Source: Pareuzebyella sediminis
GTDB taxonomy: Bacteria > Bacteroidota > Bacteroidia > Flavobacteriales > Flavobacteriaceae
Direction: 5' to 3'
DNA: 64,000 nt
NCBI RefSeq assembly: GCF_008367235.1
Contig: NZ_VTZS01000004.1
Location: 124,001-188,000, forward strand
Below, piece after piece: positions 1 to 64,000 of the stretch; within the stretch, counting starts at the first letter, position 1; each line of letters starts with the position of its first letter. A program made the translations under genes and the position numbers. The notes below the pieces were generated by a model. The model ran no database searches. It had not been told where the DNA came from and was given only the letters and a program-made list of their open reading frames with translations.

Positions 1-405
1 ACCCTGATTATTGGGTTGACCCCCAATGCGGAAGGAGTATTACCAGAGCCCGATGTGAACCGATTGAAAGAATGGGGGGACGAAATCCGAAATAGATTTG
101 GCAGGCCATTGGCACAACTTGAAAACGGTGGTTTAAAAGGATCGATTTCTTTTGATAGACCAACACGGATTGACCATGTCGTACTACAGGAGGACATTCG
201 TAAAGGGGAACGGGTACGCAAATTTCGAGTCGAAGGTTTGATCGATGATAAATGGAAAGTGCTTACTAGAGGTGAAAACATTGGCCATAAGCACATTGCC
301 CGTTTCGATGAGGCTAAAGTGAGACGCCTTAGGTACGTGATAGAGGCACAGACCTTAGCTCCCATAATAAAAAAATTTGAAGCCTATTTCGTAGGCCATA
401 AATGA
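1..405 (+). CDS. Alpha-L-fucosidase-type (GH29) hydrolase, C-terminal fragment
   Basis: The reading frame is open from base 1, so this is the 3' part of a gene that begins before the window; the TTG at base 16 is internal. The first visible residues (IIGLTPNAEGVLPEPDVNRL) match the end of the GH29 catalytic barrel, where the family has a 'LLxxGPxxDGxIPxxDxxxL' stretch. About 90 residues of a galactose-binding-like (F5/8 type C) beta-sandwich follow, resembling the equivalent part of the GH29 protein at 2661-4751 ('VVLQEDIRKGERVRKFRVE' here, 'IVLQEYIPLGQRVKQFNVS' there). The gene is followed after 10 bases by the 716-residue hydrolase, so the two are probably co-transcribed. The catalytic residues lie outside the window and the substrate cannot be stated. 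Confidence 0.8.
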   Translation, partial: TLIIGLTPNAEGVLPEPDVNRLKEWGDEIRNRFGRPLAQLENGGLKGSISFDRPTRIDHVVLQEDIRKGERVRKFRVEGLIDDKWKVLTRGENIGHKHIARFDEAKVRRLRYVIEAQTLAPIIKKFEAYFVGHK

Positions 406-415
406 TACCTAAAAA

Positions 416-2566
416 ATGAAACTATACAAAAATGGCATAGGGGCTACACTTTGCTTCACCCTTTTTATTTGCTTAATGGGCAATTCCCAAAGCGATTGGC
501 TGATCGATAATTCAAAGTACAAGGCCAATGTGGAACAAAAGGAAGGGAAAGTTATCTTGAGCAATGGATTAGTGTCTCGAACTTTAGTCGTAGCTCCTGA
601 TGTGGCAACCGTAGATTTTAAAAATCTAACTACGGGGGAACAGATGCTGCGAAGTATTAAACCGGAAGCAGAGGTGGGCATCGATGGCAAGACCTATGCT
701 ATTGGGGGTCTGGTGGGTTTAAAGGAACATGGATATCTTTTGGACAAATGGATTGCCGACCTGAGGGCGGATAGTGGTGCGTTCCACTACAAAGATCATT
801 TTGTAAAAGACATCGAGCCCAAAATAGAATGGCAGGGCTCTACTCGTTACCATACGGCCAAAAAGAAAGCCCCTACCGGTAAAGAACTGATACTTAGTTT
901 TGAGCATTCTTCCGATAGCCTTAAAGGTGTTGTTGTAAACGTGCATTATGAAATTTACGATGGATTGCCATTATTGTCGAAATGGCTAACCGTGGAGAAC
1001 CAATCGAAGAAAACGGTGACTATATCTAGTTTTAAGACCGAGATTTTGGCCTTTCCCGAAATGGAAAACCCCGTGGAAACCCCTAAAACTTGGAAAAAGC
1101 CAAATATACATCTTGAAAGTGACTATGCCTTTGGGGGGTTCACTTCTGGGGAATCGGATGTGACTACTTTTTGGGAGTCCGATCCCGAATATACCTCTCA
1201 GGTCAACTGGCTTATGGAAACCCCTTGTTTGCTCATATCTAAGTTGCCTGTGGGCCCCAATGCGGCGATAGAATCCGAGGGTATCTTCGAAACTTTCCAT
1301 ATGTTTGAACTCCTGCTCGACGGTAACGATCGGGAGCGGAATGGATTGAGTGTGCGCAAAATGTATCGTACTTTAGCTCCTTGGGTTACCGAAAACCCTA
1401 TTTTTATGCACTTGACCACGACCGATCCAAAACAGGTAAAATATGCTATCGATCAATGTGTCGAAACGGATTATGAAATGGTAATCCTTAGTTTTGGAAG
1501 TGGACTCAATATGGAGGATACTACCGCTACGAACATTGAAAAATTTAGGAAATTAGCCGATTATGCCCACGAGCGAGGAATTCAGTTGGGGGGGTATTCG
1601 TTGTTTTCAAGTAGAAAAATAGACGATTCGATAGATGTAATCGACAAGGCAACCGGAAAACCAGGCGGCGCAAAATTCGGTAACGCTCCCTGCTTGGCGT
1701 CACAATGGGGGTATGATTACCTACATAAAATCAACTATTTTATAGATGCGACGGGGTTTGACCTATTGGAACACGATGGTCCATACCCTGGAGACTATTG
1801 CGCTTCTACCGAACATGCGTTTCATAAAGGCTATGAAGATTCACAATGGGTTCAATGGAATATGACCAAAGACCTCTATAATGACCTTCGTAGAAAGAAT
1901 GTATACTTGAACGCCCCTGATTTCTATTTTCTACAGGGGTCCAATAAATGTGGCATCGGATATCGCGAGGTAAATTGGTCATTACCTAGGGAACAACAAC
2001 TGGTTCTGGGCAGACAGAATATTTATGACGGTACCTGGCAAAAAGCACCTTCTATGGCATGGACTTTCGTTCCCTTAACCGAATACCATGGGGGTGGCGA
2101 AGCGGCGACTTTAGAGCCATTGAATGCACACCTTGACGCATACGAAGCACATATGGTACAGAACTACGGGTCTGGAGTGCAGGCGTGTTATCGTGGTCCT
2201 CGATTATACGATACTGACCGAACAAAGGCATTGGTGAAGGAACGGATTTCCCACTATAAGAAATATCGAAATATTCTTAATTCGGATATCATTCATCTCC
2301 AAAGGCCTAACGGAAGATCATGGGACGGGTTTATGCACGTAAATCCGGAGTTGCCGATAAAGGCATATGTGATGTTGTTCAATCCTACTTCGAAACCTAT
2401 AAGTGAAACCTTGAAATTGCCGTTGTACTATACGGGCCTGATTTCGAAGGCCACTGTATCCGAAAAGGAGGGGGCATCGAAGGTATTTGATTTAAACCGA
2501 AATTTCAACATAGAGATACCCGTGGTCATTCCTGCGGAAAGCTATACATGGCTGACGGTTCGCTAA
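416..2566 (+). CDS. Secreted alpha-galactosidase-like glycoside hydrolase
   Basis: A 716-residue protein with an N-terminal signal peptide (about residues 1-25, ending GNSQS). An N-terminal beta-sandwich of roughly 300 residues is followed by a probable (beta/alpha)8 barrel and a C-terminal beta domain (about 630-716). This is the layout of clan GH-D enzymes such as GH36. The segment LEHDGPYPGD (451-460) has the look of a barrel-strand catalytic site with D454, and 'LNAPDFYFLQGSNKCGIGYRE' lies on the next strand region. I do not recognise the exact CAZy family, and an alpha-galactosidase activity is inferred from fold-level resemblance only. It sits between two GH29 fucosidase-type genes, which points to a role in taking apart a fucose- or galactose-containing algal glycan in the periplasm. 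Confidence 0.6.
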   Translation: MKLYKNGIGATLCFTLFICLMGNSQSDWLIDNSKYKANVEQKEGKVILSNGLVSRTLVVAPDVATVDFKNLTTGEQMLRSIKPEAEVGIDGKTYAIGGLVGLKEHGYLLDKWIADLRADSGAFHYKDHFVKDIEPKIEWQGSTRYHTAKKKAPTGKELILSFEHSSDSLKGVVVNVHYEIYDGLPLLSKWLTVENQSKKTVTISSFKTEILAFPEMENPVETPKTWKKPNIHLESDYAFGGFTSGESDVTTFWESDPEYTSQVNWLMETPCLLISKLPVGPNAAIESEGIFETFHMFELLLDGNDRERNGLSVRKMYRTLAPWVTENPIFMHLTTTDPKQVKYAIDQCVETDYEMVILSFGSGLNMEDTTATNIEKFRKLADYAHERGIQLGGYSLFSSRKIDDSIDVIDKATGKPGGAKFGNAPCLASQWGYDYLHKINYFIDATGFDLLEHDGPYPGDYCASTEHAFHKGYEDSQWVQWNMTKDLYNDLRRKNVYLNAPDFYFLQGSNKCGIGYREVNWSLPREQQLVLGRQNIYDGTWQKAPSMAWTFVPLTEYHGGGEAATLEPLNAHLDAYEAHMVQNYGSGVQACYRGPRLYDTDRTKALVKERISHYKKYRNILNSDIIHLQRPNGRSWDGFMHVNPELPIKAYVMLFNPTSKPISETLKLPLYYTGLISKATVSEKEGASKVFDLNRNFNIEIPVVIPAESYTWLTVR

Positions 2567-2660
2567 TTGACCGACCATTTATTGGAGGTGTTCAACACTA
2601 AAGAATAAATCAGGATGTGAAGGAACACATCCGACTCATAACAAAGACAAAATAAAAAGG

Positions 2661-4751
2661 ATGAAAAAGAGCTTTATTTACCTTATCACACTGGCCCTAT
2701 CAATACTATCATGTTCGGAAACACCCCCGCCGAAACCTATTGAGCCTTTACCTGCAGCACGACAATTGGCTTGGCAAGAAATGGGGTACTATGCCTTTAT
2801 CCATTTTAACATGAACACCTTTACAGATATGGAATGGGGTACGGGAGGTGAATCGCCGGCACAGTTCAATCCCACCGAACTCGATACCCGACAATGGGCT
2901 CGTGTGGCGAAGGATGCAGGCATGAAAGGGATCATTATAACGGCCAAGCATCATGATGGCTTCTGTCTTTGGCCGACAAAGACCACGGAGCATTCCGTGA
3001 AAAATTCACCGTGGAAGGATGGAAAAGGGGATCTGATCAAAGATCTTTCCGAGGCATGCGAGGAATACGGTCTTAAATTCGGGATTTATTTGTCTCCTTG
3101 GGATAGGAACAATGCCAATTACGGTCAACCTGAGTATGTCAATATTTTCCACGAACAATTGCGTGAACTCCTCTCAAATTATGGTCCGATTTTCGAGGTT
3201 TGGTTTGATGGGGCGAATGGAGGTTCGGGGTACTATGGGGGTGCGAATGAGACCCGAAAAATTGATAATAAAACATATTACGAATGGGATAAAACCACGG
3301 AGATAGTGAGAGAACTTCAGCCGGATGCCGTAATCTTTAGCGATGCAGGGCCGGATATACGTTGGGTAGGTACCGAAGAGGGCTTTGCCAATGAAACGAA
3401 CTGGAGCATTATGAGGCGAGACGAGATTTATCCGGGTTGGCCGCGCTACAAAGAACTTCGCTCGGGCCATGAAGATGGTACCCATTGGTTGCCTGCCGAA
3501 GTAAATACTTCGATAAGACCAGGTTGGTATTACCACCCCAGGGAAGACCATCAGGTAAAAACGCTTTCAAGGTTGGTGCGCACTTTTTATGAATCGGTAG
3601 GTCGTAACGGTAATTTTTTATTGAACCTTCCTGTGGACGATAGGGGACTGGTTCATGAAAATGACGTGGCACAGCTTATGGCTTTACGCAATCAACTGGA
3701 TAAGGATTTTGCCCACGAATTGGCTAAAAATATAGAGGTTTCAGCAAGCAATACTAGAGGGAACAGTGATCGTTTTGCACCTGAAATGGTGAATGATGGA
3801 AATCCGGATACCTATTGGTCGACAGACGATGGGGTTGTTTCTGCATCGATTACTTTTAATTTTGATACCCCGACCGAAGTCAATAGGATTGTATTACAAG
3901 AATACATTCCTTTAGGGCAGCGGGTAAAGCAATTCAACGTCTCTGCCGAAGTCGAGGGGCAATGGCAAAAGCTTGACGAGCAAACGACTATAGGCTATAA
4001 GCGTATTTTGAGATTCGATGTGGTCAATGCCACTAAGATCAAAGTGGATATTGTAGACGCCAAAGGTCCATTGACCATTTCCAATATTGAGCTTTACCAT
4101 GCTCCAAAATTGGTTACCCTACCACAGATTTCGAGGGATAAGGAAGGTATGGTCGACCTCTCCGTAGCAGACAAGAGTGTTGAGGTTTTTTATACGGTAG
4201 ACGGTTCCACGCCTACACCCGATGCTATAAAGTTCGAACGTCCTTTTTTAATAGATGCCCCTACGACAGTCAAAGCGATCGCATTTGATGGGGAGACCAA
4301 TACTATGAGTGAAAGCTCCTCACAGTATTTTGATGTGGCCAAAAAGAATTGGAAGGTCATATCGGTATCCTCGGGCAATATAGAAGAGGCCGGCAAACTT
4401 ATTGACGATAACCTCGATACTTATTGGGCTACCGATGAAGGCGTGAACAGGCCACAGGAAATTGTAATTGATCTTGGAGCCGAATATACGTTGAAAGGCT
4501 TTACATACGCACCCATTCAAACGCGTTATCCTTTCGGCATCATTATGGATTATGAGTTTTCGGCCAGCACCAATGGTAAGAATTGGAACACGGTGTCTCA
4601 AGGAGAGTTCGGCAATATTGTTAATAACCGAATTGGTCAGACCATTAATTTCAGTCCGGTTCGGGCGCGCTATATCAAATTGAAAGGGGTACGAGTCGAT
4701 GGTGAGGATTTCAGAACCTCATTCGGCGAAGTGGGGATTATTTCAGAATAG
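2661..4751 (+). CDS. Alpha-L-fucosidase-type lipoprotein (GH29) with two F5/8C modules
   Basis: A 696-residue lipoprotein: signal peptide with lipobox LSILSC, lipidated Cys18. The GH29 barrel spans about 30-340, with the substrate-pocket motif HHDGF (97-101) and the nucleophile region EVWFDG, giving Asp183 as the expected nucleophile. A galactose-binding-like domain follows at about 355-485, then a short chitobiase C-terminal-type beta domain ('VFYTVDGSTPTPD') and a second F5/8 type C domain from about 560 to the end. It removes terminal alpha-L-fucose, or in some family members alpha-L-galactose, from glycans. Lipidation suggests surface or periplasmic anchoring. The 94-base gap after the 716-residue hydrolase is compatible with one transcript. 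Confidence 0.85.
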   Translation: MKKSFIYLITLALSILSCSETPPPKPIEPLPAARQLAWQEMGYYAFIHFNMNTFTDMEWGTGGESPAQFNPTELDTRQWARVAKDAGMKGIIITAKHHDGFCLWPTKTTEHSVKNSPWKDGKGDLIKDLSEACEEYGLKFGIYLSPWDRNNANYGQPEYVNIFHEQLRELLSNYGPIFEVWFDGANGGSGYYGGANETRKIDNKTYYEWDKTTEIVRELQPDAVIFSDAGPDIRWVGTEEGFANETNWSIMRRDEIYPGWPRYKELRSGHEDGTHWLPAEVNTSIRPGWYYHPREDHQVKTLSRLVRTFYESVGRNGNFLLNLPVDDRGLVHENDVAQLMALRNQLDKDFAHELAKNIEVSASNTRGNSDRFAPEMVNDGNPDTYWSTDDGVVSASITFNFDTPTEVNRIVLQEYIPLGQRVKQFNVSAEVEGQWQKLDEQTTIGYKRILRFDVVNATKIKVDIVDAKGPLTISNIELYHAPKLVTLPQISRDKEGMVDLSVADKSVEVFYTVDGSTPTPDAIKFERPFLIDAPTTVKAIAFDGETNTMSESSSQYFDVAKKNWKVISVSSGNIEEAGKLIDDNLDTYWATDEGVNRPQEIVIDLGAEYTLKGFTYAPIQTRYPFGIIMDYEFSASTNGKNWNTVSQGEFGNIVNNRIGQTINFSPVRARYIKLKGVRVDGEDFRTSFGEVGIISE

Positions 4752-4773
4752 AAAGAAACCTAAAGAATATACT

Positions 4774-4801
4774 GAGCCTATTTTTTATATAAATAGGTTT
4801 A
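4774..4801. terminator. Bidirectional hairpin terminator
   Basis: Between two convergent genes. The arms CCTATTT (4777-4783) and AAATAGG (4791-4797) are perfect, extended by wobble and A-T pairs, around an AT-rich loop, with a T run after the right arm. The hairpin overlaps the stop codon of the minus-strand DUF1080 gene. Confidence 0.55.
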
Positions 4802-5452
4802 CGGTAAAGGTTTGACCATGATGTTCTTATAGAACACCACGCTTCCGGGATCGTGGCCCTGTAAGGCGAAGGTGCCAGAACTCAAAAGTCTGTTTTTCTG
4901 CCCGCCATCCCGTTTGGGATTCTCGGGTTCCGTATAGTCTACCACCACAATATCGTTGATTTTGACGATGATACGCTTGCCTTCAACCTTGATATACTCG
5001 GTATACCACTCATTGTCGGAAACATAGGTTTCCTTGACGTCAACGATGTTGTACAGACTTCCCGTACGCTTCCAGTCGCTTTGCGTATTGTTGACCTGTA
5101 CCTCATAGCCTTGGGAGGGCCATCCACCTTCTTGATATTCGGTATGGATATAAATACCGGAATTGGCCCCGGGTTTCGTCATGACGGTGGCCTGAAACTC
5201 AAAGTCTTTGAAATTGTGGTTTTCTACCTCACCTTGATAATACAAATGTGCCCTTGGTCCTTCTACTTTGATAGCCCCGTCGGTCACGGAAAAAGTAGCT
5301 GCATTTTCACCAACCTTCCAGCCCTCTAGATTTTTACCGTTAAACAAAGAGATCCATCCGTCTTTTGTAGCGGACGTCTCTTGAGCTTGAGTATAGGTGA
5401 CTGAGGTAAACGTTAGCATCATCGAAAGCAATGCGGAAATAGTAGTTTTCAT
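4799..5452 (-). CDS. Secreted DUF1080 (3-keto-disaccharide hydrolase) protein
   Basis: A 217-residue protein with a cleavable signal peptide (about 1-23, ending TQAQ). The mature part is a single DUF1080 domain of concanavalin-A-like fold, starting with the hallmark 'SLFNGKNLEGWKV' and containing 'NSGIYIHTEYQEGGWPSQGYEVQ'. Some members of this family act on 3-keto-glucosides; most are uncharacterised, so a glycan-related role is inference. It is convergent with the GH29 gene and on the opposite strand, so it is not in that operon. Confidence 0.85.
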   Translation of the reverse strand: MKTTISALLSMMLTFTSVTYTQAQETSATKDGWISLFNGKNLEGWKVGENAATFSVTDGAIKVEGPRAHLYYQGEVENHNFKDFEFQATVMTKPGANSGIYIHTEYQEGGWPSQGYEVQVNNTQSDWKRTGSLYNIVDVKETYVSDNEWYTEYIKVEGKRIIVKINDIVVVDYTEPENPKRDGGQKNRLLSSGTFALQGHDPGSVVFYKNIMVKPLP

Positions 5453-5967
5453 GGTAAAATATTTTTATTCATACGTTCTATATGGGAGCCTTATTTTGAT
5501 AGACAACGGCCTTTTAACTTGTAAAGAATATGAAATTCTTTATACTGGGTAAGATAATGGTTTTTGACACATAATTTTTGGAAATAATTCAAAAAACGTG
5601 ATTGCTTTATTAACCCTAGCCATCAACTTCAATCAACCTATGCCTGTATATGGCAACAAAACCTCCTTCGTCTTATAAAGAATTTACTTCAAGGGTTTGC
5701 CTCTTAGGCGTTTAAAAAGGGCGTAAGCCTTTATCCAACTGTTCTTTTACTTTTACGTAAGAATAAACCTACTTATTGGGAGGTAAGTAGTTATTTAAAT
5801 AGGTTTGGCGGAATCGGCTTAATTTTTTTTTCCATAGCATTAGATTTGTTCAGAAGGATTGCCTACTATCGTCAACGTTTACCGTTGATGCGTCAGTTGA
5901 GCTCATGGAGATAAATTACTTTTGTCAACAGGAAACTTTTATAATAGTCAAATAGTCATGACCGAAT
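5453..5967. other. 515-base divergent intergenic region
   Basis: No convincing gene. A hairpin with perfect 7-base arms CTACTTA (5769-5775) and TAAGTAG (5784-5790) around TTGGGAGG lies mid-region. Another weak one (AAAGGGC-GTAA-GCCTTT) lies near 5715-5731. The tamB promoter candidate is at the right end. No FNR-like palindrome of the type seen at 28-58 kb is present. Confidence 0.5.
5897..5924 (+). promoter_or_regulatory. Candidate housekeeping promoter of tamB
   Basis: TTG at 5897-5899 and TACTTTTG at 5917-5924 with 17 bases between them. This fits the Bacteroidota consensus TTG / TAnnTTTG and predicts a transcript start near 5929, about 38 bases before the TTG start codon. Confidence 0.5.
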
Positions 5968-8900
5968 TTGGATACTAAAAAGAGACATAAAATTTTTAGG
6001 CGCATCGGCCGCATTTTCTTGGGTGTCCTGTTACTTTTTGTGGTGGTTGTACTCTTTATCCGAAGTCCTTGGGGTCAAAATCTTATTGTTTCAAAAGTAA
6101 CCACTTATGTGTCCGAGAAGACCGGTACTGAAATCACCATCGACAGGTTGTTCCTGACTTTTTCCGGAAATCTGCAACTTGAGGGTTTCTATCTCGAAGA
6201 TTTGAAGCGAGATACCCTGGTCTATTCGAAGAACTTGGAGGCCAACTTGGCCTTAACCCCCATTATTTTCGGAAATGAAATAAATGTTCGGTCCATCGAA
6301 TGGCGCGGTCTTACTGCTAATATATCTAGACCAGAAAACTCAGAACATTTTAATTTTCAGTTTCTTATCGATGCCTTTGCAACCCAAGATACGCTGGCTT
6401 CATCATCCAATTCGGGTCAACCTATGACTTTTACCGTGGGAAGAATCGATTTTAAGGATTTCAAGCTTTCCTTTAACGATGCTTTTGTCGGTATCGATAG
6501 CGGCATACATTTGGGCCGTTTAGATGCCACGGCAGATGTAATGGACCTCGATGCTATGAAATTCATCCTTGATGATTTCGAATTATCCAATACCCGGTTC
6601 AACTATCGACAGACTAAACCCTTCGTTCAGGAAGAAGATGCGGAGCAACCTCCCCTTCCTTTTTTATCTGTCGATAATTTCGAAATGAAAAATGTCGAGG
6701 CCACATATACCTCTATTCCCGATAGTACGAATGCCGCCATGAAAATTCAGGATTTCGTGCTCGAACTTCCGAAGGCCGATTTGACCAATAATGATATTGT
6801 GGTTGATTTTATGTCCTTGAAAAACTCCGACTTTGCCTTACAAGTAGCTGAAGAGGGCAGCGCCAAGAAGGATACCTTAGCGGTGAAATCGTTCAATTTT
6901 GAATGGCCAGAGTTTATGATAGAGGTAGCAAAAATTGATTTTGCGGGCAACTCATTTTCCTATAAGGTAGGTCCTGATAACGAAGTAAAGGAAGGAGCCT
7001 TTAACGCGAAGGACATAGCCATTTCAGGTCTTGGGTTTTTGGGCAACGATCTGCTCTACGAACCCCAAAAGTTGAATCTGCAACTTGAGCAGTTCGTATT
7101 TTCCGAAAAAAGTGGATTTTCATTGAACAACACATCTTTCGATGTGCGGTTGGACGATAGTTCAGCCCTGATTTCCGATTTGTCCCTAGCAACTAAGACT
7201 AGTTTTGTAAAGGGTAGTTTAGGCTTAAAATATGCATCGTTAAATGAGCTATTAAAAGCTCCCGAGAAGTCACAGGTTGAAGTAAAAATTCCCAACTTAA
7301 GTCTTGATATCGAAGATTTCTTTGTGTTTCAGCCTGAGCTTTCGGAAAACGAATATTTGAAAAGTCTGGCCCAACGACCCATATCGGGGCGTTTGAGGGC
7401 GAACGGTACTTTAAACAGTATGGAGATTCCCGATTTTAAGTTGGCTTGGGGGGAACAAACGGAGCTGCTTGCAGAAGGACGATTGGGCAATATACTTCAG
7501 GTAGATTCCCTTTCCTTTGATTTTAATACTATTCGGGCCACAACAACGCGCCCGGATATATTAACCTTTGTTTCTGAAGAAAAGCTCGGTATTTCGGTAC
7601 CCCAAACGATGAACCTTCAAATTACTGCAAACGGGTCGATAAATAACTTTGATGCAGATGCCCGGTTATCCCTTCCTGAGGGAAAGGTAAAAATGACAGG
7701 AAGCTATTCGAAGTATGAAGAAATTGCTTTTGACACCAATTTGAAGGTGGATAGCCTTTCCTTGAACAAGCTGTTGCAGAACGAACAGTTCGGCGACGTT
7801 TCTTTTACGATGGATGTTTCTGGCAGCGGGACCGATATAACTACCATGGATGCATCCTTGGCGTCCAATTTTACCCAGCTGATGTTTAGGGGATACGATT
7901 TCTCCAATCTCGAGGCACAAGGTGAGTTGAAAGAGGGAACCGGAAATATCGATATTTCCTTTAAAGACCAAAACTTGAATTTCAAATCGGTTGCCCATGT
8001 GGAACTGGATTCCATTACGTCTGTCGTCGATCTTCATTTTAACCTTATTGGGGCGGATCTTTATGCCTTGGGTATTACGAAGGAGGAAATCAAGGCCGGG
8101 GTCAAACTGGATGCGAACTTTAAGGGAAACCCTGATGATTTTTCGTTAGATGCCCTTTTCTCCGAGGGTTTGGCAGTCTACAATAACGAGCAATATCAGA
8201 TGGGAGAAATTGATATATCCAGTCGAATCGGTAAAAACATTAGTGAGGTCAAGGTCAACAGCGATTTTCTGAACGGCGGCCTACGATCGAATTCCTCTCC
8301 GGATAAGATTATGGCTTCGGTACAAAAACAGTTTAAAAATTACTTTTCCGATAGTATAGCCCGTGTTACGGTGACCGACCCGGTAAAACTACAGCTTGAT
8401 TTCGTGCTCGATCGTGAGCCGATTTTGACCAAGGTTTTCTTAAGAGGTGTCGAGCGTTTGGATTCGGTAAATATTAAAGCCGATTTCGATGCTTCTTCAC
8501 AAAGTTTAAATGCCCGCCTATACTTGCCTTCCATGACTTATAATGGGATTGCCATCGACAGCTTGGCCGCTGAAGTGGTGGGTACGGCTTCAGAACTCTC
8601 CTTTTCTGCCGGTTGGGGAGGCTTGCAATTCAATCCGATCGATGTCAAAAGGACCTTGTTTACGGGAAACCTCAAAAACAAGCAATTGAATTTAGACCTA
8701 AGTTCTTTCAGCGAGGGAGAGCGACTCCTCCATGTTGCTTCGGAAATGACGCTGGAAAAAGATACGATACAGCTCCATATCGATCCATCGGAATTGGTTT
8801 TTAATCGCAACGAATGGTCGATTCCCGAAACAAACCAAATTCTGATCGGAGACAAAATATTGGACTTCAAAAACATAGTCCTCAGCAGAAATTCACAGGA

Positions 8901-10995
8901 AATGATTTTGACCAATGCCGTTTCGGGAGTTGATAAAGAACATATTGGGGCTACATTTGAAAATTTTAGACTACAAACCTTTTTGAGCTTATTGAATCCG
9001 GATGAAGCGTTGGCTTCTGGAATCGTTGCCGGTAAATTTGTGATGGAGAACCCTTTTGAGGCTGCCGGTATCATCGCTGATTTTAAGATCAATGATATTA
9101 AGGTATTGGAGAGTCCGTTGGGTAACCTAAGTTTGGACGCTGTTTCAAAGGGTCTGGCCAACTACGATTTTAATCTGGCATTAAAAGATGGAGGCATAGA
9201 TCTCGATGTTACAGGAGACTACATGGCTGCCCAAACCGGAGCAAGACTAAATCTTGATATGGATTTGAACAAGGTGGAATTACAAGTCATCGAAGGCCTT
9301 TCGGGAGGCGCTATAAAAGAGTCCGAGGGCTACATTTCCGGGAATATCGATATTTCAGGTACGACCGCAGCACCGGAATACCAGGGTGAGTTAAAATTTA
9401 GCGAGGTAGTGTTCAATGTAGCGACCCTCAATAACATCTTTAAGATTAACGACGAAACCCTCAAAATCGATAACTCGGGTCTATATCTCGACGATTTCAT
9501 AATTAATGATGCCAATAACAGTCCGTTTACAATAAGCGGTTCCATTCGTACCGATGAATTGATCAATCCGAAGTTTGATCTCACTTTGAATGCAGAGGAA
9601 TTTAGAGTGTTAGATTCGAAGGAGGAAGATAATGAGCTATACTACGGTATTGCGAGCGTAGATGCCGATCTGAGTGTGGGTGGTGACCTAAATCTACCAG
9701 AAATTGAAGGAAAGGTTAGAATAAGAAAAGTGACCGATGTTACGTATGTCGTTCCTGAAGCACAACTTGATGTAGAAGAGCGTGATGGAGTGGTCATCTT
9801 TGTGAATCGCGAAGACCCCGATGCCATTCTCACGAGAAACGACCAAGAAGAATCAGCTGCAATTTTAAAGGGCTATGATGTCAGTACCGTTCTGGAAATT
9901 GCGGAAGATGCGGTTTTTCATATCATCATCGATGAACGAACTGGAGATAATTTGGAAGTTTCCGGGGAAGGGGAATTGGACCTCAATATGTCTCCCAACG
10001 GCCAAATTAACCTAGCGGGGAGGTATGAACTCAGTTCAGGACATTATGAAACCAGTCTATATAATTTGGTTAACCGAAGGTTTCAGATAAAACCTGGAAG
10101 TACCATTACTTGGCGAGGCGACCCCATGGATGCGGCTTTGGATGTGACCGCAATCTATAACGTGGAGACTTCCGCTGCCCCTTTAATGGCAGCGGTTATT
10201 TCTGGACAAGATGTTGGAGTAACGGGCAAATACCAGCAGGTGTTACCTTTTTTAGTGTACTTGAAGGTAGAAGGCGAGTTGCTGCAACCTAAGCTTTCCT
10301 TTGACTTAGATATGCCTGAAGATGCCCAAGGCTCTCTGGGAGGGGCCGTCTACGGAAGGGTACAACAGTTAAACGAGCAAGAAGCCCTATTGAATAAGCA
10401 GGTGTTTTCTTTGCTGGCCCTAAACAGGTTTTTTCCGGATTCGGGAAGTGACGGTAGCAATGGGGGCGCAGTGGCGTTGGCTCGTGATAATGTCAACAAA
10501 GTACTTTCGGGTCAGCTCAATGCTTTTTCCGACAAGGTCTTTGGCAACAGTGGTTTTGAAGTCGATTTCGACCTTGATAGCTTTACCGACTATCAAGGCG
10601 ATAGCCCACAGGACCGCACGCAATTGAACATCAATGCCAAAAAGAAACTGTTTGACAACCGTTTGATTGTCACTGCTGGAAGTGCTGTCGATGTCGAGGG
10701 TAGCGCACAGAGCGAGCAGGGCCAGACACCGATTATCGGGAACGTCAGCCTCGAATACTTACTTACCGAAGACGGACGATATCGATTAAAAGGGTTTAGA
10801 AAGAATGAATATGAAAATGTGATTGATGGCCAATTGATCGTTACGGGGTTGGCCCTCATTTTTAATCGCGAGTTTAATAAATTCAGTCAGCTCTTCAATC
10901 CCCTAAAAGAAGACGGTTCACCGAAGGATGGACAAGAAGAGGCAGAAAAAAAGAAGAATAAGGAAGGAACCGTGCAAGACCAAGAAAAAAATTGA
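5968..10995 (+). CDS. tamB: TamB-like translocation/assembly module protein
   Basis: A 1675-residue protein with one N-terminal transmembrane anchor (about residues 14-31, rich in L and V). A very long repetitive beta-strand region of AsmA/TamB type follows, and the C-terminal TamB (DUF490) domain spans roughly 1230-1640 ('GRYELSSGHYETSLYNLVNRRFQI'). Family members span the periplasm as a hydrophobic groove and support outer-membrane protein assembly or phospholipid transport. The start must be the TTG at 5968: an in-frame stop lies at 5959-5961 and no Met codon occurs in the first 30 codons. The nearby ATG at 5958 opens only a six-codon frame. The C-terminal tail is very charged (KKKNKEGTVQDQEKN). 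It is followed one base after its stop by the Omp85 partner gene. Confidence 0.85.
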   Translation: MDTKKRHKIFRRIGRIFLGVLLLFVVVVLFIRSPWGQNLIVSKVTTYVSEKTGTEITIDRLFLTFSGNLQLEGFYLEDLKRDTLVYSKNLEANLALTPIIFGNEINVRSIEWRGLTANISRPENSEHFNFQFLIDAFATQDTLASSSNSGQPMTFTVGRIDFKDFKLSFNDAFVGIDSGIHLGRLDATADVMDLDAMKFILDDFELSNTRFNYRQTKPFVQEEDAEQPPLPFLSVDNFEMKNVEATYTSIPDSTNAAMKIQDFVLELPKADLTNNDIVVDFMSLKNSDFALQVAEEGSAKKDTLAVKSFNFEWPEFMIEVAKIDFAGNSFSYKVGPDNEVKEGAFNAKDIAISGLGFLGNDLLYEPQKLNLQLEQFVFSEKSGFSLNNTSFDVRLDDSSALISDLSLATKTSFVKGSLGLKYASLNELLKAPEKSQVEVKIPNLSLDIEDFFVFQPELSENEYLKSLAQRPISGRLRANGTLNSMEIPDFKLAWGEQTELLAEGRLGNILQVDSLSFDFNTIRATTTRPDILTFVSEEKLGISVPQTMNLQITANGSINNFDADARLSLPEGKVKMTGSYSKYEEIAFDTNLKVDSLSLNKLLQNEQFGDVSFTMDVSGSGTDITTMDASLASNFTQLMFRGYDFSNLEAQGELKEGTGNIDISFKDQNLNFKSVAHVELDSITSVVDLHFNLIGADLYALGITKEEIKAGVKLDANFKGNPDDFSLDALFSEGLAVYNNEQYQMGEIDISSRIGKNISEVKVNSDFLNGGLRSNSSPDKIMASVQKQFKNYFSDSIARVTVTDPVKLQLDFVLDREPILTKVFLRGVERLDSVNIKADFDASSQSLNARLYLPSMTYNGIAIDSLAAEVVGTASELSFSAGWGGLQFNPIDVKRTLFTGNLKNKQLNLDLSSFSEGERLLHVASEMTLEKDTIQLHIDPSELVFNRNEWSIPETNQILIGDKILDFKNIVLSRNSQEMILTNAVSGVDKEHIGATFENFRLQTFLSLLNPDEALASGIVAGKFVMENPFEAAGIIADFKINDIKVLESPLGNLSLDAVSKGLANYDFNLALKDGGIDLDVTGDYMAAQTGARLNLDMDLNKVELQVIEGLSGGAIKESEGYISGNIDISGTTAAPEYQGELKFSEVVFNVATLNNIFKINDETLKIDNSGLYLDDFIINDANNSPFTISGSIRTDELINPKFDLTLNAEEFRVLDSKEEDNELYYGIASVDADLSVGGDLNLPEIEGKVRIRKVTDVTYVVPEAQLDVEERDGVVIFVNREDPDAILTRNDQEESAAILKGYDVSTVLEIAEDAVFHIIIDERTGDNLEVSGEGELDLNMSPNGQINLAGRYELSSGHYETSLYNLVNRRFQIKPGSTITWRGDPMDAALDVTAIYNVETSAAPLMAAVISGQDVGVTGKYQQVLPFLVYLKVEGELLQPKLSFDLDMPEDAQGSLGGAVYGRVQQLNEQEALLNKQVFSLLALNRFFPDSGSDGSNGGAVALARDNVNKVLSGQLNAFSDKVFGNSGFEVDFDLDSFTDYQGDSPQDRTQLNINAKKKLFDNRLIVTAGSAVDVEGSAQSEQGQTPIIGNVSLEYLLTEDGRYRLKGFRKNEYENVIDGQLIVTGLALIFNREFNKFSQLFNPLKEDGSPKDGQEEAEKKKNKEGTVQDQEKN

Positions 10996-10996
10996 A

Positions 10997-13345
10997 ATGA
11001 TAGTTTCCATTGCTGTTTATTATAGAATCATCAGACCGTTGCTGAAGAGTATAGGCGGGATATTCTTGTTTTGTTTGGTTTCGTGTAGTGTGGAGAAATA
11101 TATTCCCGAAGGGGAAGCGCTCTACACCGGGGCCGAATTGGAAACCGAAGTCTTGACCGATGATAAAATAGACGATTTCAAGAAAGTGAAAACAGAGCTT
11201 AATACCTTGATGCAACCAAAGCCCAATTCCTCTTTTTTGGGAATGCGGCTCGGTTTATACTTTCACTACAAGGCGCAGCGGGAACACCCTGGTTTTTTGA
11301 ACAAGTGGCTCAATAAAAAAATTGGGGAAGAACCGGTGTACTTTTCCGATACCAATATCCAAAGGATAGAAGACCTCATTTTAAATAGATTGGATAACCG
11401 AGGTTTTTTCTATAGCGACGTAGCCTCTGAAATCGACAGTACCGCAAAATACGCTAAAGTCAAATATACGGCGAGCTTGCCCAAGCCCTACACCTTAGAA
11501 CAATATCAACTTGAGAAAGATTCCTTGCCCATTTATAATGCGATAGCCGAAACGCTGGCTGAAAGCCCTATTAAGAAGGGTAGTCGCTTTGATCTAACCT
11601 TGATGAAGTTCGAACGTGAGCGGATCGACAATTCCCTTAAGCAAAAGGGCTATTATAATTTCAACCCTGATTTCTTGATTTTTGAGGCAGATACCAATCA
11701 ATATGATAACCGTAAATTCGATCTGTATTTACGATTGAAAAAACAGGTTCCCCAAAAATCGGTGATACCCTATGTTATAGATTCGATTACGGTATATCCT
11801 ACATATAGCATCGCGGATACTATCCAACGTGCAGTGCCAGTGACTGAAGGTAATATTCAATTTGTTCAAGATGAAGAATTCTTTAAGCCCAAGAGGTTAG
11901 CGCCCTATATCCTTATAGACAAAGGTCAGCGCTACAACGCCCAGTTGGCCCGTTTAACCAGTAACCGTCTTTCAGCTATAGGAAGTTATAAGTATGTCAA
12001 TATACAATTTAACGAAAAGGATACCACAGCAGTAAAAGAGGGTCCGGGTTTGTTGAACGCGGAACTCTATCTCTCACCGCTGACCAAAAGATCTTTACGC
12101 ACCGAATTGCAAGCGGTTACCAAATCTAATGGTTTTGCGGGACCGGGTATCTCGGTAGCGTATAGTAACCGTAATCTTTTTAAGGGCGGCGAGACGTTGA
12201 GCATCGTTGGAAATTTTTCTTATGCCACGCAGCTCTCAGGGGGAAATAGCCAAAATTTGAGCAGTATTGGGGGAGGACTCAAAACTGATTTGACCATTCC
12301 AAGATTGATTCCCTTTTCGCCCCGTAGCTTTAAATATGCCGTGCCTAAAACAAAGGTAGGTTTAGGGGTCGATTTTCTTAACCGAAGCAAGCTTTATACG
12401 TTGACCTCTTTCAACACTTCTTTCGGATATACCTGGAATGCCAACAGGTTCGTATATCACACCTTGAATCCCATAAGTGTAAATTATGTGAATTTGACCA
12501 ATACTACGGAAGAATTCGATGCCATTTTGGACAAAAACCCGTATTTGAAGCAAAGTTTTGAACAGCAGTTTATCGCAGGGCTTAATTATACCTTCACGTA
12601 CAATGAATTGGTCGATGAAGATAAGACCCATCCCATTTTTATCTCGACCAGTTTAGATGTGGCGGGCAATACCTTAAATTTGGTCAGCGGAAGCAAGAAT
12701 ACCGTTTTCGGTTTGGAATATGCGCAGTATGCCAGGGCAGATGTAGACCTACGCTATTATCTTCGGTGGGCCAAAGAACAAGCCTTGATTAGCCGGGTCT
12801 ATGCAGGCTGGGGAATTCCCTATGGCAACTCGAACACATTACCTTTCATAAAGCAATTCTTTTCTGGAGGACCTTACAGTGTGCGTGCCTTTAAGATACG
12901 CTCTTTAGGCCCGGGCACCTTTACTTCGGAAAGCGAAGATGATAGAACCACCTTCTTTGATCAATCGGGTAATTTGAGTTTAGAGGCTAATCTCGAATAC
13001 CGTTTTCCAATATGGTCCTATTTAAAAGGAGCTCTATTTGCCGATGCAGGGAACGTTTGGTTGACGTATGAGCCGGAGGTATCCGATGATGAAACTCCCG
13101 AAGGAATAGCATTTAATGATCGCCTGAGGGAAGAAGGGAAGTTCGGCAAGGATTGGGCCAAGCAACTGGGGGTAGGCGTAGGGTTTGGCTTAAGAGTAGA
13201 TATTCAGAGTTTTGTGATCCGATTAGACCTGGCCTCACCAGTAAGGGTTCCCTACCTTCCTGAAGGAGAACGTGGCCGCATACCTTTTTTCGACGGGGGC
13301 CCCAATAATTTTGTATTTAATTTTGCTATTGGGTATCCCTTTTAA
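10997..13345 (+). CDS. TamA/BamA-family (Omp85) outer-membrane lipoprotein
   Basis: I place the start at ATG 10997, one base after the tamB stop, giving 782 residues with a lipoprotein signal (FLFCLVSC). An upstream in-frame ATG at 10928 would add 23 basic residues and spoil the signal peptide. After the lipidated Cys come POTRA-like repeats (about 30-350) and a C-terminal 16-strand surface-antigen barrel with the Omp85 motif region 'GGPYSVRAFKIRSLGPG' and a final strand ending in F. It should pair with TamB in the outer membrane. A lipidated TamA variant is known in Bacteroidota (TamL). The tight coupling with tamB supports this. Confidence 0.85.
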   Translation: MIVSIAVYYRIIRPLLKSIGGIFLFCLVSCSVEKYIPEGEALYTGAELETEVLTDDKIDDFKKVKTELNTLMQPKPNSSFLGMRLGLYFHYKAQREHPGFLNKWLNKKIGEEPVYFSDTNIQRIEDLILNRLDNRGFFYSDVASEIDSTAKYAKVKYTASLPKPYTLEQYQLEKDSLPIYNAIAETLAESPIKKGSRFDLTLMKFERERIDNSLKQKGYYNFNPDFLIFEADTNQYDNRKFDLYLRLKKQVPQKSVIPYVIDSITVYPTYSIADTIQRAVPVTEGNIQFVQDEEFFKPKRLAPYILIDKGQRYNAQLARLTSNRLSAIGSYKYVNIQFNEKDTTAVKEGPGLLNAELYLSPLTKRSLRTELQAVTKSNGFAGPGISVAYSNRNLFKGGETLSIVGNFSYATQLSGGNSQNLSSIGGGLKTDLTIPRLIPFSPRSFKYAVPKTKVGLGVDFLNRSKLYTLTSFNTSFGYTWNANRFVYHTLNPISVNYVNLTNTTEEFDAILDKNPYLKQSFEQQFIAGLNYTFTYNELVDEDKTHPIFISTSLDVAGNTLNLVSGSKNTVFGLEYAQYARADVDLRYYLRWAKEQALISRVYAGWGIPYGNSNTLPFIKQFFSGGPYSVRAFKIRSLGPGTFTSESEDDRTTFFDQSGNLSLEANLEYRFPIWSYLKGALFADAGNVWLTYEPEVSDDETPEGIAFNDRLREEGKFGKDWAKQLGVGVGFGLRVDIQSFVIRLDLASPVRVPYLPEGERGRIPFFDGGPNNFVFNFAIGYPF

Positions 13346-13912
13346 AGCATGACTATGGTAAGTTTTCCAGGTTTTAAACCTAATAATGATAGGTTAGGGT
13401 TTACCGATCTATACATGGTAAGAGATGGATGGCCGAAGCATATTCCAACCGCATAGAATAGATGTTGACCAAACCGGTGGCCGCTCAGTTTACGTTCTTT
13501 TATTACGGTCAATGTTTTTTCAAGTAGATCATGTTCAGATGAGGTGAAAATGCGCCCATGGCTATTATGTAATCTCGAAGGTCTTGGGGAGGTGAGTACA
13601 TTAAATGCATCTTCCAAAACCTTTGGCAAAAGAAGCCCATTGAAAATGTCTAGCTCTGAAGTATTCGCGCTTATGCGCATATTTATCGGCGGTGGCCAAA
13701 GTTGCTTAAATCCCCTCTCCTGCCCTTAATTCGGCTCAAAGGTTTTCGAGTTTAGATTTCCGGTCAAGAGTTTCCGTGTTTTTCATCTTTCTAAAATTAT
13801 ATAGGAAAGTTAAGCTTGTACTTGGATTGATAATAGCACAATTCATATCAAAGAAGGCGCAATAAAAAAGCTATCTCGGAGGATAGCTTTGGAAATAAGG
13901 GATAATGCGATT
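13346..13912. other. 567-base region with no supported gene
   Basis: The only sizeable frames are a 112-codon one on the minus strand (13342-13680, overlapping the end of the Omp85 gene by 4 bases) and a 61-codon one on the plus strand. Neither has recognisable motifs or a convincing start. The minus-strand frame ('GHRFGQHLFYAVGICFGHPSL') could be a decayed gene, but I cannot name it. The right end holds the terminator of the small lipoprotein gene. Confidence 0.4.
13861..13890 (-). terminator. Rho-independent terminator of the small lipoprotein gene
   Basis: On the minus strand a perfect 9-base stem (AAAGCTATC / GATAGCTTT, at 13882-13890 and 13867-13875) with a six-base loop is followed by a run of T. 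It lies 23 bases beyond the stop of the 13913 gene. Confidence 0.75.
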
Positions 13913-14269
13913 CTATCTGGAACAATTGGCGCCCCAGATTTCGGTATCCTCAGTAAAGGCAATTATAAGTTCGCCTTCATCAATCTTGACCGTACCGGAA
14001 CTGTTCACAAGAATATTTTGATTTTTATCCATCTCAAGACCATTGATACTCGGTATGTCATTTGAAAAATTAAAACTATAATTGTCTCCCACTTTAACTA
14101 CGGTGACCCTGCCGTCATCAGTTGAGATGTCTGTATTGTTATTAGAGTTGGTATAACTAACGCTTCCTCGATACGTTCCCACAAAAAGATTGTCATCACT
14201 CGGGTCATTATCTTTACTACAGGAGATTATTGTCGTAGCCACGAAGCATAGCATACCTAAAATTTTCAT
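13913..14269 (-). CDS. Small hypothetical lipoprotein
   Basis: The start chosen is the Met that opens MKILGMLC (14269); an in-frame ATG four codons earlier (14281) is also possible. The sequence has a lipoprotein signal (lipobox TIISC) followed by a short, acidic, Ser/Asn-rich mature part with a beta-rich pattern ('FVGTYRGSVSYTNSNNN') of the kind found in small lipocalin- or DUF-type lipoproteins of Bacteroidota. I recognise no family. It has its own terminator and roughly 200 bases of upstream sequence, so it is probably monocistronic. Confidence 0.7.
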   Translation of the reverse strand: MKILGMLCFVATTIISCSKDNDPSDDNLFVGTYRGSVSYTNSNNNTDISTDDGRVTVVKVGDNYSFNFSNDIPSINGLEMDKNQNILVNSSGTVKIDEGELIIAFTEDTEIWGANCSR

Positions 14270-14480
14270 CGAATTTTGCATAGAAAATTGTTTTCGTTTT
14301 TAATAAAGCCCAAAGTAACGAAGTCGAAGGGGGCTTCATTTGTGTTTTAGATAATTTTTTAAACGCAATACGCTTTTGCGTTAAATTTTAAGGCAAAATA
14401 GCCGAAGCCCTTACTGTCATATTGAAAGGCAAGGGCTTGAAATAGGATTTCAATGGACTAGTGAACCGACCCGAACAAGT

Positions 14481-15551
14481 TTAGCTAAGTTTCTCTTGTA
14501 CGATTTCTTCCATGTATGCCTTGTTTTCCAAGGCTTTCTGAGTAAAACTGAAGAGACTGAGACAACGATCTAGGTTTTGGTTTTCGTAGGCTACCTTGTA
14601 ATAGACGTTGCCGTTCAGATAATCGGTTAACGCCCTTAAGCCGTGCAGAAAGGGCATAAGTATGGCACCCCAAGGCATGGCCTTCACTTCTTCGTTAGAA
14701 AGAAAGTTCTCATTGGCGGCCAATCCATCTACAAAGGCCTCAAAAAGCTTTTTTTCAAAGGTTATTTTTTCGTGCTCCTGCTCGTCTTCCGGTGCCGTAT
14801 TTACGATGGTACGCACGGCATCCCCGAAATCATAGTGGAAATGGCCTCGCATCAAGGTATCTAAATCGATAAGACAAAGGGCCTTTTGAGTTTTTTTAGA
14901 GAATAAAATATTGTTGAGTTTCGTATCGTTGTGACAGATGCGAATTGGAAGGTTGCTCAGAGCCTCGTTGCTCAGCTCTTTCAAAACCCTGTGTGCAAAA
15001 GTAATTGCGCTCTGGGCGGTATCGAGTTTGGTTTTTTCACCCGATTTTAAAGCTGCCTGAAATTGAGCTTTTCGATACCCGAGATCATGAAATTTAGGAA
15101 TGGTATCGATATAGTCATCGGGGTTTGCTTGCTGCAATAGGATGTTGAACTTGCCAATAATTTTTCCGGCCTCAAAGGCTACTTTGGGGTCGGTCGTAGT
15201 ATTGTACGCTGTAGAGCCATTGATATAGGTCATGGTGCGCCAATAACAGGTCTCCCCATTTTTGTGCTTATAGAAGCTGCCACCGTCTTGTGTCTTGACC
15301 AGAACTATTTCCCTATAGTCTTCATCGGTGAGATGCTGAAATGCATTTCGTACGTTGTTCATCAACCCCTCGACATTTGTAAATACTTTATGGTTGACAC
15401 GCTGAAAAATGTACAGGGGTTTTGAACCGTCGAACACCAAGAACGTATCGTTGATAAATCCATCTGTTAACGGTTTAAAAAGATAGTCCTTGCTAGGCAC
15501 CCTAAAATTACTCAAGAGTTGGTTCAGTGCTTTGTCGGTGTAGGTTTTCAT
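14481..15551 (-). CDS. Aminoglycoside-phosphotransferase-fold sugar kinase, NahK-like
   Basis: The start is ATG 15551, overlapping the TGA of the preceding gene by four bases (ATGA), so translation is probably coupled; a longer frame from 15653 lies entirely inside that neighbour. The 356-residue product has the APH/choline-kinase fold: a nucleotide-binding N-lobe, the catalytic loop CHNDTKLNNILF (206-217; D209 as expected base, N213) and the metal site LIDLDT (228-232). The 'DLDTLMRGHFHYDFGDAVRT' region resembles N-acetylhexosamine 1-kinases. With the nucleotidyltransferase it would convert a free sugar to a sugar-1-phosphate and then an NDP-sugar. The actual sugar is unknown. Confidence 0.7.
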   Translation of the reverse strand: MKTYTDKALNQLLSNFRVPSKDYLFKPLTDGFINDTFLVFDGSKPLYIFQRVNHKVFTNVEGLMNNVRNAFQHLTDEDYREIVLVKTQDGGSFYKHKNGETCYWRTMTYINGSTAYNTTTDPKVAFEAGKIIGKFNILLQQANPDDYIDTIPKFHDLGYRKAQFQAALKSGEKTKLDTAQSAITFAHRVLKELSNEALSNLPIRICHNDTKLNNILFSKKTQKALCLIDLDTLMRGHFHYDFGDAVRTIVNTAPEDEQEHEKITFEKKLFEAFVDGLAANENFLSNEEVKAMPWGAILMPFLHGLRALTDYLNGNVYYKVAYENQNLDRCLSLFSFTQKALENKAYMEEIVQEKLS

Positions 15552-16438
15552 CGAAATGGCCAAAGTGGGGCAGGATATTTGCCTGCGGCTGTTTTTTCTT
15601 TGAGGTCGTTTACGGCCTTTTCTCGATCGCTGGAATAGGTGACCCCAAACCAATCTCCGTCGGAAGGAACAACGTTGACTTCGATCTCACCCGCCTGTAG
15701 CATATCTTGAATTATTTTCGGAATATAAAGCTCGCTCTTGGCTCCAGGATCACTACTGGTCAAAAACTTCCTAAAATCTTTTTCTATCTTCGGGAATATG
15801 GAGGGCTTGCAGATCCAAAAATTCATGCTTACATGCTCTTCCCCGGTATATTCATTACCCGAGTCAAGATCCAGTACTTTTCCGTCTTTAGGCACTAATT
15901 TTAGGCGTTCGTCAACCGATTTGAGATCATCCCCATCGACCTGGCACACGCCACGGGAAACTGAACCGTGTTCCGAAAGGGTGTTTTTTAAGGTATACCC
16001 TACAAGGGCATAGCGATTGTCGTCTTGATGCGCTTTAATAAAATTGGCCGCATTTTCATAGGCAGATTGTCCGTAGAAATCATCGGCATTCAACACCACA
16101 AAAGGAGCATCGACTACATTTCTGGCGGTCCATACGGCATGGGCCGTACCCCATGGCTTTTGGCGCTCACCGTCAAATTGACAACCGTCAGGGATATCGT
16201 TGACTTCTTGTGCCAACACATCCAATTCAATATTTTCGGGGAGACGACTGCGCAAATGGTCATAAAGAAATGAAACACTGTCTTTTTTAGTAATCACTAC
16301 GATATGGTCGAAGCCATTTTTCAAGGCGTCATGAATGCCAAACTCCATAAGAAATTCCCCGTTCGGTCCCAAATCGTCGAATTGCTTCAGTTTTCCATAA
16401 CGCGTTCCGCTTCCAGCCGCCATTAAAAGTAAAATCAT
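15548..16438 (-). CDS. Sugar-1-phosphate nucleotidyltransferase
   Basis: A 296-residue NTP-transferase of the RmlA/GlmU fold. The N-terminal loop LLMAAGSGTRYG (4-15) is the nucleotide-binding signature. PWGTAHAVW contacts the base, and VVLNADDFYG carries the metal-binding Asp. It transfers NMP to a sugar-1-phosphate. It is the first gene of a two-gene unit: its stop overlaps the start of the NahK-like kinase. This kinase-plus-nucleotidyltransferase pairing is known from sugar-salvage routes; here it may act on sugars released from algal glycans, which is inference. Confidence 0.8.
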   Translation of the reverse strand: MILLLMAAGSGTRYGKLKQFDDLGPNGEFLMEFGIHDALKNGFDHIVVITKKDSVSFLYDHLRSRLPENIELDVLAQEVNDIPDGCQFDGERQKPWGTAHAVWTARNVVDAPFVVLNADDFYGQSAYENAANFIKAHQDDNRYALVGYTLKNTLSEHGSVSRGVCQVDGDDLKSVDERLKLVPKDGKVLDLDSGNEYTGEEHVSMNFWICKPSIFPKIEKDFRKFLTSSDPGAKSELYIPKIIQDMLQAGEIEVNVVPSDGDWFGVTYSSDREKAVNDLKEKTAAGKYPAPLWPFR

Positions 16439-16599
16439 AATAATTTTTTTAGGTTGGGCAAAAATAGGTTTTTACGATTAAAAACTATATGCTATTGCAA
16501 TTTTCATAGGTCTCCATGTTATTTTCTTCCATTTCATTTATTTAGAATTTCATACTTTACCACTTTATATCTCATTATAGAAAATAAAATTAGTGATCT

Positions 16600-18201
16600 A
16601 TGAAGTTTAGGAGTTTTTTTCTGTTCTCGTTATTGATAATGCTTGAAATTTCGGCCCAAGATCAAAAAAGGCCTAATATTCTGGTTATTATTTTCGATGA
16701 TGCAGGTTTGGATATGAGTGCCTACGGAAGTACCTATGTCAACACACCTGGCTTTGACGCCGTAGCCAATGAGGGAATGCTTCTCAATAGGGCCTATACG
16801 CCGAATGCGAAATGTGCACCTTCTAGGGCCTCTATCATTACCGGCAGAAATTCGTGGCAGCTCGGTGCGGCTGCCAACCATGTCATTTATTTCCCTCCCC
16901 AGTTCAAAACCTATCAAGAGGTACTGCTCGAAAATGGATATACCACGGGATATACTTCAAAAGGGTATGCCCCGGCCGTGACGTTAACCGCCGATGGCAT
17001 GCAACGTGAGGTGATGGGCAAGGTATATAACGGGAAAAAGCTCGAACCGGCAACTTCCTTCATTTCCGGGAATGACTACAGTGGAAATTTTAGGGATTTC
17101 TTGGAAAAGGCGCCGAAGGACAAACCATGGAGTTTTTGGGTAGGCAGTGTCGAACCGCATCGTGGATATGAGTATGGTTCCGGAAAGCGCCTCGGGGGTA
17201 AATCGACCGATATGATCAAAAATTTCCCTCCGTACTGGCCCGACAATGATGTCACGCGCAACGATTTACTCGATTATGCTTTCGAAATAGAGGATACCGA
17301 TAAGCATATTGCCCGAATACTTCAGACGCTGAAAGAGAAGAACGAATTGGATAATACACTTATCGTCGTAACTTCTGATCATGGTATGCCTTTTCCAAGA
17401 GTAAAAGGGGATCCATATGAAAATGCCAATCATATCCCCATGGCCATACTTTGGAAGGATAAAATGAAGGCCAAAGGCCGAACTATTGACGATTATGTCA
17501 GTTTTGTCGATTTGGCCCCAACGTTTTTGGAAGCAGCAGGAATCGACTGGCAGACTTCGGGGATGTATCCTTCGCCTGGCAAAAGCTTGATGAATCTCAT
17601 TACTTCCGAAAGATCGGGCCAGATCGATGCTGAAAGGGATTTTGTATTGGTCGGTAAGGAGCGTCACGATACAGGAAGACCGAACGATGTCGGATATCCT
17701 ATTCGCGGTATACATAAAAACAATATGCTTTACGTGAAGAACTACGAAATCGATCGTTGGCCGAAAGGCAATCCCGAGACAGGATATCTTAATACCGATG
17801 GGAGTCCAACCAAGACGGAAATTCTGAACCTGCGCAGAAAAGGGGATAAAAAATACTGGAAATTGAGTTTTGGTAAACGCGTAGTGGAAGAACTATACGA
17901 TATTGAAAAAGATCCCTTTTGTATGAACAATCTGGCTTCCGATCCGGCTTATGCCGATATGAAGACAGCCCTAAAGACCACTATGGAAGCGAAGCTTTTG
18001 GCCCAAGGTGATCTTAGAATGTCGGGTTACGGGCATATATATGAACAAGCCCCATTGGTCAACGGACGAAATTTTTATGAAGAGTATATGGCAGGCAAAA
18101 GTCCCAAGGCGGGTTGGGTGAACGAGGGCGATTTTGAGCCCTATCTCTTAGATGGCGACGGCAATGAACTTAAGCCAATGGCACCTTTAATCAAAAACTA
18201 A
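16600..18201 (+). CDS. Secreted S1-family sulfatase
   Basis: A 533-residue exported sulfatase with a signal peptide (about 1-19). The metal-binding pair DD is at 33-34 (VIIFDDAG). The maturation motif is C-A-P-S-R at 72-76, so Cys72 would be converted to formylglycine by an anaerobic-type or FGE maturase located elsewhere. HGMP near 262 is a further active-site element. Overall it resembles the heparan/arylsulfatase-like subfamilies of S1. It should remove sulfate ester from a glycan in the periplasm. It diverges from the sugar-activation pair and meets the AraC-type regulator tail to tail two bases after its stop. Confidence 0.85.
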   Translation: MKFRSFFLFSLLIMLEISAQDQKRPNILVIIFDDAGLDMSAYGSTYVNTPGFDAVANEGMLLNRAYTPNAKCAPSRASIITGRNSWQLGAAANHVIYFPPQFKTYQEVLLENGYTTGYTSKGYAPAVTLTADGMQREVMGKVYNGKKLEPATSFISGNDYSGNFRDFLEKAPKDKPWSFWVGSVEPHRGYEYGSGKRLGGKSTDMIKNFPPYWPDNDVTRNDLLDYAFEIEDTDKHIARILQTLKEKNELDNTLIVVTSDHGMPFPRVKGDPYENANHIPMAILWKDKMKAKGRTIDDYVSFVDLAPTFLEAAGIDWQTSGMYPSPGKSLMNLITSERSGQIDAERDFVLVGKERHDTGRPNDVGYPIRGIHKNNMLYVKNYEIDRWPKGNPETGYLNTDGSPTKTEILNLRRKGDKKYWKLSFGKRVVEELYDIEKDPFCMNNLASDPAYADMKTALKTTMEAKLLAQGDLRMSGYGHIYEQAPLVNGRNFYEEYMAGKSPKAGWVNEGDFEPYLLDGDGNELKPMAPLIKN

Positions 18202-18203
18202 GA

Positions 18204-19184
18204 TTACCCGGCTATTGCCTTCGTATATTTACCCTTGTATTCCCTTGGGGAAATACCAACGATTTTCTTGAATACGTCACGAAAAGATTTGGGGTCGTTG
18301 TACCCAACTTCATACATGACTTCGTTCACCGTCTTTCTTCCTTTCTCTAGTTCTTTCTTTGCGGCCTCGATTTTTACCCTTTGGTGGTACTCCAAAACCG
18401 TATTCGCGGTCGCTTTTTTAAAGCGTCTTTCGAAAGTGCGGCGGCTTAAGGCCATTTTTCCAGAAAGATCATCAATAACAATGCGATTGGTAAAGTGCTT
18501 TTCAATATGCTCCTGTGCTTTCAGTACAATAGGGTCATTGTGTGCTTTTTGCCCGGAAAAAATCATAAAGGGGGATTGACTGCCCCTATCGATATCGACC
18601 ATAAAACTTTTAGCAGCCATGACGGCCGTTTCACGGTCTGTATACTTTTCGATAAGATAAACGATTAGGTTGGTGAATGCATAGGCGCCACCACTGGTAT
18701 AAATACCTTCGGCATCGGTTAAGATTTTATTGTCTTGCAATTCTACCTTTGGAAAACGCTCACGAAAGAAATTGGCCATACTCCAGTGCGTCGAACATCT
18801 TTTGCCATCCAATAGACCGGTTTCGGCCAGAAAAAAGGAAGCGACACAAAGGCTGACTATTTCCGCCCCTTTTTTATAGTGATCCACTATCCAGGGAATG
18901 AATGCGGCATTGAGTTCCAAATTCTTTTCAAAATCTCCGTGAATTGCCGGTATTACGATCAGGTCGGTGTTTGTGACCTCGTTAATAAGAACCTCCGGGT
19001 TTATGGTAAAAAGCCCGGGAGTCTGCAACGTATGTTTTTCCAAACCTACAAGCTTAATCTGAAAGGGCAGCGTTCTTCCCGACTCCTCATAAAACGCATT
19101 TACCCATGAAAGTATTTGGTGGGTGCCTCCGATGTTTACGACGCTGGCATGACCCTTAGGGATGAGTATTGAAATGTGCTTCAT
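18204..19184 (-). CDS. GlxA-type AraC-family transcriptional regulator with DJ-1/PfpI domain
   Basis: A 326-residue protein. Residues about 1-190 form a DJ-1/PfpI (class I glutamine amidotransferase-like) domain, with 'IVSLCVASFFLAETGLLDG' around the nucleophile-elbow Cys. Residues about 220-320 form the AraC double helix-turn-helix, with the signature 'GYNDPKSFRDVFKKIVGISPREYKG'. It is probably a cytoplasmic sensor-regulator; the ligand is unknown. Its neighbour on the left is the convergent sulfatase; to the right it diverges from the VOC cluster, which it might control. Confidence 0.85.
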   Translation of the reverse strand: MKHISILIPKGHASVVNIGGTHQILSWVNAFYEESGRTLPFQIKLVGLEKHTLQTPGLFTINPEVLINEVTNTDLIVIPAIHGDFEKNLELNAAFIPWIVDHYKKGAEIVSLCVASFFLAETGLLDGKRCSTHWSMANFFRERFPKVELQDNKILTDAEGIYTSGGAYAFTNLIVYLIEKYTDRETAVMAAKSFMVDIDRGSQSPFMIFSGQKAHNDPIVLKAQEHIEKHFTNRIVIDDLSGKMALSRRTFERRFKKATANTVLEYHQRVKIEAAKKELEKGRKTVNEVMYEVGYNDPKSFRDVFKKIVGISPREYKGKYTKAIAG

Positions 19185-19534
19185 ATAAGGCTAATTTAAG
19201 ATTTTGACCATATAATTTTGTTCAAAAGGCACCTGTAATTGAGGTATTTACTTAAATTTAATCTGGCTAAGATAGTGATACCCAATGTCGTAATCAACCC
19301 GTGGTATTGACGGAAATACCCTCGGATGGCAAGCGTAAACCAAACTATCTTTGAGGTGTTGGTAGGTGGAAATGGAATGGGAGTATAATGAAAAAGGACA
19401 TTTGGCAATTGTGTTGCCCAAGCTATTGTTTTGAACTGCGAGTAAGGCAACGTTGTGATGCTATGACGCCTAGCTGTGATGAAGGGAAGAGATTGCCCTG
19501 GTTAAGTCCAAAGTATGAATTTAAAAGTGGAACA
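19185..19534. other. 350-base divergent region before the VOC cluster
   Basis: No gene supported. -7-like elements TATCTTTG (19346-19353, plus strand) and TAATTTTG (near 19208) are present, but neither has a clear TTG at the right distance. A frame from 19388 runs into the VOC gene, but its upstream codons look non-coding. Confidence 0.35.
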
Positions 19535-19954
19535 ATGAAAACTATTTGGTTGAATCTGCCGGTCAAAAACGTTCAAAGGTCAAAGGACTTTTTTAAGGCA
19601 ATCGGATTTCGGGAAAACCCCATGCATCGGAATGCCGAACACTTGGCGAGTTTTTTAATTGGCGATAACGACTTTGTGATGATGTTGTTTCCGGAAGCTG
19701 ATTTTATAGGGTTCACCAACAATAAGGTCTCCGATACCCTTAAAGGCACCGAGGTCTTGTTAAATATAGATGCCCAAAGCAGGAGCGAAGTCGATGAAAT
19801 GGCCAAAAAGGTTCTCGCTGCCGGTGGTGAAATTTACGCAGAACCGGGAGAGGCCCAGGGGTGGATGTATGCCTTTGGTTTCAAGGATGTAGACGGCCAT
19901 CGCTGGAGTATGTTATATATGGATATGGGCAAGATGCCACAAAATAATACTTGA
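19535..19954 (+). CDS. VOC-superfamily (glyoxalase/bleomycin-resistance) protein
   Basis: The start is ATG 19535 (MKTIWLNLPVKN), where VOC similarity begins; the longer frame from 19388 adds 49 residues without family character. The 139-residue product has the two beta-alpha-beta-beta-beta modules of VOC proteins ('SKDFFKAIGF', 'GWMYAFGFKDVDGHRWSMLYMD'). These are metal-dependent lyases, isomerases, dioxygenases or binding proteins; the function here cannot be told. It is the first of four VOC genes in a cluster on the same strand. Confidence 0.8.
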   Translation: MKTIWLNLPVKNVQRSKDFFKAIGFRENPMHRNAEHLASFLIGDNDFVMMLFPEADFIGFTNNKVSDTLKGTEVLLNIDAQSRSEVDEMAKKVLAAGGEIYAEPGEAQGWMYAFGFKDVDGHRWSMLYMDMGKMPQNNT

Positions 19955-20015
19955 ATGTAAACCGAAGAATCCCTTGCAAGAATGCACAACTGATGAATAA
20001 CATAAAATAAGAACA

Positions 20016-20408
20016 ATGGAAAATCAGAAGGTAAACCCGGTCGTGTGGTTCGAAATATATGTAGATGACATGCAAAGAGCTCAAAAATTCTACGAAGACA
20101 CCCTAAAAATGGCTTTGACCGATGTGCCCTTGCCTCCGGGCGATGACAGTCTCGAGATGAAATTTTTTCCTTCCGAGATGACCGCTTTTGGTTCTAGTGG
20201 CGCCTTGGTGAAAATGGAAGGTTTCGGTGCAGGAGGTAATAGTACGTTGGTTTATTTCTCCAGTGACGATTGCAGTATCGAAGCTGGGCGGATAGAAGCT
20301 GCAGGCGGTAAGTTGGTCAGGGCTAAAATGTCTATTGGTGAATATGGCTTTGTTGCCCTCGGCACCGATACCGAAGGCAATATGTTCGGTATTCATTCCA
20401 TGAACTAG
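20016..20408 (+). CDS. VOC-superfamily protein
   Basis: 130 residues, full-length VOC fold with 'VVWFEIYVDDMQRAQKFYED' at the N-terminus and 'GTDTEGNMFGIHS' at the C-terminus, the usual place of a metal ligand pair. It resembles the small predicted enzymes related to lactoylglutathione lyase. It lies 61 bases after the previous VOC gene. Confidence 0.85.
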   Translation: MENQKVNPVVWFEIYVDDMQRAQKFYEDTLKMALTDVPLPPGDDSLEMKFFPSEMTAFGSSGALVKMEGFGAGGNSTLVYFSSDDCSIEAGRIEAAGGKLVRAKMSIGEYGFVALGTDTEGNMFGIHSMN

Positions 20409-20518
20409 AAATGTCGCGTAAGAGGGATGTTACCCGGAAAACGAATTGAATTTCCAAAAAAGAAATAATACTGGGAGACCAAGATTCAATCAATCTATAA
20501 TTGCTAAACTATAAACCG

Positions 20519-20896
20519 ATGAAACAAAAAATTCTTACTGTCTTGTCTGTGCTATTCGGCCTCTTGTTGATCAACGGAGGGTTGAATAAATTTTTTAATT
20601 ATATGCCGCCCCCGGATGATATTTCCGAGGCCATGCTCAAAGATTTTGGGGCACTGACCGAAATAGTATGGTTGATGCCGCTGCTCGGAATTGCAGAAAT
20701 TGTAGGCGGCATTTTGATTGCCATTCCTAAGACAAGAGCCTTGGGAGCGGTGGTTATATTTCCGGTAGCCGTTGGTATTCTGTTGACCCATATTTTTGTG
20801 GATACCGATGGATTGATAATCGCTTTGGTTATCTGGGCCGTCCTTATCTGGATTTTGTTCGAAAATAGGGGTAAATACGCGTACATGATAGGATAG
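20519..20896 (+). CDS. DoxX-like small membrane protein
   Basis: The start is ATG 20519 (MKQKILTVLS); a TTG 18 bases upstream is less likely. 125 residues with four predicted membrane segments and the DoxX-like pattern 'GGLNKFFNYM' after helix 1 and 'GIAEIVGGILIAI' in helix 2. An inner-membrane protein of unknown biochemical role. It is on the same strand as the VOC genes and probably part of the same stress-type cluster. Confidence 0.7.
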   Translation: MKQKILTVLSVLFGLLLINGGLNKFFNYMPPPDDISEAMLKDFGALTEIVWLMPLLGIAEIVGGILIAIPKTRALGAVVIFPVAVGILLTHIFVDTDGLIIALVIWAVLIWILFENRGKYAYMIG

Positions 20897-21101
20897 CCCC
20901 GACATTAAAAGCATGGTGGGCCATTTCCGATTGGCAACAAGTGCGGAAGGAAAGGGCCCCGTAAAACTATATCATGAATATCACGAAAGGGAAAACACAG
21001 TGTACCGTAGCAATGGAAATCAGTGATGCATATGTCGCCTATCTCACGAAAGTCTGGCCTAAGGCCTTAAAAAAGGAAAAGCACTTGCAGAAGAATAGTT
21101 G
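20897..21101. other. Gap with two short overlapping frames, possible gene remnant
   Basis: Frame A (ATG 20913 to about 21026, 37 codons) reads 'AEGKGPVKLYHEYH', faintly like the start of an alpha/beta-hydrolase. Frame B (ATG 20974 to TGA 21102, 42 codons) ends with its TGA sharing one base with the next ATG. Neither is convincing as a protein. The stretch may be a decayed gene. Confidence 0.3.
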
Positions 21102-21485
21102 ATGACCATGGCAAAGATGATCACTACCATCCATTGCGGAAATTCTCCAAAAATGGTATTTCTAGAAAAATTTAATCGCGCCTATGCCGAAGGCAACATA
21201 CCTTATCTTCTCGAATGTGTGACCGATGATATTAGCTGGAGAATGGTCGGTGATCAGGAAGTTGTGGGAAAATTGAATTTCAAAAAGGTACTGCTCGAAT
21301 TGGGGCAAAGCAATATTCAGGAGATGGTCATTGAGAAGATTTTTACCCATGGTAGATTGGGGGCGGCCAATGGCACCCTCAAAATGCATAACGGAAGTAC
21401 GTATGCCTTTTCCGATATATATGGTTTCTCCAGTGCGAAGGGCAACGCAATCCGTTCGATTACCTCGTATGTCATTGAAATATAA
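21102..21485 (+). CDS. NTF2-like / SnoaL-like protein
   Basis: 127 residues. The likely start is ATG 21102, with alternatives at 21108 and 21117. The fold pattern is of the nuclear-transport-factor-2 superfamily: helical N-terminus 'MVFLEKFNRAYAEGNIPYLLECVTDDISWRMVG' typical of SnoaL-like domains, then a curved sheet. Such proteins are small-molecule isomerases, hydrolases or binders; no catalytic residues are recognisable. A cluster member. Confidence 0.65.
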   Translation: MTMAKMITTIHCGNSPKMVFLEKFNRAYAEGNIPYLLECVTDDISWRMVGDQEVVGKLNFKKVLLELGQSNIQEMVIEKIFTHGRLGAANGTLKMHNGSTYAFSDIYGFSSAKGNAIRSITSYVIEI

Positions 21486-21535
21486 TTTGTGCTTGCAATC
21501 TGCAAAACAGGGGAACAATCTAAAAATAAACGATC

Positions 21536-21958
21536 ATGAAAGTAAATCCATATTTAAATTTTGATGGGAAGGCCGAAGAAGCCTTTCTTTTTTATAAATC
21601 GATTTTTGGCGGGGAATTTATCGGCCATATGAAGATGTCGGATGCACCCGACATGAATGATCTTCCAAAGGAGGAAATGAATAGGGTGATGCATATCTCG
21701 CTACCCTTGGGCAAAGATACGATACTTATGGGGTCCGATATATTGCCTTCGGCTGGCCACTCTTTAAATATTGGGAATAATATATACGTCTCGATTCATC
21801 CGGAGAGTAGGGAAGAGGCTGATCGAATCTTTGCCGGCTTGTCAAAAGGGGGGGACATTGAAATGCCCATGGCAGATCAATTTTGGGGCGATTACTTTGG
21901 AAGCCTTGTCGATCGATTCGGTATCCGATGGATGATAAATCATAATGATGATTTTTGA
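21536..21958 (+). CDS. PhnB-like VOC protein
   Basis: 140 residues. The start MKVNPYLNFDGKAEEAFLFYKSIFG and the end 'WGDYFGSLVDRFGIRWMINH' are the hallmark of the PhnB-like branch of the VOC superfamily (often mislabelled 3-demethylubiquinone methyltransferase). The reaction is unknown. Confidence 0.85.
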   Translation: MKVNPYLNFDGKAEEAFLFYKSIFGGEFIGHMKMSDAPDMNDLPKEEMNRVMHISLPLGKDTILMGSDILPSAGHSLNIGNNIYVSIHPESREEADRIFAGLSKGGDIEMPMADQFWGDYFGSLVDRFGIRWMINHNDDF

Positions 21959-22010
21959 AATTCTTAATAGGTAATTGCCGAAAATCTTTCAACAATTAAA
22001 GCGTACCTCA

Positions 22011-22388
22011 ATGTTAGAAAATTCGAGACCCTTTAGCAGCTTCTCGGTAAATAATCTAGAAAAAGCAAGGGCATTTTACCAAAATATTTTGGGCCTCTCG
22101 GTTGAGGAGAATGCTATGGGCGTACTGGAATTGCGCGTTGAGGGCGGGCAGCCGATTAGCATTTACCCGAAAGATAACCATATACCGGCTACTTTTACGG
22201 TGCTTAATTTTCCGGTTACCGACATTGAAGATATGGTGGAATGTCTCAAGTCGAAGGGGGTAACATTTGAACATTACGACCGTCCCCAGACCGATGCCAT
22301 CGGAATTTGCTGCAATGAATCCGGTCCTTCGATAGCGTGGTTCAAAGATCCTGCCGGAAACATCCTCTCCGTAATAGAAGTAGAATGA
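22011..22388 (+). CDS. VOC-superfamily protein
   Basis: The start is ATG 22011 (MLENSRPFSSFSV) rather than the TTG at 21975. 125 residues with 'SVNNLEKARAFYQNILGL' and 'WFKDPAGNILSVIE', i.e. two VOC modules including the C-terminal Glu that is often a metal ligand. Followed after 13 bases by the SRPBCC gene, so co-transcription is likely. Confidence 0.8.
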   Translation: MLENSRPFSSFSVNNLEKARAFYQNILGLSVEENAMGVLELRVEGGQPISIYPKDNHIPATFTVLNFPVTDIEDMVECLKSKGVTFEHYDRPQTDAIGICCNESGPSIAWFKDPAGNILSVIEVE

Positions 22389-22401
22389 AATAATTTAAAA
22401 T

Positions 22402-22821
22402 ATGGAAAAGAACGAAAAAATAACTATTGAAGCAAAAGTAAAGACCCCTATAGAAAAGGTCTGGAAATATTGGACGGATCCCAAGCATATCGTAAAATGG
22501 AATAGCGCATCAGAAGACTGGCACACTACCAAAACAGAAAATAATTTACAAGTGGGTGGAAAGTTCACCTTTAGAATGGAGGCCAAAGACGGTAGTATGG
22601 GTTTTGATTTCGGAGGAACTTACGATCAGGTTAAACCGAGGGAAAAGATTTCCTATACCCTCGACGATGATAGAAAAGTACAGGTCACTTTTGTAGAAGA
22701 AGATCGACAGACCAAAGTAGTCGAGGTCTTTGAAACGGAGACCACCAACCCAGTAGAAATGCAGCGCAATGGCTGGCAGGCTATACTCGATAACTTCAAG
22801 GTCTATACCGAATCGAATTAA
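22402..22821 (+). CDS. SRPBCC / AHSA1-domain protein
   Basis: 139 residues with the START-like AHSA1 fold: 'VKTPIEKVWKYWTDPKHIVKWNSAS' at the N-terminus and 'MQRNGWQAILDNFKVY' in the long C-terminal helix. These proteins hold hydrophobic ligands in a helix-grip cavity; here the ligand is unknown. Often found next to VOC and DUF1801 genes, as here. Confidence 0.85.
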   Translation: MEKNEKITIEAKVKTPIEKVWKYWTDPKHIVKWNSASEDWHTTKTENNLQVGGKFTFRMEAKDGSMGFDFGGTYDQVKPREKISYTLDDDRKVQVTFVEEDRQTKVVEVFETETTNPVEMQRNGWQAILDNFKVYTESN

Positions 22822-22839
22822 AAACTATGGCAAGAAAGG

Positions 22840-23226
22840 ATGGACAAAAAAACCAGACCTGACAATGTTGATGGCTACATTTCCATGTTTCCGGATAGCG
22901 TACAAAGGGTGTTGCGAAAAGTAAGGGCCACTGTTCTGGAGGCGGCACCACAGGCTGAGGAAACCATTAGTTATGGAATGCCTGCTTTTCGATATCATGG
23001 CATATTGGTTTATTTTGCAGGCTATGCCAATCATATCGGCTTTTACGCTACCCCTACTGGGCATAAAAAGTTTGAGAAGGCACTGGCAAATTATAAACAG
23101 GGAAAGGGTTCCGTGCAATTTTCATTGGATAAGCCCATCCCTTATGACCTCATCTCGGAAATCGTCACGTTCAGGGTGGCCGAAAATTTGGAGAAGAAAA
23201 CGAAGAAGCGGAATCGGGGGAAGTAG
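22840..23226 (+). CDS. DUF1801 (YdhG-like) protein
   Basis: 128 residues: 'ISYGMPAFRYHGILVYFAGYANHIGFY' is the DUF1801 core, resembling frataxin-fold YdhG/YdeI proteins. A basic tail (KKTKKRNRGK) ends the protein. The ATG at 22840 fits the family start; an out-of-frame ATG at 22827 opens only 11 codons. Last of the plus-strand cluster. Confidence 0.8.
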   Translation: MDKKTRPDNVDGYISMFPDSVQRVLRKVRATVLEAAPQAEETISYGMPAFRYHGILVYFAGYANHIGFYATPTGHKKFEKALANYKQGKGSVQFSLDKPIPYDLISEIVTFRVAENLEKKTKKRNRGK

Positions 23227-23262
23227 AGGCCAGGGTATGCGAGAGCATTTCCAGAAATTTCG

Positions 23263-23281
23263 GCCCATAAATGGCATGGGC
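23263..23281. terminator. Possible shared hairpin between convergent genes
   Basis: GCCCAT (23263-23268) and ATGGGC (23276-23281) pair around a seven-base loop and overlap the stop codon of the YafY gene. There is no T run on either side, so termination is uncertain. Confidence 0.3.
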
Positions 23282-24243
23282 TAACCAAAAAGACCCTGTT
23301 TTGTTTTCTCCAATATTTCGTTGACCCGTGTTTTAAGGTGCTCGGGTTCCAAGATTTTGGCATAATCCCCGAACATCAAATACCATCGAGCGAACCCGTT
23401 TTCAAGATCGGTGGTCATAAAAGTCATTTCCACTTGGTCTTTAACCGACTTTTCAGAAATAAAGCCATAGTGCTTCTTGCTCCCCCCGATGTATCGTGCA
23501 ATTTTACGATCGATCAATATACGTACCTTGGTTTTATTTTCGGGCTCCTTTTGTGCGCGTAGTTCATCTAGCGTGCCATGGGATAATTGAAACGGGCGCT
23601 CGGTACGCTGAATTCCCAGCATCCGGTCTGTACGGAAATGGCGATATGCTTTACGCAGATGGCAATGGGCTATTACATACCAATAGTTGTTTTCATGAAA
23701 AAGCCCTACCGGTTCGATATAACGCGTTGAGGGTTCTTGTGCTTCCAAGGAGTGATAGGTCAAGAATACTTGTTTTTTTTCGGCAATACTCTCAAAAAGT
23801 AATTCAAGGGCGTTGGGCACTTCGTCATTAAAAAGTACCTGGGCAGGGTCTATGGTCACTTGGGTCTCTAAGGCGGAGACCCAATCTTTTTCGCTACCCC
23901 GCAAGATCGATTTTACTTTGAACATGGCCGATTCATGATAGGCGCCCAGGGTTTTATCGGTAAATTTTTGCATCAATTTTTCGGCCGCGACGAAACTTCC
24001 CGCTTCTTCCCGGGTAAACATGACAGGCGGTAGCCGATATCCTTCCATGATGGAATAGCCGACTCCTGCCTCACTGATAATGGGCACCCCAGAGGCCTCC
24101 AATGTACGGATGTCGCGATAAATGGTACGTAAGCTTACCTCAAAACGGTCGGCAAGCTCTTGGGCCTTTACGACTCTTTTAGATTGTAACTGAACTAAAA
24201 GGGCGACTATTCGATCGAAACGTTTTACTGTATCAAAACCCAT
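23281..24243 (-). CDS. YafY-type transcriptional regulator (HTH-11 + WYL)
   Basis: The start is the ATG at 24243 (MGFDTVKRFDRIVALL); the frame opens 75 bases earlier but the extension lacks family character. 320 residues: an HTH-11/DeoR-like domain at about 5-60 ('QELADRFEVSLRTIYRDIRTLEASGVP'), then a WYL domain at about 140-220 ('YIEPVGLFHENNYWYVIAHCHLRKAYRHFRTDRM') and a WCX C-terminal part. Such regulators often sit beside VOC, SRPBCC and DUF1801 genes, and this one is convergent with that cluster, so it may control it. The ligand is unknown. Confidence 0.85.
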   Translation of the reverse strand: MGFDTVKRFDRIVALLVQLQSKRVVKAQELADRFEVSLRTIYRDIRTLEASGVPIISEAGVGYSIMEGYRLPPVMFTREEAGSFVAAEKLMQKFTDKTLGAYHESAMFKVKSILRGSEKDWVSALETQVTIDPAQVLFNDEVPNALELLFESIAEKKQVFLTYHSLEAQEPSTRYIEPVGLFHENNYWYVIAHCHLRKAYRHFRTDRMLGIQRTERPFQLSHGTLDELRAQKEPENKTKVRILIDRKIARYIGGSKKHYGFISEKSVKDQVEMTFMTTDLENGFARWYLMFGDYAKILEPEHLKTRVNEILEKTKQGLFG

Positions 24244-24630
24244 AATTGTTGTATAAATATCCCAAAGATAGGACTTCAAATGAAAGCCAGAGGATCGGAT
24301 TTTAGGTTTGAATGCCATTAAAAATTATCCTTTTTCAAGTGGTAAAGTAAAGGACTAGGAGTGACAAGGGGTTGTCACTAGGCTAAAAAAAAACAAATAA
24401 ACAGTACGTTTTACAAGACCGTAAAAAAAGAAATGGCCCGCAGCTTCTGATACATCCTATGGGGACTCTCAAACTTTTGAATACAAGCCCATAAATGGAA
24501 TAAAACCCTTAATTTTAAGAAAGTGATTTCCGCGAGATTGAAAGCTTGAAATAGACAATCGATTAATGACTAATTTTTACGTAAATCTAAACAAGCATCA
24601 ATAAGGGAAGGTGCAAATATTTTGAGGGCT
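24244..24630. other. 387-base divergent region with a perfect hairpin
   Basis: AGTGACAA (24360-24367) and TTGTCACT (24372-24379) pair perfectly around GGGG; ACTAGG occurs as a direct repeat on both sides. An A run follows on the plus strand. The region separates the YafY regulator from the DinB gene, so the palindrome could be an operator. No gene is visible. Confidence 0.45.
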
Positions 24631-25143
24631 ATGACAATTGAAGATTTTAAGGCTACCATCGATAAATATATCAGCCAGTTGCAGCACTATGACCATGCTG
24701 AATTATATTTGAAACCAAATAAATCCAGTTGGTCGATGGGCCAGCTATACATGCACCTTCTTGAAGAAACGTATTGGTATTTTGAACAGATTCAACTTTG
24801 TTTGGGAAATTCTGACCATGCTCAGGAAGCCATGTCTGAAAAAGCAAAAGAGATGTTTCGTAACAATGGTTTTCCCAATGAAATAATTAAGGGAGACCCT
24901 TTTATTTCGGAGCAGATTGCTCAGCCTTCCGATAAAGGGGACTTGATTGAAAAATTCGAGAAGTTAAAAAGTGATGCGTACGTGATTTGGGATAGTATCG
25001 AATCCGCAACGCAGTTCGGTAAGCGAAAACATCCCGGGCTCGAATTTTTCGGTCCGAAAGAGTGGTTTCAATATGCTGAAATGCATATGCGACATCATCT
25101 CAGACAGAAGGAGAGAATCGATTTGTTTTTAGCGCATCGATGA
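24631..25143 (+). CDS. DinB-family protein
   Basis: The start is ATG 24631 (MTIEDFKATIDKYISQL). 170 residues, four-helix-bundle DinB/YfiT fold. 'WSMGQLYMHLLEETYWYF' supplies the first metal His, and 'EMHMRHHLRQKERIDLFL' the C-terminal H-x-x-x-H-like metal site. Possibly a bacillithiol- or mycothiol-type transferase or unrelated metal enzyme; the substrate is unknown. Confidence 0.75.
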   Translation: MTIEDFKATIDKYISQLQHYDHAELYLKPNKSSWSMGQLYMHLLEETYWYFEQIQLCLGNSDHAQEAMSEKAKEMFRNNGFPNEIIKGDPFISEQIAQPSDKGDLIEKFEKLKSDAYVIWDSIESATQFGKRKHPGLEFFGPKEWFQYAEMHMRHHLRQKERIDLFLAHR

Positions 25144-25526
25144 TTTAGATTTTGATAGGAAGGTGATTGATCGAAGTGGGTATTGCCCTATATGGACGCC
25201 TATATCCGTAGTATTGTGGTACGGTTGGAAAAATTAATTGATATCCTCATAAAGATTGAAATTCTTGCTTTTTTCTTCTTTAGAGGTTGTGGCAGTACGT
25301 CGTTCCGAAAATTCCGATACCATTTTGAAAAGAAAATTTTAGGGACTCACTGGGGAAAGGATAACAGGTTGATCTCAAAATCTTCTTTACGTGATTGCCC
25401 CATGTGAAATTCAATGGATGGATAGGTACGAAACTGTTTTCCGATGTTATGATCAAATGGAAAATGACAGTCTATGGGTACTTCGAAAGAGAATACAATT
25501 GACGATGATGTCCGATTTAAAAAGGT
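25144..25526. other. 383-base region without a supported gene
   Basis: Two short plus-strand frames (25183-25407 and 25391-25612) have no family signature, and the second runs into the amidase gene. No clear promoter or palindrome is seen. Confidence 0.35.
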
Positions 25527-27119
25527 ATGAAAAACTACAACACCATAAACTTCCAGGCGCTAAGGGTGGTTTTGCCCTTGCTTTTACTTTGTTCCTGCGG
25601 TTCGCCCATTAGAAAAGAGGCCGATCCTATAACGGTAAATGATGAGATTACCATAGCAGAGATTCAAGAGGCATATAAAACCGGAAAATATTCCATAGAA
25701 GAGTTGACCCGTTTTTATTTGAATAGGATCGATAGTCTGAGTTATAATGGTCCGGAATTAAATGCCATGATTACTGTTAATCCAGATGCTTTGTCCATTG
25801 CCGAACAACTTGATGATGAAATGAACGAAGGTAGTGTTCGTGGTCCCCTTCATGGGATCCCTATTGTACTTAAAGACAATATAGATACAGGAGACAAGAT
25901 GCCCTGCACCGCTGGTGCTCGTTTCATGAAGGCATCCTATCCACTTGAAGATAGTCCATTGGCGGCGCAACTTAGGCAGGCTGGGGCTGTAATTCTTGGA
26001 AAGGCGAACATGAGCGAATGGGCCAATTTTCATTCCAACTATTCGTCCAGTGGATGGAGCGGTTTGGGAGGCCAAACGAAGAACCCCTACGACCTTACCC
26101 GAAATCCATGCGGTTCAAGTTCTGGTTCCGCGGTTGCCGTTTCGGCAAACTTATGTGTGTTGGCTATAGGAACCGAGACCAACGGTTCGATTGTTTGCCC
26201 CTCAAATAATAATGGCATTGTGGGGATTAAACCCACGGTCGGTCTTATTAGCAGAAGAGGGATAATCCCTATATCGTTTACACAAGACACCGGTGGCCCC
26301 ATGGCAAGAACGGTTACCGATGCGGCGATTTGTTTGGGGGCTTTAACAGCGGTAGACTCCCTAGATGCCAAAACCTTGTCGCCCGATAGAAAAGTATGTA
26401 GAGACTATACCCAATTTCTAAAAACGGACGGCATGGTCGGGAAGAGAATAGGATACTGGAAGAGCCCGCTAGGCCATCACAAGAGAATGACGGAGGTAAT
26501 GGACAGGGCCGTTACTTTTTTTAAAAGCCAAGGAGCCATGATCGTTGAACTAGACAGTGTGATCGCACAAGATACGAGCGACTATTCGTTTACTGTGCTG
26601 CTCTATGAGTTCAAGGATGGGTTGAACCAATATCTTCAAAATTTGGGTTCGGCCGCCCCGGTGCCTGATTTGGAAGCGTTGATTGAAGAAACTTTTAAAG
26701 ACAGTGTCGAAATGAAATATTTTGACCATGAATTGCTTAAAATGGCTCAATCTAAGGGAAGTCTTGATGAGGATGACTATTTGAATGCCTTGCAAGAAAT
26801 GTTGAAGTTAAGTCAAAAGGAAGGTATTGATGCGGTAATGAATCAAAATCGTTTAGATGCTATTATTGCTCCCACGGGAGGACCGGCTTGGAAAACAGAT
26901 CTGATCAACGGCGATAATTTTGGTATACATAGCAGCTCTCCGGCGGCCATTGCCGGATATCCGAATATAACCGTGCCAATGGGGCAAATTGATGGGTTGC
27001 CTGTAGGGTTGTCGATATTCGGTAGGGCGTGGTCCGAACCCGAACTGTTGGAAATTGCTTATGCCTATGAACAAGGTACGGCTAAAAGATTTACACCAAC
27101 CTTCATCGAAGGAGAATAA
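25527..27119 (+). CDS. Amidase-signature lipoprotein
   Basis: A 530-residue amidase-signature hydrolase with a lipoprotein signal (LCSC, Cys24). The Ser-cisSer-Lys triad is visible: Lys116 in IVLKDNID, the cis-Ser in CGSSSGSA (195-202), and the nucleophile Ser221 in GTETNGSIVCPS. The C-terminal 'HSSSPAAIAGYPNITVPMGQIDGLPVGLSIFGRAWSE' is the family end signature. It cleaves amide bonds of an unknown substrate, probably in the periplasm. Lipidated members of this family are common in Bacteroidota; unlike GatA, no gatB/gatC genes are adjacent. Confidence 0.9.
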   Translation: MKNYNTINFQALRVVLPLLLLCSCGSPIRKEADPITVNDEITIAEIQEAYKTGKYSIEELTRFYLNRIDSLSYNGPELNAMITVNPDALSIAEQLDDEMNEGSVRGPLHGIPIVLKDNIDTGDKMPCTAGARFMKASYPLEDSPLAAQLRQAGAVILGKANMSEWANFHSNYSSSGWSGLGGQTKNPYDLTRNPCGSSSGSAVAVSANLCVLAIGTETNGSIVCPSNNNGIVGIKPTVGLISRRGIIPISFTQDTGGPMARTVTDAAICLGALTAVDSLDAKTLSPDRKVCRDYTQFLKTDGMVGKRIGYWKSPLGHHKRMTEVMDRAVTFFKSQGAMIVELDSVIAQDTSDYSFTVLLYEFKDGLNQYLQNLGSAAPVPDLEALIEETFKDSVEMKYFDHELLKMAQSKGSLDEDDYLNALQEMLKLSQKEGIDAVMNQNRLDAIIAPTGGPAWKTDLINGDNFGIHSSSPAAIAGYPNITVPMGQIDGLPVGLSIFGRAWSEPELLEIAYAYEQGTAKRFTPTFIEGE

Positions 27120-27277
27120 TTTCACCAACAATCTTTTGGTCTTCAAAAGGCACTTTAACGTGTTTTTAAAGGTAAGTTTGGTAATCAGGGCCCTTCTATT
27201 TGCTTCTTGCGTATCGTGAGATTCCGAACCTATTCAAAAAATGCTACACTATTATTTTTTTAGATTTGCACGGAACT

Positions 27278-28153
27278 ATGAATGACGTAAAGGCTGCGAT
27301 ACGAACCACCTACTTTAGCCTCATTGGCAATACCAGTTTAGCCCTTATAAAAGGCCTAGCAGGGGTGTTTGGCAATTCGTATGCCTTGATTGCAGATGCC
27401 ATAGAATCGACCACGGATATATTTTCATCCCTATTGGTCTTGTTTGGACTAAAATATGCAAAAAGACCGGCCGACACGAACCACCCTTATGGGCACGGCA
27501 AAATAGAACCCTTGATTACGTTTATCGTAGTCGCTTTTCTGGTCGTTTCAGCAACGGTTATTGCCTATGAGAGTATCGAAAACATACGCACCCCTCACAA
27601 GGTGCCTAAGGCGTGGACGTTACTGGTTCTAGGGGCCATTATTATCTGGAAGGAATGGTCTTATAGACTGGTCAGTAAAAAAGGAAGGGAAACGAATAGT
27701 TCTTCATTACTGGCCGATGCGTGGCACCATCGAAGCGATGCCATTACTTCGGTAATGGCTTTTATCGGAATATCCATAGCCTTAATTTTTGGCAAAGGCT
27801 ATGAAACGGCCGATGATTGGGCCGCTCTGTTCGCTTCCGGATTTATTCTATACAACTGCTATTTGATTTTCAGACCGGCTTTGGGCGAGATAATGGATGA
27901 ACACCAATACGATGATTTAATCGAAGAGATAAGGGAAGTTTCCCTCCAAGTACCCGGGGTGCGTTACACCGAAAAGTGCTTTATCAGAAAATCTGGAATG
28001 CAATTCCATGTGGATCTACATGCGTCCGTTGATGGGCGTATTTCGGTGAAGGAAGGCCACGATATCGCACATGAGCTTCAAGACCATTTAAAGCGACAAA
28101 TTCCAAACTTGTTCCATGTGCTTATCCATATCGAACCCGATATAAAAAACTAG
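27278..28153 (+). CDS. Cation diffusion facilitator (CDF) transporter
   Basis: The start is ATG 27278 (MNDVKAAIRTTYFSLIGN); the upstream extension from 27200 lacks family character. 291 residues with six membrane helices, the metal-site motif ALIADAIESTTDIF in helix 2 and 'ADAWHHRSDAITS' in helix 5 (HxxxD), plus a cytoplasmic C-terminal ferredoxin-like domain ('HVDLHASVDGRISVKEGHDIAHELQDHLK'). It exports divalent metal such as Zn, Fe or Mn in exchange for protons. A -7-like TAAGTTTG lies at 27173-27180 but no TTG partner is clear. Confidence 0.9.
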   Translation: MNDVKAAIRTTYFSLIGNTSLALIKGLAGVFGNSYALIADAIESTTDIFSSLLVLFGLKYAKRPADTNHPYGHGKIEPLITFIVVAFLVVSATVIAYESIENIRTPHKVPKAWTLLVLGAIIIWKEWSYRLVSKKGRETNSSSLLADAWHHRSDAITSVMAFIGISIALIFGKGYETADDWAALFASGFILYNCYLIFRPALGEIMDEHQYDDLIEEIREVSLQVPGVRYTEKCFIRKSGMQFHVDLHASVDGRISVKEGHDIAHELQDHLKRQIPNLFHVLIHIEPDIKN

Positions 28154-28257
28154 CTCTTGGGCCAAAAAAATCAAGGTTGACTATTACTGCTGACAAACTG
28201 CTGTCACTTGCCCCTTTTATTTTTGCTTCCATACAACAATTATTTACACCAAAAACA

Positions 28258-28764
28258 ATGGAAACAATGGTAAATCAAGCAGAAAAAGTAAAGCAAGTGA
28301 TTACTCCTTCAGAATTATTGGTACACTGGCAAGGACACAGAAGTCTAACACGAAAGGTAATTGAAGCTTTTCCGGAAGAAGAGTTTTTCAAGTACTCTAT
28401 TGGGGGAATGCGGCCCTTTTCAGAAATGGTAATGGAGCTATTGGGTATCGCGGTTCCTGCGCTTAAAGAAATAGTAAGCGGCGAAACTGTTGCTCTGAAC
28501 GAAAAGTTTGAACATGAAAACAAGAAAGCCAACTTACTTCAATTGTGGGATGAAGCCACCGAAGAAATCAATGTTTATTGGCCCAAGATCGGTCTTGACC
28601 GTTTTCATGATTCCATAAAGACCTTTGGTCAATATGAAGGTACTGTTCAGTCTTCCATTTTCTATTTTATAGATAACGAAATACACCACCGTGGTCAAGG
28701 GTATGTGTATTTACGGTCTTTGGGTATTGAGCCGCCAATGTTCTGGGAACGGCAAGGTGTTTAA
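28258..28764 (+). CDS. DinB-family damage-inducible-like protein
   Basis: The start is ATG 28258 (METMVNQAEKVKQVITPSEL), with an in-frame GTG/TTG-started extension rejected. 168 residues: a DinB four-helix bundle with 'HWQGHRSLTRKVIEAFPEEEFFKYSIGGMRPFSEMVMELL' and the metal-site helix 'FIDNEIHHRGQGYVYLRSLGIEPP', which is diagnostic of this Bacteroidota DinB branch. The function is unknown; predicted cytosolic metalloprotein. Confidence 0.8.
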   Translation: METMVNQAEKVKQVITPSELLVHWQGHRSLTRKVIEAFPEEEFFKYSIGGMRPFSEMVMELLGIAVPALKEIVSGETVALNEKFEHENKKANLLQLWDEATEEINVYWPKIGLDRFHDSIKTFGQYEGTVQSSIFYFIDNEIHHRGQGYVYLRSLGIEPPMFWERQGV

Positions 28765-28780
28765 TTCCTAAAAGATAAAA

Positions 28781-28990
28781 ATGGTTTGGGTATTCAAGAC
28801 ATCGGTGCAAAAAAAGAACCATGTGCGTCGATTGCGGCCTTTGTTGGATCGAACGATAAAATCAGATGGACAATGGAACTTTGACCTGGAGGATTGTGAC
28901 CGTATTCTCCGTGTCGAAACGAGAAAATTAGATCCTTCGCTCATTGCATGTCTTCTAAGACGTAATGGTTTTGATTGTGCAGAATTGTAG
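28781..28990 (+). CDS. Small conserved HMA-like-fold protein
   Basis: 69 residues beginning MVWVFKTSVQKK. The pattern beta-alpha-beta with 'WNFDLEDCDRILRVE' and 'LLRRNGFDCAEL' recalls small ferredoxin-like-fold (HMA-related) proteins of Flavobacteriia, but the metal-binding CxxC is absent. It starts 16 bases after the DinB gene and is probably co-transcribed. The function is unknown. Confidence 0.6.
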   Translation: MVWVFKTSVQKKNHVRRLRPLLDRTIKSDGQWNFDLEDCDRILRVETRKLDPSLIACLLRRNGFDCAEL

Positions 28991-28997
28991 GGTGACC

Positions 28998-29040
28998 TGA
29001 TATTTATCATAAAATAGCTTGTGAGGCTGCCATAAATTTG
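28998..29040 (+). promoter_or_regulatory. FNR-like site and -7 element of hemN
   Basis: Palindrome TGATATTTATCA at 28998-29009 (arms TGAT and ATCA) and a perfect TAnnTTTG element, TAAATTTG, at 29033-29040. The centre of the palindrome is 36.5 bases from the last base of the -7 element, which places it near -41.5 of a start at about 29045. There is no TTG -33 element, as expected for an activator-dependent promoter. Confidence 0.7.
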
Positions 29041-29060
29041 AATTAAACTATTTCTTATTT

Positions 29061-30422
29061 ATGTGCAGCCTTATTCAAAAATATAATGTCCCCGGCCCAC
29101 GTTATACCAGTTATCCAACAGTTCCTCATTGGGATATCGACACATTTTCGGGTAAGACCTGGAAGGCGACGGTGAAGAAGAGCTTTGATGAGAGCAATGC
29201 TTCCGAAGGAATTAGCCTTTACATTCATTTACCTTACTGTGAAAGCATGTGCACTTTTTGTGGATGCCACAAGAGAATTACGAAACGACATGATGTGGAG
29301 ACACCTTATATTCGTTCCGTACTCAAGGAATGGGAATTATATTGCAATCTCTTCTCGGAAAAACCGAAAATTAAAGAATTGCATTTGGGTGGCGGTACTC
29401 CCACCTTCTTTTCCCCCAATAACTTAAAATATCTGATTAACGGTATTTTTAAACGGGCAACGAAAGCCGAAGCGTATGAGTTCAGCTTTGAAGGCCACCC
29501 GAACAATACCACGAAAGATCATCTTCAGGCGTTATTTGATGTCGGTTTTAGAAGGGTAAGCTTTGGGGTTCAAGACTATAACGAAACCGTTCAAAAAGCA
29601 ATTCATCGTGTACAACCTTTCGAGAAGGTTAAGGAGGTAACGGAAGTAGCCCGGGAAATCGGGTATACTTCGGTTGGTCATGATATTATTTTCGGTTTGC
29701 CCCATCAGACCTTGCGCCATGTGGAAGAGACTATCTTAAAGACCAAAGAGCTTATGCCAGATAGATTGGCTTTCTACAGTTATGCCCACGTGCCTTGGCT
29801 TAAGGGAAATGGTCAGAGGGGATATAAGGACGACGACCTGCCCAGTGCCGAACAGAAGCGCCGACAATATGAAAGGGGCAAGGAACTTTTGACCCAAGTA
29901 GGCTATCATGAAATTGGCATGGATCACTTTGCCCTTCCATCGGATAGTTTGTTCCAAGCTACACAATCGGGAACGTTGCACAGGAATTTTATGGGGTATA
30001 CGGCGACCAAAACCCAATTAATGGTAGGCCTTGGCGCTTCGAGTATAAGTGATAGTTGGTATAGTTTTGCCCAGAACGTAAAGAGTATAGAGGAGTACGC
30101 TCACTTGGTAGAAAACGATATAATTCCAATTTATCGCGGCCATATACTGACGGAAGAAGACCGTGTTATTAGAAAACATATATTAAATTTAATGTGTGGA
30201 TTTGAAACTTCGTGGGCGCAGCCTGAAATGTATTTTGATGAAATAAACGAAGTCGTTCAAGCGTTAGAAGAAATGAGAAACGATGGTTTGATAACTATAA
30301 CCAAAGGTCGATTACAAGTTTTTGAAAACGGACGCCCGTTCATACGGAATATTTGCATGGCTTTTGATTTACATTTACGAAGAAAGACTAGTAAGACGAG
30401 GTTGTTCTCCATGACCATATAA
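29061..30422 (+). CDS. hemN: Oxygen-independent coproporphyrinogen III oxidase
   Basis: A 453-residue radical-SAM enzyme. The cluster motif is C60-ESM-C64-TF-C67 followed by G-C69, within the HemN signature 'YIHLPYCESMCTFCGCHKR'. The glycine-rich LGGGTPTFF and the 'SFGVQDYNETVQKAIHRVQP' region are typical of true HemN rather than HemW. It oxidatively decarboxylates coproporphyrinogen III to protoporphyrinogen IX without oxygen, in the cytosol. The promoter carries an FNR-like site. A universal stress protein gene follows after 15 bases. Confidence 0.93.
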   Translation: MCSLIQKYNVPGPRYTSYPTVPHWDIDTFSGKTWKATVKKSFDESNASEGISLYIHLPYCESMCTFCGCHKRITKRHDVETPYIRSVLKEWELYCNLFSEKPKIKELHLGGGTPTFFSPNNLKYLINGIFKRATKAEAYEFSFEGHPNNTTKDHLQALFDVGFRRVSFGVQDYNETVQKAIHRVQPFEKVKEVTEVAREIGYTSVGHDIIFGLPHQTLRHVEETILKTKELMPDRLAFYSYAHVPWLKGNGQRGYKDDDLPSAEQKRRQYERGKELLTQVGYHEIGMDHFALPSDSLFQATQSGTLHRNFMGYTATKTQLMVGLGASSISDSWYSFAQNVKSIEEYAHLVENDIIPIYRGHILTEEDRVIRKHILNLMCGFETSWAQPEMYFDEINEVVQALEEMRNDGLITITKGRLQVFENGRPFIRNICMAFDLHLRRKTSKTRLFSMTI

Positions 30423-30437
30423 TTTAAATATACAAAG

Positions 30438-31265
30438 ATGAATAAGATTATAGTACCACTGGATTTTTCTCAACAATCGGAGTACGCCTTGAAAGTGGCC
30501 GCTTCTTTGGCCAAGAGATATGGAGCTGATATTTTGGCACTCCATATGCTTGAATTAAATCAGGCCATGATAACTTCTTCGGAAGGTTTTCATCCTGAGC
30601 AGACTGTATTTTTGATAAAATTGGCCGAAAAGCGATTCACGGAATTTTTAGACAAGTCTTATTTAAAAGGTATAAAAGTTACACCTGTCGTAAAGCACTA
30701 CAAGGTCTTCAGTGAAGTAAATGAGGTGGCCAAGGAGCACAAAGCTGATCTTATCGTAATGGGCTCCCACGGCACCGATGGTCTTCAAGAGATTTTTGTA
30801 GGGTCTAATGCAGAGAAAGTAGTGCGCAATGCGGACTTGCCCGTTTTGGTCATCAAGAACGAAATGGAAAACTTTAAAATTGATCATTTTGTTTTTGCTT
30901 CCGATTTCATGGAGGAAAGTATAAGCTCTTTTAAGAAGGCCAAGGCCTTTGCCTCGATGATGAATGCCAAAATGGATTTGGTGTACATAAATACACCTGG
31001 CGATGGTTTTTTGAGTACAGGGGATGTGTACGAAAGAATACAACACTTTCTGGCGAAAGTAAATGTAGCCATGCATGTAGAGGTCTATAATGATTACAGC
31101 GTAGAACGCGGAATTCTAAATTATAGCAAAAAAAATATGGCAGATGCCATTGGTATCTCTACCCATGGTCGAAAAGGACTTTCACATTTTTTCATGGGCA
31201 GCATTGGAGAAGATGTGGCCAATCACTCAAAACTTCCAGTAGTTACCTTTAAGATTGGCGACTGA
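30438..31265 (+). CDS. Universal stress protein, two UspA domains
   Basis: 275 residues, two UspA domains in tandem (about 1-142 and 146-275). The first domain has the ATP-binding-type 'VMGSHGTDGLQEIFVGSNAEKVVRNADLPVLVIK'. The second ends 'ISTHGRKGLSHFFMGSIGEDVANHSKLPVVTFK', so both have the G-2x-G-9x-G(S/T)-like loop. Cytosolic. It is 15 bases behind hemN, so it shares the FNR-like promoter and should rise under low oxygen. Confidence 0.88.
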   Translation: MNKIIVPLDFSQQSEYALKVAASLAKRYGADILALHMLELNQAMITSSEGFHPEQTVFLIKLAEKRFTEFLDKSYLKGIKVTPVVKHYKVFSEVNEVAKEHKADLIVMGSHGTDGLQEIFVGSNAEKVVRNADLPVLVIKNEMENFKIDHFVFASDFMEESISSFKKAKAFASMMNAKMDLVYINTPGDGFLSTGDVYERIQHFLAKVNVAMHVEVYNDYSVERGILNYSKKNMADAIGISTHGRKGLSHFFMGSIGEDVANHSKLPVVTFKIGD

Positions 31266-31276
31266 TTCGCTGACTT

Positions 31277-32146
31277 TTACTGGGGTAGCATGGGAAACAG
31301 CTTTTTGATTTCATTGTCGGAAGGCTGTTTGCCATATTCACAAATTTCGAATCCTTCTGCATTTTTAACGGTAGGGGCCTTGTCGCCGTACCATTTTTTT
31401 AGGCTTTCCATTGTAGCCCCGTTCGGCGCATGAGACCGCCAGTTGGTCAAAAATTTCAAACGTTCTTCTTCAGATTCGGGTACTTGGTCTAATGTGCCCA
31501 TCGTCCAGGGTAACCATTCGAAGAACTGTGATTCATGAGCTGCCATGGCATATATTTTTTGTTCGAAGACCTCGTCGATCGCTATCGCAACGTCAGGCTC
31601 AAAGGGACTAGGTTTTTGAAATCCGTCTTCTGAATACAAAAAGACAGGATTCTTTTTTAATGGAGGAACATCGGGGGCTACATTGGGAACGATGACCATA
31701 TAAGCGGCATCTTGAACAAGAACGCCTGTATATCTATGATCGGGATGGTAGTCATTGGGCCTTGGTGCAATTACGATATCCGCATTCCATTTTCTTATTT
31801 CACGAATGACTTTCAACCGATTTTCCAGGGTCGGCATCAATTCTCCATCATGGTTGCCCAGTACTGTATATTCCACCCCAAAACGTTTTCCAGCTTCCTG
31901 GGCTTCCTTCAAACGAATTTTTGCCAATGCACCACCGCCCTTTTCTTGATGCCCTGCATCCCCATTGGTCAAAGAGACAAATTTGACATTATGGCCCATT
32001 TTTGAAAATAGAATGGCCGTGCCACCGGCATCATTGTCACAGTCGTCTGGATGTGCCCCAAAAACGATAACATTTATTTTTTCGGTTTGTGAATATACCA
32101 TGGGAATTGTAAAGCAAAAACAGATTAGTAATACATATTTTTTCAT
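31277..32146 (-). CDS. Exported PIG-L-family deacetylase
   Basis: 289 residues with a signal peptide (about 1-19, ending VYSQ). The LmbE/PIG-L zinc motif is AHPDD (32-36) with the later 'RPNDYHPDHRYTG' supplying the third ligand. It hydrolyses N-acetyl groups from amino sugars or related glycosides; the substrate here is unknown. It follows the Gfo/Idh/MocA gene after 12 bases on the same strand, so the two form a small unit, perhaps for a modified sugar. Confidence 0.88.
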   Translation of the reverse strand: MKKYVLLICFCFTIPMVYSQTEKINVIVFGAHPDDCDNDAGGTAILFSKMGHNVKFVSLTNGDAGHQEKGGGALAKIRLKEAQEAGKRFGVEYTVLGNHDGELMPTLENRLKVIREIRKWNADIVIAPRPNDYHPDHRYTGVLVQDAAYMVIVPNVAPDVPPLKKNPVFLYSEDGFQKPSPFEPDVAIAIDEVFEQKIYAMAAHESQFFEWLPWTMGTLDQVPESEEERLKFLTNWRSHAPNGATMESLKKWYGDKAPTVKNAEGFEICEYGKQPSDNEIKKLFPMLPQ

Positions 32147-32158
32147 GTAGTCGAGTAT

Positions 32159-33550
32159 TTAGGCTGGTTTCATGGCTTTGGGATCCCAAGCCACGGGACG
32201 GTTTTGATAGTAACTATCGTTGGCCAACAGGGCTGCCCCGGCGGCACGAAGTCCAAAGGTAGGATCTTCTACGACCTTACCTTTTCCACGAATGGCCTGG
32301 AAGAAATTGTAGAAATGGTCATGGTGCCCGCCTTTATAGTCGTCTGGAGCCTCCCATTTTGTCTCGCCAGTGCTCAGTGACGTCTCCCTAGGTTCAAGAT
32401 TTTGTTCGGAGTAGCTTTGCCTAATTTTCTTTTGTGTAGCTTCGGTGAACGAGACCATCGAATACCCATCCGGTATCATATCTAATTTCGAACGTCTCAA
32501 GGTTACCGCACGCTGCCCTACCTCCATTTCGCCCTCGGTACCGACTAATTTGAAGCCACCGCCACCGCCGCTGCCGGCGATAAAATTGATCCTGAAAGCG
32601 GCATTGAATGCTGCATGCGTATTTGTTTTCGGATAATCGTACAGCGTGATACTCACATCAGGAACATCTCGACCATCTTTCCAAAAGCGAAGTCCTCCGG
32701 TGGCCTGTGCACGGTTTGGCCCCATAGAACTGATAATGTAATTAAGGCTTGAAAAGGCATGTACGAAAAGGTCTCCCGCTACCCCGGTACCATAATCACG
32801 GTAATTTCTCCAACGAAAAAATCGTTTTGGTTCATAGGGCACTTTTGGGGCATTACCCAAAAAGGTATCGAAATCTACGGTTTGGGGGTTCGCATCGGGC
32901 GGAATGGGGTACTGCCAAGCCCCCTCGGCAGAATAGCGATCGTTGAAGAAGTCTAGCATGACAATGTCCCCGATCGCCCCATCTTCATAGAGCTGTTTGG
33001 CTTTTTCGTTTCCCAGTGAAGACATTCCCTGGCTTCCTATTTGACAGAGCTTTCCAGTTGATTTTTGAGTGTTGATAATTTCTTGACCTTCTTCCCACTT
33101 TTGTACCATAGGTTTTTCGCAGTATACGTGCTTTCCCGCTTTGAGGGCGTCGATGACGATCTTCTTATGCCAATGGTCTGGTGTCGCTACAATTACGGCA
33201 TCTATGTCTTTTCGGTCCAAAAGGGCACGATAATCACGGGTAACAAAAATATCTTCTCCCCAAAGTTCCTTGGCCCGATCGAGCCTTCCTGTGTAAAGAT
33301 CACAGGCCGCAACCAATTTTGTTCCACTTACGGTCAGGGCAGATTTAGTATCGTAAATTCCTTGAATACCAGATCCTATGAGACCCACATTAATTTGATC
33401 GTTGGCCGTATACAAACTGTTTTCGTACTCCCTCTGAAGTACTAGTTTTTGTTGGTAGGAAGATGAAAAAACCAAAGGAGCTGCTCCTAAAACTGTAGAA
33501 CCCAAGGCGGCCTTTTTGATAAAAGACCTTCTAGAGGTATTCTTCTTCAT
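32159..33550 (-). CDS. Tat-exported Gfo/Idh/MocA-family oxidoreductase
   Basis: 463 residues with a twin-arginine signal (RRSFIKKAALGSTVLGAAP). The NAD-binding Rossmann domain begins 'NVGLIGSGIQGIYD', and the family motif 'EKPMVQKW' is at the NAD/sugar site. A glucose-fructose-oxidoreductase-like C-terminal sheet follows. Tat export suggests that it folds with its cofactor in the cytosol and works in the periplasm on a sugar or polyol. It is paired with the PIG-L deacetylase. Confidence 0.9.
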   Translation of the reverse strand: MKKNTSRRSFIKKAALGSTVLGAAPLVFSSSYQQKLVLQREYENSLYTANDQINVGLIGSGIQGIYDTKSALTVSGTKLVAACDLYTGRLDRAKELWGEDIFVTRDYRALLDRKDIDAVIVATPDHWHKKIVIDALKAGKHVYCEKPMVQKWEEGQEIINTQKSTGKLCQIGSQGMSSLGNEKAKQLYEDGAIGDIVMLDFFNDRYSAEGAWQYPIPPDANPQTVDFDTFLGNAPKVPYEPKRFFRWRNYRDYGTGVAGDLFVHAFSSLNYIISSMGPNRAQATGGLRFWKDGRDVPDVSITLYDYPKTNTHAAFNAAFRINFIAGSGGGGGFKLVGTEGEMEVGQRAVTLRRSKLDMIPDGYSMVSFTEATQKKIRQSYSEQNLEPRETSLSTGETKWEAPDDYKGGHHDHFYNFFQAIRGKGKVVEDPTFGLRAAGAALLANDSYYQNRPVAWDPKAMKPA

Positions 33551-34057
33551 GTGATGTTATTTAGCTGAGATGGAAATTATGAGGAAATTAACCAATTTAT
33601 CGTGGGTGCCAAAATATGTAATGTTCAAAATGATAAAAAAGAACTCCTTTGCTAGGAACTAAAGCCTGCTGAAGGAAATTTTATGTAGTCCAGGTGCAAA
33701 AATTGATAAGAATATTTTGTACGAGGCAACCTGAAGTGTCGAAAAAATCATGTTTAGGGCACATCTAAGTGCCTAAAAATTGACGAAACAATTCCAAAAT
33801 CATGGTGAAAGCCATTTTTATGAACTGGTTTTTTCTTATTTTTAGAAAGAGGGATTACGCCTGCACTATAGTCATAGAATGGGTTAGACTTTTATAATAG
33901 AAAGTTACTTTTAGAGTCTATACTTATTCTCTTGGCGATTTGCATTTCTATTGACCAAGTCTAGAATCGAACGAATTTCCCCTTTCTTTTCACGCCCCTC
34001 TATTTGTATATCTCGAACACTATTTTTTGTTTGAAATCCGATATTAATACTTGAATT
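33551..34057. other. 507-base divergent intergenic region
   Basis: AT-rich and without a gene. A small hairpin GGCAC (33758-33762) / GTGCC (33769-33773) is present. No FNR-like palindrome with the geometry found elsewhere is seen. Promoters for the Gfo/Idh/MocA gene and for the plus-strand gene at 34058 must lie here, but I cannot place them. Confidence 0.4.
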
Positions 34058-34510
34058 ATGCCAAAGTATCTTTCGAAGGTCGAGTGTCTTAAAGAAATAG
34101 AAAGAGAATATGTGGCGAAGCTGGGATACATTTCTAAAGAAAGTCCTTTCATCGTGCCCATAACCTACTTTTATGATGAAAAGGAAAATAGTATTATAGC
34201 GTTTTCCACTTTTGGCCATAAGATAGAGAGCATGCGCGAAAACGCTGCCGTTTGTTTATATCTTGATAAGATCGTTTCGGTTAAGGAATGGAAAACAATC
34301 CTTATACATGGTGAATATGAGGAATTAGATAAGATAGATCATGAATTCTACCTAGAAAAGTTAGGTCAAGGAGTTAAGGGTATTCTGAATATCAACGATC
34401 AAAAAAATACAAGAGAGATGGAAGAATTTTCCAACGTGAAGTTCTTGAAAGGAGACCCTATCGTATTCCAGATTAAAATTTGGGATATCACTGGAAGGTT
34501 TATGGGTTGA
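34058..34510 (+). CDS. Pyridoxamine-5'-phosphate-oxidase-like flavin-binding protein
   Basis: 150 residues of split-barrel fold. The pattern 'AKLGYISKESPFIVPITYFYDEKENSIIAFSTFGHKIESMRENAAVCLYLD' is typical of the NimA/PNPOx-like family that binds FMN or related flavins. It may reduce nitro compounds or bind flavin; no activity can be assigned. It is convergent with the 612-residue gene. Confidence 0.75.
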   Translation: MPKYLSKVECLKEIEREYVAKLGYISKESPFIVPITYFYDEKENSIIAFSTFGHKIESMRENAAVCLYLDKIVSVKEWKTILIHGEYEELDKIDHEFYLEKLGQGVKGILNINDQKNTREMEEFSNVKFLKGDPIVFQIKIWDITGRFMG

Positions 34511-34540
34511 ATAGGCTCGAATACCAATGAACAAACCGTG

Positions 34541-36379
34541 CTATGAAACCGTATTTCCTGCTCCTTGTTCCCAATATAAGGGTAGCGCTTCCAATACCCG
34601 CAGGCACTCTTCAAGTGGTATGGTCATACGCTGCTTTTGACTATGGGCCGAGAAAAGCTTTTTGTAATAGGCAATACCGTCGATAAGATTCTTTTGGAAT
34701 AGGACCAAGTATTTGTAGTGTTTTTCTGTAGGTTCTCTTTCGTAATCTGCAATCTGTTGTTTTAAATAATCAATGTATATTCGAAGTTCTTTGATGAACA
34801 TATTCGGCCGATCGGTACTCTCGATAATATTCTTACGTCCGTATATATGGTCGATCATAAGCTTCAAGGAAACCGGCTTAGAAAAGTAGGCCATGTTCGG
34901 GCCAGGGCATACCGATACCCCTTCGCCTTCGATTTTTGTATCTAGACCATAGGTCAATAGGGCGGAGGTACCGAGACCCACACAGGTGCATGCTTTCTCG
35001 GTCACCTTATTAAAGTGGAATTCGTATTCTTTCTTCGAAAGCCCTCTTTCTTGCAGCTCTTGTATTTTTAGATGTTGATATTGTCTTGATGCTGTACAGA
35101 GACCTTTGGTTTTGAAATCTTTATTGAGGGCTACGAATTTTTTCGGACAAGGGCTTCCCGGTTTGCCATTGATTAAATTTCTTTCTTTTTCGAGATCTTT
35201 GGTATTGCCCCTTAAACTGTGAAAGGGAATACCCAAAGGTGAGATGTTGCTCAGATAAAGGTCCTCTTTCTTCGCGCCTGCCAGTTTTTCAAGTGTGTCA
35301 CGATCAACAGTCGTCGCTTCGGGAACCAAGAGGAAAGGAGTGCCCCAACCTACAGAATCAATCTGGTAATAGTCTAACAAAAAGTGATGTTCATCAGTGT
35401 TTCCGACTCCGCCCTGTGCCGAAATTTTTAAGGACATAGGTTTGTCAGGTGCATACCTATTTTTTTGACCTAGGGCCTTGGTCAATATCTCATGTACCGA
35501 TGAACGAAGTACCTCGCGATTCTCTTTGAACTGTTCTAAAATAGGTCCTAAAAGATAACCGTCGGTTGCAAAGGCATGGCCACCACAGTTAAGGCCTGAT
35601 TCGATACGATACTCTGAAACCCATAAGCCCTTTTTTGCCAAGAATTTACCTTGAATAAGGGCAGAACGGTAGTCGCTAACCTTAAGTACTATTTTCTTTT
35701 TAGGCTCTTGATCGGGATGGGGATAAAAGTCTTCGAACTGTTCGATATAGCTATACAACCTAGGGTTCATGCCTGCAGAAAGAATCATTGAAGAGTTCAA
35801 TGTGCTATTTGCGAAACCTCTGAGTGCGGCATGCGCATCGTTGAATTCAGAAGGTAGTTTTTCCTTTTTTGAATAGTTGTCCTTATCGACTTTGGTCATG
35901 ATGTTTACGTCAATACTGCCTATTCGCATATTATCTTTTGCCCATGCAAGGAGCTCTGCAACATCTCGACCGCTGAGTAACCGTTTTTCAAATTCGGCTT
36001 TGATAGGCGCACTGTCTGGAAGCATATCGAAATATCCCTTGAAATTTTTGACCGTTTCCGTATTTTTATGTCGAAATGCTTCGAATTTCTCTTGTGCCAG
36101 TTTGTGTATGAGGTTGAGGTATGCTGTGATGCGTTTCGCCCTAAAATCTTCTGTTTTATCAGTGATTTCTTGATAAGTTTCGCCAGACTTTGCACAATAC
36201 ATTTTCCTTAATCTTTCCAATAAAATATCATCGACCAACGAGATAACCGAGTCTATACCGAATTGGGAGACCTTCAAGGGCGTATCAATCGTAAAACCGA
36301 TACCCATGACTGGAATATGGAAAGAATGTGCGTTTATCATACCAACTTTATTTGTGTCTTGGTGCTCCTCGGTAATCAT
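34541..36379 (-). CDS. Large cytosolic protein of unknown function, Cys-rich in its second half
   Basis: 612 residues, no signal peptide or membrane helix. The N-terminal 'HSFHIPVMGIGFTIDTPLKVSQFGIDSVISLVDD' and the middle 'KISAQGGVGNTDEHHFLLDYYQIDSVGWGTPFLLVPEATTVD' have the rhythm of an FMN-type TIM barrel such as nitronate monooxygenases, but this is only a fold-level impression. Cys residues are at 62, 265 (SGLNCGGH), 411, 428, 464, 466 (KACTCVG) and 491 (VCPGP), enough for an iron-sulfur or zinc site. An FNR-like site lies upstream. I do not recognise a named family. Start at ATG 36379; a later Met (residue 14) is possible. Confidence 0.65.
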   Translation of the reverse strand: MITEEHQDTNKVGMINAHSFHIPVMGIGFTIDTPLKVSQFGIDSVISLVDDILLERLRKMYCAKSGETYQEITDKTEDFRAKRITAYLNLIHKLAQEKFEAFRHKNTETVKNFKGYFDMLPDSAPIKAEFEKRLLSGRDVAELLAWAKDNMRIGSIDVNIMTKVDKDNYSKKEKLPSEFNDAHAALRGFANSTLNSSMILSAGMNPRLYSYIEQFEDFYPHPDQEPKKKIVLKVSDYRSALIQGKFLAKKGLWVSEYRIESGLNCGGHAFATDGYLLGPILEQFKENREVLRSSVHEILTKALGQKNRYAPDKPMSLKISAQGGVGNTDEHHFLLDYYQIDSVGWGTPFLLVPEATTVDRDTLEKLAGAKKEDLYLSNISPLGIPFHSLRGNTKDLEKERNLINGKPGSPCPKKFVALNKDFKTKGLCTASRQYQHLKIQELQERGLSKKEYEFHFNKVTEKACTCVGLGTSALLTYGLDTKIEGEGVSVCPGPNMAYFSKPVSLKLMIDHIYGRKNIIESTDRPNMFIKELRIYIDYLKQQIADYEREPTEKHYKYLVLFQKNLIDGIAYYKKLFSAHSQKQRMTIPLEECLRVLEALPLYWEQGAGNTVS

Positions 36380-36414
36380 ATGGGCGATGTGACCAAGGGT
36401 GCAGTTGAAAGATG

Positions 36415-36457
36415 TAAAATTGGGGCTTTTAGCCGCTTCAAAACATGATATTTGTCA
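36415..36457 (-). promoter_or_regulatory. FNR-like site upstream of the 612-residue gene
   Basis: TGATATTTGTCA at 36446-36457 (one base off a perfect palindrome core). At exactly the distance seen elsewhere the minus strand carries CAATTTTA (36422-36415), a two-mismatch version of TAnnTTTG. The predicted start near 36410 leaves about 30 bases before the ATG. This is the weakest of the seven sites. Confidence 0.45.
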
Positions 36458-36581
36458 AGTTTTACTTCTTCACCTCTACCTTAACAAAAACAAAGAATTA
36501 TGACCTGAAAAATACGACTGAACTATGCCTGATAGTCGATACGTCGAAAATCTCACTTTTAGTACCTAGTACTGATTTGAA

Positions 36582-37487
36582 TTAAAAATGTTCGGTGCCC
36601 CACTTGCTTTTTTCTTCTTTAGACCATAATGAAGGAAAAAATCTACGTTGTTGATATTTTGGATGTAGGTATTTTTTCCACTCGGAACCTCCGGTAGCCG
36701 TTTTGTTTTCACCCTTACTGTTCAGATAGTGTTCTGCGGTGCGTAGATGAACCAGAGGCCATTCGATATTGTACAAACGGTCGAATTCCCTTAATTTTTC
36801 TTTTAGGGCCTTTGAAGGCTTCGATAGTTGGAGCAGTCTGTCTTCTACCGTTTTATTCCGAACCTTTTTGGTATGGGCAACAAGGCTTTCGAGATACCTT
36901 TGTTCAAAATCAATAAGCGTCAATGTTTTTTTACCGGTTTTACGATTGAAACCCGCATCTTTCCAATATAGGTGTTCAAAAATAGCTTCGATATTGGGTT
37001 TTGTCCCCATCCTTTTTTTACCATCTTCATTGACCAGATTTTCCAAGCGGGTACAGGAAAGCTCAAGAAAACGGAACTGTGCGCTCTGAAAACCACTGGC
37101 CGGTGTCAATATAGTTCTAAAGGAGTTGTAATCGTTATAATCCATACCATCTCTCATGATGTCAAAAGATGAAATAAGCATATTCGTATAGCGAATAAGC
37201 CGCCCTATTTTTGTGATAAGGAATTTTTCGTCAAGGTCTTTTTCGTCAACGATTTGTTCGACTTCATGACGCATCATCTTTAGAAGAAGTTCGGTTACTT
37301 GATGATACATTATGAAAACGGTCTCATCTTTAAAATGTGTTCGGGGCTTCTGTAATGATAATAATGTATCTACTTCAACGTAATCCCAATAGTTTATAGG
37401 TTTGGAATGGTAAAGGCCTTTGAGATAGGTTTCATGGTTTTCTCCCAGGTCACTATACTTTTTTTCGATTTTCTTGTTTATATCCAA
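36582..37487 (-). CDS. Tryptophan 2,3-dioxygenase-like haem protein
   Basis: 301 residues. The TDO signatures are present: 'FIMYHQVTELLLKMMRHE' with His62 (distal His in TDO), 'SGFQSAQFRFLE' (131-142), 'LVHLRTAEHYL' with His247 aligned to the haem-ligating His, and 'TATGGS' (263-268) for the family GTGGS. Family members open the indole ring of tryptophan to N-formylkynurenine with O2. It is the third gene after the CoA-transferase and truncated haemoglobin; the start is a TTG codon, the only one available before the preceding stop. No other kynurenine-pathway gene is nearby, so the substrate is uncertain. Confidence 0.8.
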   Translation of the reverse strand: MDINKKIEKKYSDLGENHETYLKGLYHSKPINYWDYVEVDTLLSLQKPRTHFKDETVFIMYHQVTELLLKMMRHEVEQIVDEKDLDEKFLITKIGRLIRYTNMLISSFDIMRDGMDYNDYNSFRTILTPASGFQSAQFRFLELSCTRLENLVNEDGKKRMGTKPNIEAIFEHLYWKDAGFNRKTGKKTLTLIDFEQRYLESLVAHTKKVRNKTVEDRLLQLSKPSKALKEKLREFDRLYNIEWPLVHLRTAEHYLNSKGENKTATGGSEWKKYLHPKYQQRRFFPSLWSKEEKSKWGTEHF

Positions 37488-37499
37488 AATAGGTTGGGC

Positions 37500-37901
37500 T
37501 TATTTATTTCTGTGCCGATAAATTTCTAAGAATAACATAGTGCTCATTTTTTGAGCCCTGTTCTTGGCGATCCAAGCCCTCTCTCCCTCAAAAAGGCTGT
37601 CTATGGTCTCAAACCAAAGATTTAGCCAGAGCCCAAAATGTTCGGATGTAATGGTCTGGTTCATCTTCTTATCAACTTCTTGATGCTTGGTTATAGGGTT
37701 GCCTTGATATTTTCTTTTCAAGAAGAGTTGGGTTTCCCAAAAATCAGTCAAGAGTTCAAAATGGCCTTCCCAATCTAAAATTATGGTATTGAAAAATGGG
37801 CCTAATTCACTGACTTTTCTGATTTTTTTGTAAAAAGAACGTACAAGCAGGGCTACATCTTCTCTACTTTCAATATTTCTCTTTGCCTGTTTATCCGTCA
37901 T
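37500..37901 (-). CDS. Group III truncated haemoglobin
   Basis: The start is ATG 37901 (MTDKQAKRN), overlapping the CoA-transferase gene by 11 bases. 133 residues with the 2-on-2 globin layout: 'VRSFYKKIRKVSELGPFF' (B helix), 'FWETQLFLKRKYQGNPITKHQ' with the likely proximal His in the F region, and 'HFGLWLNLWFETI' in the G helix, typical of group III. These globins handle NO or O2 at low oxygen tension. It sits between the CoA-transferase and the TDO-like gene on one transcript. Confidence 0.85.
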   Translation of the reverse strand: MTDKQAKRNIESREDVALLVRSFYKKIRKVSELGPFFNTIILDWEGHFELLTDFWETQLFLKRKYQGNPITKHQEVDKKMNQTITSEHFGLWLNLWFETIDSLFEGERAWIAKNRAQKMSTMLFLEIYRHRNK

Positions 37902-39165
37902 TTCTAAAACGTTGGTATGCCGATTTTTCAAGTGCTTCCCGATGATTGGGGTGGGCAATGGAAATTAAGGCCTTTGCCCTTTCCTTAAGGTTTTTCCCGA
38001 AAAGGTTGACGACGCCATATTCTGTGGCCACATAATGAACATGGGCACGAGTGGTCGTTACCCCGGCTCCTTGTTTTAAATAGGGTGTTATCTTTGAAAT
38101 TCCCTTGGCCGTAACCGAGGGTATAGCAAATATAGGTTTTCCATCGCGCGACAAAGAAGCGCCGCGAATAAAATCCATTTGTCCACCTACTCCAGAGTAT
38201 TGTCTGCTACCAATGGTGTCAGCGCAGATTTGACCCGTTACATCAATTTCGATGGCACTATTAATAGCAGTTACTTTAGGGTTTTTCCGAATAATCGCAG
38301 TATCGTTGGTGTAGCCTGCCTCCTTGAAATGCACCAGAGGATTATCGTCGATAAAATCGTATAGTTTTTGCGAACCAACCGCAAAACATGTGACTATTTT
38401 GCCGGTTTTGATTTCTTTGTCCTCTCCGGTAATCACGCCATTTTCGATGAGTGGTAAAATACCGTCGGAAAACATTTCGGTATGGATTCCCAACCGTTTG
38501 TGATTACCCAAATTACTTAATACGGCATTGGGAATGTTGCCAATGCCCATTTGCAGGGTCGCCCCATCGTCGATAAGATTTGCAATGTTTTTGCCGATCG
38601 ACTGTTCGATAGTTGAAATAGGTGCTATATCATGTGTATGAATGGGAACACTAACTTCTATGGCACAATCGATCTTGTCGATATGGATGATACCGTCGCC
38701 ATGGCTTCTAGGAATAAAGGGATTGATCTGTGCGATAACTTTCTTGGCCGTTTGAACAGCAGGTAATGTTACATCTACGGAAACCCCTAAAGAACAAAAT
38801 CCGTGCTTGTCAGGAGGGGAAACCTGCACCATGGCGACATCTAAGGGTAAGATATGCTTTCGGAACAATAGATGTATCTCGCTTAAAAAAATGGGAATAT
38901 AATCACCGTACGAACTATTCACCATACCCCGCACATTGCCACCAACAAAGCAACTGTTCATACGGAAGGTCTTATTATAAGGTTCGCGGGTATATTTGGC
39001 ATCTCCTTCAGTATGAATAGAAACTATTTCTATATCCTCTAGTTCATTATACCGTTCGCATAGGGCATCGATCAGGGTGTTCGGGGTCATTGCTGCACCT
39101 TGAAAGAATACTCTATCTCCTGATTTTATCATTGATACAGCCGCTGCTGTCGAAACTATTCTCAT
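37891..39165 (-). CDS. Acetyl-CoA hydrolase / CoA-transferase family protein
   Basis: 424 residues of the Cat1/4-hydroxybutyrate CoA-transferase family. The start is at ATG 39165 (MRIVSTAAAVSMIKSGDRVFFQG). The catalytic Glu is expected in 'AINSAIEIDVTGQICAD'. The C-terminal 'GAGVTTTRAHVHYVATEYGVVNLFGKNLKERAKALISIAHPNHREAL' is the family end signature. It moves CoA between acetyl-CoA and other short acids, or hydrolyses it. First gene of a three-gene operon under an FNR-like site, so a fermentative or low-oxygen role is plausible. Confidence 0.9.
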   Translation of the reverse strand: MRIVSTAAAVSMIKSGDRVFFQGAAMTPNTLIDALCERYNELEDIEIVSIHTEGDAKYTREPYNKTFRMNSCFVGGNVRGMVNSSYGDYIPIFLSEIHLLFRKHILPLDVAMVQVSPPDKHGFCSLGVSVDVTLPAVQTAKKVIAQINPFIPRSHGDGIIHIDKIDCAIEVSVPIHTHDIAPISTIEQSIGKNIANLIDDGATLQMGIGNIPNAVLSNLGNHKRLGIHTEMFSDGILPLIENGVITGEDKEIKTGKIVTCFAVGSQKLYDFIDDNPLVHFKEAGYTNDTAIIRKNPKVTAINSAIEIDVTGQICADTIGSRQYSGVGGQMDFIRGASLSRDGKPIFAIPSVTAKGISKITPYLKQGAGVTTTRAHVHYVATEYGVVNLFGKNLKERAKALISIAHPNHREALEKSAYQRFRNDG

Positions 39166-39191
39166 GTATATCTGTTAAACTTTTAAAAGTG

Positions 39192-39234
39192 CAAATATGA
39201 GAAGGATTATTTTGGCAAAACATGAGTATTATCA
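39192..39234 (-). promoter_or_regulatory. FNR-like site and -7 element of the CoA-transferase operon
   Basis: TGAGTATTATCA at 39223-39234 (one mismatch in one arm). On the minus strand CATATTTG at 39199-39192 is a one-mismatch TAnnTTTG, again with 36.5 bases from the palindrome centre to its last base. The expected start is near 39187, about 22 bases before the ATG. Confidence 0.55.
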
Positions 39235-39309
39235 GGGTATACGTTTTGGGTTTTTATAATGCGTATCACGCATCAAGGACGTATAAATAGCAATTGGCTT
39301 TTATAGAAA

Positions 39310-40014
39310 TCAATTATGGCATTCCATCTCCGCAGAAACGACTTCTGTTATGGGTTTTGGGGAAAGGTATGGAATTCCGAGCCCTAACCCTCGTAAAATA
39401 AAGAGCGTTCCGATAACCACGACGAAAAAGGGAACCAATTTGCGCACGCGATGGCGCATCTCTCCTTTTAATAGATTACTAAAATAGATGGCCGTACTCA
39501 TCAAGGGAACAGTTCCTAGGCCAAAAAGCACCATATAAAGACTTCCCTGTAAAGCACTTCCCATGGCTATGGCTCCGAACAGGGCCATATAAACCAGTCC
39601 ACAGGGAAGAAATCCGTTTAAAAAACCGATGGTCAAGAAGGTGTCGGGGGACTTTTTTTTAAGTTCTTGGCCCAATCGGTTTTTAATATGCGCAATTCCT
39701 TTATAGAGGGGTTTCGAAAGATTGTATTTGTTGAAGGTTTTATACGGAACCAGCACGACTATAATCATCAAGATGCCGATGGCCAAGGATAGTTTTTGCT
39801 GCATCCCGAATATAAAGAGCCCCTTTCCCAATAGTCCGAAAACGAGACCAATAATACCATACGAGAACAAACGTCCGGTATGGTAAAGAGCGATTTGCCC
39901 AAACTTTTTAAAATTATTCTCACGGCTTACGGGAAGCATAAAAGCAATGGGTCCGCACATACCTATGCAATGGAGGCTTCCCAACAATCCTAATAAGAGG
40001 GCCGATAGTATCAT
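39310..40014 (-). CDS. SafE/TauE-like membrane protein (sulfite-exporter family, cbb3-associated)
   Basis: 234 residues, six to seven membrane helices. It begins with 'LLGLLGSLHCIGMCGPIAFML', the Cys/His motif of the UPF0016/SafE-like 'sulfite exporter TauE/SafE' branch found at the end of Bacteroidota cbb3 loci. It is the last gene of the ccoI-to-FixH stretch on the same strand and may help with copper or thiol supply to the oxidase; this is inferred from its position. Confidence 0.75.
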   Translation of the reverse strand: MILSALLLGLLGSLHCIGMCGPIAFMLPVSRENNFKKFGQIALYHTGRLFSYGIIGLVFGLLGKGLFIFGMQQKLSLAIGILMIIVVLVPYKTFNKYNLSKPLYKGIAHIKNRLGQELKKKSPDTFLTIGFLNGFLPCGLVYMALFGAIAMGSALQGSLYMVLFGLGTVPLMSTAIYFSNLLKGEMRHRVRKLVPFFVVVIGTLFILRGLGLGIPYLSPKPITEVVSAEMECHN

Positions 40015-40079
40015 GGCATAACTTTTTCAACTATTTTCTATACAGGAAATTTTTTTTAACCCATTTTATACAGAACGTA

Positions 40080-40526
40080 TTAATACATGATGCTTTCTTT
40101 ATGCAAGAAGTTCTTTCCCTGATGCTCCCATGTAATTTTTATGTCCCAACGACCATCCAAAAGCTGTTTGTCAGGTATGAGCAAATGTGAATTGGATAAA
40201 CTTATGGGTAAGTCAAAATCCAAGTGCTTGTTGGATGGTCTATATAGGGACACTAAACCAGTTGAGCTAGTTGGTTCGCTTCCGTCCGGGAAGGTCACCA
40301 GTAAACCTTCTGATGTTTTTTCTATTTTAAGCCTATTTTCCAGGTTGTGGGCATTGATTTCGGCATCGATTTCTTTTTGATAACCGAGTTCGGCCTTATA
40401 GTATTCTTCAGTGACCAAATCGTGGTCGGCTCGATGATCCGTTGCCATTCGAACAACGAAGAACATGATAAAAGCTATAAACCCTACAAAAGCTATTACG
40501 ATACCAATTCCCCAGTTAAATTTCAT
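40080..40526 (-). CDS. FixH/CcoH-family protein
   Basis: 148 residues with one N-terminal membrane helix ('WGIGIVIAFVGFIAFIMFFVVRMAT') followed by the FixH motif 'DLVTEEYYKAELGYQKEIDAEINA' and a beta-rich periplasmic domain. FixH/CcoH is needed for stable cbb3 oxidase assembly. It follows ccoG by 53 bases. Confidence 0.85.
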   Translation of the reverse strand: MKFNWGIGIVIAFVGFIAFIMFFVVRMATDHRADHDLVTEEYYKAELGYQKEIDAEINAHNLENRLKIEKTSEGLLVTFPDGSEPTSSTGLVSLYRPSNKHLDFDLPISLSNSHLLIPDKQLLDGRWDIKITWEHQGKNFLHKESIMY

Positions 40527-40579
40527 ATTGTCCGTTTTTTGCCATCAAGCTCAATCTGATGGGCATTTACTCATTCTTT

Positions 40580-41998
40580 CTAATTATAACTTCTCGGTGC
40601 TAGAAAACGCGCAGAGGTAGTTTCGATCAATTCATTGTCACTGTAAATTCCTATTTTGAGTTTGTCTTTGTCGCCATTCAAGGCGGCAGCATTGATTTCT
40701 ATAAATAAGGTGCCCTCAGATAGGGCCTCTGCCGGTACCTCGAAATTTTGTTGTGGCACCAGTTTAATATTTCCCTTATGCGATAGAAGTTCAAAATGTA
40801 CATTGTCTATATTACTCGTAGTCTTGTTCAGCAGTTTATAGGTATATACATTGCTGATTATATTTCCTTCCTTGTGCTCATATAACTGCCCAGGCAGTCT
40901 CAGAATATTGGCCTCAAGATCGTTCCTCAGAAAAAGCATTCCTATCAATACGCCCGTTAAAATGATCAAAACAGCCGTATACCCCTTTAACCTGGCCGTG
41001 AACTTGAATTTCTCCTTTTTGGTAATTTCATCTTCACTAGCATATCGTATGAGCCCTTTGGGGAGGTCGACTTTTTCCATGATGGTGTCACATTCATCGA
41101 TACAAGCCGTACAGTTTACACATTCGAGTTGCGTTCCGTTTCTAATATCAATACCGGTGGGGCACACGTTAACGCATTGAAAGCAGTCGATACAGTCACC
41201 GAAACCTAAGGCTTCGCGATCCTCGTTTTTCCGCCACTTCTTTCTTCCGTTTACGGCTTCACCCCTTTTGTGGTCATACGCGACGACAATCGATTTGTTG
41301 TCTAAAAGTACCCCCTGCATGCGCCCGTACGGGCAGGCTATAATACATACCTGTTCCCGAAACCATGCAAATACAAAGTAAAACACCAAGGTAAATATCA
41401 GAAGCGATACCATGGTGCTGATATGCTCGAGGGGGCCATCAGTGATATATTCGAGCAATCGGTCACTGCCGATTAAGTAGGCCAAGAACACATTAGCGAT
41501 CAAAAATGAAATGATAAAGAAAATAGACCATTTTAGAATCCGTTTTCGAATCTTTTCGGCATTCCACGGTTGGCGGTCGAGCCTGATTTGTGCTCCACGA
41601 TCACCATCTATCCAAAATTCAATTCGTCGAAAGACCATCTCCAGAAAAATGGTCTGGGGGCACATCCACCCACAAAAAATACGTCCGAAAGCAACGGTAA
41701 ATAGCGCTATGAAAACCACCCCTATGATCATCGATATTACAAAAAGATGAAAATCTTGAGGGTAAAACGGGAACCCGAAAATATTAAAACGGCGCTCTAG
41801 CACATTGAACATTAAAAACTGGTTGCCGTTAATTTTGATAAATGGCGAAAGAACTAAAAAGGCCAATAGAAAATAGCTGACATACTTTCGGTAACGATAG
41901 AATTTTCCACTTGGTTTCTTGGGAAAGACCCAGGCGCGTTTACCAGCCTCGTTTATGGTACCGATGGAGTCCCTAAAGTTTTCTTGGTCTTGTGCCAT
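40580..41998 (-). CDS. ccoG: Cytochrome c oxidase accessory protein CcoG/FixG
   Basis: 472 residues with five or so membrane helices. Two [4Fe-4S] ferredoxin motifs are present, CIDCFQCVNVCPTG and CVNCTACIDECD, preceded by 'CPYGRMQGVLLDNKSIVVAYD', the CcoG hallmark. A C-terminal immunoglobulin-like domain completes it. CcoG is implicated in copper reduction for cbb3 assembly. It lies between ccoP and fixH in the oxidase locus; a 153-base gap separates it from ccoP with no FNR-like palindrome. Confidence 0.92.
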   Translation of the reverse strand: MAQDQENFRDSIGTINEAGKRAWVFPKKPSGKFYRYRKYVSYFLLAFLVLSPFIKINGNQFLMFNVLERRFNIFGFPFYPQDFHLFVISMIIGVVFIALFTVAFGRIFCGWMCPQTIFLEMVFRRIEFWIDGDRGAQIRLDRQPWNAEKIRKRILKWSIFFIISFLIANVFLAYLIGSDRLLEYITDGPLEHISTMVSLLIFTLVFYFVFAWFREQVCIIACPYGRMQGVLLDNKSIVVAYDHKRGEAVNGRKKWRKNEDREALGFGDCIDCFQCVNVCPTGIDIRNGTQLECVNCTACIDECDTIMEKVDLPKGLIRYASEDEITKKEKFKFTARLKGYTAVLIILTGVLIGMLFLRNDLEANILRLPGQLYEHKEGNIISNVYTYKLLNKTTSNIDNVHFELLSHKGNIKLVPQQNFEVPAEALSEGTLFIEINAAALNGDKDKLKIGIYSDNELIETTSARFLAPRSYN

Positions 41999-42151
41999 GA
42001 TATTCTACAATTATCAATCTTAGTCCGATGAGGAAATTCGGTCCGTACTTCTTAGGTAATGGGTTTTCTTTGCTACGTTACGTGGAAAACAATCTTGCAT
42101 CTTCAAAAATCGATTCCTTATTTTTTCAAATGATGAGCTGTCCCAACCGAA

Positions 42152-43132
42152 CTATTGGATGACTGTTCCCCCGTCATCGATGGTTTTCTTGAACTCAAGG
42201 GTGTCAATTTCAACTTCTACTTTTATGGAATCGACGGGTGGTGCGTCAGTGGCCATATGTGGGTCGATGAATATCTCACCTTCCGGAGCTTTCGGGTTGG
42301 CTGGTGTGGTTCCTTGAAAATTAAGAACATAACTGGCAACCTGTGCTATTTCGGCCGGTTTAAGGGTCTGTTTCCAAGCAATCATACCTTTACCGTCCCG
42401 TCCACCTTCTGAAATCGTATTGAAGACATTTTTGATGCCGCCACCTAGAATCCAGTTTTGGTCGGTCAGGTTGGGACCTATTCCTCCACCGCCGTCAGCC
42501 ATATGGCACGCCACACAATTCGATTCAAAAATAGCCTTTCCTGCGGCAATGTCAGATGCATCAGAGAGTATCTCTACGGTGCTTGCATCTACAAGGTCTT
42601 TCGCGTTCTTCTTATATTCGGCGATTTCGGCCTCGGCCAACTTCATTTCGGTCAGGTATTCCGTATCTTGATCATAATCGTTAAAGATGTGAAAACGTAC
42701 AAGATAAATGACTCCGAAAACTATTGTCGCGTAGAACATCCATACCCACCACGGGGGTAATGTATTATCTAATTCCCGGATACCGTCGTAATTGTGGTCG
42801 AGAATGATTTCGCCTTCTTTTTCAATAGGCTTTGAACCGAGCATCTTTTTATAGATTTTCTTGCCCCATTTCCATTCCCAGTTTTGGCTTTTAGACGCCA
42901 AATACCGTTCTTGGGCCTCTTTTGATAGGGTTTGGAACATTACATTTTCTACCGATTGCAAGATGAGCTCAATGGCTATCAGTAGTAATAATACCATCAA
43001 CATGAAGAACTGGGTTATTGGGTATTCTATGATGGCCGGTTTGTCTCCTGAATCGATAAAATATTCCATCAGTCCTAGAATGATGAAAAATAACACGGGG
43101 ATTCTAATCCACCAAGGTACGTTCGTTTTCAT
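42152..43132 (-). CDS. ccoP: cbb3 oxidase subunit CcoP with a single c-type haem
   Basis: 326 residues. N-terminal membrane segments lie at about 9-24 and 42-60, with another at 130-150 ('WWVWMFYATIVFGVIYLVRF'), which is the CcoP anchor. There is one CxxCH (C206-VA-C209-H210, then 'GIGPNLTDQNWILGG') and no second haem motif. Proteobacterial CcoP has two; single-haem versions occur in Bacteroidota. It transfers electrons to CcoO. The start ATG overlaps the ccoQ stop by four bases (ATGA). Confidence 0.9.
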   Translation of the reverse strand: MKTNVPWWIRIPVLFFIILGLMEYFIDSGDKPAIIEYPITQFFMLMVLLLLIAIELILQSVENVMFQTLSKEAQERYLASKSQNWEWKWGKKIYKKMLGSKPIEKEGEIILDHNYDGIRELDNTLPPWWVWMFYATIVFGVIYLVRFHIFNDYDQDTEYLTEMKLAEAEIAEYKKNAKDLVDASTVEILSDASDIAAGKAIFESNCVACHMADGGGGIGPNLTDQNWILGGGIKNVFNTISEGGRDGKGMIAWKQTLKPAEIAQVASYVLNFQGTTPANPKAPEGEIFIDPHMATDAPPVDSIKVEVEIDTLEFKKTIDDGGTVIQ

Positions 43133-43323
43133 AATACTTCTTCTTTAGATTGGTTGTCATTCTCTAGAGGCAGTTCGCTTACTTCTTTGATATAGCTTTT
43201 TGATGCGGTAAAGACCCACCAAAAAAGCAGTGCAAAAAAGACGAAGAAAATAAGTAGCGAAATCATCGGGTATGTGGCGATACCTTCGATACTTTCCATA
43301 TGGTTTTTTACAAATTTCAACAT
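43129..43323 (-). CDS. ccoQ: CcoQ/FixQ-like subunit
   Basis: 64 residues with one membrane helix ('MISLLIFFVFFALLFWWVF') followed by a short polar tail. The position between ccoNO and ccoP and the ATGA overlap with ccoP identify it as the CcoQ equivalent, which stabilises CcoP in the complex. Confidence 0.75.
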   Translation of the reverse strand: MLKFVKNHMESIEGIATYPMISLLIFFVFFALLFWWVFTASKSYIKEVSELPLENDNQSKEEVL

Positions 43324-43417
43324 AATTTTTATTTAGATAGGAACTCGTGAATCATGGGGCATAATGGGCTTCATGGTTTCATTTGCCCTTTTTCGAGATG
43401 ATTCGTCGTTTCTTTTC

Positions 43418-45619
43418 TTATTTGTTTTCAGTTAGCATTTCATCAGTTCCCTTTATTTTAATATCGGTGCCTAATCGCTGCAAATAGGCAATTAGTGATA
43501 CGATTTCCCTGTCGCGCATCTCTACGAAATCCAGTCCATTTTCTGCGGCATATTTCTTATCGGCTTCATAAGTCTTGGCGAAGTCAGGATCGGTATAAAG
43601 GTTTTTTTCTATTTGTTCTGCTTGAGTAGCCATGCTGGCTTGGGCATTGGCTATATCTTCTTCCGTATAGGGAACACCCAGTGAAACCATGGCTTCCATT
43701 TTAGCCTTCACCCCACTACGGTCGTGTTCGTTGCGTACCATCCATTTATAGGAAGGCATGATTGAACCTGAAGATGTACTCTGTGGGTCGTACATATGGT
43801 TCAGATGCCAGTTATCTGAATATTTACCGCCAACACGCAGCAAATCCGGGCCGGTTCTTTTGCTTCCCCAGAGGAAAGGATGGTCGTACACGAATTCACC
43901 GGCTTTAGCATACTCACCGTAGCGTTCTACCTCGCTCCTAAAGGGCCTGATCATCTGTGAATGGCATCCCACACAGCCTTCACGAATGTAAAGATCCCGG
44001 CCTTCGAGTTCCAAGGGAGTATAGGGTTTTACACTGGTTATGGTAGGAATGTTCGATTTCACGAGAATGGTGGGCACTATTTGTATAATACCTCCAATAA
44101 GGATGGCTACCGTAGCCAATATGGTCAATTGCACGGGTTTCCGCTCCAACCAGGTATGAAATGTTTCTCCAGCGATTCTATGTTTAGACACTCTGGTAAG
44201 TGGCGCGGCTTCGGCCAATTCGTCTTCTACTTTACTTCCGGATTTAATGGTCACCACAACGTTATAAATCATCACACAAGCACCGATAATGTACAAGCTT
44301 CCACCAATAGCCCGCATCCAGTACATGGGCATAATTTCGTTAACGGTCTCCAAGAAGTTACCGTAAACCAAAGTACCATCGGGGTTGAAGTCCTTCCACA
44401 TTAAGGCCTGTGTAAAACCAGCTACGTACATGGGCAGGGCATACAATATAATACCCAAGGTACCTATCCAAAAATGGAAGTTTGCCAACCCAATGGAGGC
44501 CAATCGCGTTTTGAACATTTTTGGAACGAGCCAATAGATCATGCCAAAGGTTAGAAAGCCGTTCCAGGCCAAGGCACCTACATGCACGTGGGCGATAATC
44601 CAATCACTAAAGTGTGCAATGGCGTTCACATTTTTCAGGGAAAGCATAGGGCCTTCAAAGGTCGCCATACCGTAACCGGTAATTGCGACTACCATGAACT
44701 TCAAAGTAGGGTCGGTTCGCACTTTGTCCCAAGCTCCGCGCAAGGTCAGAAGACCGTTGATCATACCCCCCCATGAAGGAGCGATCAACATCACGGAAAA
44801 GGCGACCCCGAGATTCTGGGCCCAGTCTGGCAGAGCAGAATAGAGCAAGTGATGGGGCCCGGCCCAGATGTAAATGAATATCAGGGACCAAAAATGAACG
44901 ATCGACAAACGATAAGAGTATACCGGACGATTTGCCGCTTTTGGAACAAAGTAATACATCAAACCTAAGAATGGTGTAGTCAAGAAGAAGGCTACCGCAT
45001 TATGACCGTACCACCACTGTACCAGTGCATCCTGAACACCGGCATATACCGAGTAGCTTTTCAGGGCACTTACGGGAAGTTCAAGGCTGTTGAAAATATG
45101 AAGAACGGCCACGGTTACGAAGGTGGCGATATAGAACCAAATGGCTACATACAGGTGTCGTTGGCGCCGTTTGATCATCGTACCGATGAGGTTTACCCCA
45201 AATGCGACCCAGACGAGGGCAATCGCCAAATCGATGGGCCATTCCAGTTCTGCATACTCCTTCGACGTAGTATAGCCCAAGGGTAAAGTAATTGCCGCGG
45301 CAACAATGATCAATTGCCAGCCCCAGAAATTGAAATTGCTGAGTGCATCGCTGAACATTCGTGCCTTTAGCAGGCGCTGGGTCGAATAATATACCCCGGC
45401 AAAAATGGCATTTCCCACAAAGGCGAAAATAACCGCATTGGTGTGAAGGGGTCGTAATCGACCAAAACTGAGCCATGAGATGCCATCGGTCAAATTCGGA
45501 AACATGAACATGAAGGCCAGAAGAAGCCCGACCGACATCCCTACAATTCCCCACAACATTGTCGCGTAGAGAAACTTTTTTACGATTTTGTTATCGTAAT
45601 AAAACTGCTGTACTTCCAT
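43418..45619 (-). CDS. ccoN: Fused CcoNO, cbb3 oxidase catalytic and cytochrome c subunits
   Basis: 733 residues. Residues 1-460 are CcoN: twelve or so membrane helices with the expected haem and CuB ligands His59 (LHTNAV), His206, His256/257 and His344/346. Residues about 490-733 are CcoO, with one haem c motif C549-VG-C552-H553 in 'GCVGCHSQMIRPFRSE' and the axial Met region 'GSIMPSYKWM'. A fused CcoNO is characteristic of Bacteroidota. The protein reduces O2 at low tension and pumps protons. Ten bases separate it from ccoS. Confidence 0.93.
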   Translation of the reverse strand: MEVQQFYYDNKIVKKFLYATMLWGIVGMSVGLLLAFMFMFPNLTDGISWLSFGRLRPLHTNAVIFAFVGNAIFAGVYYSTQRLLKARMFSDALSNFNFWGWQLIIVAAAITLPLGYTTSKEYAELEWPIDLAIALVWVAFGVNLIGTMIKRRQRHLYVAIWFYIATFVTVAVLHIFNSLELPVSALKSYSVYAGVQDALVQWWYGHNAVAFFLTTPFLGLMYYFVPKAANRPVYSYRLSIVHFWSLIFIYIWAGPHHLLYSALPDWAQNLGVAFSVMLIAPSWGGMINGLLTLRGAWDKVRTDPTLKFMVVAITGYGMATFEGPMLSLKNVNAIAHFSDWIIAHVHVGALAWNGFLTFGMIYWLVPKMFKTRLASIGLANFHFWIGTLGIILYALPMYVAGFTQALMWKDFNPDGTLVYGNFLETVNEIMPMYWMRAIGGSLYIIGACVMIYNVVVTIKSGSKVEDELAEAAPLTRVSKHRIAGETFHTWLERKPVQLTILATVAILIGGIIQIVPTILVKSNIPTITSVKPYTPLELEGRDLYIREGCVGCHSQMIRPFRSEVERYGEYAKAGEFVYDHPFLWGSKRTGPDLLRVGGKYSDNWHLNHMYDPQSTSSGSIMPSYKWMVRNEHDRSGVKAKMEAMVSLGVPYTEEDIANAQASMATQAEQIEKNLYTDPDFAKTYEADKKYAAENGLDFVEMRDREIVSLIAYLQRLGTDIKIKGTDEMLTENK

Positions 45620-45629
45620 AATTAAAAAA

Positions 45630-45833
45630 TTAGTCTTTTAGTTGGATTTGATTGCTATCACTTTGGGTACTACTTGTTTTCTTGGATTTGACCAGTTCGT
45701 CTTCAAAGAGCATACGCACTGAAGGAGTGTAGGAGTCATCATATTGACCACTTCTGACCGAAATGATGAAAGCGGCAAAAAAGATGACCGCAACAACGAT
45801 GCTTATGGTCAATAGCACATAAATAACACTCAT
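45630..45833 (-). CDS. ccoS: cbb3 oxidase assembly protein CcoS
   Basis: 67 residues with an N-terminal helix 'MSVIYVLLTISIVVAVIFFAAFIISVRSGQYDD', the diagnostic CcoS start followed by the conserved GQYDD-like turn. CcoS is needed to insert cofactors into the oxidase. It is the first gene of the structural unit, and its own promoter candidate with an FNR-like site lies just upstream. Confidence 0.88.
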   Translation of the reverse strand: MSVIYVLLTISIVVAVIFFAAFIISVRSGQYDDSYTPSVRMLFEDELVKSKKTSSTQSDSNQIQLKD

Positions 45834-45854
45834 ACCTTTATTTGAATTTAGGTG

Positions 45855-45897
45855 TAAAACTACATTGGGACAACGTTACTATTTATGACATTTATCA
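45855..45897 (-). promoter_or_regulatory. FNR-like site and -7 element of ccoS-ccoNO-Q-P
   Basis: TGACATTTATCA at 45886-45897, in the 73-base gap between ccoI and ccoS. On the minus strand TAGTTTTA (45862-45855) is a one-mismatch TAnnTTTG at the same 36.5-base distance. The expected start is near 45850, about 17 bases before the ccoS ATG. It gives the structural genes a promoter independent of ccoI. Confidence 0.6.
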
Positions 45898-45906
45898 TGT
45901 TAGTGA

Positions 45907-48303
45907 CTATTTTAGATTCTTTCCCAATAGGTTGGTCGCGATGGTAGTGAAAGCTACCACACTTATCGAGCTCAAAGGCATTAAGATAGCAGCTATCACT
46001 GGCTGCAATTGGCCCGTTATAGCAAAATAGAGTCCAACCAAATTATAGGCCAATGATAGCGCAAAGCTGAACTTTATGATGTTCATTGCTTTTTTTGAAG
46101 CTAAAATATAGTGATAAAGCTGATCGAATTTTGAGGCATCAAGAATACCGTCGCAGGCAGGTGAAAAAACATTAACGTTTTCCGATATGGCAATACCCAC
46201 TTCGGCTTGAGCCAATGCGCCTGCATCGTTTAAACCATCGCCGACCATCATTACCTTTCTACCTTGGTCTTGCAACGCTTTGACGAATTCAAGCTTGTCG
46301 CGTGGCTTTTGGTCAAAATATAGGGGGGTTAGTTTTGGCAGCAATTGTGCTAAACGCTCTTTTTCGCCTTCATTGTCCCCTGATACTACGGCGAGGTCCA
46401 TGGTCTTGGACATTTCATCAAACACCTTTGATACGCCCGGTCGATACCTACTGTGAAAAATATACTTTCCCTTGTAGTCGTCATTGCTACTAATATGTAC
46501 AGAAGTATTGAGCCCTTCCGATACTTGATGGTCGCCTACAAATTCTGCGGACCCTACTTTAATCTGGCTTCCGTTCTTGCTACCTTTAAGCCCTTGCCCG
46601 GTGTGCTCTTCATAATCATCCAAAGTATAGATGTTCTGCTCCGCCAACACGTTATAAAGGGTTCTGCTCAAGGGATGGTTCGAAGACCTCAATGTATTTT
46701 TAAGCAATGAGGTTTCTTCGTCGGTCAAGGGCATACCTTCGTATGTGGCGGTATGTTTGGTAGGGGTCGTTAGGGTTCCTGTTTTGTCGAAAATGGCCGT
46801 GTTTAGCTGTGCTAATTGTTCAATGGTCTGGGAGTCTTTTAGATAGAATTTTTTTCGCCCGAAAATACGGAGCATATTACCTAGGGTAAATGGTGAGGCC
46901 AGTGCAATGGCACAGGGGCAGGCAATGATGAGTACTGCGGTGAAAACATTAAGCGCCATGGTAGGTTCATAGTACAGCCAAAAGGAAGCTGCCACAAAGG
47001 CAATAGACAAAACTACCAGTGTAAACCGCTTGCCTATACTGTCGGTAAGAGTCTGAAACCTACTGGCCTTATCTTGTTGAAAAATGGAATTGCTCCACAG
47101 CTGGGTAAGGTAGCTTTGTGACACCGATTTAAGCGCCTCGATCTCTATGGAACCCCGTAGCTGTTTTCCTCCCGCGAATACCTTATCGCCGAACCCCTTT
47201 TTTATGGGTTCAGATTCGCCGGTAACAAAACTGTAATCGATTTGGGCGTCTCCTTCGACCAGTATGCCATCTACGGGTATTAGCTCTTCGTTGCGGATCA
47301 ACAATCGGTCTCCCTGTTTAATCTCGTTGACCTGAACACTTTCTTCTTTTCCATCCGCTAGTATGCGGGTGATGGCAATGGGAAAATACGATTTGTAATC
47401 CCGTTCGAAAGAGAGGAATGAATAGGTTTTTTGTTGAAAGAAGCGGCCCAACAATAAAAAGAATACCAAACCGGTAAGCGAGTCGAAAAAGCCGTTGCCC
47501 CAATCGAACAAGATTTCCAGAGTGCTTCTCAAAAAAAGCACCAAGATGCCCAAAGCTATCGGCAAATCGATATTCAACATCTTGCTTCTGATTCCTTTAA
47601 AGGCCGATACAAAATAATCGCTTCCGGCATAAAAGACCACCGGCAATGAAAAGGCGAACATCAACCAACGGAAAACACTCTCGTATTTGTTCAGCCAGAA
47701 TTCGCCGCCATCTGCAGCGCTACTCGAAAGATCGAAATAATCTGGAAAGGAGAGAAACATGACATTGCCAAATGCGAAGCCCGCAACGCCGAGTTTATAG
47801 ATTAGACTTCGGTCAACGCCCTTTTTTTTGTTTTCAATATCGTCCAAGCTTATATAGGGTTCGTAACCGATCCGAACGAGTAAAATGACCAGTTCCTTCA
47901 ACGAAATTTTAGATACGTCGTAGTTTACCCTCAGTGTTTTCTTAGGAAAATCTACTACAGAGCTCGAAATAAATGGATTGAGTTTGTTCAGGTTCTCAAG
48001 GGCCCAAATGCATGAGCTACAATGAATGTGTGGAATATAAAGGGTGATGATCTGAAGATGGCCATCATTAAATTCGGTCAGTTTTTCAACAATCGAAGGG
48101 GTGTCCAAAAAATCATACTTGCCCTCTACAAGTTTAGGGGTGGCCCCTGCAGCTGATTGAAGGTCGTAGTAGTATGATAGATCATTGCTCTCAAAGATTT
48201 CATAGACGGTCTTACATCCGTTACAACAGAAATCCCTTTCATCGAACCGCACGTGTTCACGTGCGCAATCATCTCCACAATGAAAGCATTTTTGGTTACC
48301 CAT
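45907..48303 (-). CDS. ccoI: Copper-transporting P1B-type ATPase CcoI/FixI
   Basis: 798 residues. The N-terminal Cys-rich domain has CFHC (6-9), C26C27 and C30. An HMA domain carries HIHCSSC (92-98). Membrane helices follow, including the CPC metal site (462-464, 'IACPCAIALASPF'), the phosphorylation motif DKTGT (506-510), HP (SSNHP, near 544) and a hinge GDGLND. It exports Cu+ into the periplasm for cbb3 maturation. Divergent from the fnr-like gene, with a shared FNR-like palindrome between them. Confidence 0.93.
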   Translation of the reverse strand: MGNQKCFHCGDDCAREHVRFDERDFCCNGCKTVYEIFESNDLSYYYDLQSAAGATPKLVEGKYDFLDTPSIVEKLTEFNDGHLQIITLYIPHIHCSSCIWALENLNKLNPFISSSVVDFPKKTLRVNYDVSKISLKELVILLVRIGYEPYISLDDIENKKKGVDRSLIYKLGVAGFAFGNVMFLSFPDYFDLSSSAADGGEFWLNKYESVFRWLMFAFSLPVVFYAGSDYFVSAFKGIRSKMLNIDLPIALGILVLFLRSTLEILFDWGNGFFDSLTGLVFFLLLGRFFQQKTYSFLSFERDYKSYFPIAITRILADGKEESVQVNEIKQGDRLLIRNEELIPVDGILVEGDAQIDYSFVTGESEPIKKGFGDKVFAGGKQLRGSIEIEALKSVSQSYLTQLWSNSIFQQDKASRFQTLTDSIGKRFTLVVLSIAFVAASFWLYYEPTMALNVFTAVLIIACPCAIALASPFTLGNMLRIFGRKKFYLKDSQTIEQLAQLNTAIFDKTGTLTTPTKHTATYEGMPLTDEETSLLKNTLRSSNHPLSRTLYNVLAEQNIYTLDDYEEHTGQGLKGSKNGSQIKVGSAEFVGDHQVSEGLNTSVHISSNDDYKGKYIFHSRYRPGVSKVFDEMSKTMDLAVVSGDNEGEKERLAQLLPKLTPLYFDQKPRDKLEFVKALQDQGRKVMMVGDGLNDAGALAQAEVGIAISENVNVFSPACDGILDASKFDQLYHYILASKKAMNIIKFSFALSLAYNLVGLYFAITGQLQPVIAAILMPLSSISVVAFTTIATNLLGKNLK

Positions 48304-48328
48304 ATTTCTGATTTGCTAATACCTAGCA

Positions 48329-48402
48329 CAAAATTGGGAAGTTCATGGCGCCCAGAATATGATAATTATCAGGTTTTGCTTAACTTGTAGGTATTACTTT
48401 TG
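48329..48402. promoter_or_regulatory. Shared FNR-like site with divergent promoters (ccoI and fnr)
   Basis: Perfect 12-base palindrome TGATAATTATCA at 48360-48371. To the right TACTTTTG (48395-48402) is a perfect -7 element for the Crp/Fnr gene. To the left, on the minus strand, CAATTTTG (48336-48329) is a one-mismatch -7 element for ccoI. The distance from palindrome centre to the last base of each -7 is 36.5. The regulator would therefore control itself and the copper ATPase from one site. Confidence 0.75.
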
Positions 48403-48428
48403 TTAAGTCAGGTATAATTATTTTAGTA

Positions 48429-49118
48429 ATGGAAAGCAGGTGTGAAAATTGTATAATTCGTCAATTCAATTCCTTGCGGGCTATGAGCAAAGAAGAGCTC
48501 AAGAAAGTCTCGGATTCCAAGGTCACAAAAAAGGTTAAAAAAGGCCAGCCCCTCTTTGAAGAGGGCGAAAAGCTCGATGGTGTTTTTTGTGTAAGGAACG
48601 GTGTTTCGAAACTCTCAAAACTGAGTGCTAACGGCAAGGATCAAATTGTCAAATTTGCCAGCAAAGGCGAGGTTATAGGACAGCGTTCGGTTATCGCCGA
48701 AGAATCAGTAAACCTTAGTGCAAGGGCCGTAAGCGATATGGAGGTCTGTTTCATTCCGAAAGAAAGTATTGTGAACCCGTTGCATACCAATCCTGATTTT
48801 ACCTTGGAAGTATTGCGCCATATGGCTCATGATCTCAAGGAAGCAGATGATGTTATCGTGAACATGAGCCAAAAAACGGTAAAACAGCGTATGGCGGAAG
48901 CTTTTCTCTACCTAAAAAATAATTTTGGTGAAGACCAAGATGGCTTTTTGATATTGACCCTTTCCCGAGAGGATATCGCTAATGTTATTGGTACGGCGAC
49001 CGAGTCGTGCATCCGTATCATTTCTGAGTTTAAGAAAAAAGGGTACCTGAAAACATCTGGAAAAAAAATAGGGATTACCGACGAGCGCAAACTTCAAGAT
49101 TTGGCCGAGGGGTTTTAA
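48429..49118 (+). CDS. Crp/Fnr-family transcriptional regulator, FNR-like
   Basis: 229 residues: an N-terminal CxxC (C5, C8), a cyclic-nucleotide-binding-type beta-roll (about 25-120), a dimerisation helix (130-160) and a winged helix-turn-helix (170-225). In the recognition helix 'LSREDIANVIGTATESCIRIISEFKKKG' Glu192 and Arg196 match the FNR/CRP base-contacting residues. C107 in 'MEVCFIP' aligns with FNR Cys122, but the fourth FNR ligand after the CxxC is absent; C54 and C194 are the other Cys residues. Probably an oxygen or redox sensor for the cbb3 locus and the other palindrome-bearing promoters. It is convergent with the porins. Confidence 0.85.
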   Translation: MESRCENCIIRQFNSLRAMSKEELKKVSDSKVTKKVKKGQPLFEEGEKLDGVFCVRNGVSKLSKLSANGKDQIVKFASKGEVIGQRSVIAEESVNLSARAVSDMEVCFIPKESIVNPLHTNPDFTLEVLRHMAHDLKEADDVIVNMSQKTVKQRMAEAFLYLKNNFGEDQDGFLILTLSREDIANVIGTATESCIRIISEFKKKGYLKTSGKKIGITDERKLQDLAEGF

Positions 49119-49138
49119 ATTTCCTTCCATTAATTCAT

Positions 49139-50473
49139 CTAGTTCAGTTGAAATTGATATTGTAGTACGAACATCCATTTTCGGCTATTCAGTCTTGGTC
49201 GTTTCTCTGAATTAGCTAAAATGGGCCTGTTTTGGGCATTGAATGTAAATTTGGATGCATGCCCCTGTAGATACCAATTCAACCCTAGGTCGAAGTGGAA
49301 AATAGGGGATGCCAGCGCTTCAAAATTCGAATATTGACCGGAAATATAGGGTTGTAATTGATTGATTGCCTTGTATCTCTGGGAGATGCCAAAAAGATAT
49401 CCCAGCTGTCCGGCAAGGGCTTTACCTGTTCCGGAAACCGGAAAGGCATTTCCCGTTCCATTAAAGGATGCCTCTTCAGGTTGTATGCCGTTAGCGGGGT
49501 TATTGGCCCCGATCAGTCTGATATAATTTGGGCCAAAATCAAAATTATAAAACCCTAGGTATACCGTAACGGCTTTTGTAGGCAAGCTTCGAAGGGGCAG
49601 GTCTAAAAATAAATCCCCTGAAAAAAGTTTCATGTGGTGAAAGGTTTCCCGGCCGTCGATTAGAGACCAAAGGGCATTGGGGCGATACGTAAATCCAGTG
49701 CCTATAGTTAGTATTTTCTTTGTTCCTAAATATGTGCCTCGATGAAAGGGGGCTTGGTTGCTTTCACTATCCCAGAATTCATACTTTACATATCCCGAGT
49801 ACTCAAGGTGCGGTCGCCGGTCGGTGAATTTAGCGGTTCCCTCTACGGGATTGGGCTCGAACAAGGTACTGTTACTCACCGATAGTGGCTTGGCCGCTAT
49901 GAAGCGGTAATCGAAGGCTCCGAGTTTTCCTTTTATATAAAGTCCAAGCTTCCGGATGAGGTCGTCGGTATTGCCTAAGGTGGGAAGGGCAATAAAACTG
50001 AGGTCGTTCATCATAAAATTTGATGAGCTTGGTGAGGTATAGCGGGATAGTCCGTTCCATGCCGATTTACCACCCCCCAGAGTGAGAAATTCAGATATTT
50101 GGTATTGTATATGCGCATCGAGCAGGTCTATGGAGGTACCTCTAGGCGATAGGTAGTTTAGGTTATTGATACCCAGTCTAAAAGTGGCCGAGACTCCTTT
50201 CCAAGGTATGGCCGAAACTGTCGCCCTGAATTTTCGGATGGAAAGATCAACGGTGTTGTTTTCCTGAATACCATTGACCGTGCTTCCCGGATTGTTTTGG
50301 TTGATACGGGTCCATAATTGAAGGTACGTGCTAAATTGGATATATGTTGTTTTCTCTTCATTCATATAATAGCGTAAGGGCTTGTTATCAAATGGGTGTT
50401 GAGCAAATAGCACATGTGTCGCCAAGATCATTTGAAATCCCAAAAAAACTAGGTACTTGTGTATAACGCTCAT
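49139..50473 (-). CDS. Porin-like outer-membrane beta-barrel, second of a tandem pair
   Basis: The start is ATG 50473 (MSVIHKYLVFLGFQMILATHVLFAQ, a signal peptide); the frame from 50509 lies in the upstream gene. The ATG overlaps the TGA of that gene by four bases (ATGA). The mature part is beta-barrel-like, with 'DLSIRKFRATVSAI' and 'NLNYLSPRGTSIDLLDAHIQY' shared almost residue for residue with the first copy, and resembles phosphate-selective-porin-O/P-like proteins. 444 residues. The final residues (QFQLN) are not the usual aromatic end, so the barrel call is moderately secure. Confidence 0.7.
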   Translation of the reverse strand: MSVIHKYLVFLGFQMILATHVLFAQHPFDNKPLRYYMNEEKTTYIQFSTYLQLWTRINQNNPGSTVNGIQENNTVDLSIRKFRATVSAIPWKGVSATFRLGINNLNYLSPRGTSIDLLDAHIQYQISEFLTLGGGKSAWNGLSRYTSPSSSNFMMNDLSFIALPTLGNTDDLIRKLGLYIKGKLGAFDYRFIAAKPLSVSNSTLFEPNPVEGTAKFTDRRPHLEYSGYVKYEFWDSESNQAPFHRGTYLGTKKILTIGTGFTYRPNALWSLIDGRETFHHMKLFSGDLFLDLPLRSLPTKAVTVYLGFYNFDFGPNYIRLIGANNPANGIQPEEASFNGTGNAFPVSGTGKALAGQLGYLFGISQRYKAINQLQPYISGQYSNFEALASPIFHFDLGLNWYLQGHASKFTFNAQNRPILANSEKRPRLNSRKWMFVLQYQFQLN

Positions 50474-51798
50474 TGCAGTCGAATAATATATTGTGCGATT
50501 ACACACCATTTGCGGTCCGCGTAGCGTATATCTTCGTTATCTCTTGTAAAAATGGGTCGACTTTGAAAATTGACCGAGAACTTCGATAGATGACCTTTAA
50601 GCAACCAGTTTAAGCCAAGGTCATAGCAAAGTACAGGGTCTTTAAGTCGTTCAAAATCGGAATATTGAACCGAAACATAAGGTTGTAGTTGGCCGTAGTT
50701 TTTCGTGGCGCCCATATGTGGGAATGCATAACCCAATTGTATAAAGTAGGAGTCTCCCGTGCCTATAACAGGATACGCATTACCTGGACCATTGAACGAT
50801 GCCGATGGTTCATCGATATCGATAATGGGATTGTTGATTCCTGTATTTCTTAAGTAGTTGGGGCCGAAACCATAATTGAAGTATCCGGCATAGGCCGTGA
50901 AAACAGTATTGTTTCGACGGTTGATAGGCCGGTCTAAAAATACGTCTATGGCCCAGAGATTCATATCGTGTAATCTTTGGGCTCCATCCTCCATGGAGGC
51001 GAGTGCCTGACCATGATATTCATGACCTATCCCGATATTCAATACTTTTCGCTTACCGAGATATGAGCCGTTTGAAAAGGGTATGTCGTTCGGTTCGGCA
51101 TCCCAAAACTCCCATTTCACATAGGCCGAGTACACTAATGTGTTGCTTTTATCCTGAAATTTGGAGATGCCTTCTATCAATTCTCCGTCAAAGCCGTTTC
51201 TTTTGCTCGGCAAAAACGGTTTGGAGGCGACGATACGATAATCCAGCTTTCCTAACTTCCCTTTGGCATAAATGCTCAATTTGCGAATAAGGTCGTCAGT
51301 TTCATCGGCCGTGGGTAGTGCCAAGGACAAAAGATCATAACCGAGCAACTTCGACGTATTGGGGGCAGAAAACCTCGAAAGACCTGTCCAGGCGGTCTTT
51401 CCTGCTCCTATACTAATGACTTCTGAGAAATAATATTCGGCATAGGCGTCAAGAAGGTCGAGTGAGGTTCCCCTGGGCGAGAGATAGTTGAGGTTGTTTA
51501 TGCCCAATTGTACGTAGACCCTAAGAGCGTCGGATAATTGAGCCTGAAAACCAAGCCTAAAACGCCTTAAAGAGAGGTCAAGAGTATGTTCCTGTGGTTC
51601 CTCTGATAGCAGACTTCCGGGGTTATTTTCATTGATTCTGGCCCAAAGTTGGGCATAGGTATGAAAAGCTATCCAATGGGAAGCATCTTGATTTAAACCA
51701 AAGCGAAGCCGGTCATCAGATGGTTTTAGGGATAAATTCCCTTGTCCTAAGGTACAGATCGTCCATAAGACGAGAAGTGTCGATGATAGCATTTTCAT
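50470..51798 (-). CDS. Porin-like outer-membrane beta-barrel, first of a tandem pair
   Basis: 442 residues with a signal peptide (about 1-19, ending TLGQ). Long alternating beta strands include 'DLSLRRFRLGFQAQLSDALRVYVQLGINNLNYLSPRGTSLDLLDAYAEYYF' and the C-terminal 'YADRKWCVIAQYIIRLQ'. It is about half identical, by eye, to the second copy. It probably forms a solute channel in the outer membrane; the solute is not known. An FNR-like site lies upstream, so the channel seems tied to low oxygen. Confidence 0.72.
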   Translation of the reverse strand: MKMLSSTLLVLWTICTLGQGNLSLKPSDDRLRFGLNQDASHWIAFHTYAQLWARINENNPGSLLSEEPQEHTLDLSLRRFRLGFQAQLSDALRVYVQLGINNLNYLSPRGTSLDLLDAYAEYYFSEVISIGAGKTAWTGLSRFSAPNTSKLLGYDLLSLALPTADETDDLIRKLSIYAKGKLGKLDYRIVASKPFLPSKRNGFDGELIEGISKFQDKSNTLVYSAYVKWEFWDAEPNDIPFSNGSYLGKRKVLNIGIGHEYHGQALASMEDGAQRLHDMNLWAIDVFLDRPINRRNNTVFTAYAGYFNYGFGPNYLRNTGINNPIIDIDEPSASFNGPGNAYPVIGTGDSYFIQLGYAFPHMGATKNYGQLQPYVSVQYSDFERLKDPVLCYDLGLNWLLKGHLSKFSVNFQSRPIFTRDNEDIRYADRKWCVIAQYIIRLQ

Positions 51799-51868
51799 GA
51801 ATATTGTCCTTTGAGTTTGGCTATGGTGGCACCGGTTCGCTTACACAGGATTATCTATTTTACACCGG

Positions 51869-51942
51869 CAATAGTAATACTGGAAAGTTTTTAAAAACAT
51901 GATTCTTGTCATCATTCTACCCAATACATGAAGTTATATTTG
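51869..51942. promoter_or_regulatory. Shared FNR-like site with divergent promoters (porins and DASS permease)
   Basis: TGATTCTTGTCA at 51900-51911 (one base off). Right side: TATATTTG (51935-51942), a perfect -7 element on the plus strand. Left side: TACTATTG on the minus strand (51876-51869), one mismatch. Both lie at the 36.5-base distance. The left transcript leads into the porin pair about 65 bases later; the right one starts near 51947, leaving about 139 bases before the permease ATG. Confidence 0.6.
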
Positions 51943-52005
51943 CATCGTCAAGGTAATATTCTGGGTAAAATGTGAGAAGTTGCCCGGGCCAGCGTATTTA
52001 TCGCG

Positions 52006-52089
52006 ATGCTCGGGGATACGAAGTCTTTCTATTGCATTACTCAACTCTTTTTGAACCGGATTTATCCACATTATAGGCTTGTACTATGA
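52006..52089 (+). other. Candidate 27-codon leader frame overlapping the permease start
   Basis: ATG at 52006 opens 27 codons and ends at TGA 52087-52089, which overlaps the permease start ATG (52086) by three bases (ATGA arrangement). The product would be MLGDTKSFYC... with a rather aromatic second half. It may couple translation, or be chance. Confidence 0.3.
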
Positions 52090-53924
52090 TTGTATTACTG
52101 ATTGTATTGGCGATTACCATTTTACTCTTTGTATGGGGAAAATTTCCTCCTGATGTGGTCGCCCTCATGTCGATGTTGGCGTTATACCTTTTAGGCATAT
52201 TGGACATCACGGACACATTAAGCGGATTTAGCAACCCTACCGTATTAATGATCGCCGCCCTATTTATTATCGGGGAAGGTCTTTCTAGAACCGGTTGGAC
52301 GGCTTTAGCCGGACAAAAATTTGTGTCGTGGGCGGGTAAGAGCACACGTAAACTTCTGGTCATTGTGACTTTCGGATCAGGAGTGCTTTCCGGCTTTGTG
52401 AGTAATACGGGCACTGTGGCCGCTCTGTTGCCAGTAACGGTTTCAGCAGCCTGGAAAGCGGGTACGCTACCCTCTAAACTATTAATGCCGACAGCTTTCG
52501 GCTCGAATACCGGGGGACTGTTGACGTTGACAGGAACTCCACCGAATATCATTGTAAGCAATACGCTATCTGAAAATGGTATGGTAGGTTTTTCATTTTT
52601 TGAATTTGGTTTGATTGGCCTCCCTTTGCTACTACTTGCTATTCTTTATTTTAGATACTTGGGTTACCGATTGTTACCGGACCGTAAAACCGAAAATAGG
52701 CCGGTCAATATTGATTCCGAAGTGCATAAGTGGATAGCCCATTATAGTATTGGTGAAAATATGTACCGCTTGCGTATTCGATCGATGTCACCGTTGATCG
52801 GTAGCCAGATCGGGGATTGGGATTTTGAAAAGAATTATAACGTTTCCATAATGCGTCTTAGACGTCGTCACCCTAGCCTTTTGAAAGGTACTGCTCCGTT
52901 CGTCGAACTGCCCGAACCCGATACCGAAATGCGCTATCATGACATTATCACGGTAAAGGGAAGTACGGCCGACATCGATAGGTTTATCCTAGAGTTCAAA
53001 CTTGGAGTAATTCCTAATGAGTTTAAGCCATCCGAGTTAAAGGAGGAATTGATCAACCAAGAAATAGGAATGGTAGAAATGATTGTTACCCCGACCTCTT
53101 TCTTCGTAGGAAAAACCATTCCACTAGGTAAATATTTGAAAAAGTCGGGGGTTCAATTATTGGGTGCCTCACGTGATGGAAAGCCACTTTCAGATAAAAA
53201 TATTACGATAAAGGCGGGCGATGCCTTTGTGGTGCGGGGGTCCTGGAAAAACATCGATACCTTAAAAACCGTGTACGAAAATCTGGTAATTTCCGGAAGT
53301 CCGGAGGCCATGGCAAAAGATGTAGATCAATTGACCTTACGATCATATATAGCATTGGGAACGTTGGTTTTGTTAATTGCCCTTTTGGTTTTCAACTTGT
53401 TGCCCGGTGCCATTGCCGCCCTGATATGTGCCGGAATCATGATGCTTACCGGATGCGTGCCTATTGCAAAGGCTTACAAAGGCATTAGCTGGACGAGTGT
53501 TGTGATGATAGCGGCCATGATTCCCATGGGCATCGCGTTGGAAAAAACGGGAACGGCTACCTTGATTTCCAATGGCCTTGTACGTTATCTCGGGGAAATT
53601 CATCCGTTATTACTTCTAGGGGGTATTTTTATTACCACAACCGTATTTAGCCAGACGATCAACAATTCGGCAACGGCCGTCTTGATGTCCCCAATTGCAT
53701 ATTTGGCGGCGGTTTCTATGGGTGTTTCCCCGGAACCTTTCCTCATAGTTGTGGCGATTAGTGCCTCTACCGCATTCCTGACTCCTGTTGGAACGACAAC
53801 GAATGCCATGGTGATGGGGGCTGGTGGCTATCAATTTATGGATTATGTAAGGGTGGGTGGTCCGCTATTGCTGTTGTTTTTTGCCTTGAGTATGCTGGTG
53901 GTGCCCCTAGTATGGCCCTTTTAG
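52086..53924 (+). CDS. DASS/SLC13-type permease with two TrkA-C domains
   Basis: 612 residues. Two membrane halves of 5-6 helices each lie at about 1-190 and 400-612. The middle part (about 215-390) carries two RCK_C (TrkA-C) domains with 'RIRSMSPLIGSQIGDWDFEKNYNVSIMRLRRRH'. Helix-hairpin SNT-type motifs, 'FVSNTGTVAALLPV' and 'TINNSATAVLMSPIAYLAA', are typical of divalent-anion:sodium symporters. It imports dicarboxylate, sulfate or a similar anion, or acts as a cation/H+ exchanger; the substrate is not set by sequence. It has its own FNR-like promoter candidate. Confidence 0.88.
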   Translation: MIVLLIVLAITILLFVWGKFPPDVVALMSMLALYLLGILDITDTLSGFSNPTVLMIAALFIIGEGLSRTGWTALAGQKFVSWAGKSTRKLLVIVTFGSGVLSGFVSNTGTVAALLPVTVSAAWKAGTLPSKLLMPTAFGSNTGGLLTLTGTPPNIIVSNTLSENGMVGFSFFEFGLIGLPLLLLAILYFRYLGYRLLPDRKTENRPVNIDSEVHKWIAHYSIGENMYRLRIRSMSPLIGSQIGDWDFEKNYNVSIMRLRRRHPSLLKGTAPFVELPEPDTEMRYHDIITVKGSTADIDRFILEFKLGVIPNEFKPSELKEELINQEIGMVEMIVTPTSFFVGKTIPLGKYLKKSGVQLLGASRDGKPLSDKNITIKAGDAFVVRGSWKNIDTLKTVYENLVISGSPEAMAKDVDQLTLRSYIALGTLVLLIALLVFNLLPGAIAALICAGIMMLTGCVPIAKAYKGISWTSVVMIAAMIPMGIALEKTGTATLISNGLVRYLGEIHPLLLLGGIFITTTVFSQTINNSATAVLMSPIAYLAAVSMGVSPEPFLIVVAISASTAFLTPVGTTTNAMVMGAGGYQFMDYVRVGGPLLLLFFALSMLVVPLVWPF

Positions 53925-54006
53925 AAAGTAAAAAATTAAAGAAAACCTGAAGTTGAATTAACATTTATAAAAGTAAAGGAGATTAAGTTGTTTAAATTTT
54001 TAGATT

Positions 54007-55671
54007 ATGAAACAATCAATACATAGTAAGACGGTAAACCGTGTCTATAGCAAATGGCATCATCCATACGAGATTTCAAAACCATTTTCGAAACGAACTG
54101 CCTATTTCAGTATGGAGTTTGCCATTCATCAAGGCCTTAAAACTTATTCGGGAGGGCTCGGGTTTCTGGCAGGCTCGCATATGCGATCCGCTTTTGATCT
54201 AAAACAGAATATAATCGGTATTGGAATGCTCTGGAAGTACGGTTATTACGACCAAGGACGTAACCAAGATCAGACCATGAAGACCGAGTGGGTAGAAAAG
54301 CATTACAGTTTTTTAGAGGATACAGGTTTGGAGGTCGAGGTACAGGTACACGACAACCCTTTTGTGAAGGTGAGGGCATTTGTTCTCAAGCCTGAGATAT
54401 TCGGTTCGGCACCTTTATATTTCCTTACTACCGATGTCGAGGGCAATGACTATTTGTCTAGAACAATCACGGATTATCTCTACGATGCGAACGAATTGAC
54501 CCGTGTTTCTCAAAGTATTGTACTCGGTATCGGCGGTGCTAAGATTGTAGAAGCGTTAGGAGGTGCCGATGTGTACCATCTCAACGAGGGTCATGGTCTG
54601 CCTGCCTTCTATTATTTAGAGAACGAAGCCAAAAAATGCCAGAAAGTTTTTACCACGCATACCCCTGAAAAGGGAGGTAATGAAGAACGCAATGCCTATC
54701 ATTTGAATCAATGCGGTTTTTTTGGGAAGTTTCTCTCGCACGAAGAACTCAATCGAAGAATGACGAACGGTGATAATGTCAACTATACCGTTGCGGCACT
54801 CCGTATGGCCAAGAAGGCCAATGCCGTTTCAAAATTACATGCTAAAGTTTCGGAGCGAATGTGGAAGGACTTCGAAAATACGACCAAGATTATTCCGATA
54901 ACTAATGCCCAGAACCAAAATTTCTGGCAAGACCCAGGAATCAAAAAGGCATGGAAGAAGAAAGACGTTAAAGATCTTGCAAAACGAAAATCGGAACTGA
55001 AGTCCCTACTTTTTGAAGAAGTCTTACAACAGACCGGAAAACTATTTGAGCCTAATATTGCTACCATCGTATGGGCCAGACGGTTTGCGGGGTACAAAAG
55101 GGCCGATCTTTTGTTGCACGATATGGAGCGATTTGAAAAACTAATCAAGAACGACAAATATCCGGTACAAATTATTTGGGCGGGAAAGCCGTATCCGATG
55201 GACTATTTTGCACTGGATACCTTTAACAGACTGGTAAGATTTACCAAATATCGACCCAACCTAGCCGTACTAACGGGCTATGAGATGGAGCTTTCCCAAA
55301 AATTGAAAACGGGTTCTGATATTTGGCTTAATAACCCTAGAATTACACGTGAGGCCTCAGGGACCAGTGGTATGACCGCTGCCATGAACGGATCGGTAAA
55401 TTTATCGACGAATGATGGATGGATGCCCGAATTCGCGAATCACGGCGAAAATTGTTTTGTACTGCCGGAAATATCATATGACCTGCCTGTAGAGCGACAA
55501 GATGAAATCGACTGTTACCATCTTTACACTATCTTGGAAAAAGAAGTGCTGCCCACGTTTTACGATAATCCCGTAAGATGGAATGAAATTGTTTGTAATG
55601 CCATTGATGGGGTCGTTCCAGCGTTTACAAGTGCAAGAATGGCGACCCAATATTACAAAGAGTTGTACTGA
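54007..55671 (+). CDS. glgP: Alpha-glucan phosphorylase-like protein (GT35), Lys-to-Thr at the PLP site
   Basis: 554 residues, the short alpha-glucan phosphorylase branch. Family motifs: 'AYFSMEFAIHQGLKTYSGGLGFLAGSH' at the start, 'HLNEGH' (191-196), 'WARRFAGYKRADLLL' (356-370) for phosphate/glucan contacts, and 'EASGTSGMTAAMNG'. In this last motif active phosphorylases usually have Lys (SGTSGMK) binding pyridoxal phosphate; here the residue is Thr457 (codon ACC at 55375-55377). Glucan phosphorolysis is therefore not certain. It follows the permease after 82 bases and is convergent with phosphofructokinase. Confidence 0.8.
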   Translation: MKQSIHSKTVNRVYSKWHHPYEISKPFSKRTAYFSMEFAIHQGLKTYSGGLGFLAGSHMRSAFDLKQNIIGIGMLWKYGYYDQGRNQDQTMKTEWVEKHYSFLEDTGLEVEVQVHDNPFVKVRAFVLKPEIFGSAPLYFLTTDVEGNDYLSRTITDYLYDANELTRVSQSIVLGIGGAKIVEALGGADVYHLNEGHGLPAFYYLENEAKKCQKVFTTHTPEKGGNEERNAYHLNQCGFFGKFLSHEELNRRMTNGDNVNYTVAALRMAKKANAVSKLHAKVSERMWKDFENTTKIIPITNAQNQNFWQDPGIKKAWKKKDVKDLAKRKSELKSLLFEEVLQQTGKLFEPNIATIVWARRFAGYKRADLLLHDMERFEKLIKNDKYPVQIIWAGKPYPMDYFALDTFNRLVRFTKYRPNLAVLTGYEMELSQKLKTGSDIWLNNPRITREASGTSGMTAAMNGSVNLSTNDGWMPEFANHGENCFVLPEISYDLPVERQDEIDCYHLYTILEKEVLPTFYDNPVRWNEIVCNAIDGVVPAFTSARMATQYYKELY

Positions 55672-55724
55672 CCAAATTATAAGCTCTTACTTGAAAATAG
55701 GATATGAACGTAACCTAATTTGGT
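55671..55724. repeat. Inverted repeat between convergent glgP and pfkA
   Basis: ACCAAATTA (55671-55679) and TAATTTGGT (55716-55724) form a perfect 9-base inverted repeat with a 36-base spacer in the 58-base gap between the two stop codons. A long hairpin here could stop both transcripts. Confidence 0.45.
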
Positions 55725-55729
55725 ATATG

Positions 55730-57052
55730 TTACATGACGTAAGGTTGTCCGGTACTTTGCAAGGCAGCGAACCAAAAGCCACCTTCAAGATCTATTTTTT
55801 TGCGTTTGTTCACCACCTTTGAAATAGGCAAATAGACAAATCGGTTGTTCAATCTTCCAACGATGAACTTGGTCTTTCCGGCCATAGCACCGTGTACCGC
55901 ATGGTAAGCAAGCCTATTGCAAAACAGGCTGTCGTTGGCATTGGCCGGCGCACTTCGAATAATGTAGCTTGGGTCGATGTATTTGATGGTGGTTTGTGTG
56001 CCAGCGGCATCGAAGTAGGTCTTGATGCGCTCTTTAAGTAGAAGACCTATATCTCGATGTTTTACATTGCCGGATGGGTCCGTGCTTGTAGCGGTATCGG
56101 AGTCGAAAAGGTGTTGGCCGGCCCCTTCGGCGACCACAATAAGCGCATGTTGCTTGGTTAACAGTCGATGTTCCAGTGCCTTTAAAAAACCCTTTTCCCC
56201 ATCGAGTTGGAACGCCATTTCAGGGACTAGGACAAAATTTACTACGGGCATGGCAATAGCTGTCGATGCGGCAATAAAGCCACTATCCCTGCCCATTAAT
56301 TTAACGATGGAAATTCCGTTGAAGGCTCCAGTGGCCTCATTATGGGCATCCCGAATAATGGGACTTGCCACATCAAAGGCAGTTTCGAAGCCAAAAGATT
56401 TGTCTATAAGGTCGATGTCATTGTCAATAGTCTTAGGAATTCCTACGACGGCTATGTCCAGTCCGCGCCTTTCTATTTCTTCACCAATAGCATTGGTTCC
56501 TTTTAATGTGCCGTCACCTCCAATGGTAAAGAGCATATTTATGTGGTTGTCTTTTAGGGTATCGACCATCTTGGGAACAGATTGGGCACCACGGGAAGAG
56601 CCTAATATGGTTCCTCCGAACTCATGGATATCCTTCACTTTTTCAGGGGTGAGTTCCATAAAATCGTGACCATGCTCTGGTATCAGGCCTTCATATCCGT
56701 ATCGAACACCGATGATACGCTTTACATCGTAAAAGTAATGCAGTGCCATGACAAGGCTGCGAATCACGTTGTTCAGACCTGGGCAAAGTCCTCCACAGGT
56801 TACAATAGCTGCCGTTACATTCTTCGGTTCAAAAAAAAGTTTTTCCCTAGGCCCCGCTTTCTCAAAGCATGCCGGTCTCACATTGTTTTGCAGACAGGTT
56901 TCAAAACCCTTAATAGAAACGTCGGCCAAGACCTGATCGTGTTCTTCGATAAAACTGAATATTTTATTTCCTGCCGTTTTGCTTAGGCGCAAGGGCGAAG
57001 ATTTTTCGGCATTTCCTAAGGTCGTAATGTGATAAAGGTTTTCGAAAGTCAT
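55730..57052 (-). CDS. pfkA: 6-phosphofructokinase, ATP-type of the plant-like group
   Basis: 440 residues. 'TIGGDGTLKG' carries the Gly (not Asp) that marks ATP use, and 'GIPKTIDNDI' holds the catalytic Asp. 'KLMGRDSGFIA' and 'VAEGAGQHLF' belong to the plant-like PFK group III rather than the E. coli type. It phosphorylates fructose-6-phosphate in glycolysis. It is convergent with the glgP-like gene and divergent from a universal stress protein; the FNR-like site between them does not fit a promoter in its direction. Confidence 0.88.
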   Translation of the reverse strand: MTFENLYHITTLGNAEKSSPLRLSKTAGNKIFSFIEEHDQVLADVSIKGFETCLQNNVRPACFEKAGPREKLFFEPKNVTAAIVTCGGLCPGLNNVIRSLVMALHYFYDVKRIIGVRYGYEGLIPEHGHDFMELTPEKVKDIHEFGGTILGSSRGAQSVPKMVDTLKDNHINMLFTIGGDGTLKGTNAIGEEIERRGLDIAVVGIPKTIDNDIDLIDKSFGFETAFDVASPIIRDAHNEATGAFNGISIVKLMGRDSGFIAASTAIAMPVVNFVLVPEMAFQLDGEKGFLKALEHRLLTKQHALIVVAEGAGQHLFDSDTATSTDPSGNVKHRDIGLLLKERIKTYFDAAGTQTTIKYIDPSYIIRSAPANANDSLFCNRLAYHAVHGAMAGKTKFIVGRLNNRFVYLPISKVVNKRKKIDLEGGFWFAALQSTGQPYVM

Positions 57053-57271
57053 AGCTGTTGATGATTAAATTTTTTGCGATACTTTCTAGCTATTTTTGGC
57101 CGGAAAGCGTTGCCGAGGGCAAGTTGAAAGCATAAAAATAGTCATTTCAATCTCGAATTAAGATAACTTTTAAGGCTTCACGAACCATAATTTCGAAGTT
57201 CTAAATATTTAGCGGCATAAAATGGCAATCCGATACTTTTAAAGGGTGGGCAATACATTAAACCGCAAACC

Positions 57272-57314
57272 TGACATATATCATAGTTTCAGCATACCCC
57301 TTTGGATAATTTTG
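57272..57314 (+). promoter_or_regulatory. FNR-like site and -7 element of a universal stress protein
   Basis: TGACATATATCA at 57272-57283 and a perfect TAATTTTG at 57307-57314, with 36.5 bases between the palindrome centre and the last base of the -7. The predicted start near 57319 leaves about 21 bases before the ATG at 57340. Confidence 0.68.
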
Positions 57315-57339
57315 ATAATAGATTAAAAAAAAATTGGGC

Positions 57340-58242
57340 ATGAAGAACATATTGATACCTACCGATTTTTCAGAAAATGCATGGAACGCGACTCGGTATG
57401 CCCTTGAGCTTTTTCAACACGAACCATGCACATTTCATTTTTTAAATACCTATACCCCTGCCATTGCAAGCAGTCGTTTTATGGCTGCCTCCTTTACCAG
57501 TGATCGTCTTGAAGATGGAGCGGAAGCCTGCTCGGAAAGGGGATTGCGGAATTGGGTGGAACGTATCGAACAAAAATATTCCTCCGAGATCCATACCTAT
57601 ACGGTTACATCATCGTTCAGTTTATTGGCCGATGAGGTGAAGGAAATGGTTGTAGATCGAAATATTGATTTGTTGGTCACGGGAACGAAAGGTGCTTCAG
57701 GCATTGAAGAAGTCTTTATGGGAAGCAACACCGTGCGTATGATCAAACTAGTCAAAAATTGTCCCATTCTGGCGGTACCACAGCATTTTGAACTCGCACG
57801 GCCCGATGAAATTGCCTTTGCCACAGATTTTAACCGTTTCTATACGCAAACGGAACTACAGCCTTTGGTAGATATGGCCAAGGCATTTGGGGCTGTAATC
57901 CGTATTGTACATGTGCAGTATGAAATAAAGGCATTGACCGAGCTGCAACAGTTTAATTTGAGCATGCTCAGAAAATATCTAGGTAAATTCGAACACTATG
58001 TGCACACCGTGTCTGAATTGAATTCGGTTTCAAAGACGCTCGAAGTGTTTACCAAAGAACTGGACATCCATTTACTGGCGATGCTTAATTACCAGCATAG
58101 CTATATGGAACGAATGACGCGTGAACCTGTGGTAAAGCGTATGGCCTTTCATACCCAAATTCCACTTTTGGTCATTCCAGAGCTCGGTATGGAAGCGCAC
58201 TCTAGAATCACGAAGGGCGAAGAGGTGTCGATGTCTAATTGA
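57340..58242 (+). CDS. Universal stress protein, two UspA domains
   Basis: The start is ATG 57340 (MKNILIPTDFSENAWNATRY); the TTG six bases earlier is not needed. 300 residues. The first UspA domain is about 1-148 with 'VTGTKGASGIEEVFMGSNTVRMIKLVKNCPILAVP'. The second is more diverged: 'LLAMLNYQHSYMERMTREPVVKRMAFHTQIPLLVIP' lacks the glycine nucleotide loop, so it probably does not bind ATP. It has an FNR-like promoter, like the hemN-linked UspA gene. Confidence 0.88.
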   Translation: MKNILIPTDFSENAWNATRYALELFQHEPCTFHFLNTYTPAIASSRFMAASFTSDRLEDGAEACSERGLRNWVERIEQKYSSEIHTYTVTSSFSLLADEVKEMVVDRNIDLLVTGTKGASGIEEVFMGSNTVRMIKLVKNCPILAVPQHFELARPDEIAFATDFNRFYTQTELQPLVDMAKAFGAVIRIVHVQYEIKALTELQQFNLSMLRKYLGKFEHYVHTVSELNSVSKTLEVFTKELDIHLLAMLNYQHSYMERMTREPVVKRMAFHTQIPLLVIPELGMEAHSRITKGEEVSMSN

Positions 58243-58462
58243 TTCTTCTCGCGATAGGATAGTCTTCGTAGAAATCGTCAAAAGACTTGTCGGTATGATA
58301 CTTATCGGTTAAAACTTTATAGACCATAAAGACTACGGCTCCTTGCCCCAAAACGGTAAGGTAAAATACCCAGTTGAAGGGGAAGTTCATGGCGGCCATT
58401 ATGCTTACCGTTAGTAAAATCAGGGTAGAAAAGAAGACCCAAAACATGGCAGAATTTTTCAT
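58235..58462 (-). CDS. Small two-helix membrane protein
   Basis: 75 residues with two membrane helices (about 7-25 and 32-50) and a charged C-terminus ('YHTDKSFDDFYEDYPIARRIN'). Proteins of this type with a DUF4212-like or 'Na+:solute symporter small subunit' look exist, but I do not claim one. Its end overlaps the end of the convergent UspA gene by eight bases. The function is unknown. Confidence 0.6.
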   Translation of the reverse strand: MKNSAMFWVFFSTLILLTVSIMAAMNFPFNWVFYLTVLGQGAVVFMVYKVLTDKYHTDKSFDDFYEDYPIARRIN

Positions 58463-58558
58463 ATTGCTTTTTGCTTCAAATTACATATTAATTTTTTCTC
58501 TATCGGTTAATAAAACCCTAAAAGCGAATTGATTAACAGTGTTTTCTGCCAAACGGTG

Positions 58559-58577
58559 TTTAATTGCGGCAATTAAA
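58559..58577. repeat. 19-base palindrome upstream of ndh
   Basis: TTTAATTG (58559-58566) and CAATTAAA (58570-58577), perfect arms around CGG. It lies about 55 bases before a -7-like TAATTTTG (58614-58621), so it could bind a regulator of the NADH dehydrogenase gene. It does not have FNR geometry. Confidence 0.45.
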
Positions 58578-58631
58578 TTTTCAAAATGTCCCGTTCAAAC
58601 GAGCATGAATACATAATTTTGAAAAAAAATT

Positions 58632-59909
58632 ATGAACCTTCCGGAAACCGGTCAGAAACGAGTGGTAATCATCGGAGGTGGTTTTGCGGGAATTTCCCTC
58701 GCCAAAAAACTTGAACACCTCGATGCCCAGATAGTGTTGATCGATAAGCAGAACTATCACACCTTTCAACCCTTACTGTATCAAGTCTCTACAAGCGGAT
58801 TAGAACCTGATTCGATTGCTTATCCCATACGAAAAGTACTCAAGCGATTACGAAACTTTTACTTTCGTCTCGCCACGGTCGAAAGTATTGATCCTCAGGG
58901 CAAAATGGTTGTTACCGACATAGGGAACCTTGCTTTTGATTATCTTATTATGGCTACGGGTACCAAAACGAATTTTTTTGGAAATGAGCATATTGCCAAG
59001 TACGCTATGCCAATGAAGAGCGTGCCCCAGGCCCTCAATATCCGTAGCTTGATGTTGCAGAATTTTGAAGAGGCCGATAATTGCAACGACTTCGCCGAGC
59101 GAAAAGCTTTATTGAACTTTTGTATCATTGGCGCGGGACCGACAGGCGTGGAATTGGCCGGTGCATTTGCAGAATTGAAGAGAAATGTCTTTCCCAAAGA
59201 CTATAGGCATCTCAATGTAGATGAAATGGAAATTCATCTTTTTGAGGGTGCTCATCAGGTACTTCCCCCGATGAGCGACCACGCTTCCAAAAAGGCAGCG
59301 GAATTTCTTGAGGAACTGGGTGTTCAGATTCACCTTGATGCCTTGGCCAGTGATTATGATGGCGAGGTTTTATCCTTGAAAGACGGTAGTCAACTTCGCA
59401 CTAAGAACTTGATCTGGACCGCTGGCGTCAAAGGCGCATCCATTGAAGGCTTTTCGCCCGATGTTTTGGTGGAACGCCTTAATCGCTTTAAAGTGAATAA
59501 ATTCAATCAAGTCGAAGGTTATGAAAATATATTTGCCATTGGAGATATCGCCTACATGACTACCGAAGATTACCCCAAAGGACATCCACAAGTGGCACAG
59601 CCTGCTATTCAGCAGGGGGAGCTTTTGGCCAAAAACCTGAAACTTATACTTAAGGGCCTTCCCATGCAACCGTTCGTTTATAAAGATAAAGGTACCATGG
59701 CGACCATTGGCAGAAATAAAGCTGTTGCAGACATTAAAAAGTTGCACTTTGGAGGTTTTTTTGCATGGTTTATTTGGATGTTCGTTCATCTTATGGCTTT
59801 GGTAGGGTTTCGCAACAGAGTGGTTGTCTTTTTTAATTGGGCCTATAACTACGTTAATTATGATAAAGCGGCACGGCTTATCGTGAGACCGTTCCAACCG
59901 AAAAGATGA
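58632..59909 (+). CDS. ndh: Type II NADH dehydrogenase
   Basis: 425 residues. Two dinucleotide-binding folds are visible: VVIIGGGFAG (11-20) for FAD and 'FCIIGAGPTGVELAG' for NADH. 'QNYHTFQPLLYQVSTSGLEPDSIAYPIRKVL' and 'IFAIGDIAY' are typical of NDH-2. A C-terminal hydrophobic segment ('FAWFIWMFVHLMALVGF') with amphipathic ends anchors it to the membrane. It passes electrons from NADH to quinone without proton pumping. Confidence 0.9.
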   Translation: MNLPETGQKRVVIIGGGFAGISLAKKLEHLDAQIVLIDKQNYHTFQPLLYQVSTSGLEPDSIAYPIRKVLKRLRNFYFRLATVESIDPQGKMVVTDIGNLAFDYLIMATGTKTNFFGNEHIAKYAMPMKSVPQALNIRSLMLQNFEEADNCNDFAERKALLNFCIIGAGPTGVELAGAFAELKRNVFPKDYRHLNVDEMEIHLFEGAHQVLPPMSDHASKKAAEFLEELGVQIHLDALASDYDGEVLSLKDGSQLRTKNLIWTAGVKGASIEGFSPDVLVERLNRFKVNKFNQVEGYENIFAIGDIAYMTTEDYPKGHPQVAQPAIQQGELLAKNLKLILKGLPMQPFVYKDKGTMATIGRNKAVADIKKLHFGGFFAWFIWMFVHLMALVGFRNRVVVFFNWAYNYVNYDKAARLIVRPFQPKR

Positions 59910-60124
59910 TTGTACTGCAGAAAAAGCACTGAATCCCCTGTGCTTAGATGTCGAAAAGGGTTGATGGTAAGTGTAGGTTCTACTCTTGAAGGTTAAATTA
60001 ATTCGTAAGGTTGATGTAAAAATCGTTTATTTGTACTTCTAAAGTACCCACAACCTTCCTTTTTACGAAAGTTTTCGAAATCATGGTAGTTATGGACTTT
60101 TAATTAAATCCAAGTAATCTAGAT

Positions 60125-62860
60125 ATGACCAAAAGACTTGTTTTAATTGCAGCCTCTGCTATCTTTTTTATAGGCTGTAACGATTCTAAAAACGATTGTA
60201 TACCCAGTGACAAAATTGTTGAATATCCTACTGACTCGGTAATCAAAGCCCTTAATTGGCCCAAAGACTTGACTATTAAAGGTTTTTCGGGTCCCGATGT
60301 TACCCCTGACCCTGCCTGTATGGCCGTTGCCGCTTCGGGAGAAGTTTTTGTGGGCGTCGATATGATGGGTTCTTTGGGAAAAGAGGAGGGTAAAGGTGCC
60401 ATCATCCGCTTGGTCGACTGCAATCACGATGGTATCATGGATGCTCATACAGAGTTTGCCAAGTTGGATAACCCTAGGGGAATTCTCCCTATAGGAAATC
60501 AGGTTTTTGTACTTCATACCACCTTTTCAGACGCTCCTAAAGAAGAGGATAGCGTCGCTGTCGACGCTTCTGAAAAGGAAAATTCAGATAGTGTACCTGC
60601 CGATGAGACTCTTTCGGAACCGTTAAAAATAGCAGATAATATGGACTTGGTCGTTTTTGAAGATACAGATCAAGACGGTATTGCCGATAGTCCTCCAGAG
60701 GTGCTCATCAAAAACATCAGTAATACGAAGTATCTGCGCGACCGGGGAACCGATCATGCGACCAATGGTATTCAGATGGGTATTGATGGGTGGATTTATA
60801 TTGCGGTAGGCGATTTTGGCTTTCATAACGCCACTGGGCGAGATGGTACAAAATTGACCCAATTGGGCGGGGGTATTCTTCGGATTCGGCCCGATGGTTC
60901 CGATATGGAAGTCTATACGCACGGTTTGAGAAACATTTATGATGTAGCTATCAATCCGTTTATGGATATTTTTACACGGGGTAATACCAACGATGGAGGT
61001 GGATGGAACATCCGTTTTATACATCAGATTCAATCTGCAGAGTATGGGTATCCCGTACTTTTCAAGCATTTTACCGAAGAGATTATTCCAGCATTGGTCG
61101 ATGTGGGAGGCGGTTCTGGAACAGGGGCGCTTTTTATGAACGATGATCGATGGCCCGAAAAGTACAATAACGTTCCGATGATGGCCGACTGGGGCAGAAA
61201 TCAGCTGTATATACATAGAGTGACCAAAGATGGCCCCAGTTTCAAACAGGAAGAAGAGCAGTTTATTCAATTGCCACAGATTACTGATGTTGATGTCGAT
61301 GCCTCCGGAATTATGTACCTTTCTGCCTGGGATGGTGCCGGGTATTCAGGAAACCCGGAGCGAGGCTATGTGGTCCGTGTAACACCGAATGATTTTAGTT
61401 ATGAACCTTTTGTCGATGTTAAGCAGGCATCGCTTGACAAGTTGGTCGAGTTGTTGGCAGCGGGCAATGCTAAATCCCGTCTGAGCGCTCAATATGAGCT
61501 ACTACAGCGAAATGATAGCAATTCGGCATCCAAAGTACTTGAGTTGGCTCAAGACGAGAATCAATCTTTAGAGGTAAGGGCGGCGGCAGTGTTTACCTAT
61601 GCACAGCTCGCCGGGTCTTCGGGGATCGAAGAATTGGTGAAGCTAACCAACAATGAAGACCTGCAACGATATGCACTACGTGCTTTGGCCGATAACAAAG
61701 ATTGGTCTGAGAAGGTGCCGCTCGAACCTTTTTATTCGGGCATACAATCGAGCGCTCCCGAAGTAAAGGCCACGGCAATTATAGGATTGGGAAGGCTGGG
61801 CAATAAAGCTGCCTCAGAGCAACTGTTGAGCATAGAGGTTCCCGATTCCTTCGTAGCCCCTGAAATAAATACCGAAGGGCCACATGCTACCCCAAATTCG
61901 GAGATCGTGTTCCCGCACTTAGCAGTAAAGGCTTTAGTGGCTTTGAATGCGGTGGATGCAATTATAGATGCCCTAGGAACGGAACAGGAAGATTTAGCCC
62001 TATGGGCCATGCGCTATATGCATAATCCGAAAGTAGTTCAGGCTTTGATAGAGGCTCATAATAAGAGCAATGATAAAGGCTTCAAGAAGAAGGTGATGAA
62101 TACTTTGGCCCGAATCTATCATAAAGAAGCACCCTATGATACATCTTGGTGGTGGAGTACGCGCCCCGATACCCACGGACCTTATTATAAAACGGTCGAA
62201 TGGGAGCAATCTCCCGTCATTCGATCATTTTTAATGGATCAGTTCAAGGTCTTGGGAGGTGCGGAGAAGGACTATTTCACGGCACTCAACAGTAAGTACC
62301 GATTGGGTATAGATGCCTTTGGTGAATTGAAAATGGAGGCTCCCAAAGAGGATATGCCCATAGTCGATTTTGAAAAAATAAAGAATAAGAAGGGGCAAAT
62401 CGGAGAGTCTTCTATAGAAGATGTGATGTTGGCACTGGGCAAAATAAAGGGGGATGCTGCCAAAGGGGCGGAACTCTTTAATAGTCAAGGTTGCGTTGCT
62501 TGCCACAGTTTGAAAACAGATGAGGTGATGAAAGGGCCCTTTATGGGGCAAGTGGGCTCTATTATGAACAAAGAACAAATAGCGGAATCTATCTTGAAGC
62601 CAAATGCCTCCATTTCACAAGGGTTTTCCACGGTACAGATCAGTACTAAGGGAGGTGAGAATTATGTAGGTTTCGTTACCAGTGAATCGGCCGATGATTT
62701 AACCATTCGTAATATTGTAGGTACGGCCACGGATTTAAAAAAATCGGATATAGCCGAACGAAAAGAATTGGAAACCTCGATGATGCCCTCCGGACTTGCA
62801 AATTCATTAAGTTTTGAAGAAATGGCTTCTTTGGTTACCTTTTTGTCCGAGCAGAAATAA
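60125..62860 (+). CDS. PVC-type dehydrogenase/HEAT/cytochrome c lipoprotein
   Basis: 911 residues. Lipobox FFIGC (Cys18). An N-terminal sorbosone-dehydrogenase-like beta-propeller spans about 45-420 ('DRGTDHATNGIQMGIDGWIYIAVGDFGFHN'). HEAT-like repeats run from about 430 to 640. A C-terminal haem c domain has CVACH (797-801 region, 'FNSQGCVACHSLKTDE') and 'SMMPSGL' as probable Met ligand. This architecture is common in Planctomycetes and Bacteroidota and is thought to oxidise a sugar or alcohol and pass electrons to its own cytochrome c. The substrate is unknown. Confidence 0.85.
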   Translation: MTKRLVLIAASAIFFIGCNDSKNDCIPSDKIVEYPTDSVIKALNWPKDLTIKGFSGPDVTPDPACMAVAASGEVFVGVDMMGSLGKEEGKGAIIRLVDCNHDGIMDAHTEFAKLDNPRGILPIGNQVFVLHTTFSDAPKEEDSVAVDASEKENSDSVPADETLSEPLKIADNMDLVVFEDTDQDGIADSPPEVLIKNISNTKYLRDRGTDHATNGIQMGIDGWIYIAVGDFGFHNATGRDGTKLTQLGGGILRIRPDGSDMEVYTHGLRNIYDVAINPFMDIFTRGNTNDGGGWNIRFIHQIQSAEYGYPVLFKHFTEEIIPALVDVGGGSGTGALFMNDDRWPEKYNNVPMMADWGRNQLYIHRVTKDGPSFKQEEEQFIQLPQITDVDVDASGIMYLSAWDGAGYSGNPERGYVVRVTPNDFSYEPFVDVKQASLDKLVELLAAGNAKSRLSAQYELLQRNDSNSASKVLELAQDENQSLEVRAAAVFTYAQLAGSSGIEELVKLTNNEDLQRYALRALADNKDWSEKVPLEPFYSGIQSSAPEVKATAIIGLGRLGNKAASEQLLSIEVPDSFVAPEINTEGPHATPNSEIVFPHLAVKALVALNAVDAIIDALGTEQEDLALWAMRYMHNPKVVQALIEAHNKSNDKGFKKKVMNTLARIYHKEAPYDTSWWWSTRPDTHGPYYKTVEWEQSPVIRSFLMDQFKVLGGAEKDYFTALNSKYRLGIDAFGELKMEAPKEDMPIVDFEKIKNKKGQIGESSIEDVMLALGKIKGDAAKGAELFNSQGCVACHSLKTDEVMKGPFMGQVGSIMNKEQIAESILKPNASISQGFSTVQISTKGGENYVGFVTSESADDLTIRNIVGTATDLKKSDIAERKELETSMMPSGLANSLSFEEMASLVTFLSEQK

Positions 62861-62895
62861 GTGGGCCGGTATAAGTTTTTCTCAAAAAGCTTTGC

Positions 62896-62980
62896 TATCT
62901 TTACCGTGTTGTGTTGTGACCCAATACCTTAATTAGGTACGGGCCAATGAAAGGCTTTCCATGTTGGAAGGCTTTTTTTA
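62896..62980 (+). ncRNA. Candidate small RNA, about 70 nt
   Basis: A -7-like TATCTTTA at 62896-62903 (one mismatch to TAnnTTTG) would start RNA near 62909. A first hairpin forms at about 62920-62943 (CCC-AA-TACCT / AGGTA-C-GGG), and the strong terminator ends it at about 62979. No protein frame covers it. I recognise no known RNA family; it may equally be just the terminator of the upstream gene. Confidence 0.3.
62950..62979 (+). terminator. Rho-independent terminator
   Basis: An 11-base stem with two G-T wobbles (62950-62960 and 62966-62976), loop ATGTT, followed by a T run through 62979. It ends the transcript of the dehydrogenase-cytochrome gene or of the candidate small RNA. Confidence 0.75.
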
Positions 62981-63423
62981 TGCCGTAGCCCTAGATTATC
63001 TAGCTAGTCAAAAATAATATCCTCCGCAATAGCGATATACACGTGGCGGTGGCCGCTTTGAAAGCTCTGGCGCGAATTTTTGATAAAAATTTCGATGCTG
63101 ACGAGTCATGTGGCGTACATCAGGGCACAGCTACCCAAAAAACCATGCAAGCGAGATTCCCTATAGGTATGGTGATTTTTATTGATCCCTTACACCGATT
63201 ATCATCCGAAGATGCTGGGGCCTATAAGAATTACAATTGACTCGGGCCACTTTGAATACTTATGATGCACGTTCTATCAAACTTAGTTGTAGTGATAAAG
63301 TAATTGTGATGCTAGGTTCGTACGGCGATAATTTGTAATGAATGTACACCCTTTCCGGAGACTGGGCAAGGTCAAAACAAAAGAATGGCTTAATTTTAAG
63401 GAGCTTAATAATTATACAGAAGA

Positions 63424-63978
63424 ATGATATTTGATCTTATAAAAAACAGACGCTCCGTGTTTCCGGTTCAATATAACAATGAACCCATTGCCAAAGGAGA
63501 CATTCAAAGAATACTGGAAGCGGCAAATTGGGCACCGACCCATAAAAAAACAGAGCCTTGGCGATTTAAGGTGTTGACCGGTGAAAGCAAGGAGAAATTA
63601 GGAATGTTCCTTTCCGAAAAATATATGGCTACAGAAACACGGCCAAAGCAAATGAAAATCAAAAAATTACAAGAAAACCCGAAGAGGGCGGGCGCGGTAA
63701 TTGCTATTTGTATGCAACGTGACCCAAAGGAAAGCGTTCCGGAATGGGAAGAAGTCGCTGCGGTCGCCATGGCGGTTCAGAACATGTGGCTTTGTTGTGC
63801 CGCACTGGGCATCGGTTGTTATTGGAGCTCACCAAGGTTGATCAGTTACATGAACGAGTTTTTCGAGATGGAAAATGGAGAGCGGTGTCTCGGCTTTTTC
63901 TATATGGGGCATTATGATGGAAATGTTCCCCAGGTCGGTCGCGGTGCGATCGAAGAAAAAACGGTCTGGTTGAACTGA
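63424..63978 (+). CDS. Nitroreductase-family FMN protein
   Basis: 184 residues of the nitroreductase/NfsB-like fold. 'LIKNRRSVFPVQYNNEPI' gives the FMN-phosphate-binding RRSV. 'AANWAPTHKKTEPWRF' is the family active-site loop. 'VQNMWLCCAALGIGCYWSSP' lies at the second FMN contact. It reduces nitro groups, quinones or flavins with NAD(P)H, in the cytosol. It starts 563 bases after the previous gene and runs almost to the window edge; no operon partner is visible. Confidence 0.88.
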   Translation: MIFDLIKNRRSVFPVQYNNEPIAKGDIQRILEAANWAPTHKKTEPWRFKVLTGESKEKLGMFLSEKYMATETRPKQMKIKKLQENPKRAGAVIAICMQRDPKESVPEWEEVAAVAMAVQNMWLCCAALGIGCYWSSPRLISYMNEFFEMENGERCLGFFYMGHYDGNVPQVGRGAIEEKTVWLN

Positions 63979-64000
63979 TTGTGACTTCTTTCAAGCACTA

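Follow-up and report, generated by a model that had tools for sequence, protein, structure and literature searches.

The closest described system is FabX of Helicobacter pylori (HP0773). According to the report on it (PMC8626469), this enzyme has FMN, an active-site His182 and a [4Fe-4S] cluster bound by C300, C304, C308 and C320 within a C-terminal subdomain (residues 267–363); R164 binds ACP, and O2 is required as acceptor. The same paper states that no other characterised member of the family has a cluster. Citing other work, PMC11300592 calls a relative in Neisseria essential to the synthesis of unsaturated fatty acids in anaerobic cells, with an acceptor yet to be identified, so FabX-type chemistry may serve anaerobic cells.

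Here we analyse a gene for a FabX-like protein in the window, the whole 64,000-nucleotide stretch of Pareuzebyella sediminis DNA. The reading frame (34541–36379, reverse strand) opens with ATG and contains no internal stop, and its 612 codons agree with a preliminary description made from the letters alone. It is not a chance frame, given that a genome scan found 36 loci at 47–66% identity and that, of 395 genomes sampled from the phylum, 142 (about a third) carry the family. By phylum we mean Bacteroidota in a broad sense, inferred from named relatives; the titles of the 36 loci name Bacteroidetes groups, Chlorobi, Ignavibacteria, Calditrichia and one unplaced bacterium. Within the window's own family the distribution is patchy (71 of 199 genomes, each from a different genus). 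One genome carries two full copies (G152), and another (G095) one copy together with a decayed one with several stops.

The likely true start is M14 (codon 36338–36340, reverse strand). Taking as start of each homolog the codon nearest to the match, the starts of 28 aligned homologs fall at the M14 equivalent or a few residues off, so the first 13 residues are likely untranslated and the protein is probably about 599 residues long. The alignment behind this count left out eight of the 36 loci (L007, L009, L012, L019, L021, L024, L029 and L035), and a 57-row profile was obtained by adding 28 further members hand-picked from the phylum and family loci.

Fold, remote homology and invariant residues

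The absence of any assignable family, reported from the sequence earlier, was borne out by direct family searches. The target gave no match in Pfam or NCBIfam at E up to 1, hence neither FabK (TIGR03151) nor PfaD (TIGR02814), and no pairwise match to PDB sequences at E up to 10, FabX included. For the 29 members, the best 25 of 33 families did not include NMO (PF03060), nor did an NMO search of the window's genome list the place of the target. Plasmids and viral contigs yielded no relative at the sensitivity used, and nothing in a viral structure library matched at E 0.001, the best being a phage 2-nitropropane dioxygenase-like protein (E 4e-3). Among the open-access papers listed by literature searches, no title or abstract opening names the family. 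It is widespread, and none of the libraries searched has a curated name for it. Two PHROGs reached E 0.31 and 0.42 only and gave no useful assignment; weak apolipoprotein and other helical matches to the C-terminal helices were set aside as composition.

Structure prediction was more informative. AlphaFold2 run with 29 rows gave a model of pLDDT 82.2 and pTM 0.84, least confident in the first 13 and last nine residues, which is an FMN-type TIM barrel with FabX nearest among solved structures; the barrel-like rhythm seen earlier in the sequence agrees with it. Foldseek against the PDB placed H. pylori FabX on top (entries at E 2e-8 to 5e-7), followed by PfaD (1e-7), other enoyl reductases, FabK and nitronate monooxygenases. 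With VIA-align the FabX entries reached Z 23.5–25.2, the best aligning 332 of 366 residues at 3.4 A, and PfaD-type entries 23.4 and 23.2, so that the weakest FabX entries tie with PfaD; the mycobacterial fatty-acid synthase (22.4), FabK (21–22), nitronate monooxygenases (19–21) and IMP dehydrogenase/GMP reductase (about 15.7) came behind. The best row leaves no more than 34 FabX residues unaligned, which means that it matches at least 63 of the 97 that make up the [4Fe-4S] subdomain of FabX. Folded alone, the C-terminal part of the target gave a poor model (pLDDT 64) with no structural match.

The TIM-barrel part comprises residues 18–376 (35252–36328, reverse strand) and contains the motifs HSFHIPVMG, GSIDVNIMTKVDK, IESGLNCGGH (with E260 and H268), QGGVG and GTPFLLVPEA. 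It is followed by the predicted Fe-S segment, residues 377–515 (34835–35251, reverse strand), which opens with SPLGIPF and continues through C411, C428 and C464-x-C466 to C491-PGPN.

To the homology between whole families we applied profile comparison. A FabX-like profile was merged from 22 proteins: 6 of the 16 of a 419-residue class, 11 of a 480-residue class and five FabX proteins found in the phylum, one of which was tested and matches the FabX PDB entry at E 2e-77. Against it the 57-member target profile scored 53.2 over 299 columns (probability 83%, E 9.4e-6), while none of 100 column shuffles reached the real score (best 29.1) and the reversed profile gave 24.0. Taken separately, the 419-residue class (36.7, E 9e-4) and FabX (34.7) were each matched with a score that 0 of 100 shuffles reached, and the 480-residue class with one that 1 of 100 reached (27.7, E 0.022). 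An earlier 29-member profile had given no significant match to the 419-residue class, 5 of 300 column shuffles reaching its score. The merged alignment pairs IDVNIMTK, E260, GGH268, QGGVG, GTPF, SPLGIPF, C411, C428 and C464-x-C466 with counterparts in the FabX-like proteins.

The residues that this alignment picks out are strongly conserved. E260 and H268 are invariant in 57 of 57 members and align with the E and GGH of FabX-like proteins, which in turn align with E175 and H182 of FabX; His268 (35576–35578, reverse strand) thus matches the active-site histidine of the GGH motif. Counting back from E260, which is motif counting and not superposition, K249 and K250 fall at FabX R164, and lysine is found there in 54 and 55 of the 57 members, respectively.

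The target has eight cysteines (62, 265, 411, 428, 464, 466, 491 and 592), one more than the seven given in the preliminary description, which had placed the five at 411–491 correctly. Those five and C265 are invariant in all 57 members. In the 480-residue class the pattern C...C...CxC is also invariant and aligns with that of the target, so C411 (35147–35149), C428 (35096–35098) and C464-x-C466 (34982–34990, all on the reverse strand) are predicted as the ligands of a [4Fe-4S] cluster. None of the alignments made pairs these four with the four ligands of FabX itself. C491 (34907–34909, reverse strand) is the fifth invariant cysteine of the Fe-S part; its context CPGPNMAYF resembles, by eye, the FTGANGYR/FSGANAYR that follows the last ligand of FabX, and relatives have Thr, Ser or Ala in that segment.

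Operator, regulator and gene neighbourhood

The FNR-like site claimed before the gene is present as TGATATTTGTCA at 36446–36457 (TGACAAATATCA when read on the gene strand, the reverse one), with its centre about 111 nt before M14, and is strongly conserved in relatives. Our first test, TTGAYN4RTCAA with mismatches, was little informative. Of 82 target-family loci, 37 have the shorter exact core TGAYN4RTCA no more than 300 nt from the start, against a mean of 1.5 and a maximum of 6 of 82 in shuffled upstream regions; as the core was picked after viewing those sites, this enrichment is partly post hoc. The 82 regions exclude the near-identical L007 and L021, and also L012. Four altered control patterns of the same shape, chosen after the core, were found in 0–2 of 82. 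A comparison likewise made after the choice, over 57 loci with long flanks and with near-identical loci kept in, found the site before 28 of the 55 targets that could be tested, before 12 of the 30 low-oxygen genes and before 27 of the 497 others.

The position of the site is informative as well. TAnnTTTG is the Bacteroidota -7 element, and FNR activates from -41. In 10 of the 37 loci TAnnTTTG stands 29 nt downstream of the centre of the gene-nearest site, any other single offset occurring at most twice, and this spacing puts the operator near -41. The window itself has a degenerate element, CAATTTTA (36415–36422, reverse strand), which keeps four of the six fixed letters and is spaced from the operator as in those loci. 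No promoter came out of a scan for the sigma-70 type; in Bacteroidota no promoter of that type is expected. By these counts the site is not a chance occurrence, and the FNR-like operator is conserved at what would be an activating distance from the promoter.

Across the window there are 10 exact TGAYN4RTCA sites where 4.0 are expected, and only 1 of 100 shuffles has as many. Besides the site of the target, there is one ahead of hemN (28998), a pair ahead of ccoNO (45649 and 45886), one between the genes for the FixI-type ATPase and the Crp/Fnr protein (48360), and three inside open reading frames (15221, 16179 and 35385). A further site, 51900–51911, precedes a porin ExtI-like gene (50470–51798, below cut-off), and another, 57272–57283, lies between a 6-phosphofructokinase gene (55730–57052) and an unassigned 302-residue open reading frame (57334–58242).

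The low-oxygen cluster (39310–49118) starts about 3 kb from the target and comprises, on the reverse strand, genes for DsbD-like, CcoH (FixH), CcoG (FixG), CcoP (FixP) and CcoNO proteins and a FixI-type ATPase and, on the forward strand, the Crp/Fnr regulator (48429–49118). In close relatives, and also in Chryseobacterium, Epilithonimonas and Brumimicrobium, gene order ties the target family to cbb3 genes; in Aquimarina it does so to a FixI-type gene, and in Pedobacter to HemN. The identities of these neighbour clusters are taken from the window's own genes. The commonest neighbour is shared by at most 10 of 57 loci, as would be expected of a stand-alone enzyme. Ten loci share two neighbours that look NadA- and NadB-like by eye, and in three Chlorobi loci an acyl-CoA dehydrogenase-like gene, also recognised by eye, follows the target. 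In the window, a tryptophan 2,3-dioxygenase-like protein (36582–37487; 102 bits against an NCBIfam cut-off of 391) adjoins the target, as it does in relative L089, and a CoA-transferase resembling butyryl-CoA:acetate CoA-transferase (37891–39165; 304 bits, cut-off 675) lies between the target and the cbb3 cluster.

The Crp/Fnr protein reaches 108 bits with the NCBIfam Fnr model, whose cut-off is 228. It has a CENC motif (C5 and C8) and C107; at the place where E. coli FNR has a further N-terminal cysteine it has an asparagine, and its cluster, if any, may therefore use another ligand. In PMC8510549, Crp/Fnr proteins of Flavobacteriales, Ignavibacteria and Saprospiraceae are read as MalR-like sensors of carbon, not of oxygen, a reading that counts against oxygen control of the target.

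Unsaturated-fatty-acid genes and proposed function

We compared 198 genomes, 75 carriers of the target family and 123 non-carriers, counting none of the weak NMO-type matches as FabX-like. A FabX-like relative of any of three classes occurs in 0 of 75 carriers and 50 of 123 non-carriers, a mutual exclusion confounded by phylogeny because 40 of the 50 FabX-like genomes come from one family of the sample. PF00487 desaturases occur in 58 of 75 carriers and 61 of 123 non-carriers, but the association vanishes without that family (58/80, p 0.58). For the cbb3 oxidase the association is weak (60 of 75 carriers against 86 of 123, p 0.14; 52/80 without that family, p 0.048).

FabA, at E 1e-40, was found in 3 of 198 genomes, in one of which it passes the curated cut-off. 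The window's genome is not among the three; it has one PF00487 and one PF03405 desaturase, both of O2-dependent kinds. Among the 75 carriers, 17 have no PF00487 match, and 11 of these 17 also lack a match to PF03405, FabA or a FabX-like protein. Of the 36 genomes behind the 36 loci, the analysis covered 24, several of them MAGs; eight have no PF00487 match and six of those no PF03405 match either. For some carriers, then, no candidate maker of double bonds besides the target-family enzyme turned up among the desaturases, FabA and FabX-like proteins searched for.

We tentatively propose, at rather less than firm confidence but as our leading reading, that the target, induced when oxygen is low, is an acyl-ACP dehydrogenase/isomerase with FMN and a [4Fe-4S] cluster that serves the synthesis of unsaturated fatty acids. 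It would represent a new family in the FabX/FabK/nitronate-monooxygenase superfamily, with an FMN TIM barrel followed by a [4Fe-4S] subdomain at the C-terminus. Under low oxygen, a regulator of FNR type would bind about 41 bp upstream of the transcription start and turn on the target together with the cbb3 oxidase genes. Mechanistically, His268 and FMN would take two hydrogens off a medium-chain acyl-ACP (or acyl-CoA), the double bond would then shift to cis-3 as in FabX, and the electrons would leave through the cluster to some acceptor. The product would supply unsaturated fatty acids once O2-dependent desaturases slow down. Against this proposal, the O2 requirement of FabX fits oddly with an FNR-induced enzyme.

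The same chemistry could run in the opposite direction, with the target as an FMN/[4Fe-4S] enoyl-ACP or enoyl-CoA reductase, FabK- or PfaD-like, whose cluster feeds in electrons from a ferredoxin-like donor. FabK, PfaD and the enoyl reductases of fatty-acid synthases do share the fold (Z 20–23), and the acyl-CoA dehydrogenase-like gene of the three Chlorobi loci would suit such an enzyme. We nevertheless regard this as unlikely, as the best match is FabX with its Fe-S subdomain (even if the weakest FabX entries tie with PfaD), a FabK-like gene is present elsewhere in the window's genome, and neither NCBIfam model, FabK or PfaD, matches the target. Slightly less unlikely, though still doubtful, is that this low-oxygen Fe-S flavoenzyme belongs to a different pathway, for instance of quinones, polyketides or amino-acid-derived acyl compounds, rather than of bulk membrane lipids. 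The CoA-transferase and tryptophan 2,3-dioxygenase-like genes next to the target, the NadA-/NadB-like pair of ten loci and the patchy distribution speak for it, and the lack of any neighbour common to more than 10 of 57 loci against it.

A role in detoxification, as nitronate monooxygenase or NADH:quinone reductase, appears highly improbable. The fold class is the same (Z 19–21), and the 480-residue class includes three plasmid-borne relatives, two of which bear the annotation nitronate monooxygenase, yet a monooxygenase needs O2 and the target gene has a conserved FNR-like site; moreover, according to PMC8626469 the cluster is unique to FabX among characterised family members.

Returning to the acyl-ACP dehydrogenase/isomerase, O2-dependent desaturases have no function without oxygen. 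With FabA as rare as 3 in 198 genomes and the desaturases bound to O2, the membrane fluidity of these bacteria in anoxic sediments, biofilms and hosts needs explaining. A more far-reaching version of the proposal, which we consider possible but less probable than the proposal itself, is that the family provides the missing low-oxygen unsaturated-fatty-acid enzyme of FabA-less Bacteroidota and their relatives: a further FabX-like Fe-S flavoprotein, induced by FNR, which would pass its electrons to a carrier that is not O2, would employ Cys491 and Cys265 as extra redox or active-site residues, and so would allow unsaturation without oxygen. In practical terms, a widespread FabX relative with a conserved FNR-like site, unnamed in the libraries searched, is one gene to knock out.

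Comparison with FabX and its relatives

The earlier suggestion, that the protein may be a new enzyme of anaerobic metabolism with Fe-S or flavin, finds support as regards enzyme class and regulation, to the extent that a predicted fold nearest to FabX, four aligned cysteines and a conserved FNR-like site can indicate it; fold, remote homology, invariant residues, operator conservation and distribution come from computation, whereas the cofactors, the ligands, the regulator's binding and response to oxygen, and the function, with its substrate, reaction and acceptor, we infer. That suggestion was to fall with a clear match to a well-described family of non-anaerobic function. FabX comes only loosely near to such a match. 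It is a well-described enzyme that depends on O2, but the target is not classed as FabX, because its ligand spacing differs and no pairwise sequence match to FabX was obtained.

The target shares with FabX the TIM barrel, the GGH motif, an SPxG segment before the Fe-S part and four C-terminal cysteines, and the GANAY after the last cysteine of FabX resembles, by eye, CPGPNMAY of the target. On the other hand, the target is about 240 residues longer, has the extra invariant Cys265 and Cys491, and gives no pairwise match. The cysteine gaps are also different: 3, 3 and 7–11 in FabX (C-x3-C-x3-C-x(7-11)-C) and 16, 35 and 1 in the target (C-x16-C-x35-C-x-C). In outline, however, the target probably works like FabX.

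The 480-residue class, with hosts in Deinococcus, Streptomyces, Nonomuraea and some genomes of the window's phylum, has four cysteines C...C...CxC after SPTGFPF in 11 of 11 proteins, which align with those of the target in the merged profile; it is about 130 residues shorter and, by eye, has no cysteine at the place of Cys491. The two of its three plasmid-borne relatives named nitronate monooxygenase are on Deinococcus and Streptomyces plasmids, and members of the class (L186:496-1944 and L201–L210) are possibly misnamed Fe-S flavoproteins.

The 419-residue class has GGH, SPTGYPM and C...C...CxC as in the target and itself matches FabX at E 6e-33, but is about 190 residues shorter, has six conserved C-terminal cysteines and occurs only in target-free genomes. 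These cysteines appear as NC, C, CLC and CWTC in L134–L147 and L149–L150, from two families of the sample (f18 and f16), which we would guess to be Prevotella-like and the proteins UfaA-like.

FabK, PfaD and 2-nitropropane dioxygenase/nitronate monooxygenase share the FMN TIM-barrel fold with the target (Z 19–23) and are without a [4Fe-4S] cluster, according to PMC8626469. If our proposal is true, the Fe-S branch of the nitronate-monooxygenase superfamily would be larger than FabX and would use two placements of the four cysteine ligands, that of FabX and that of the target.
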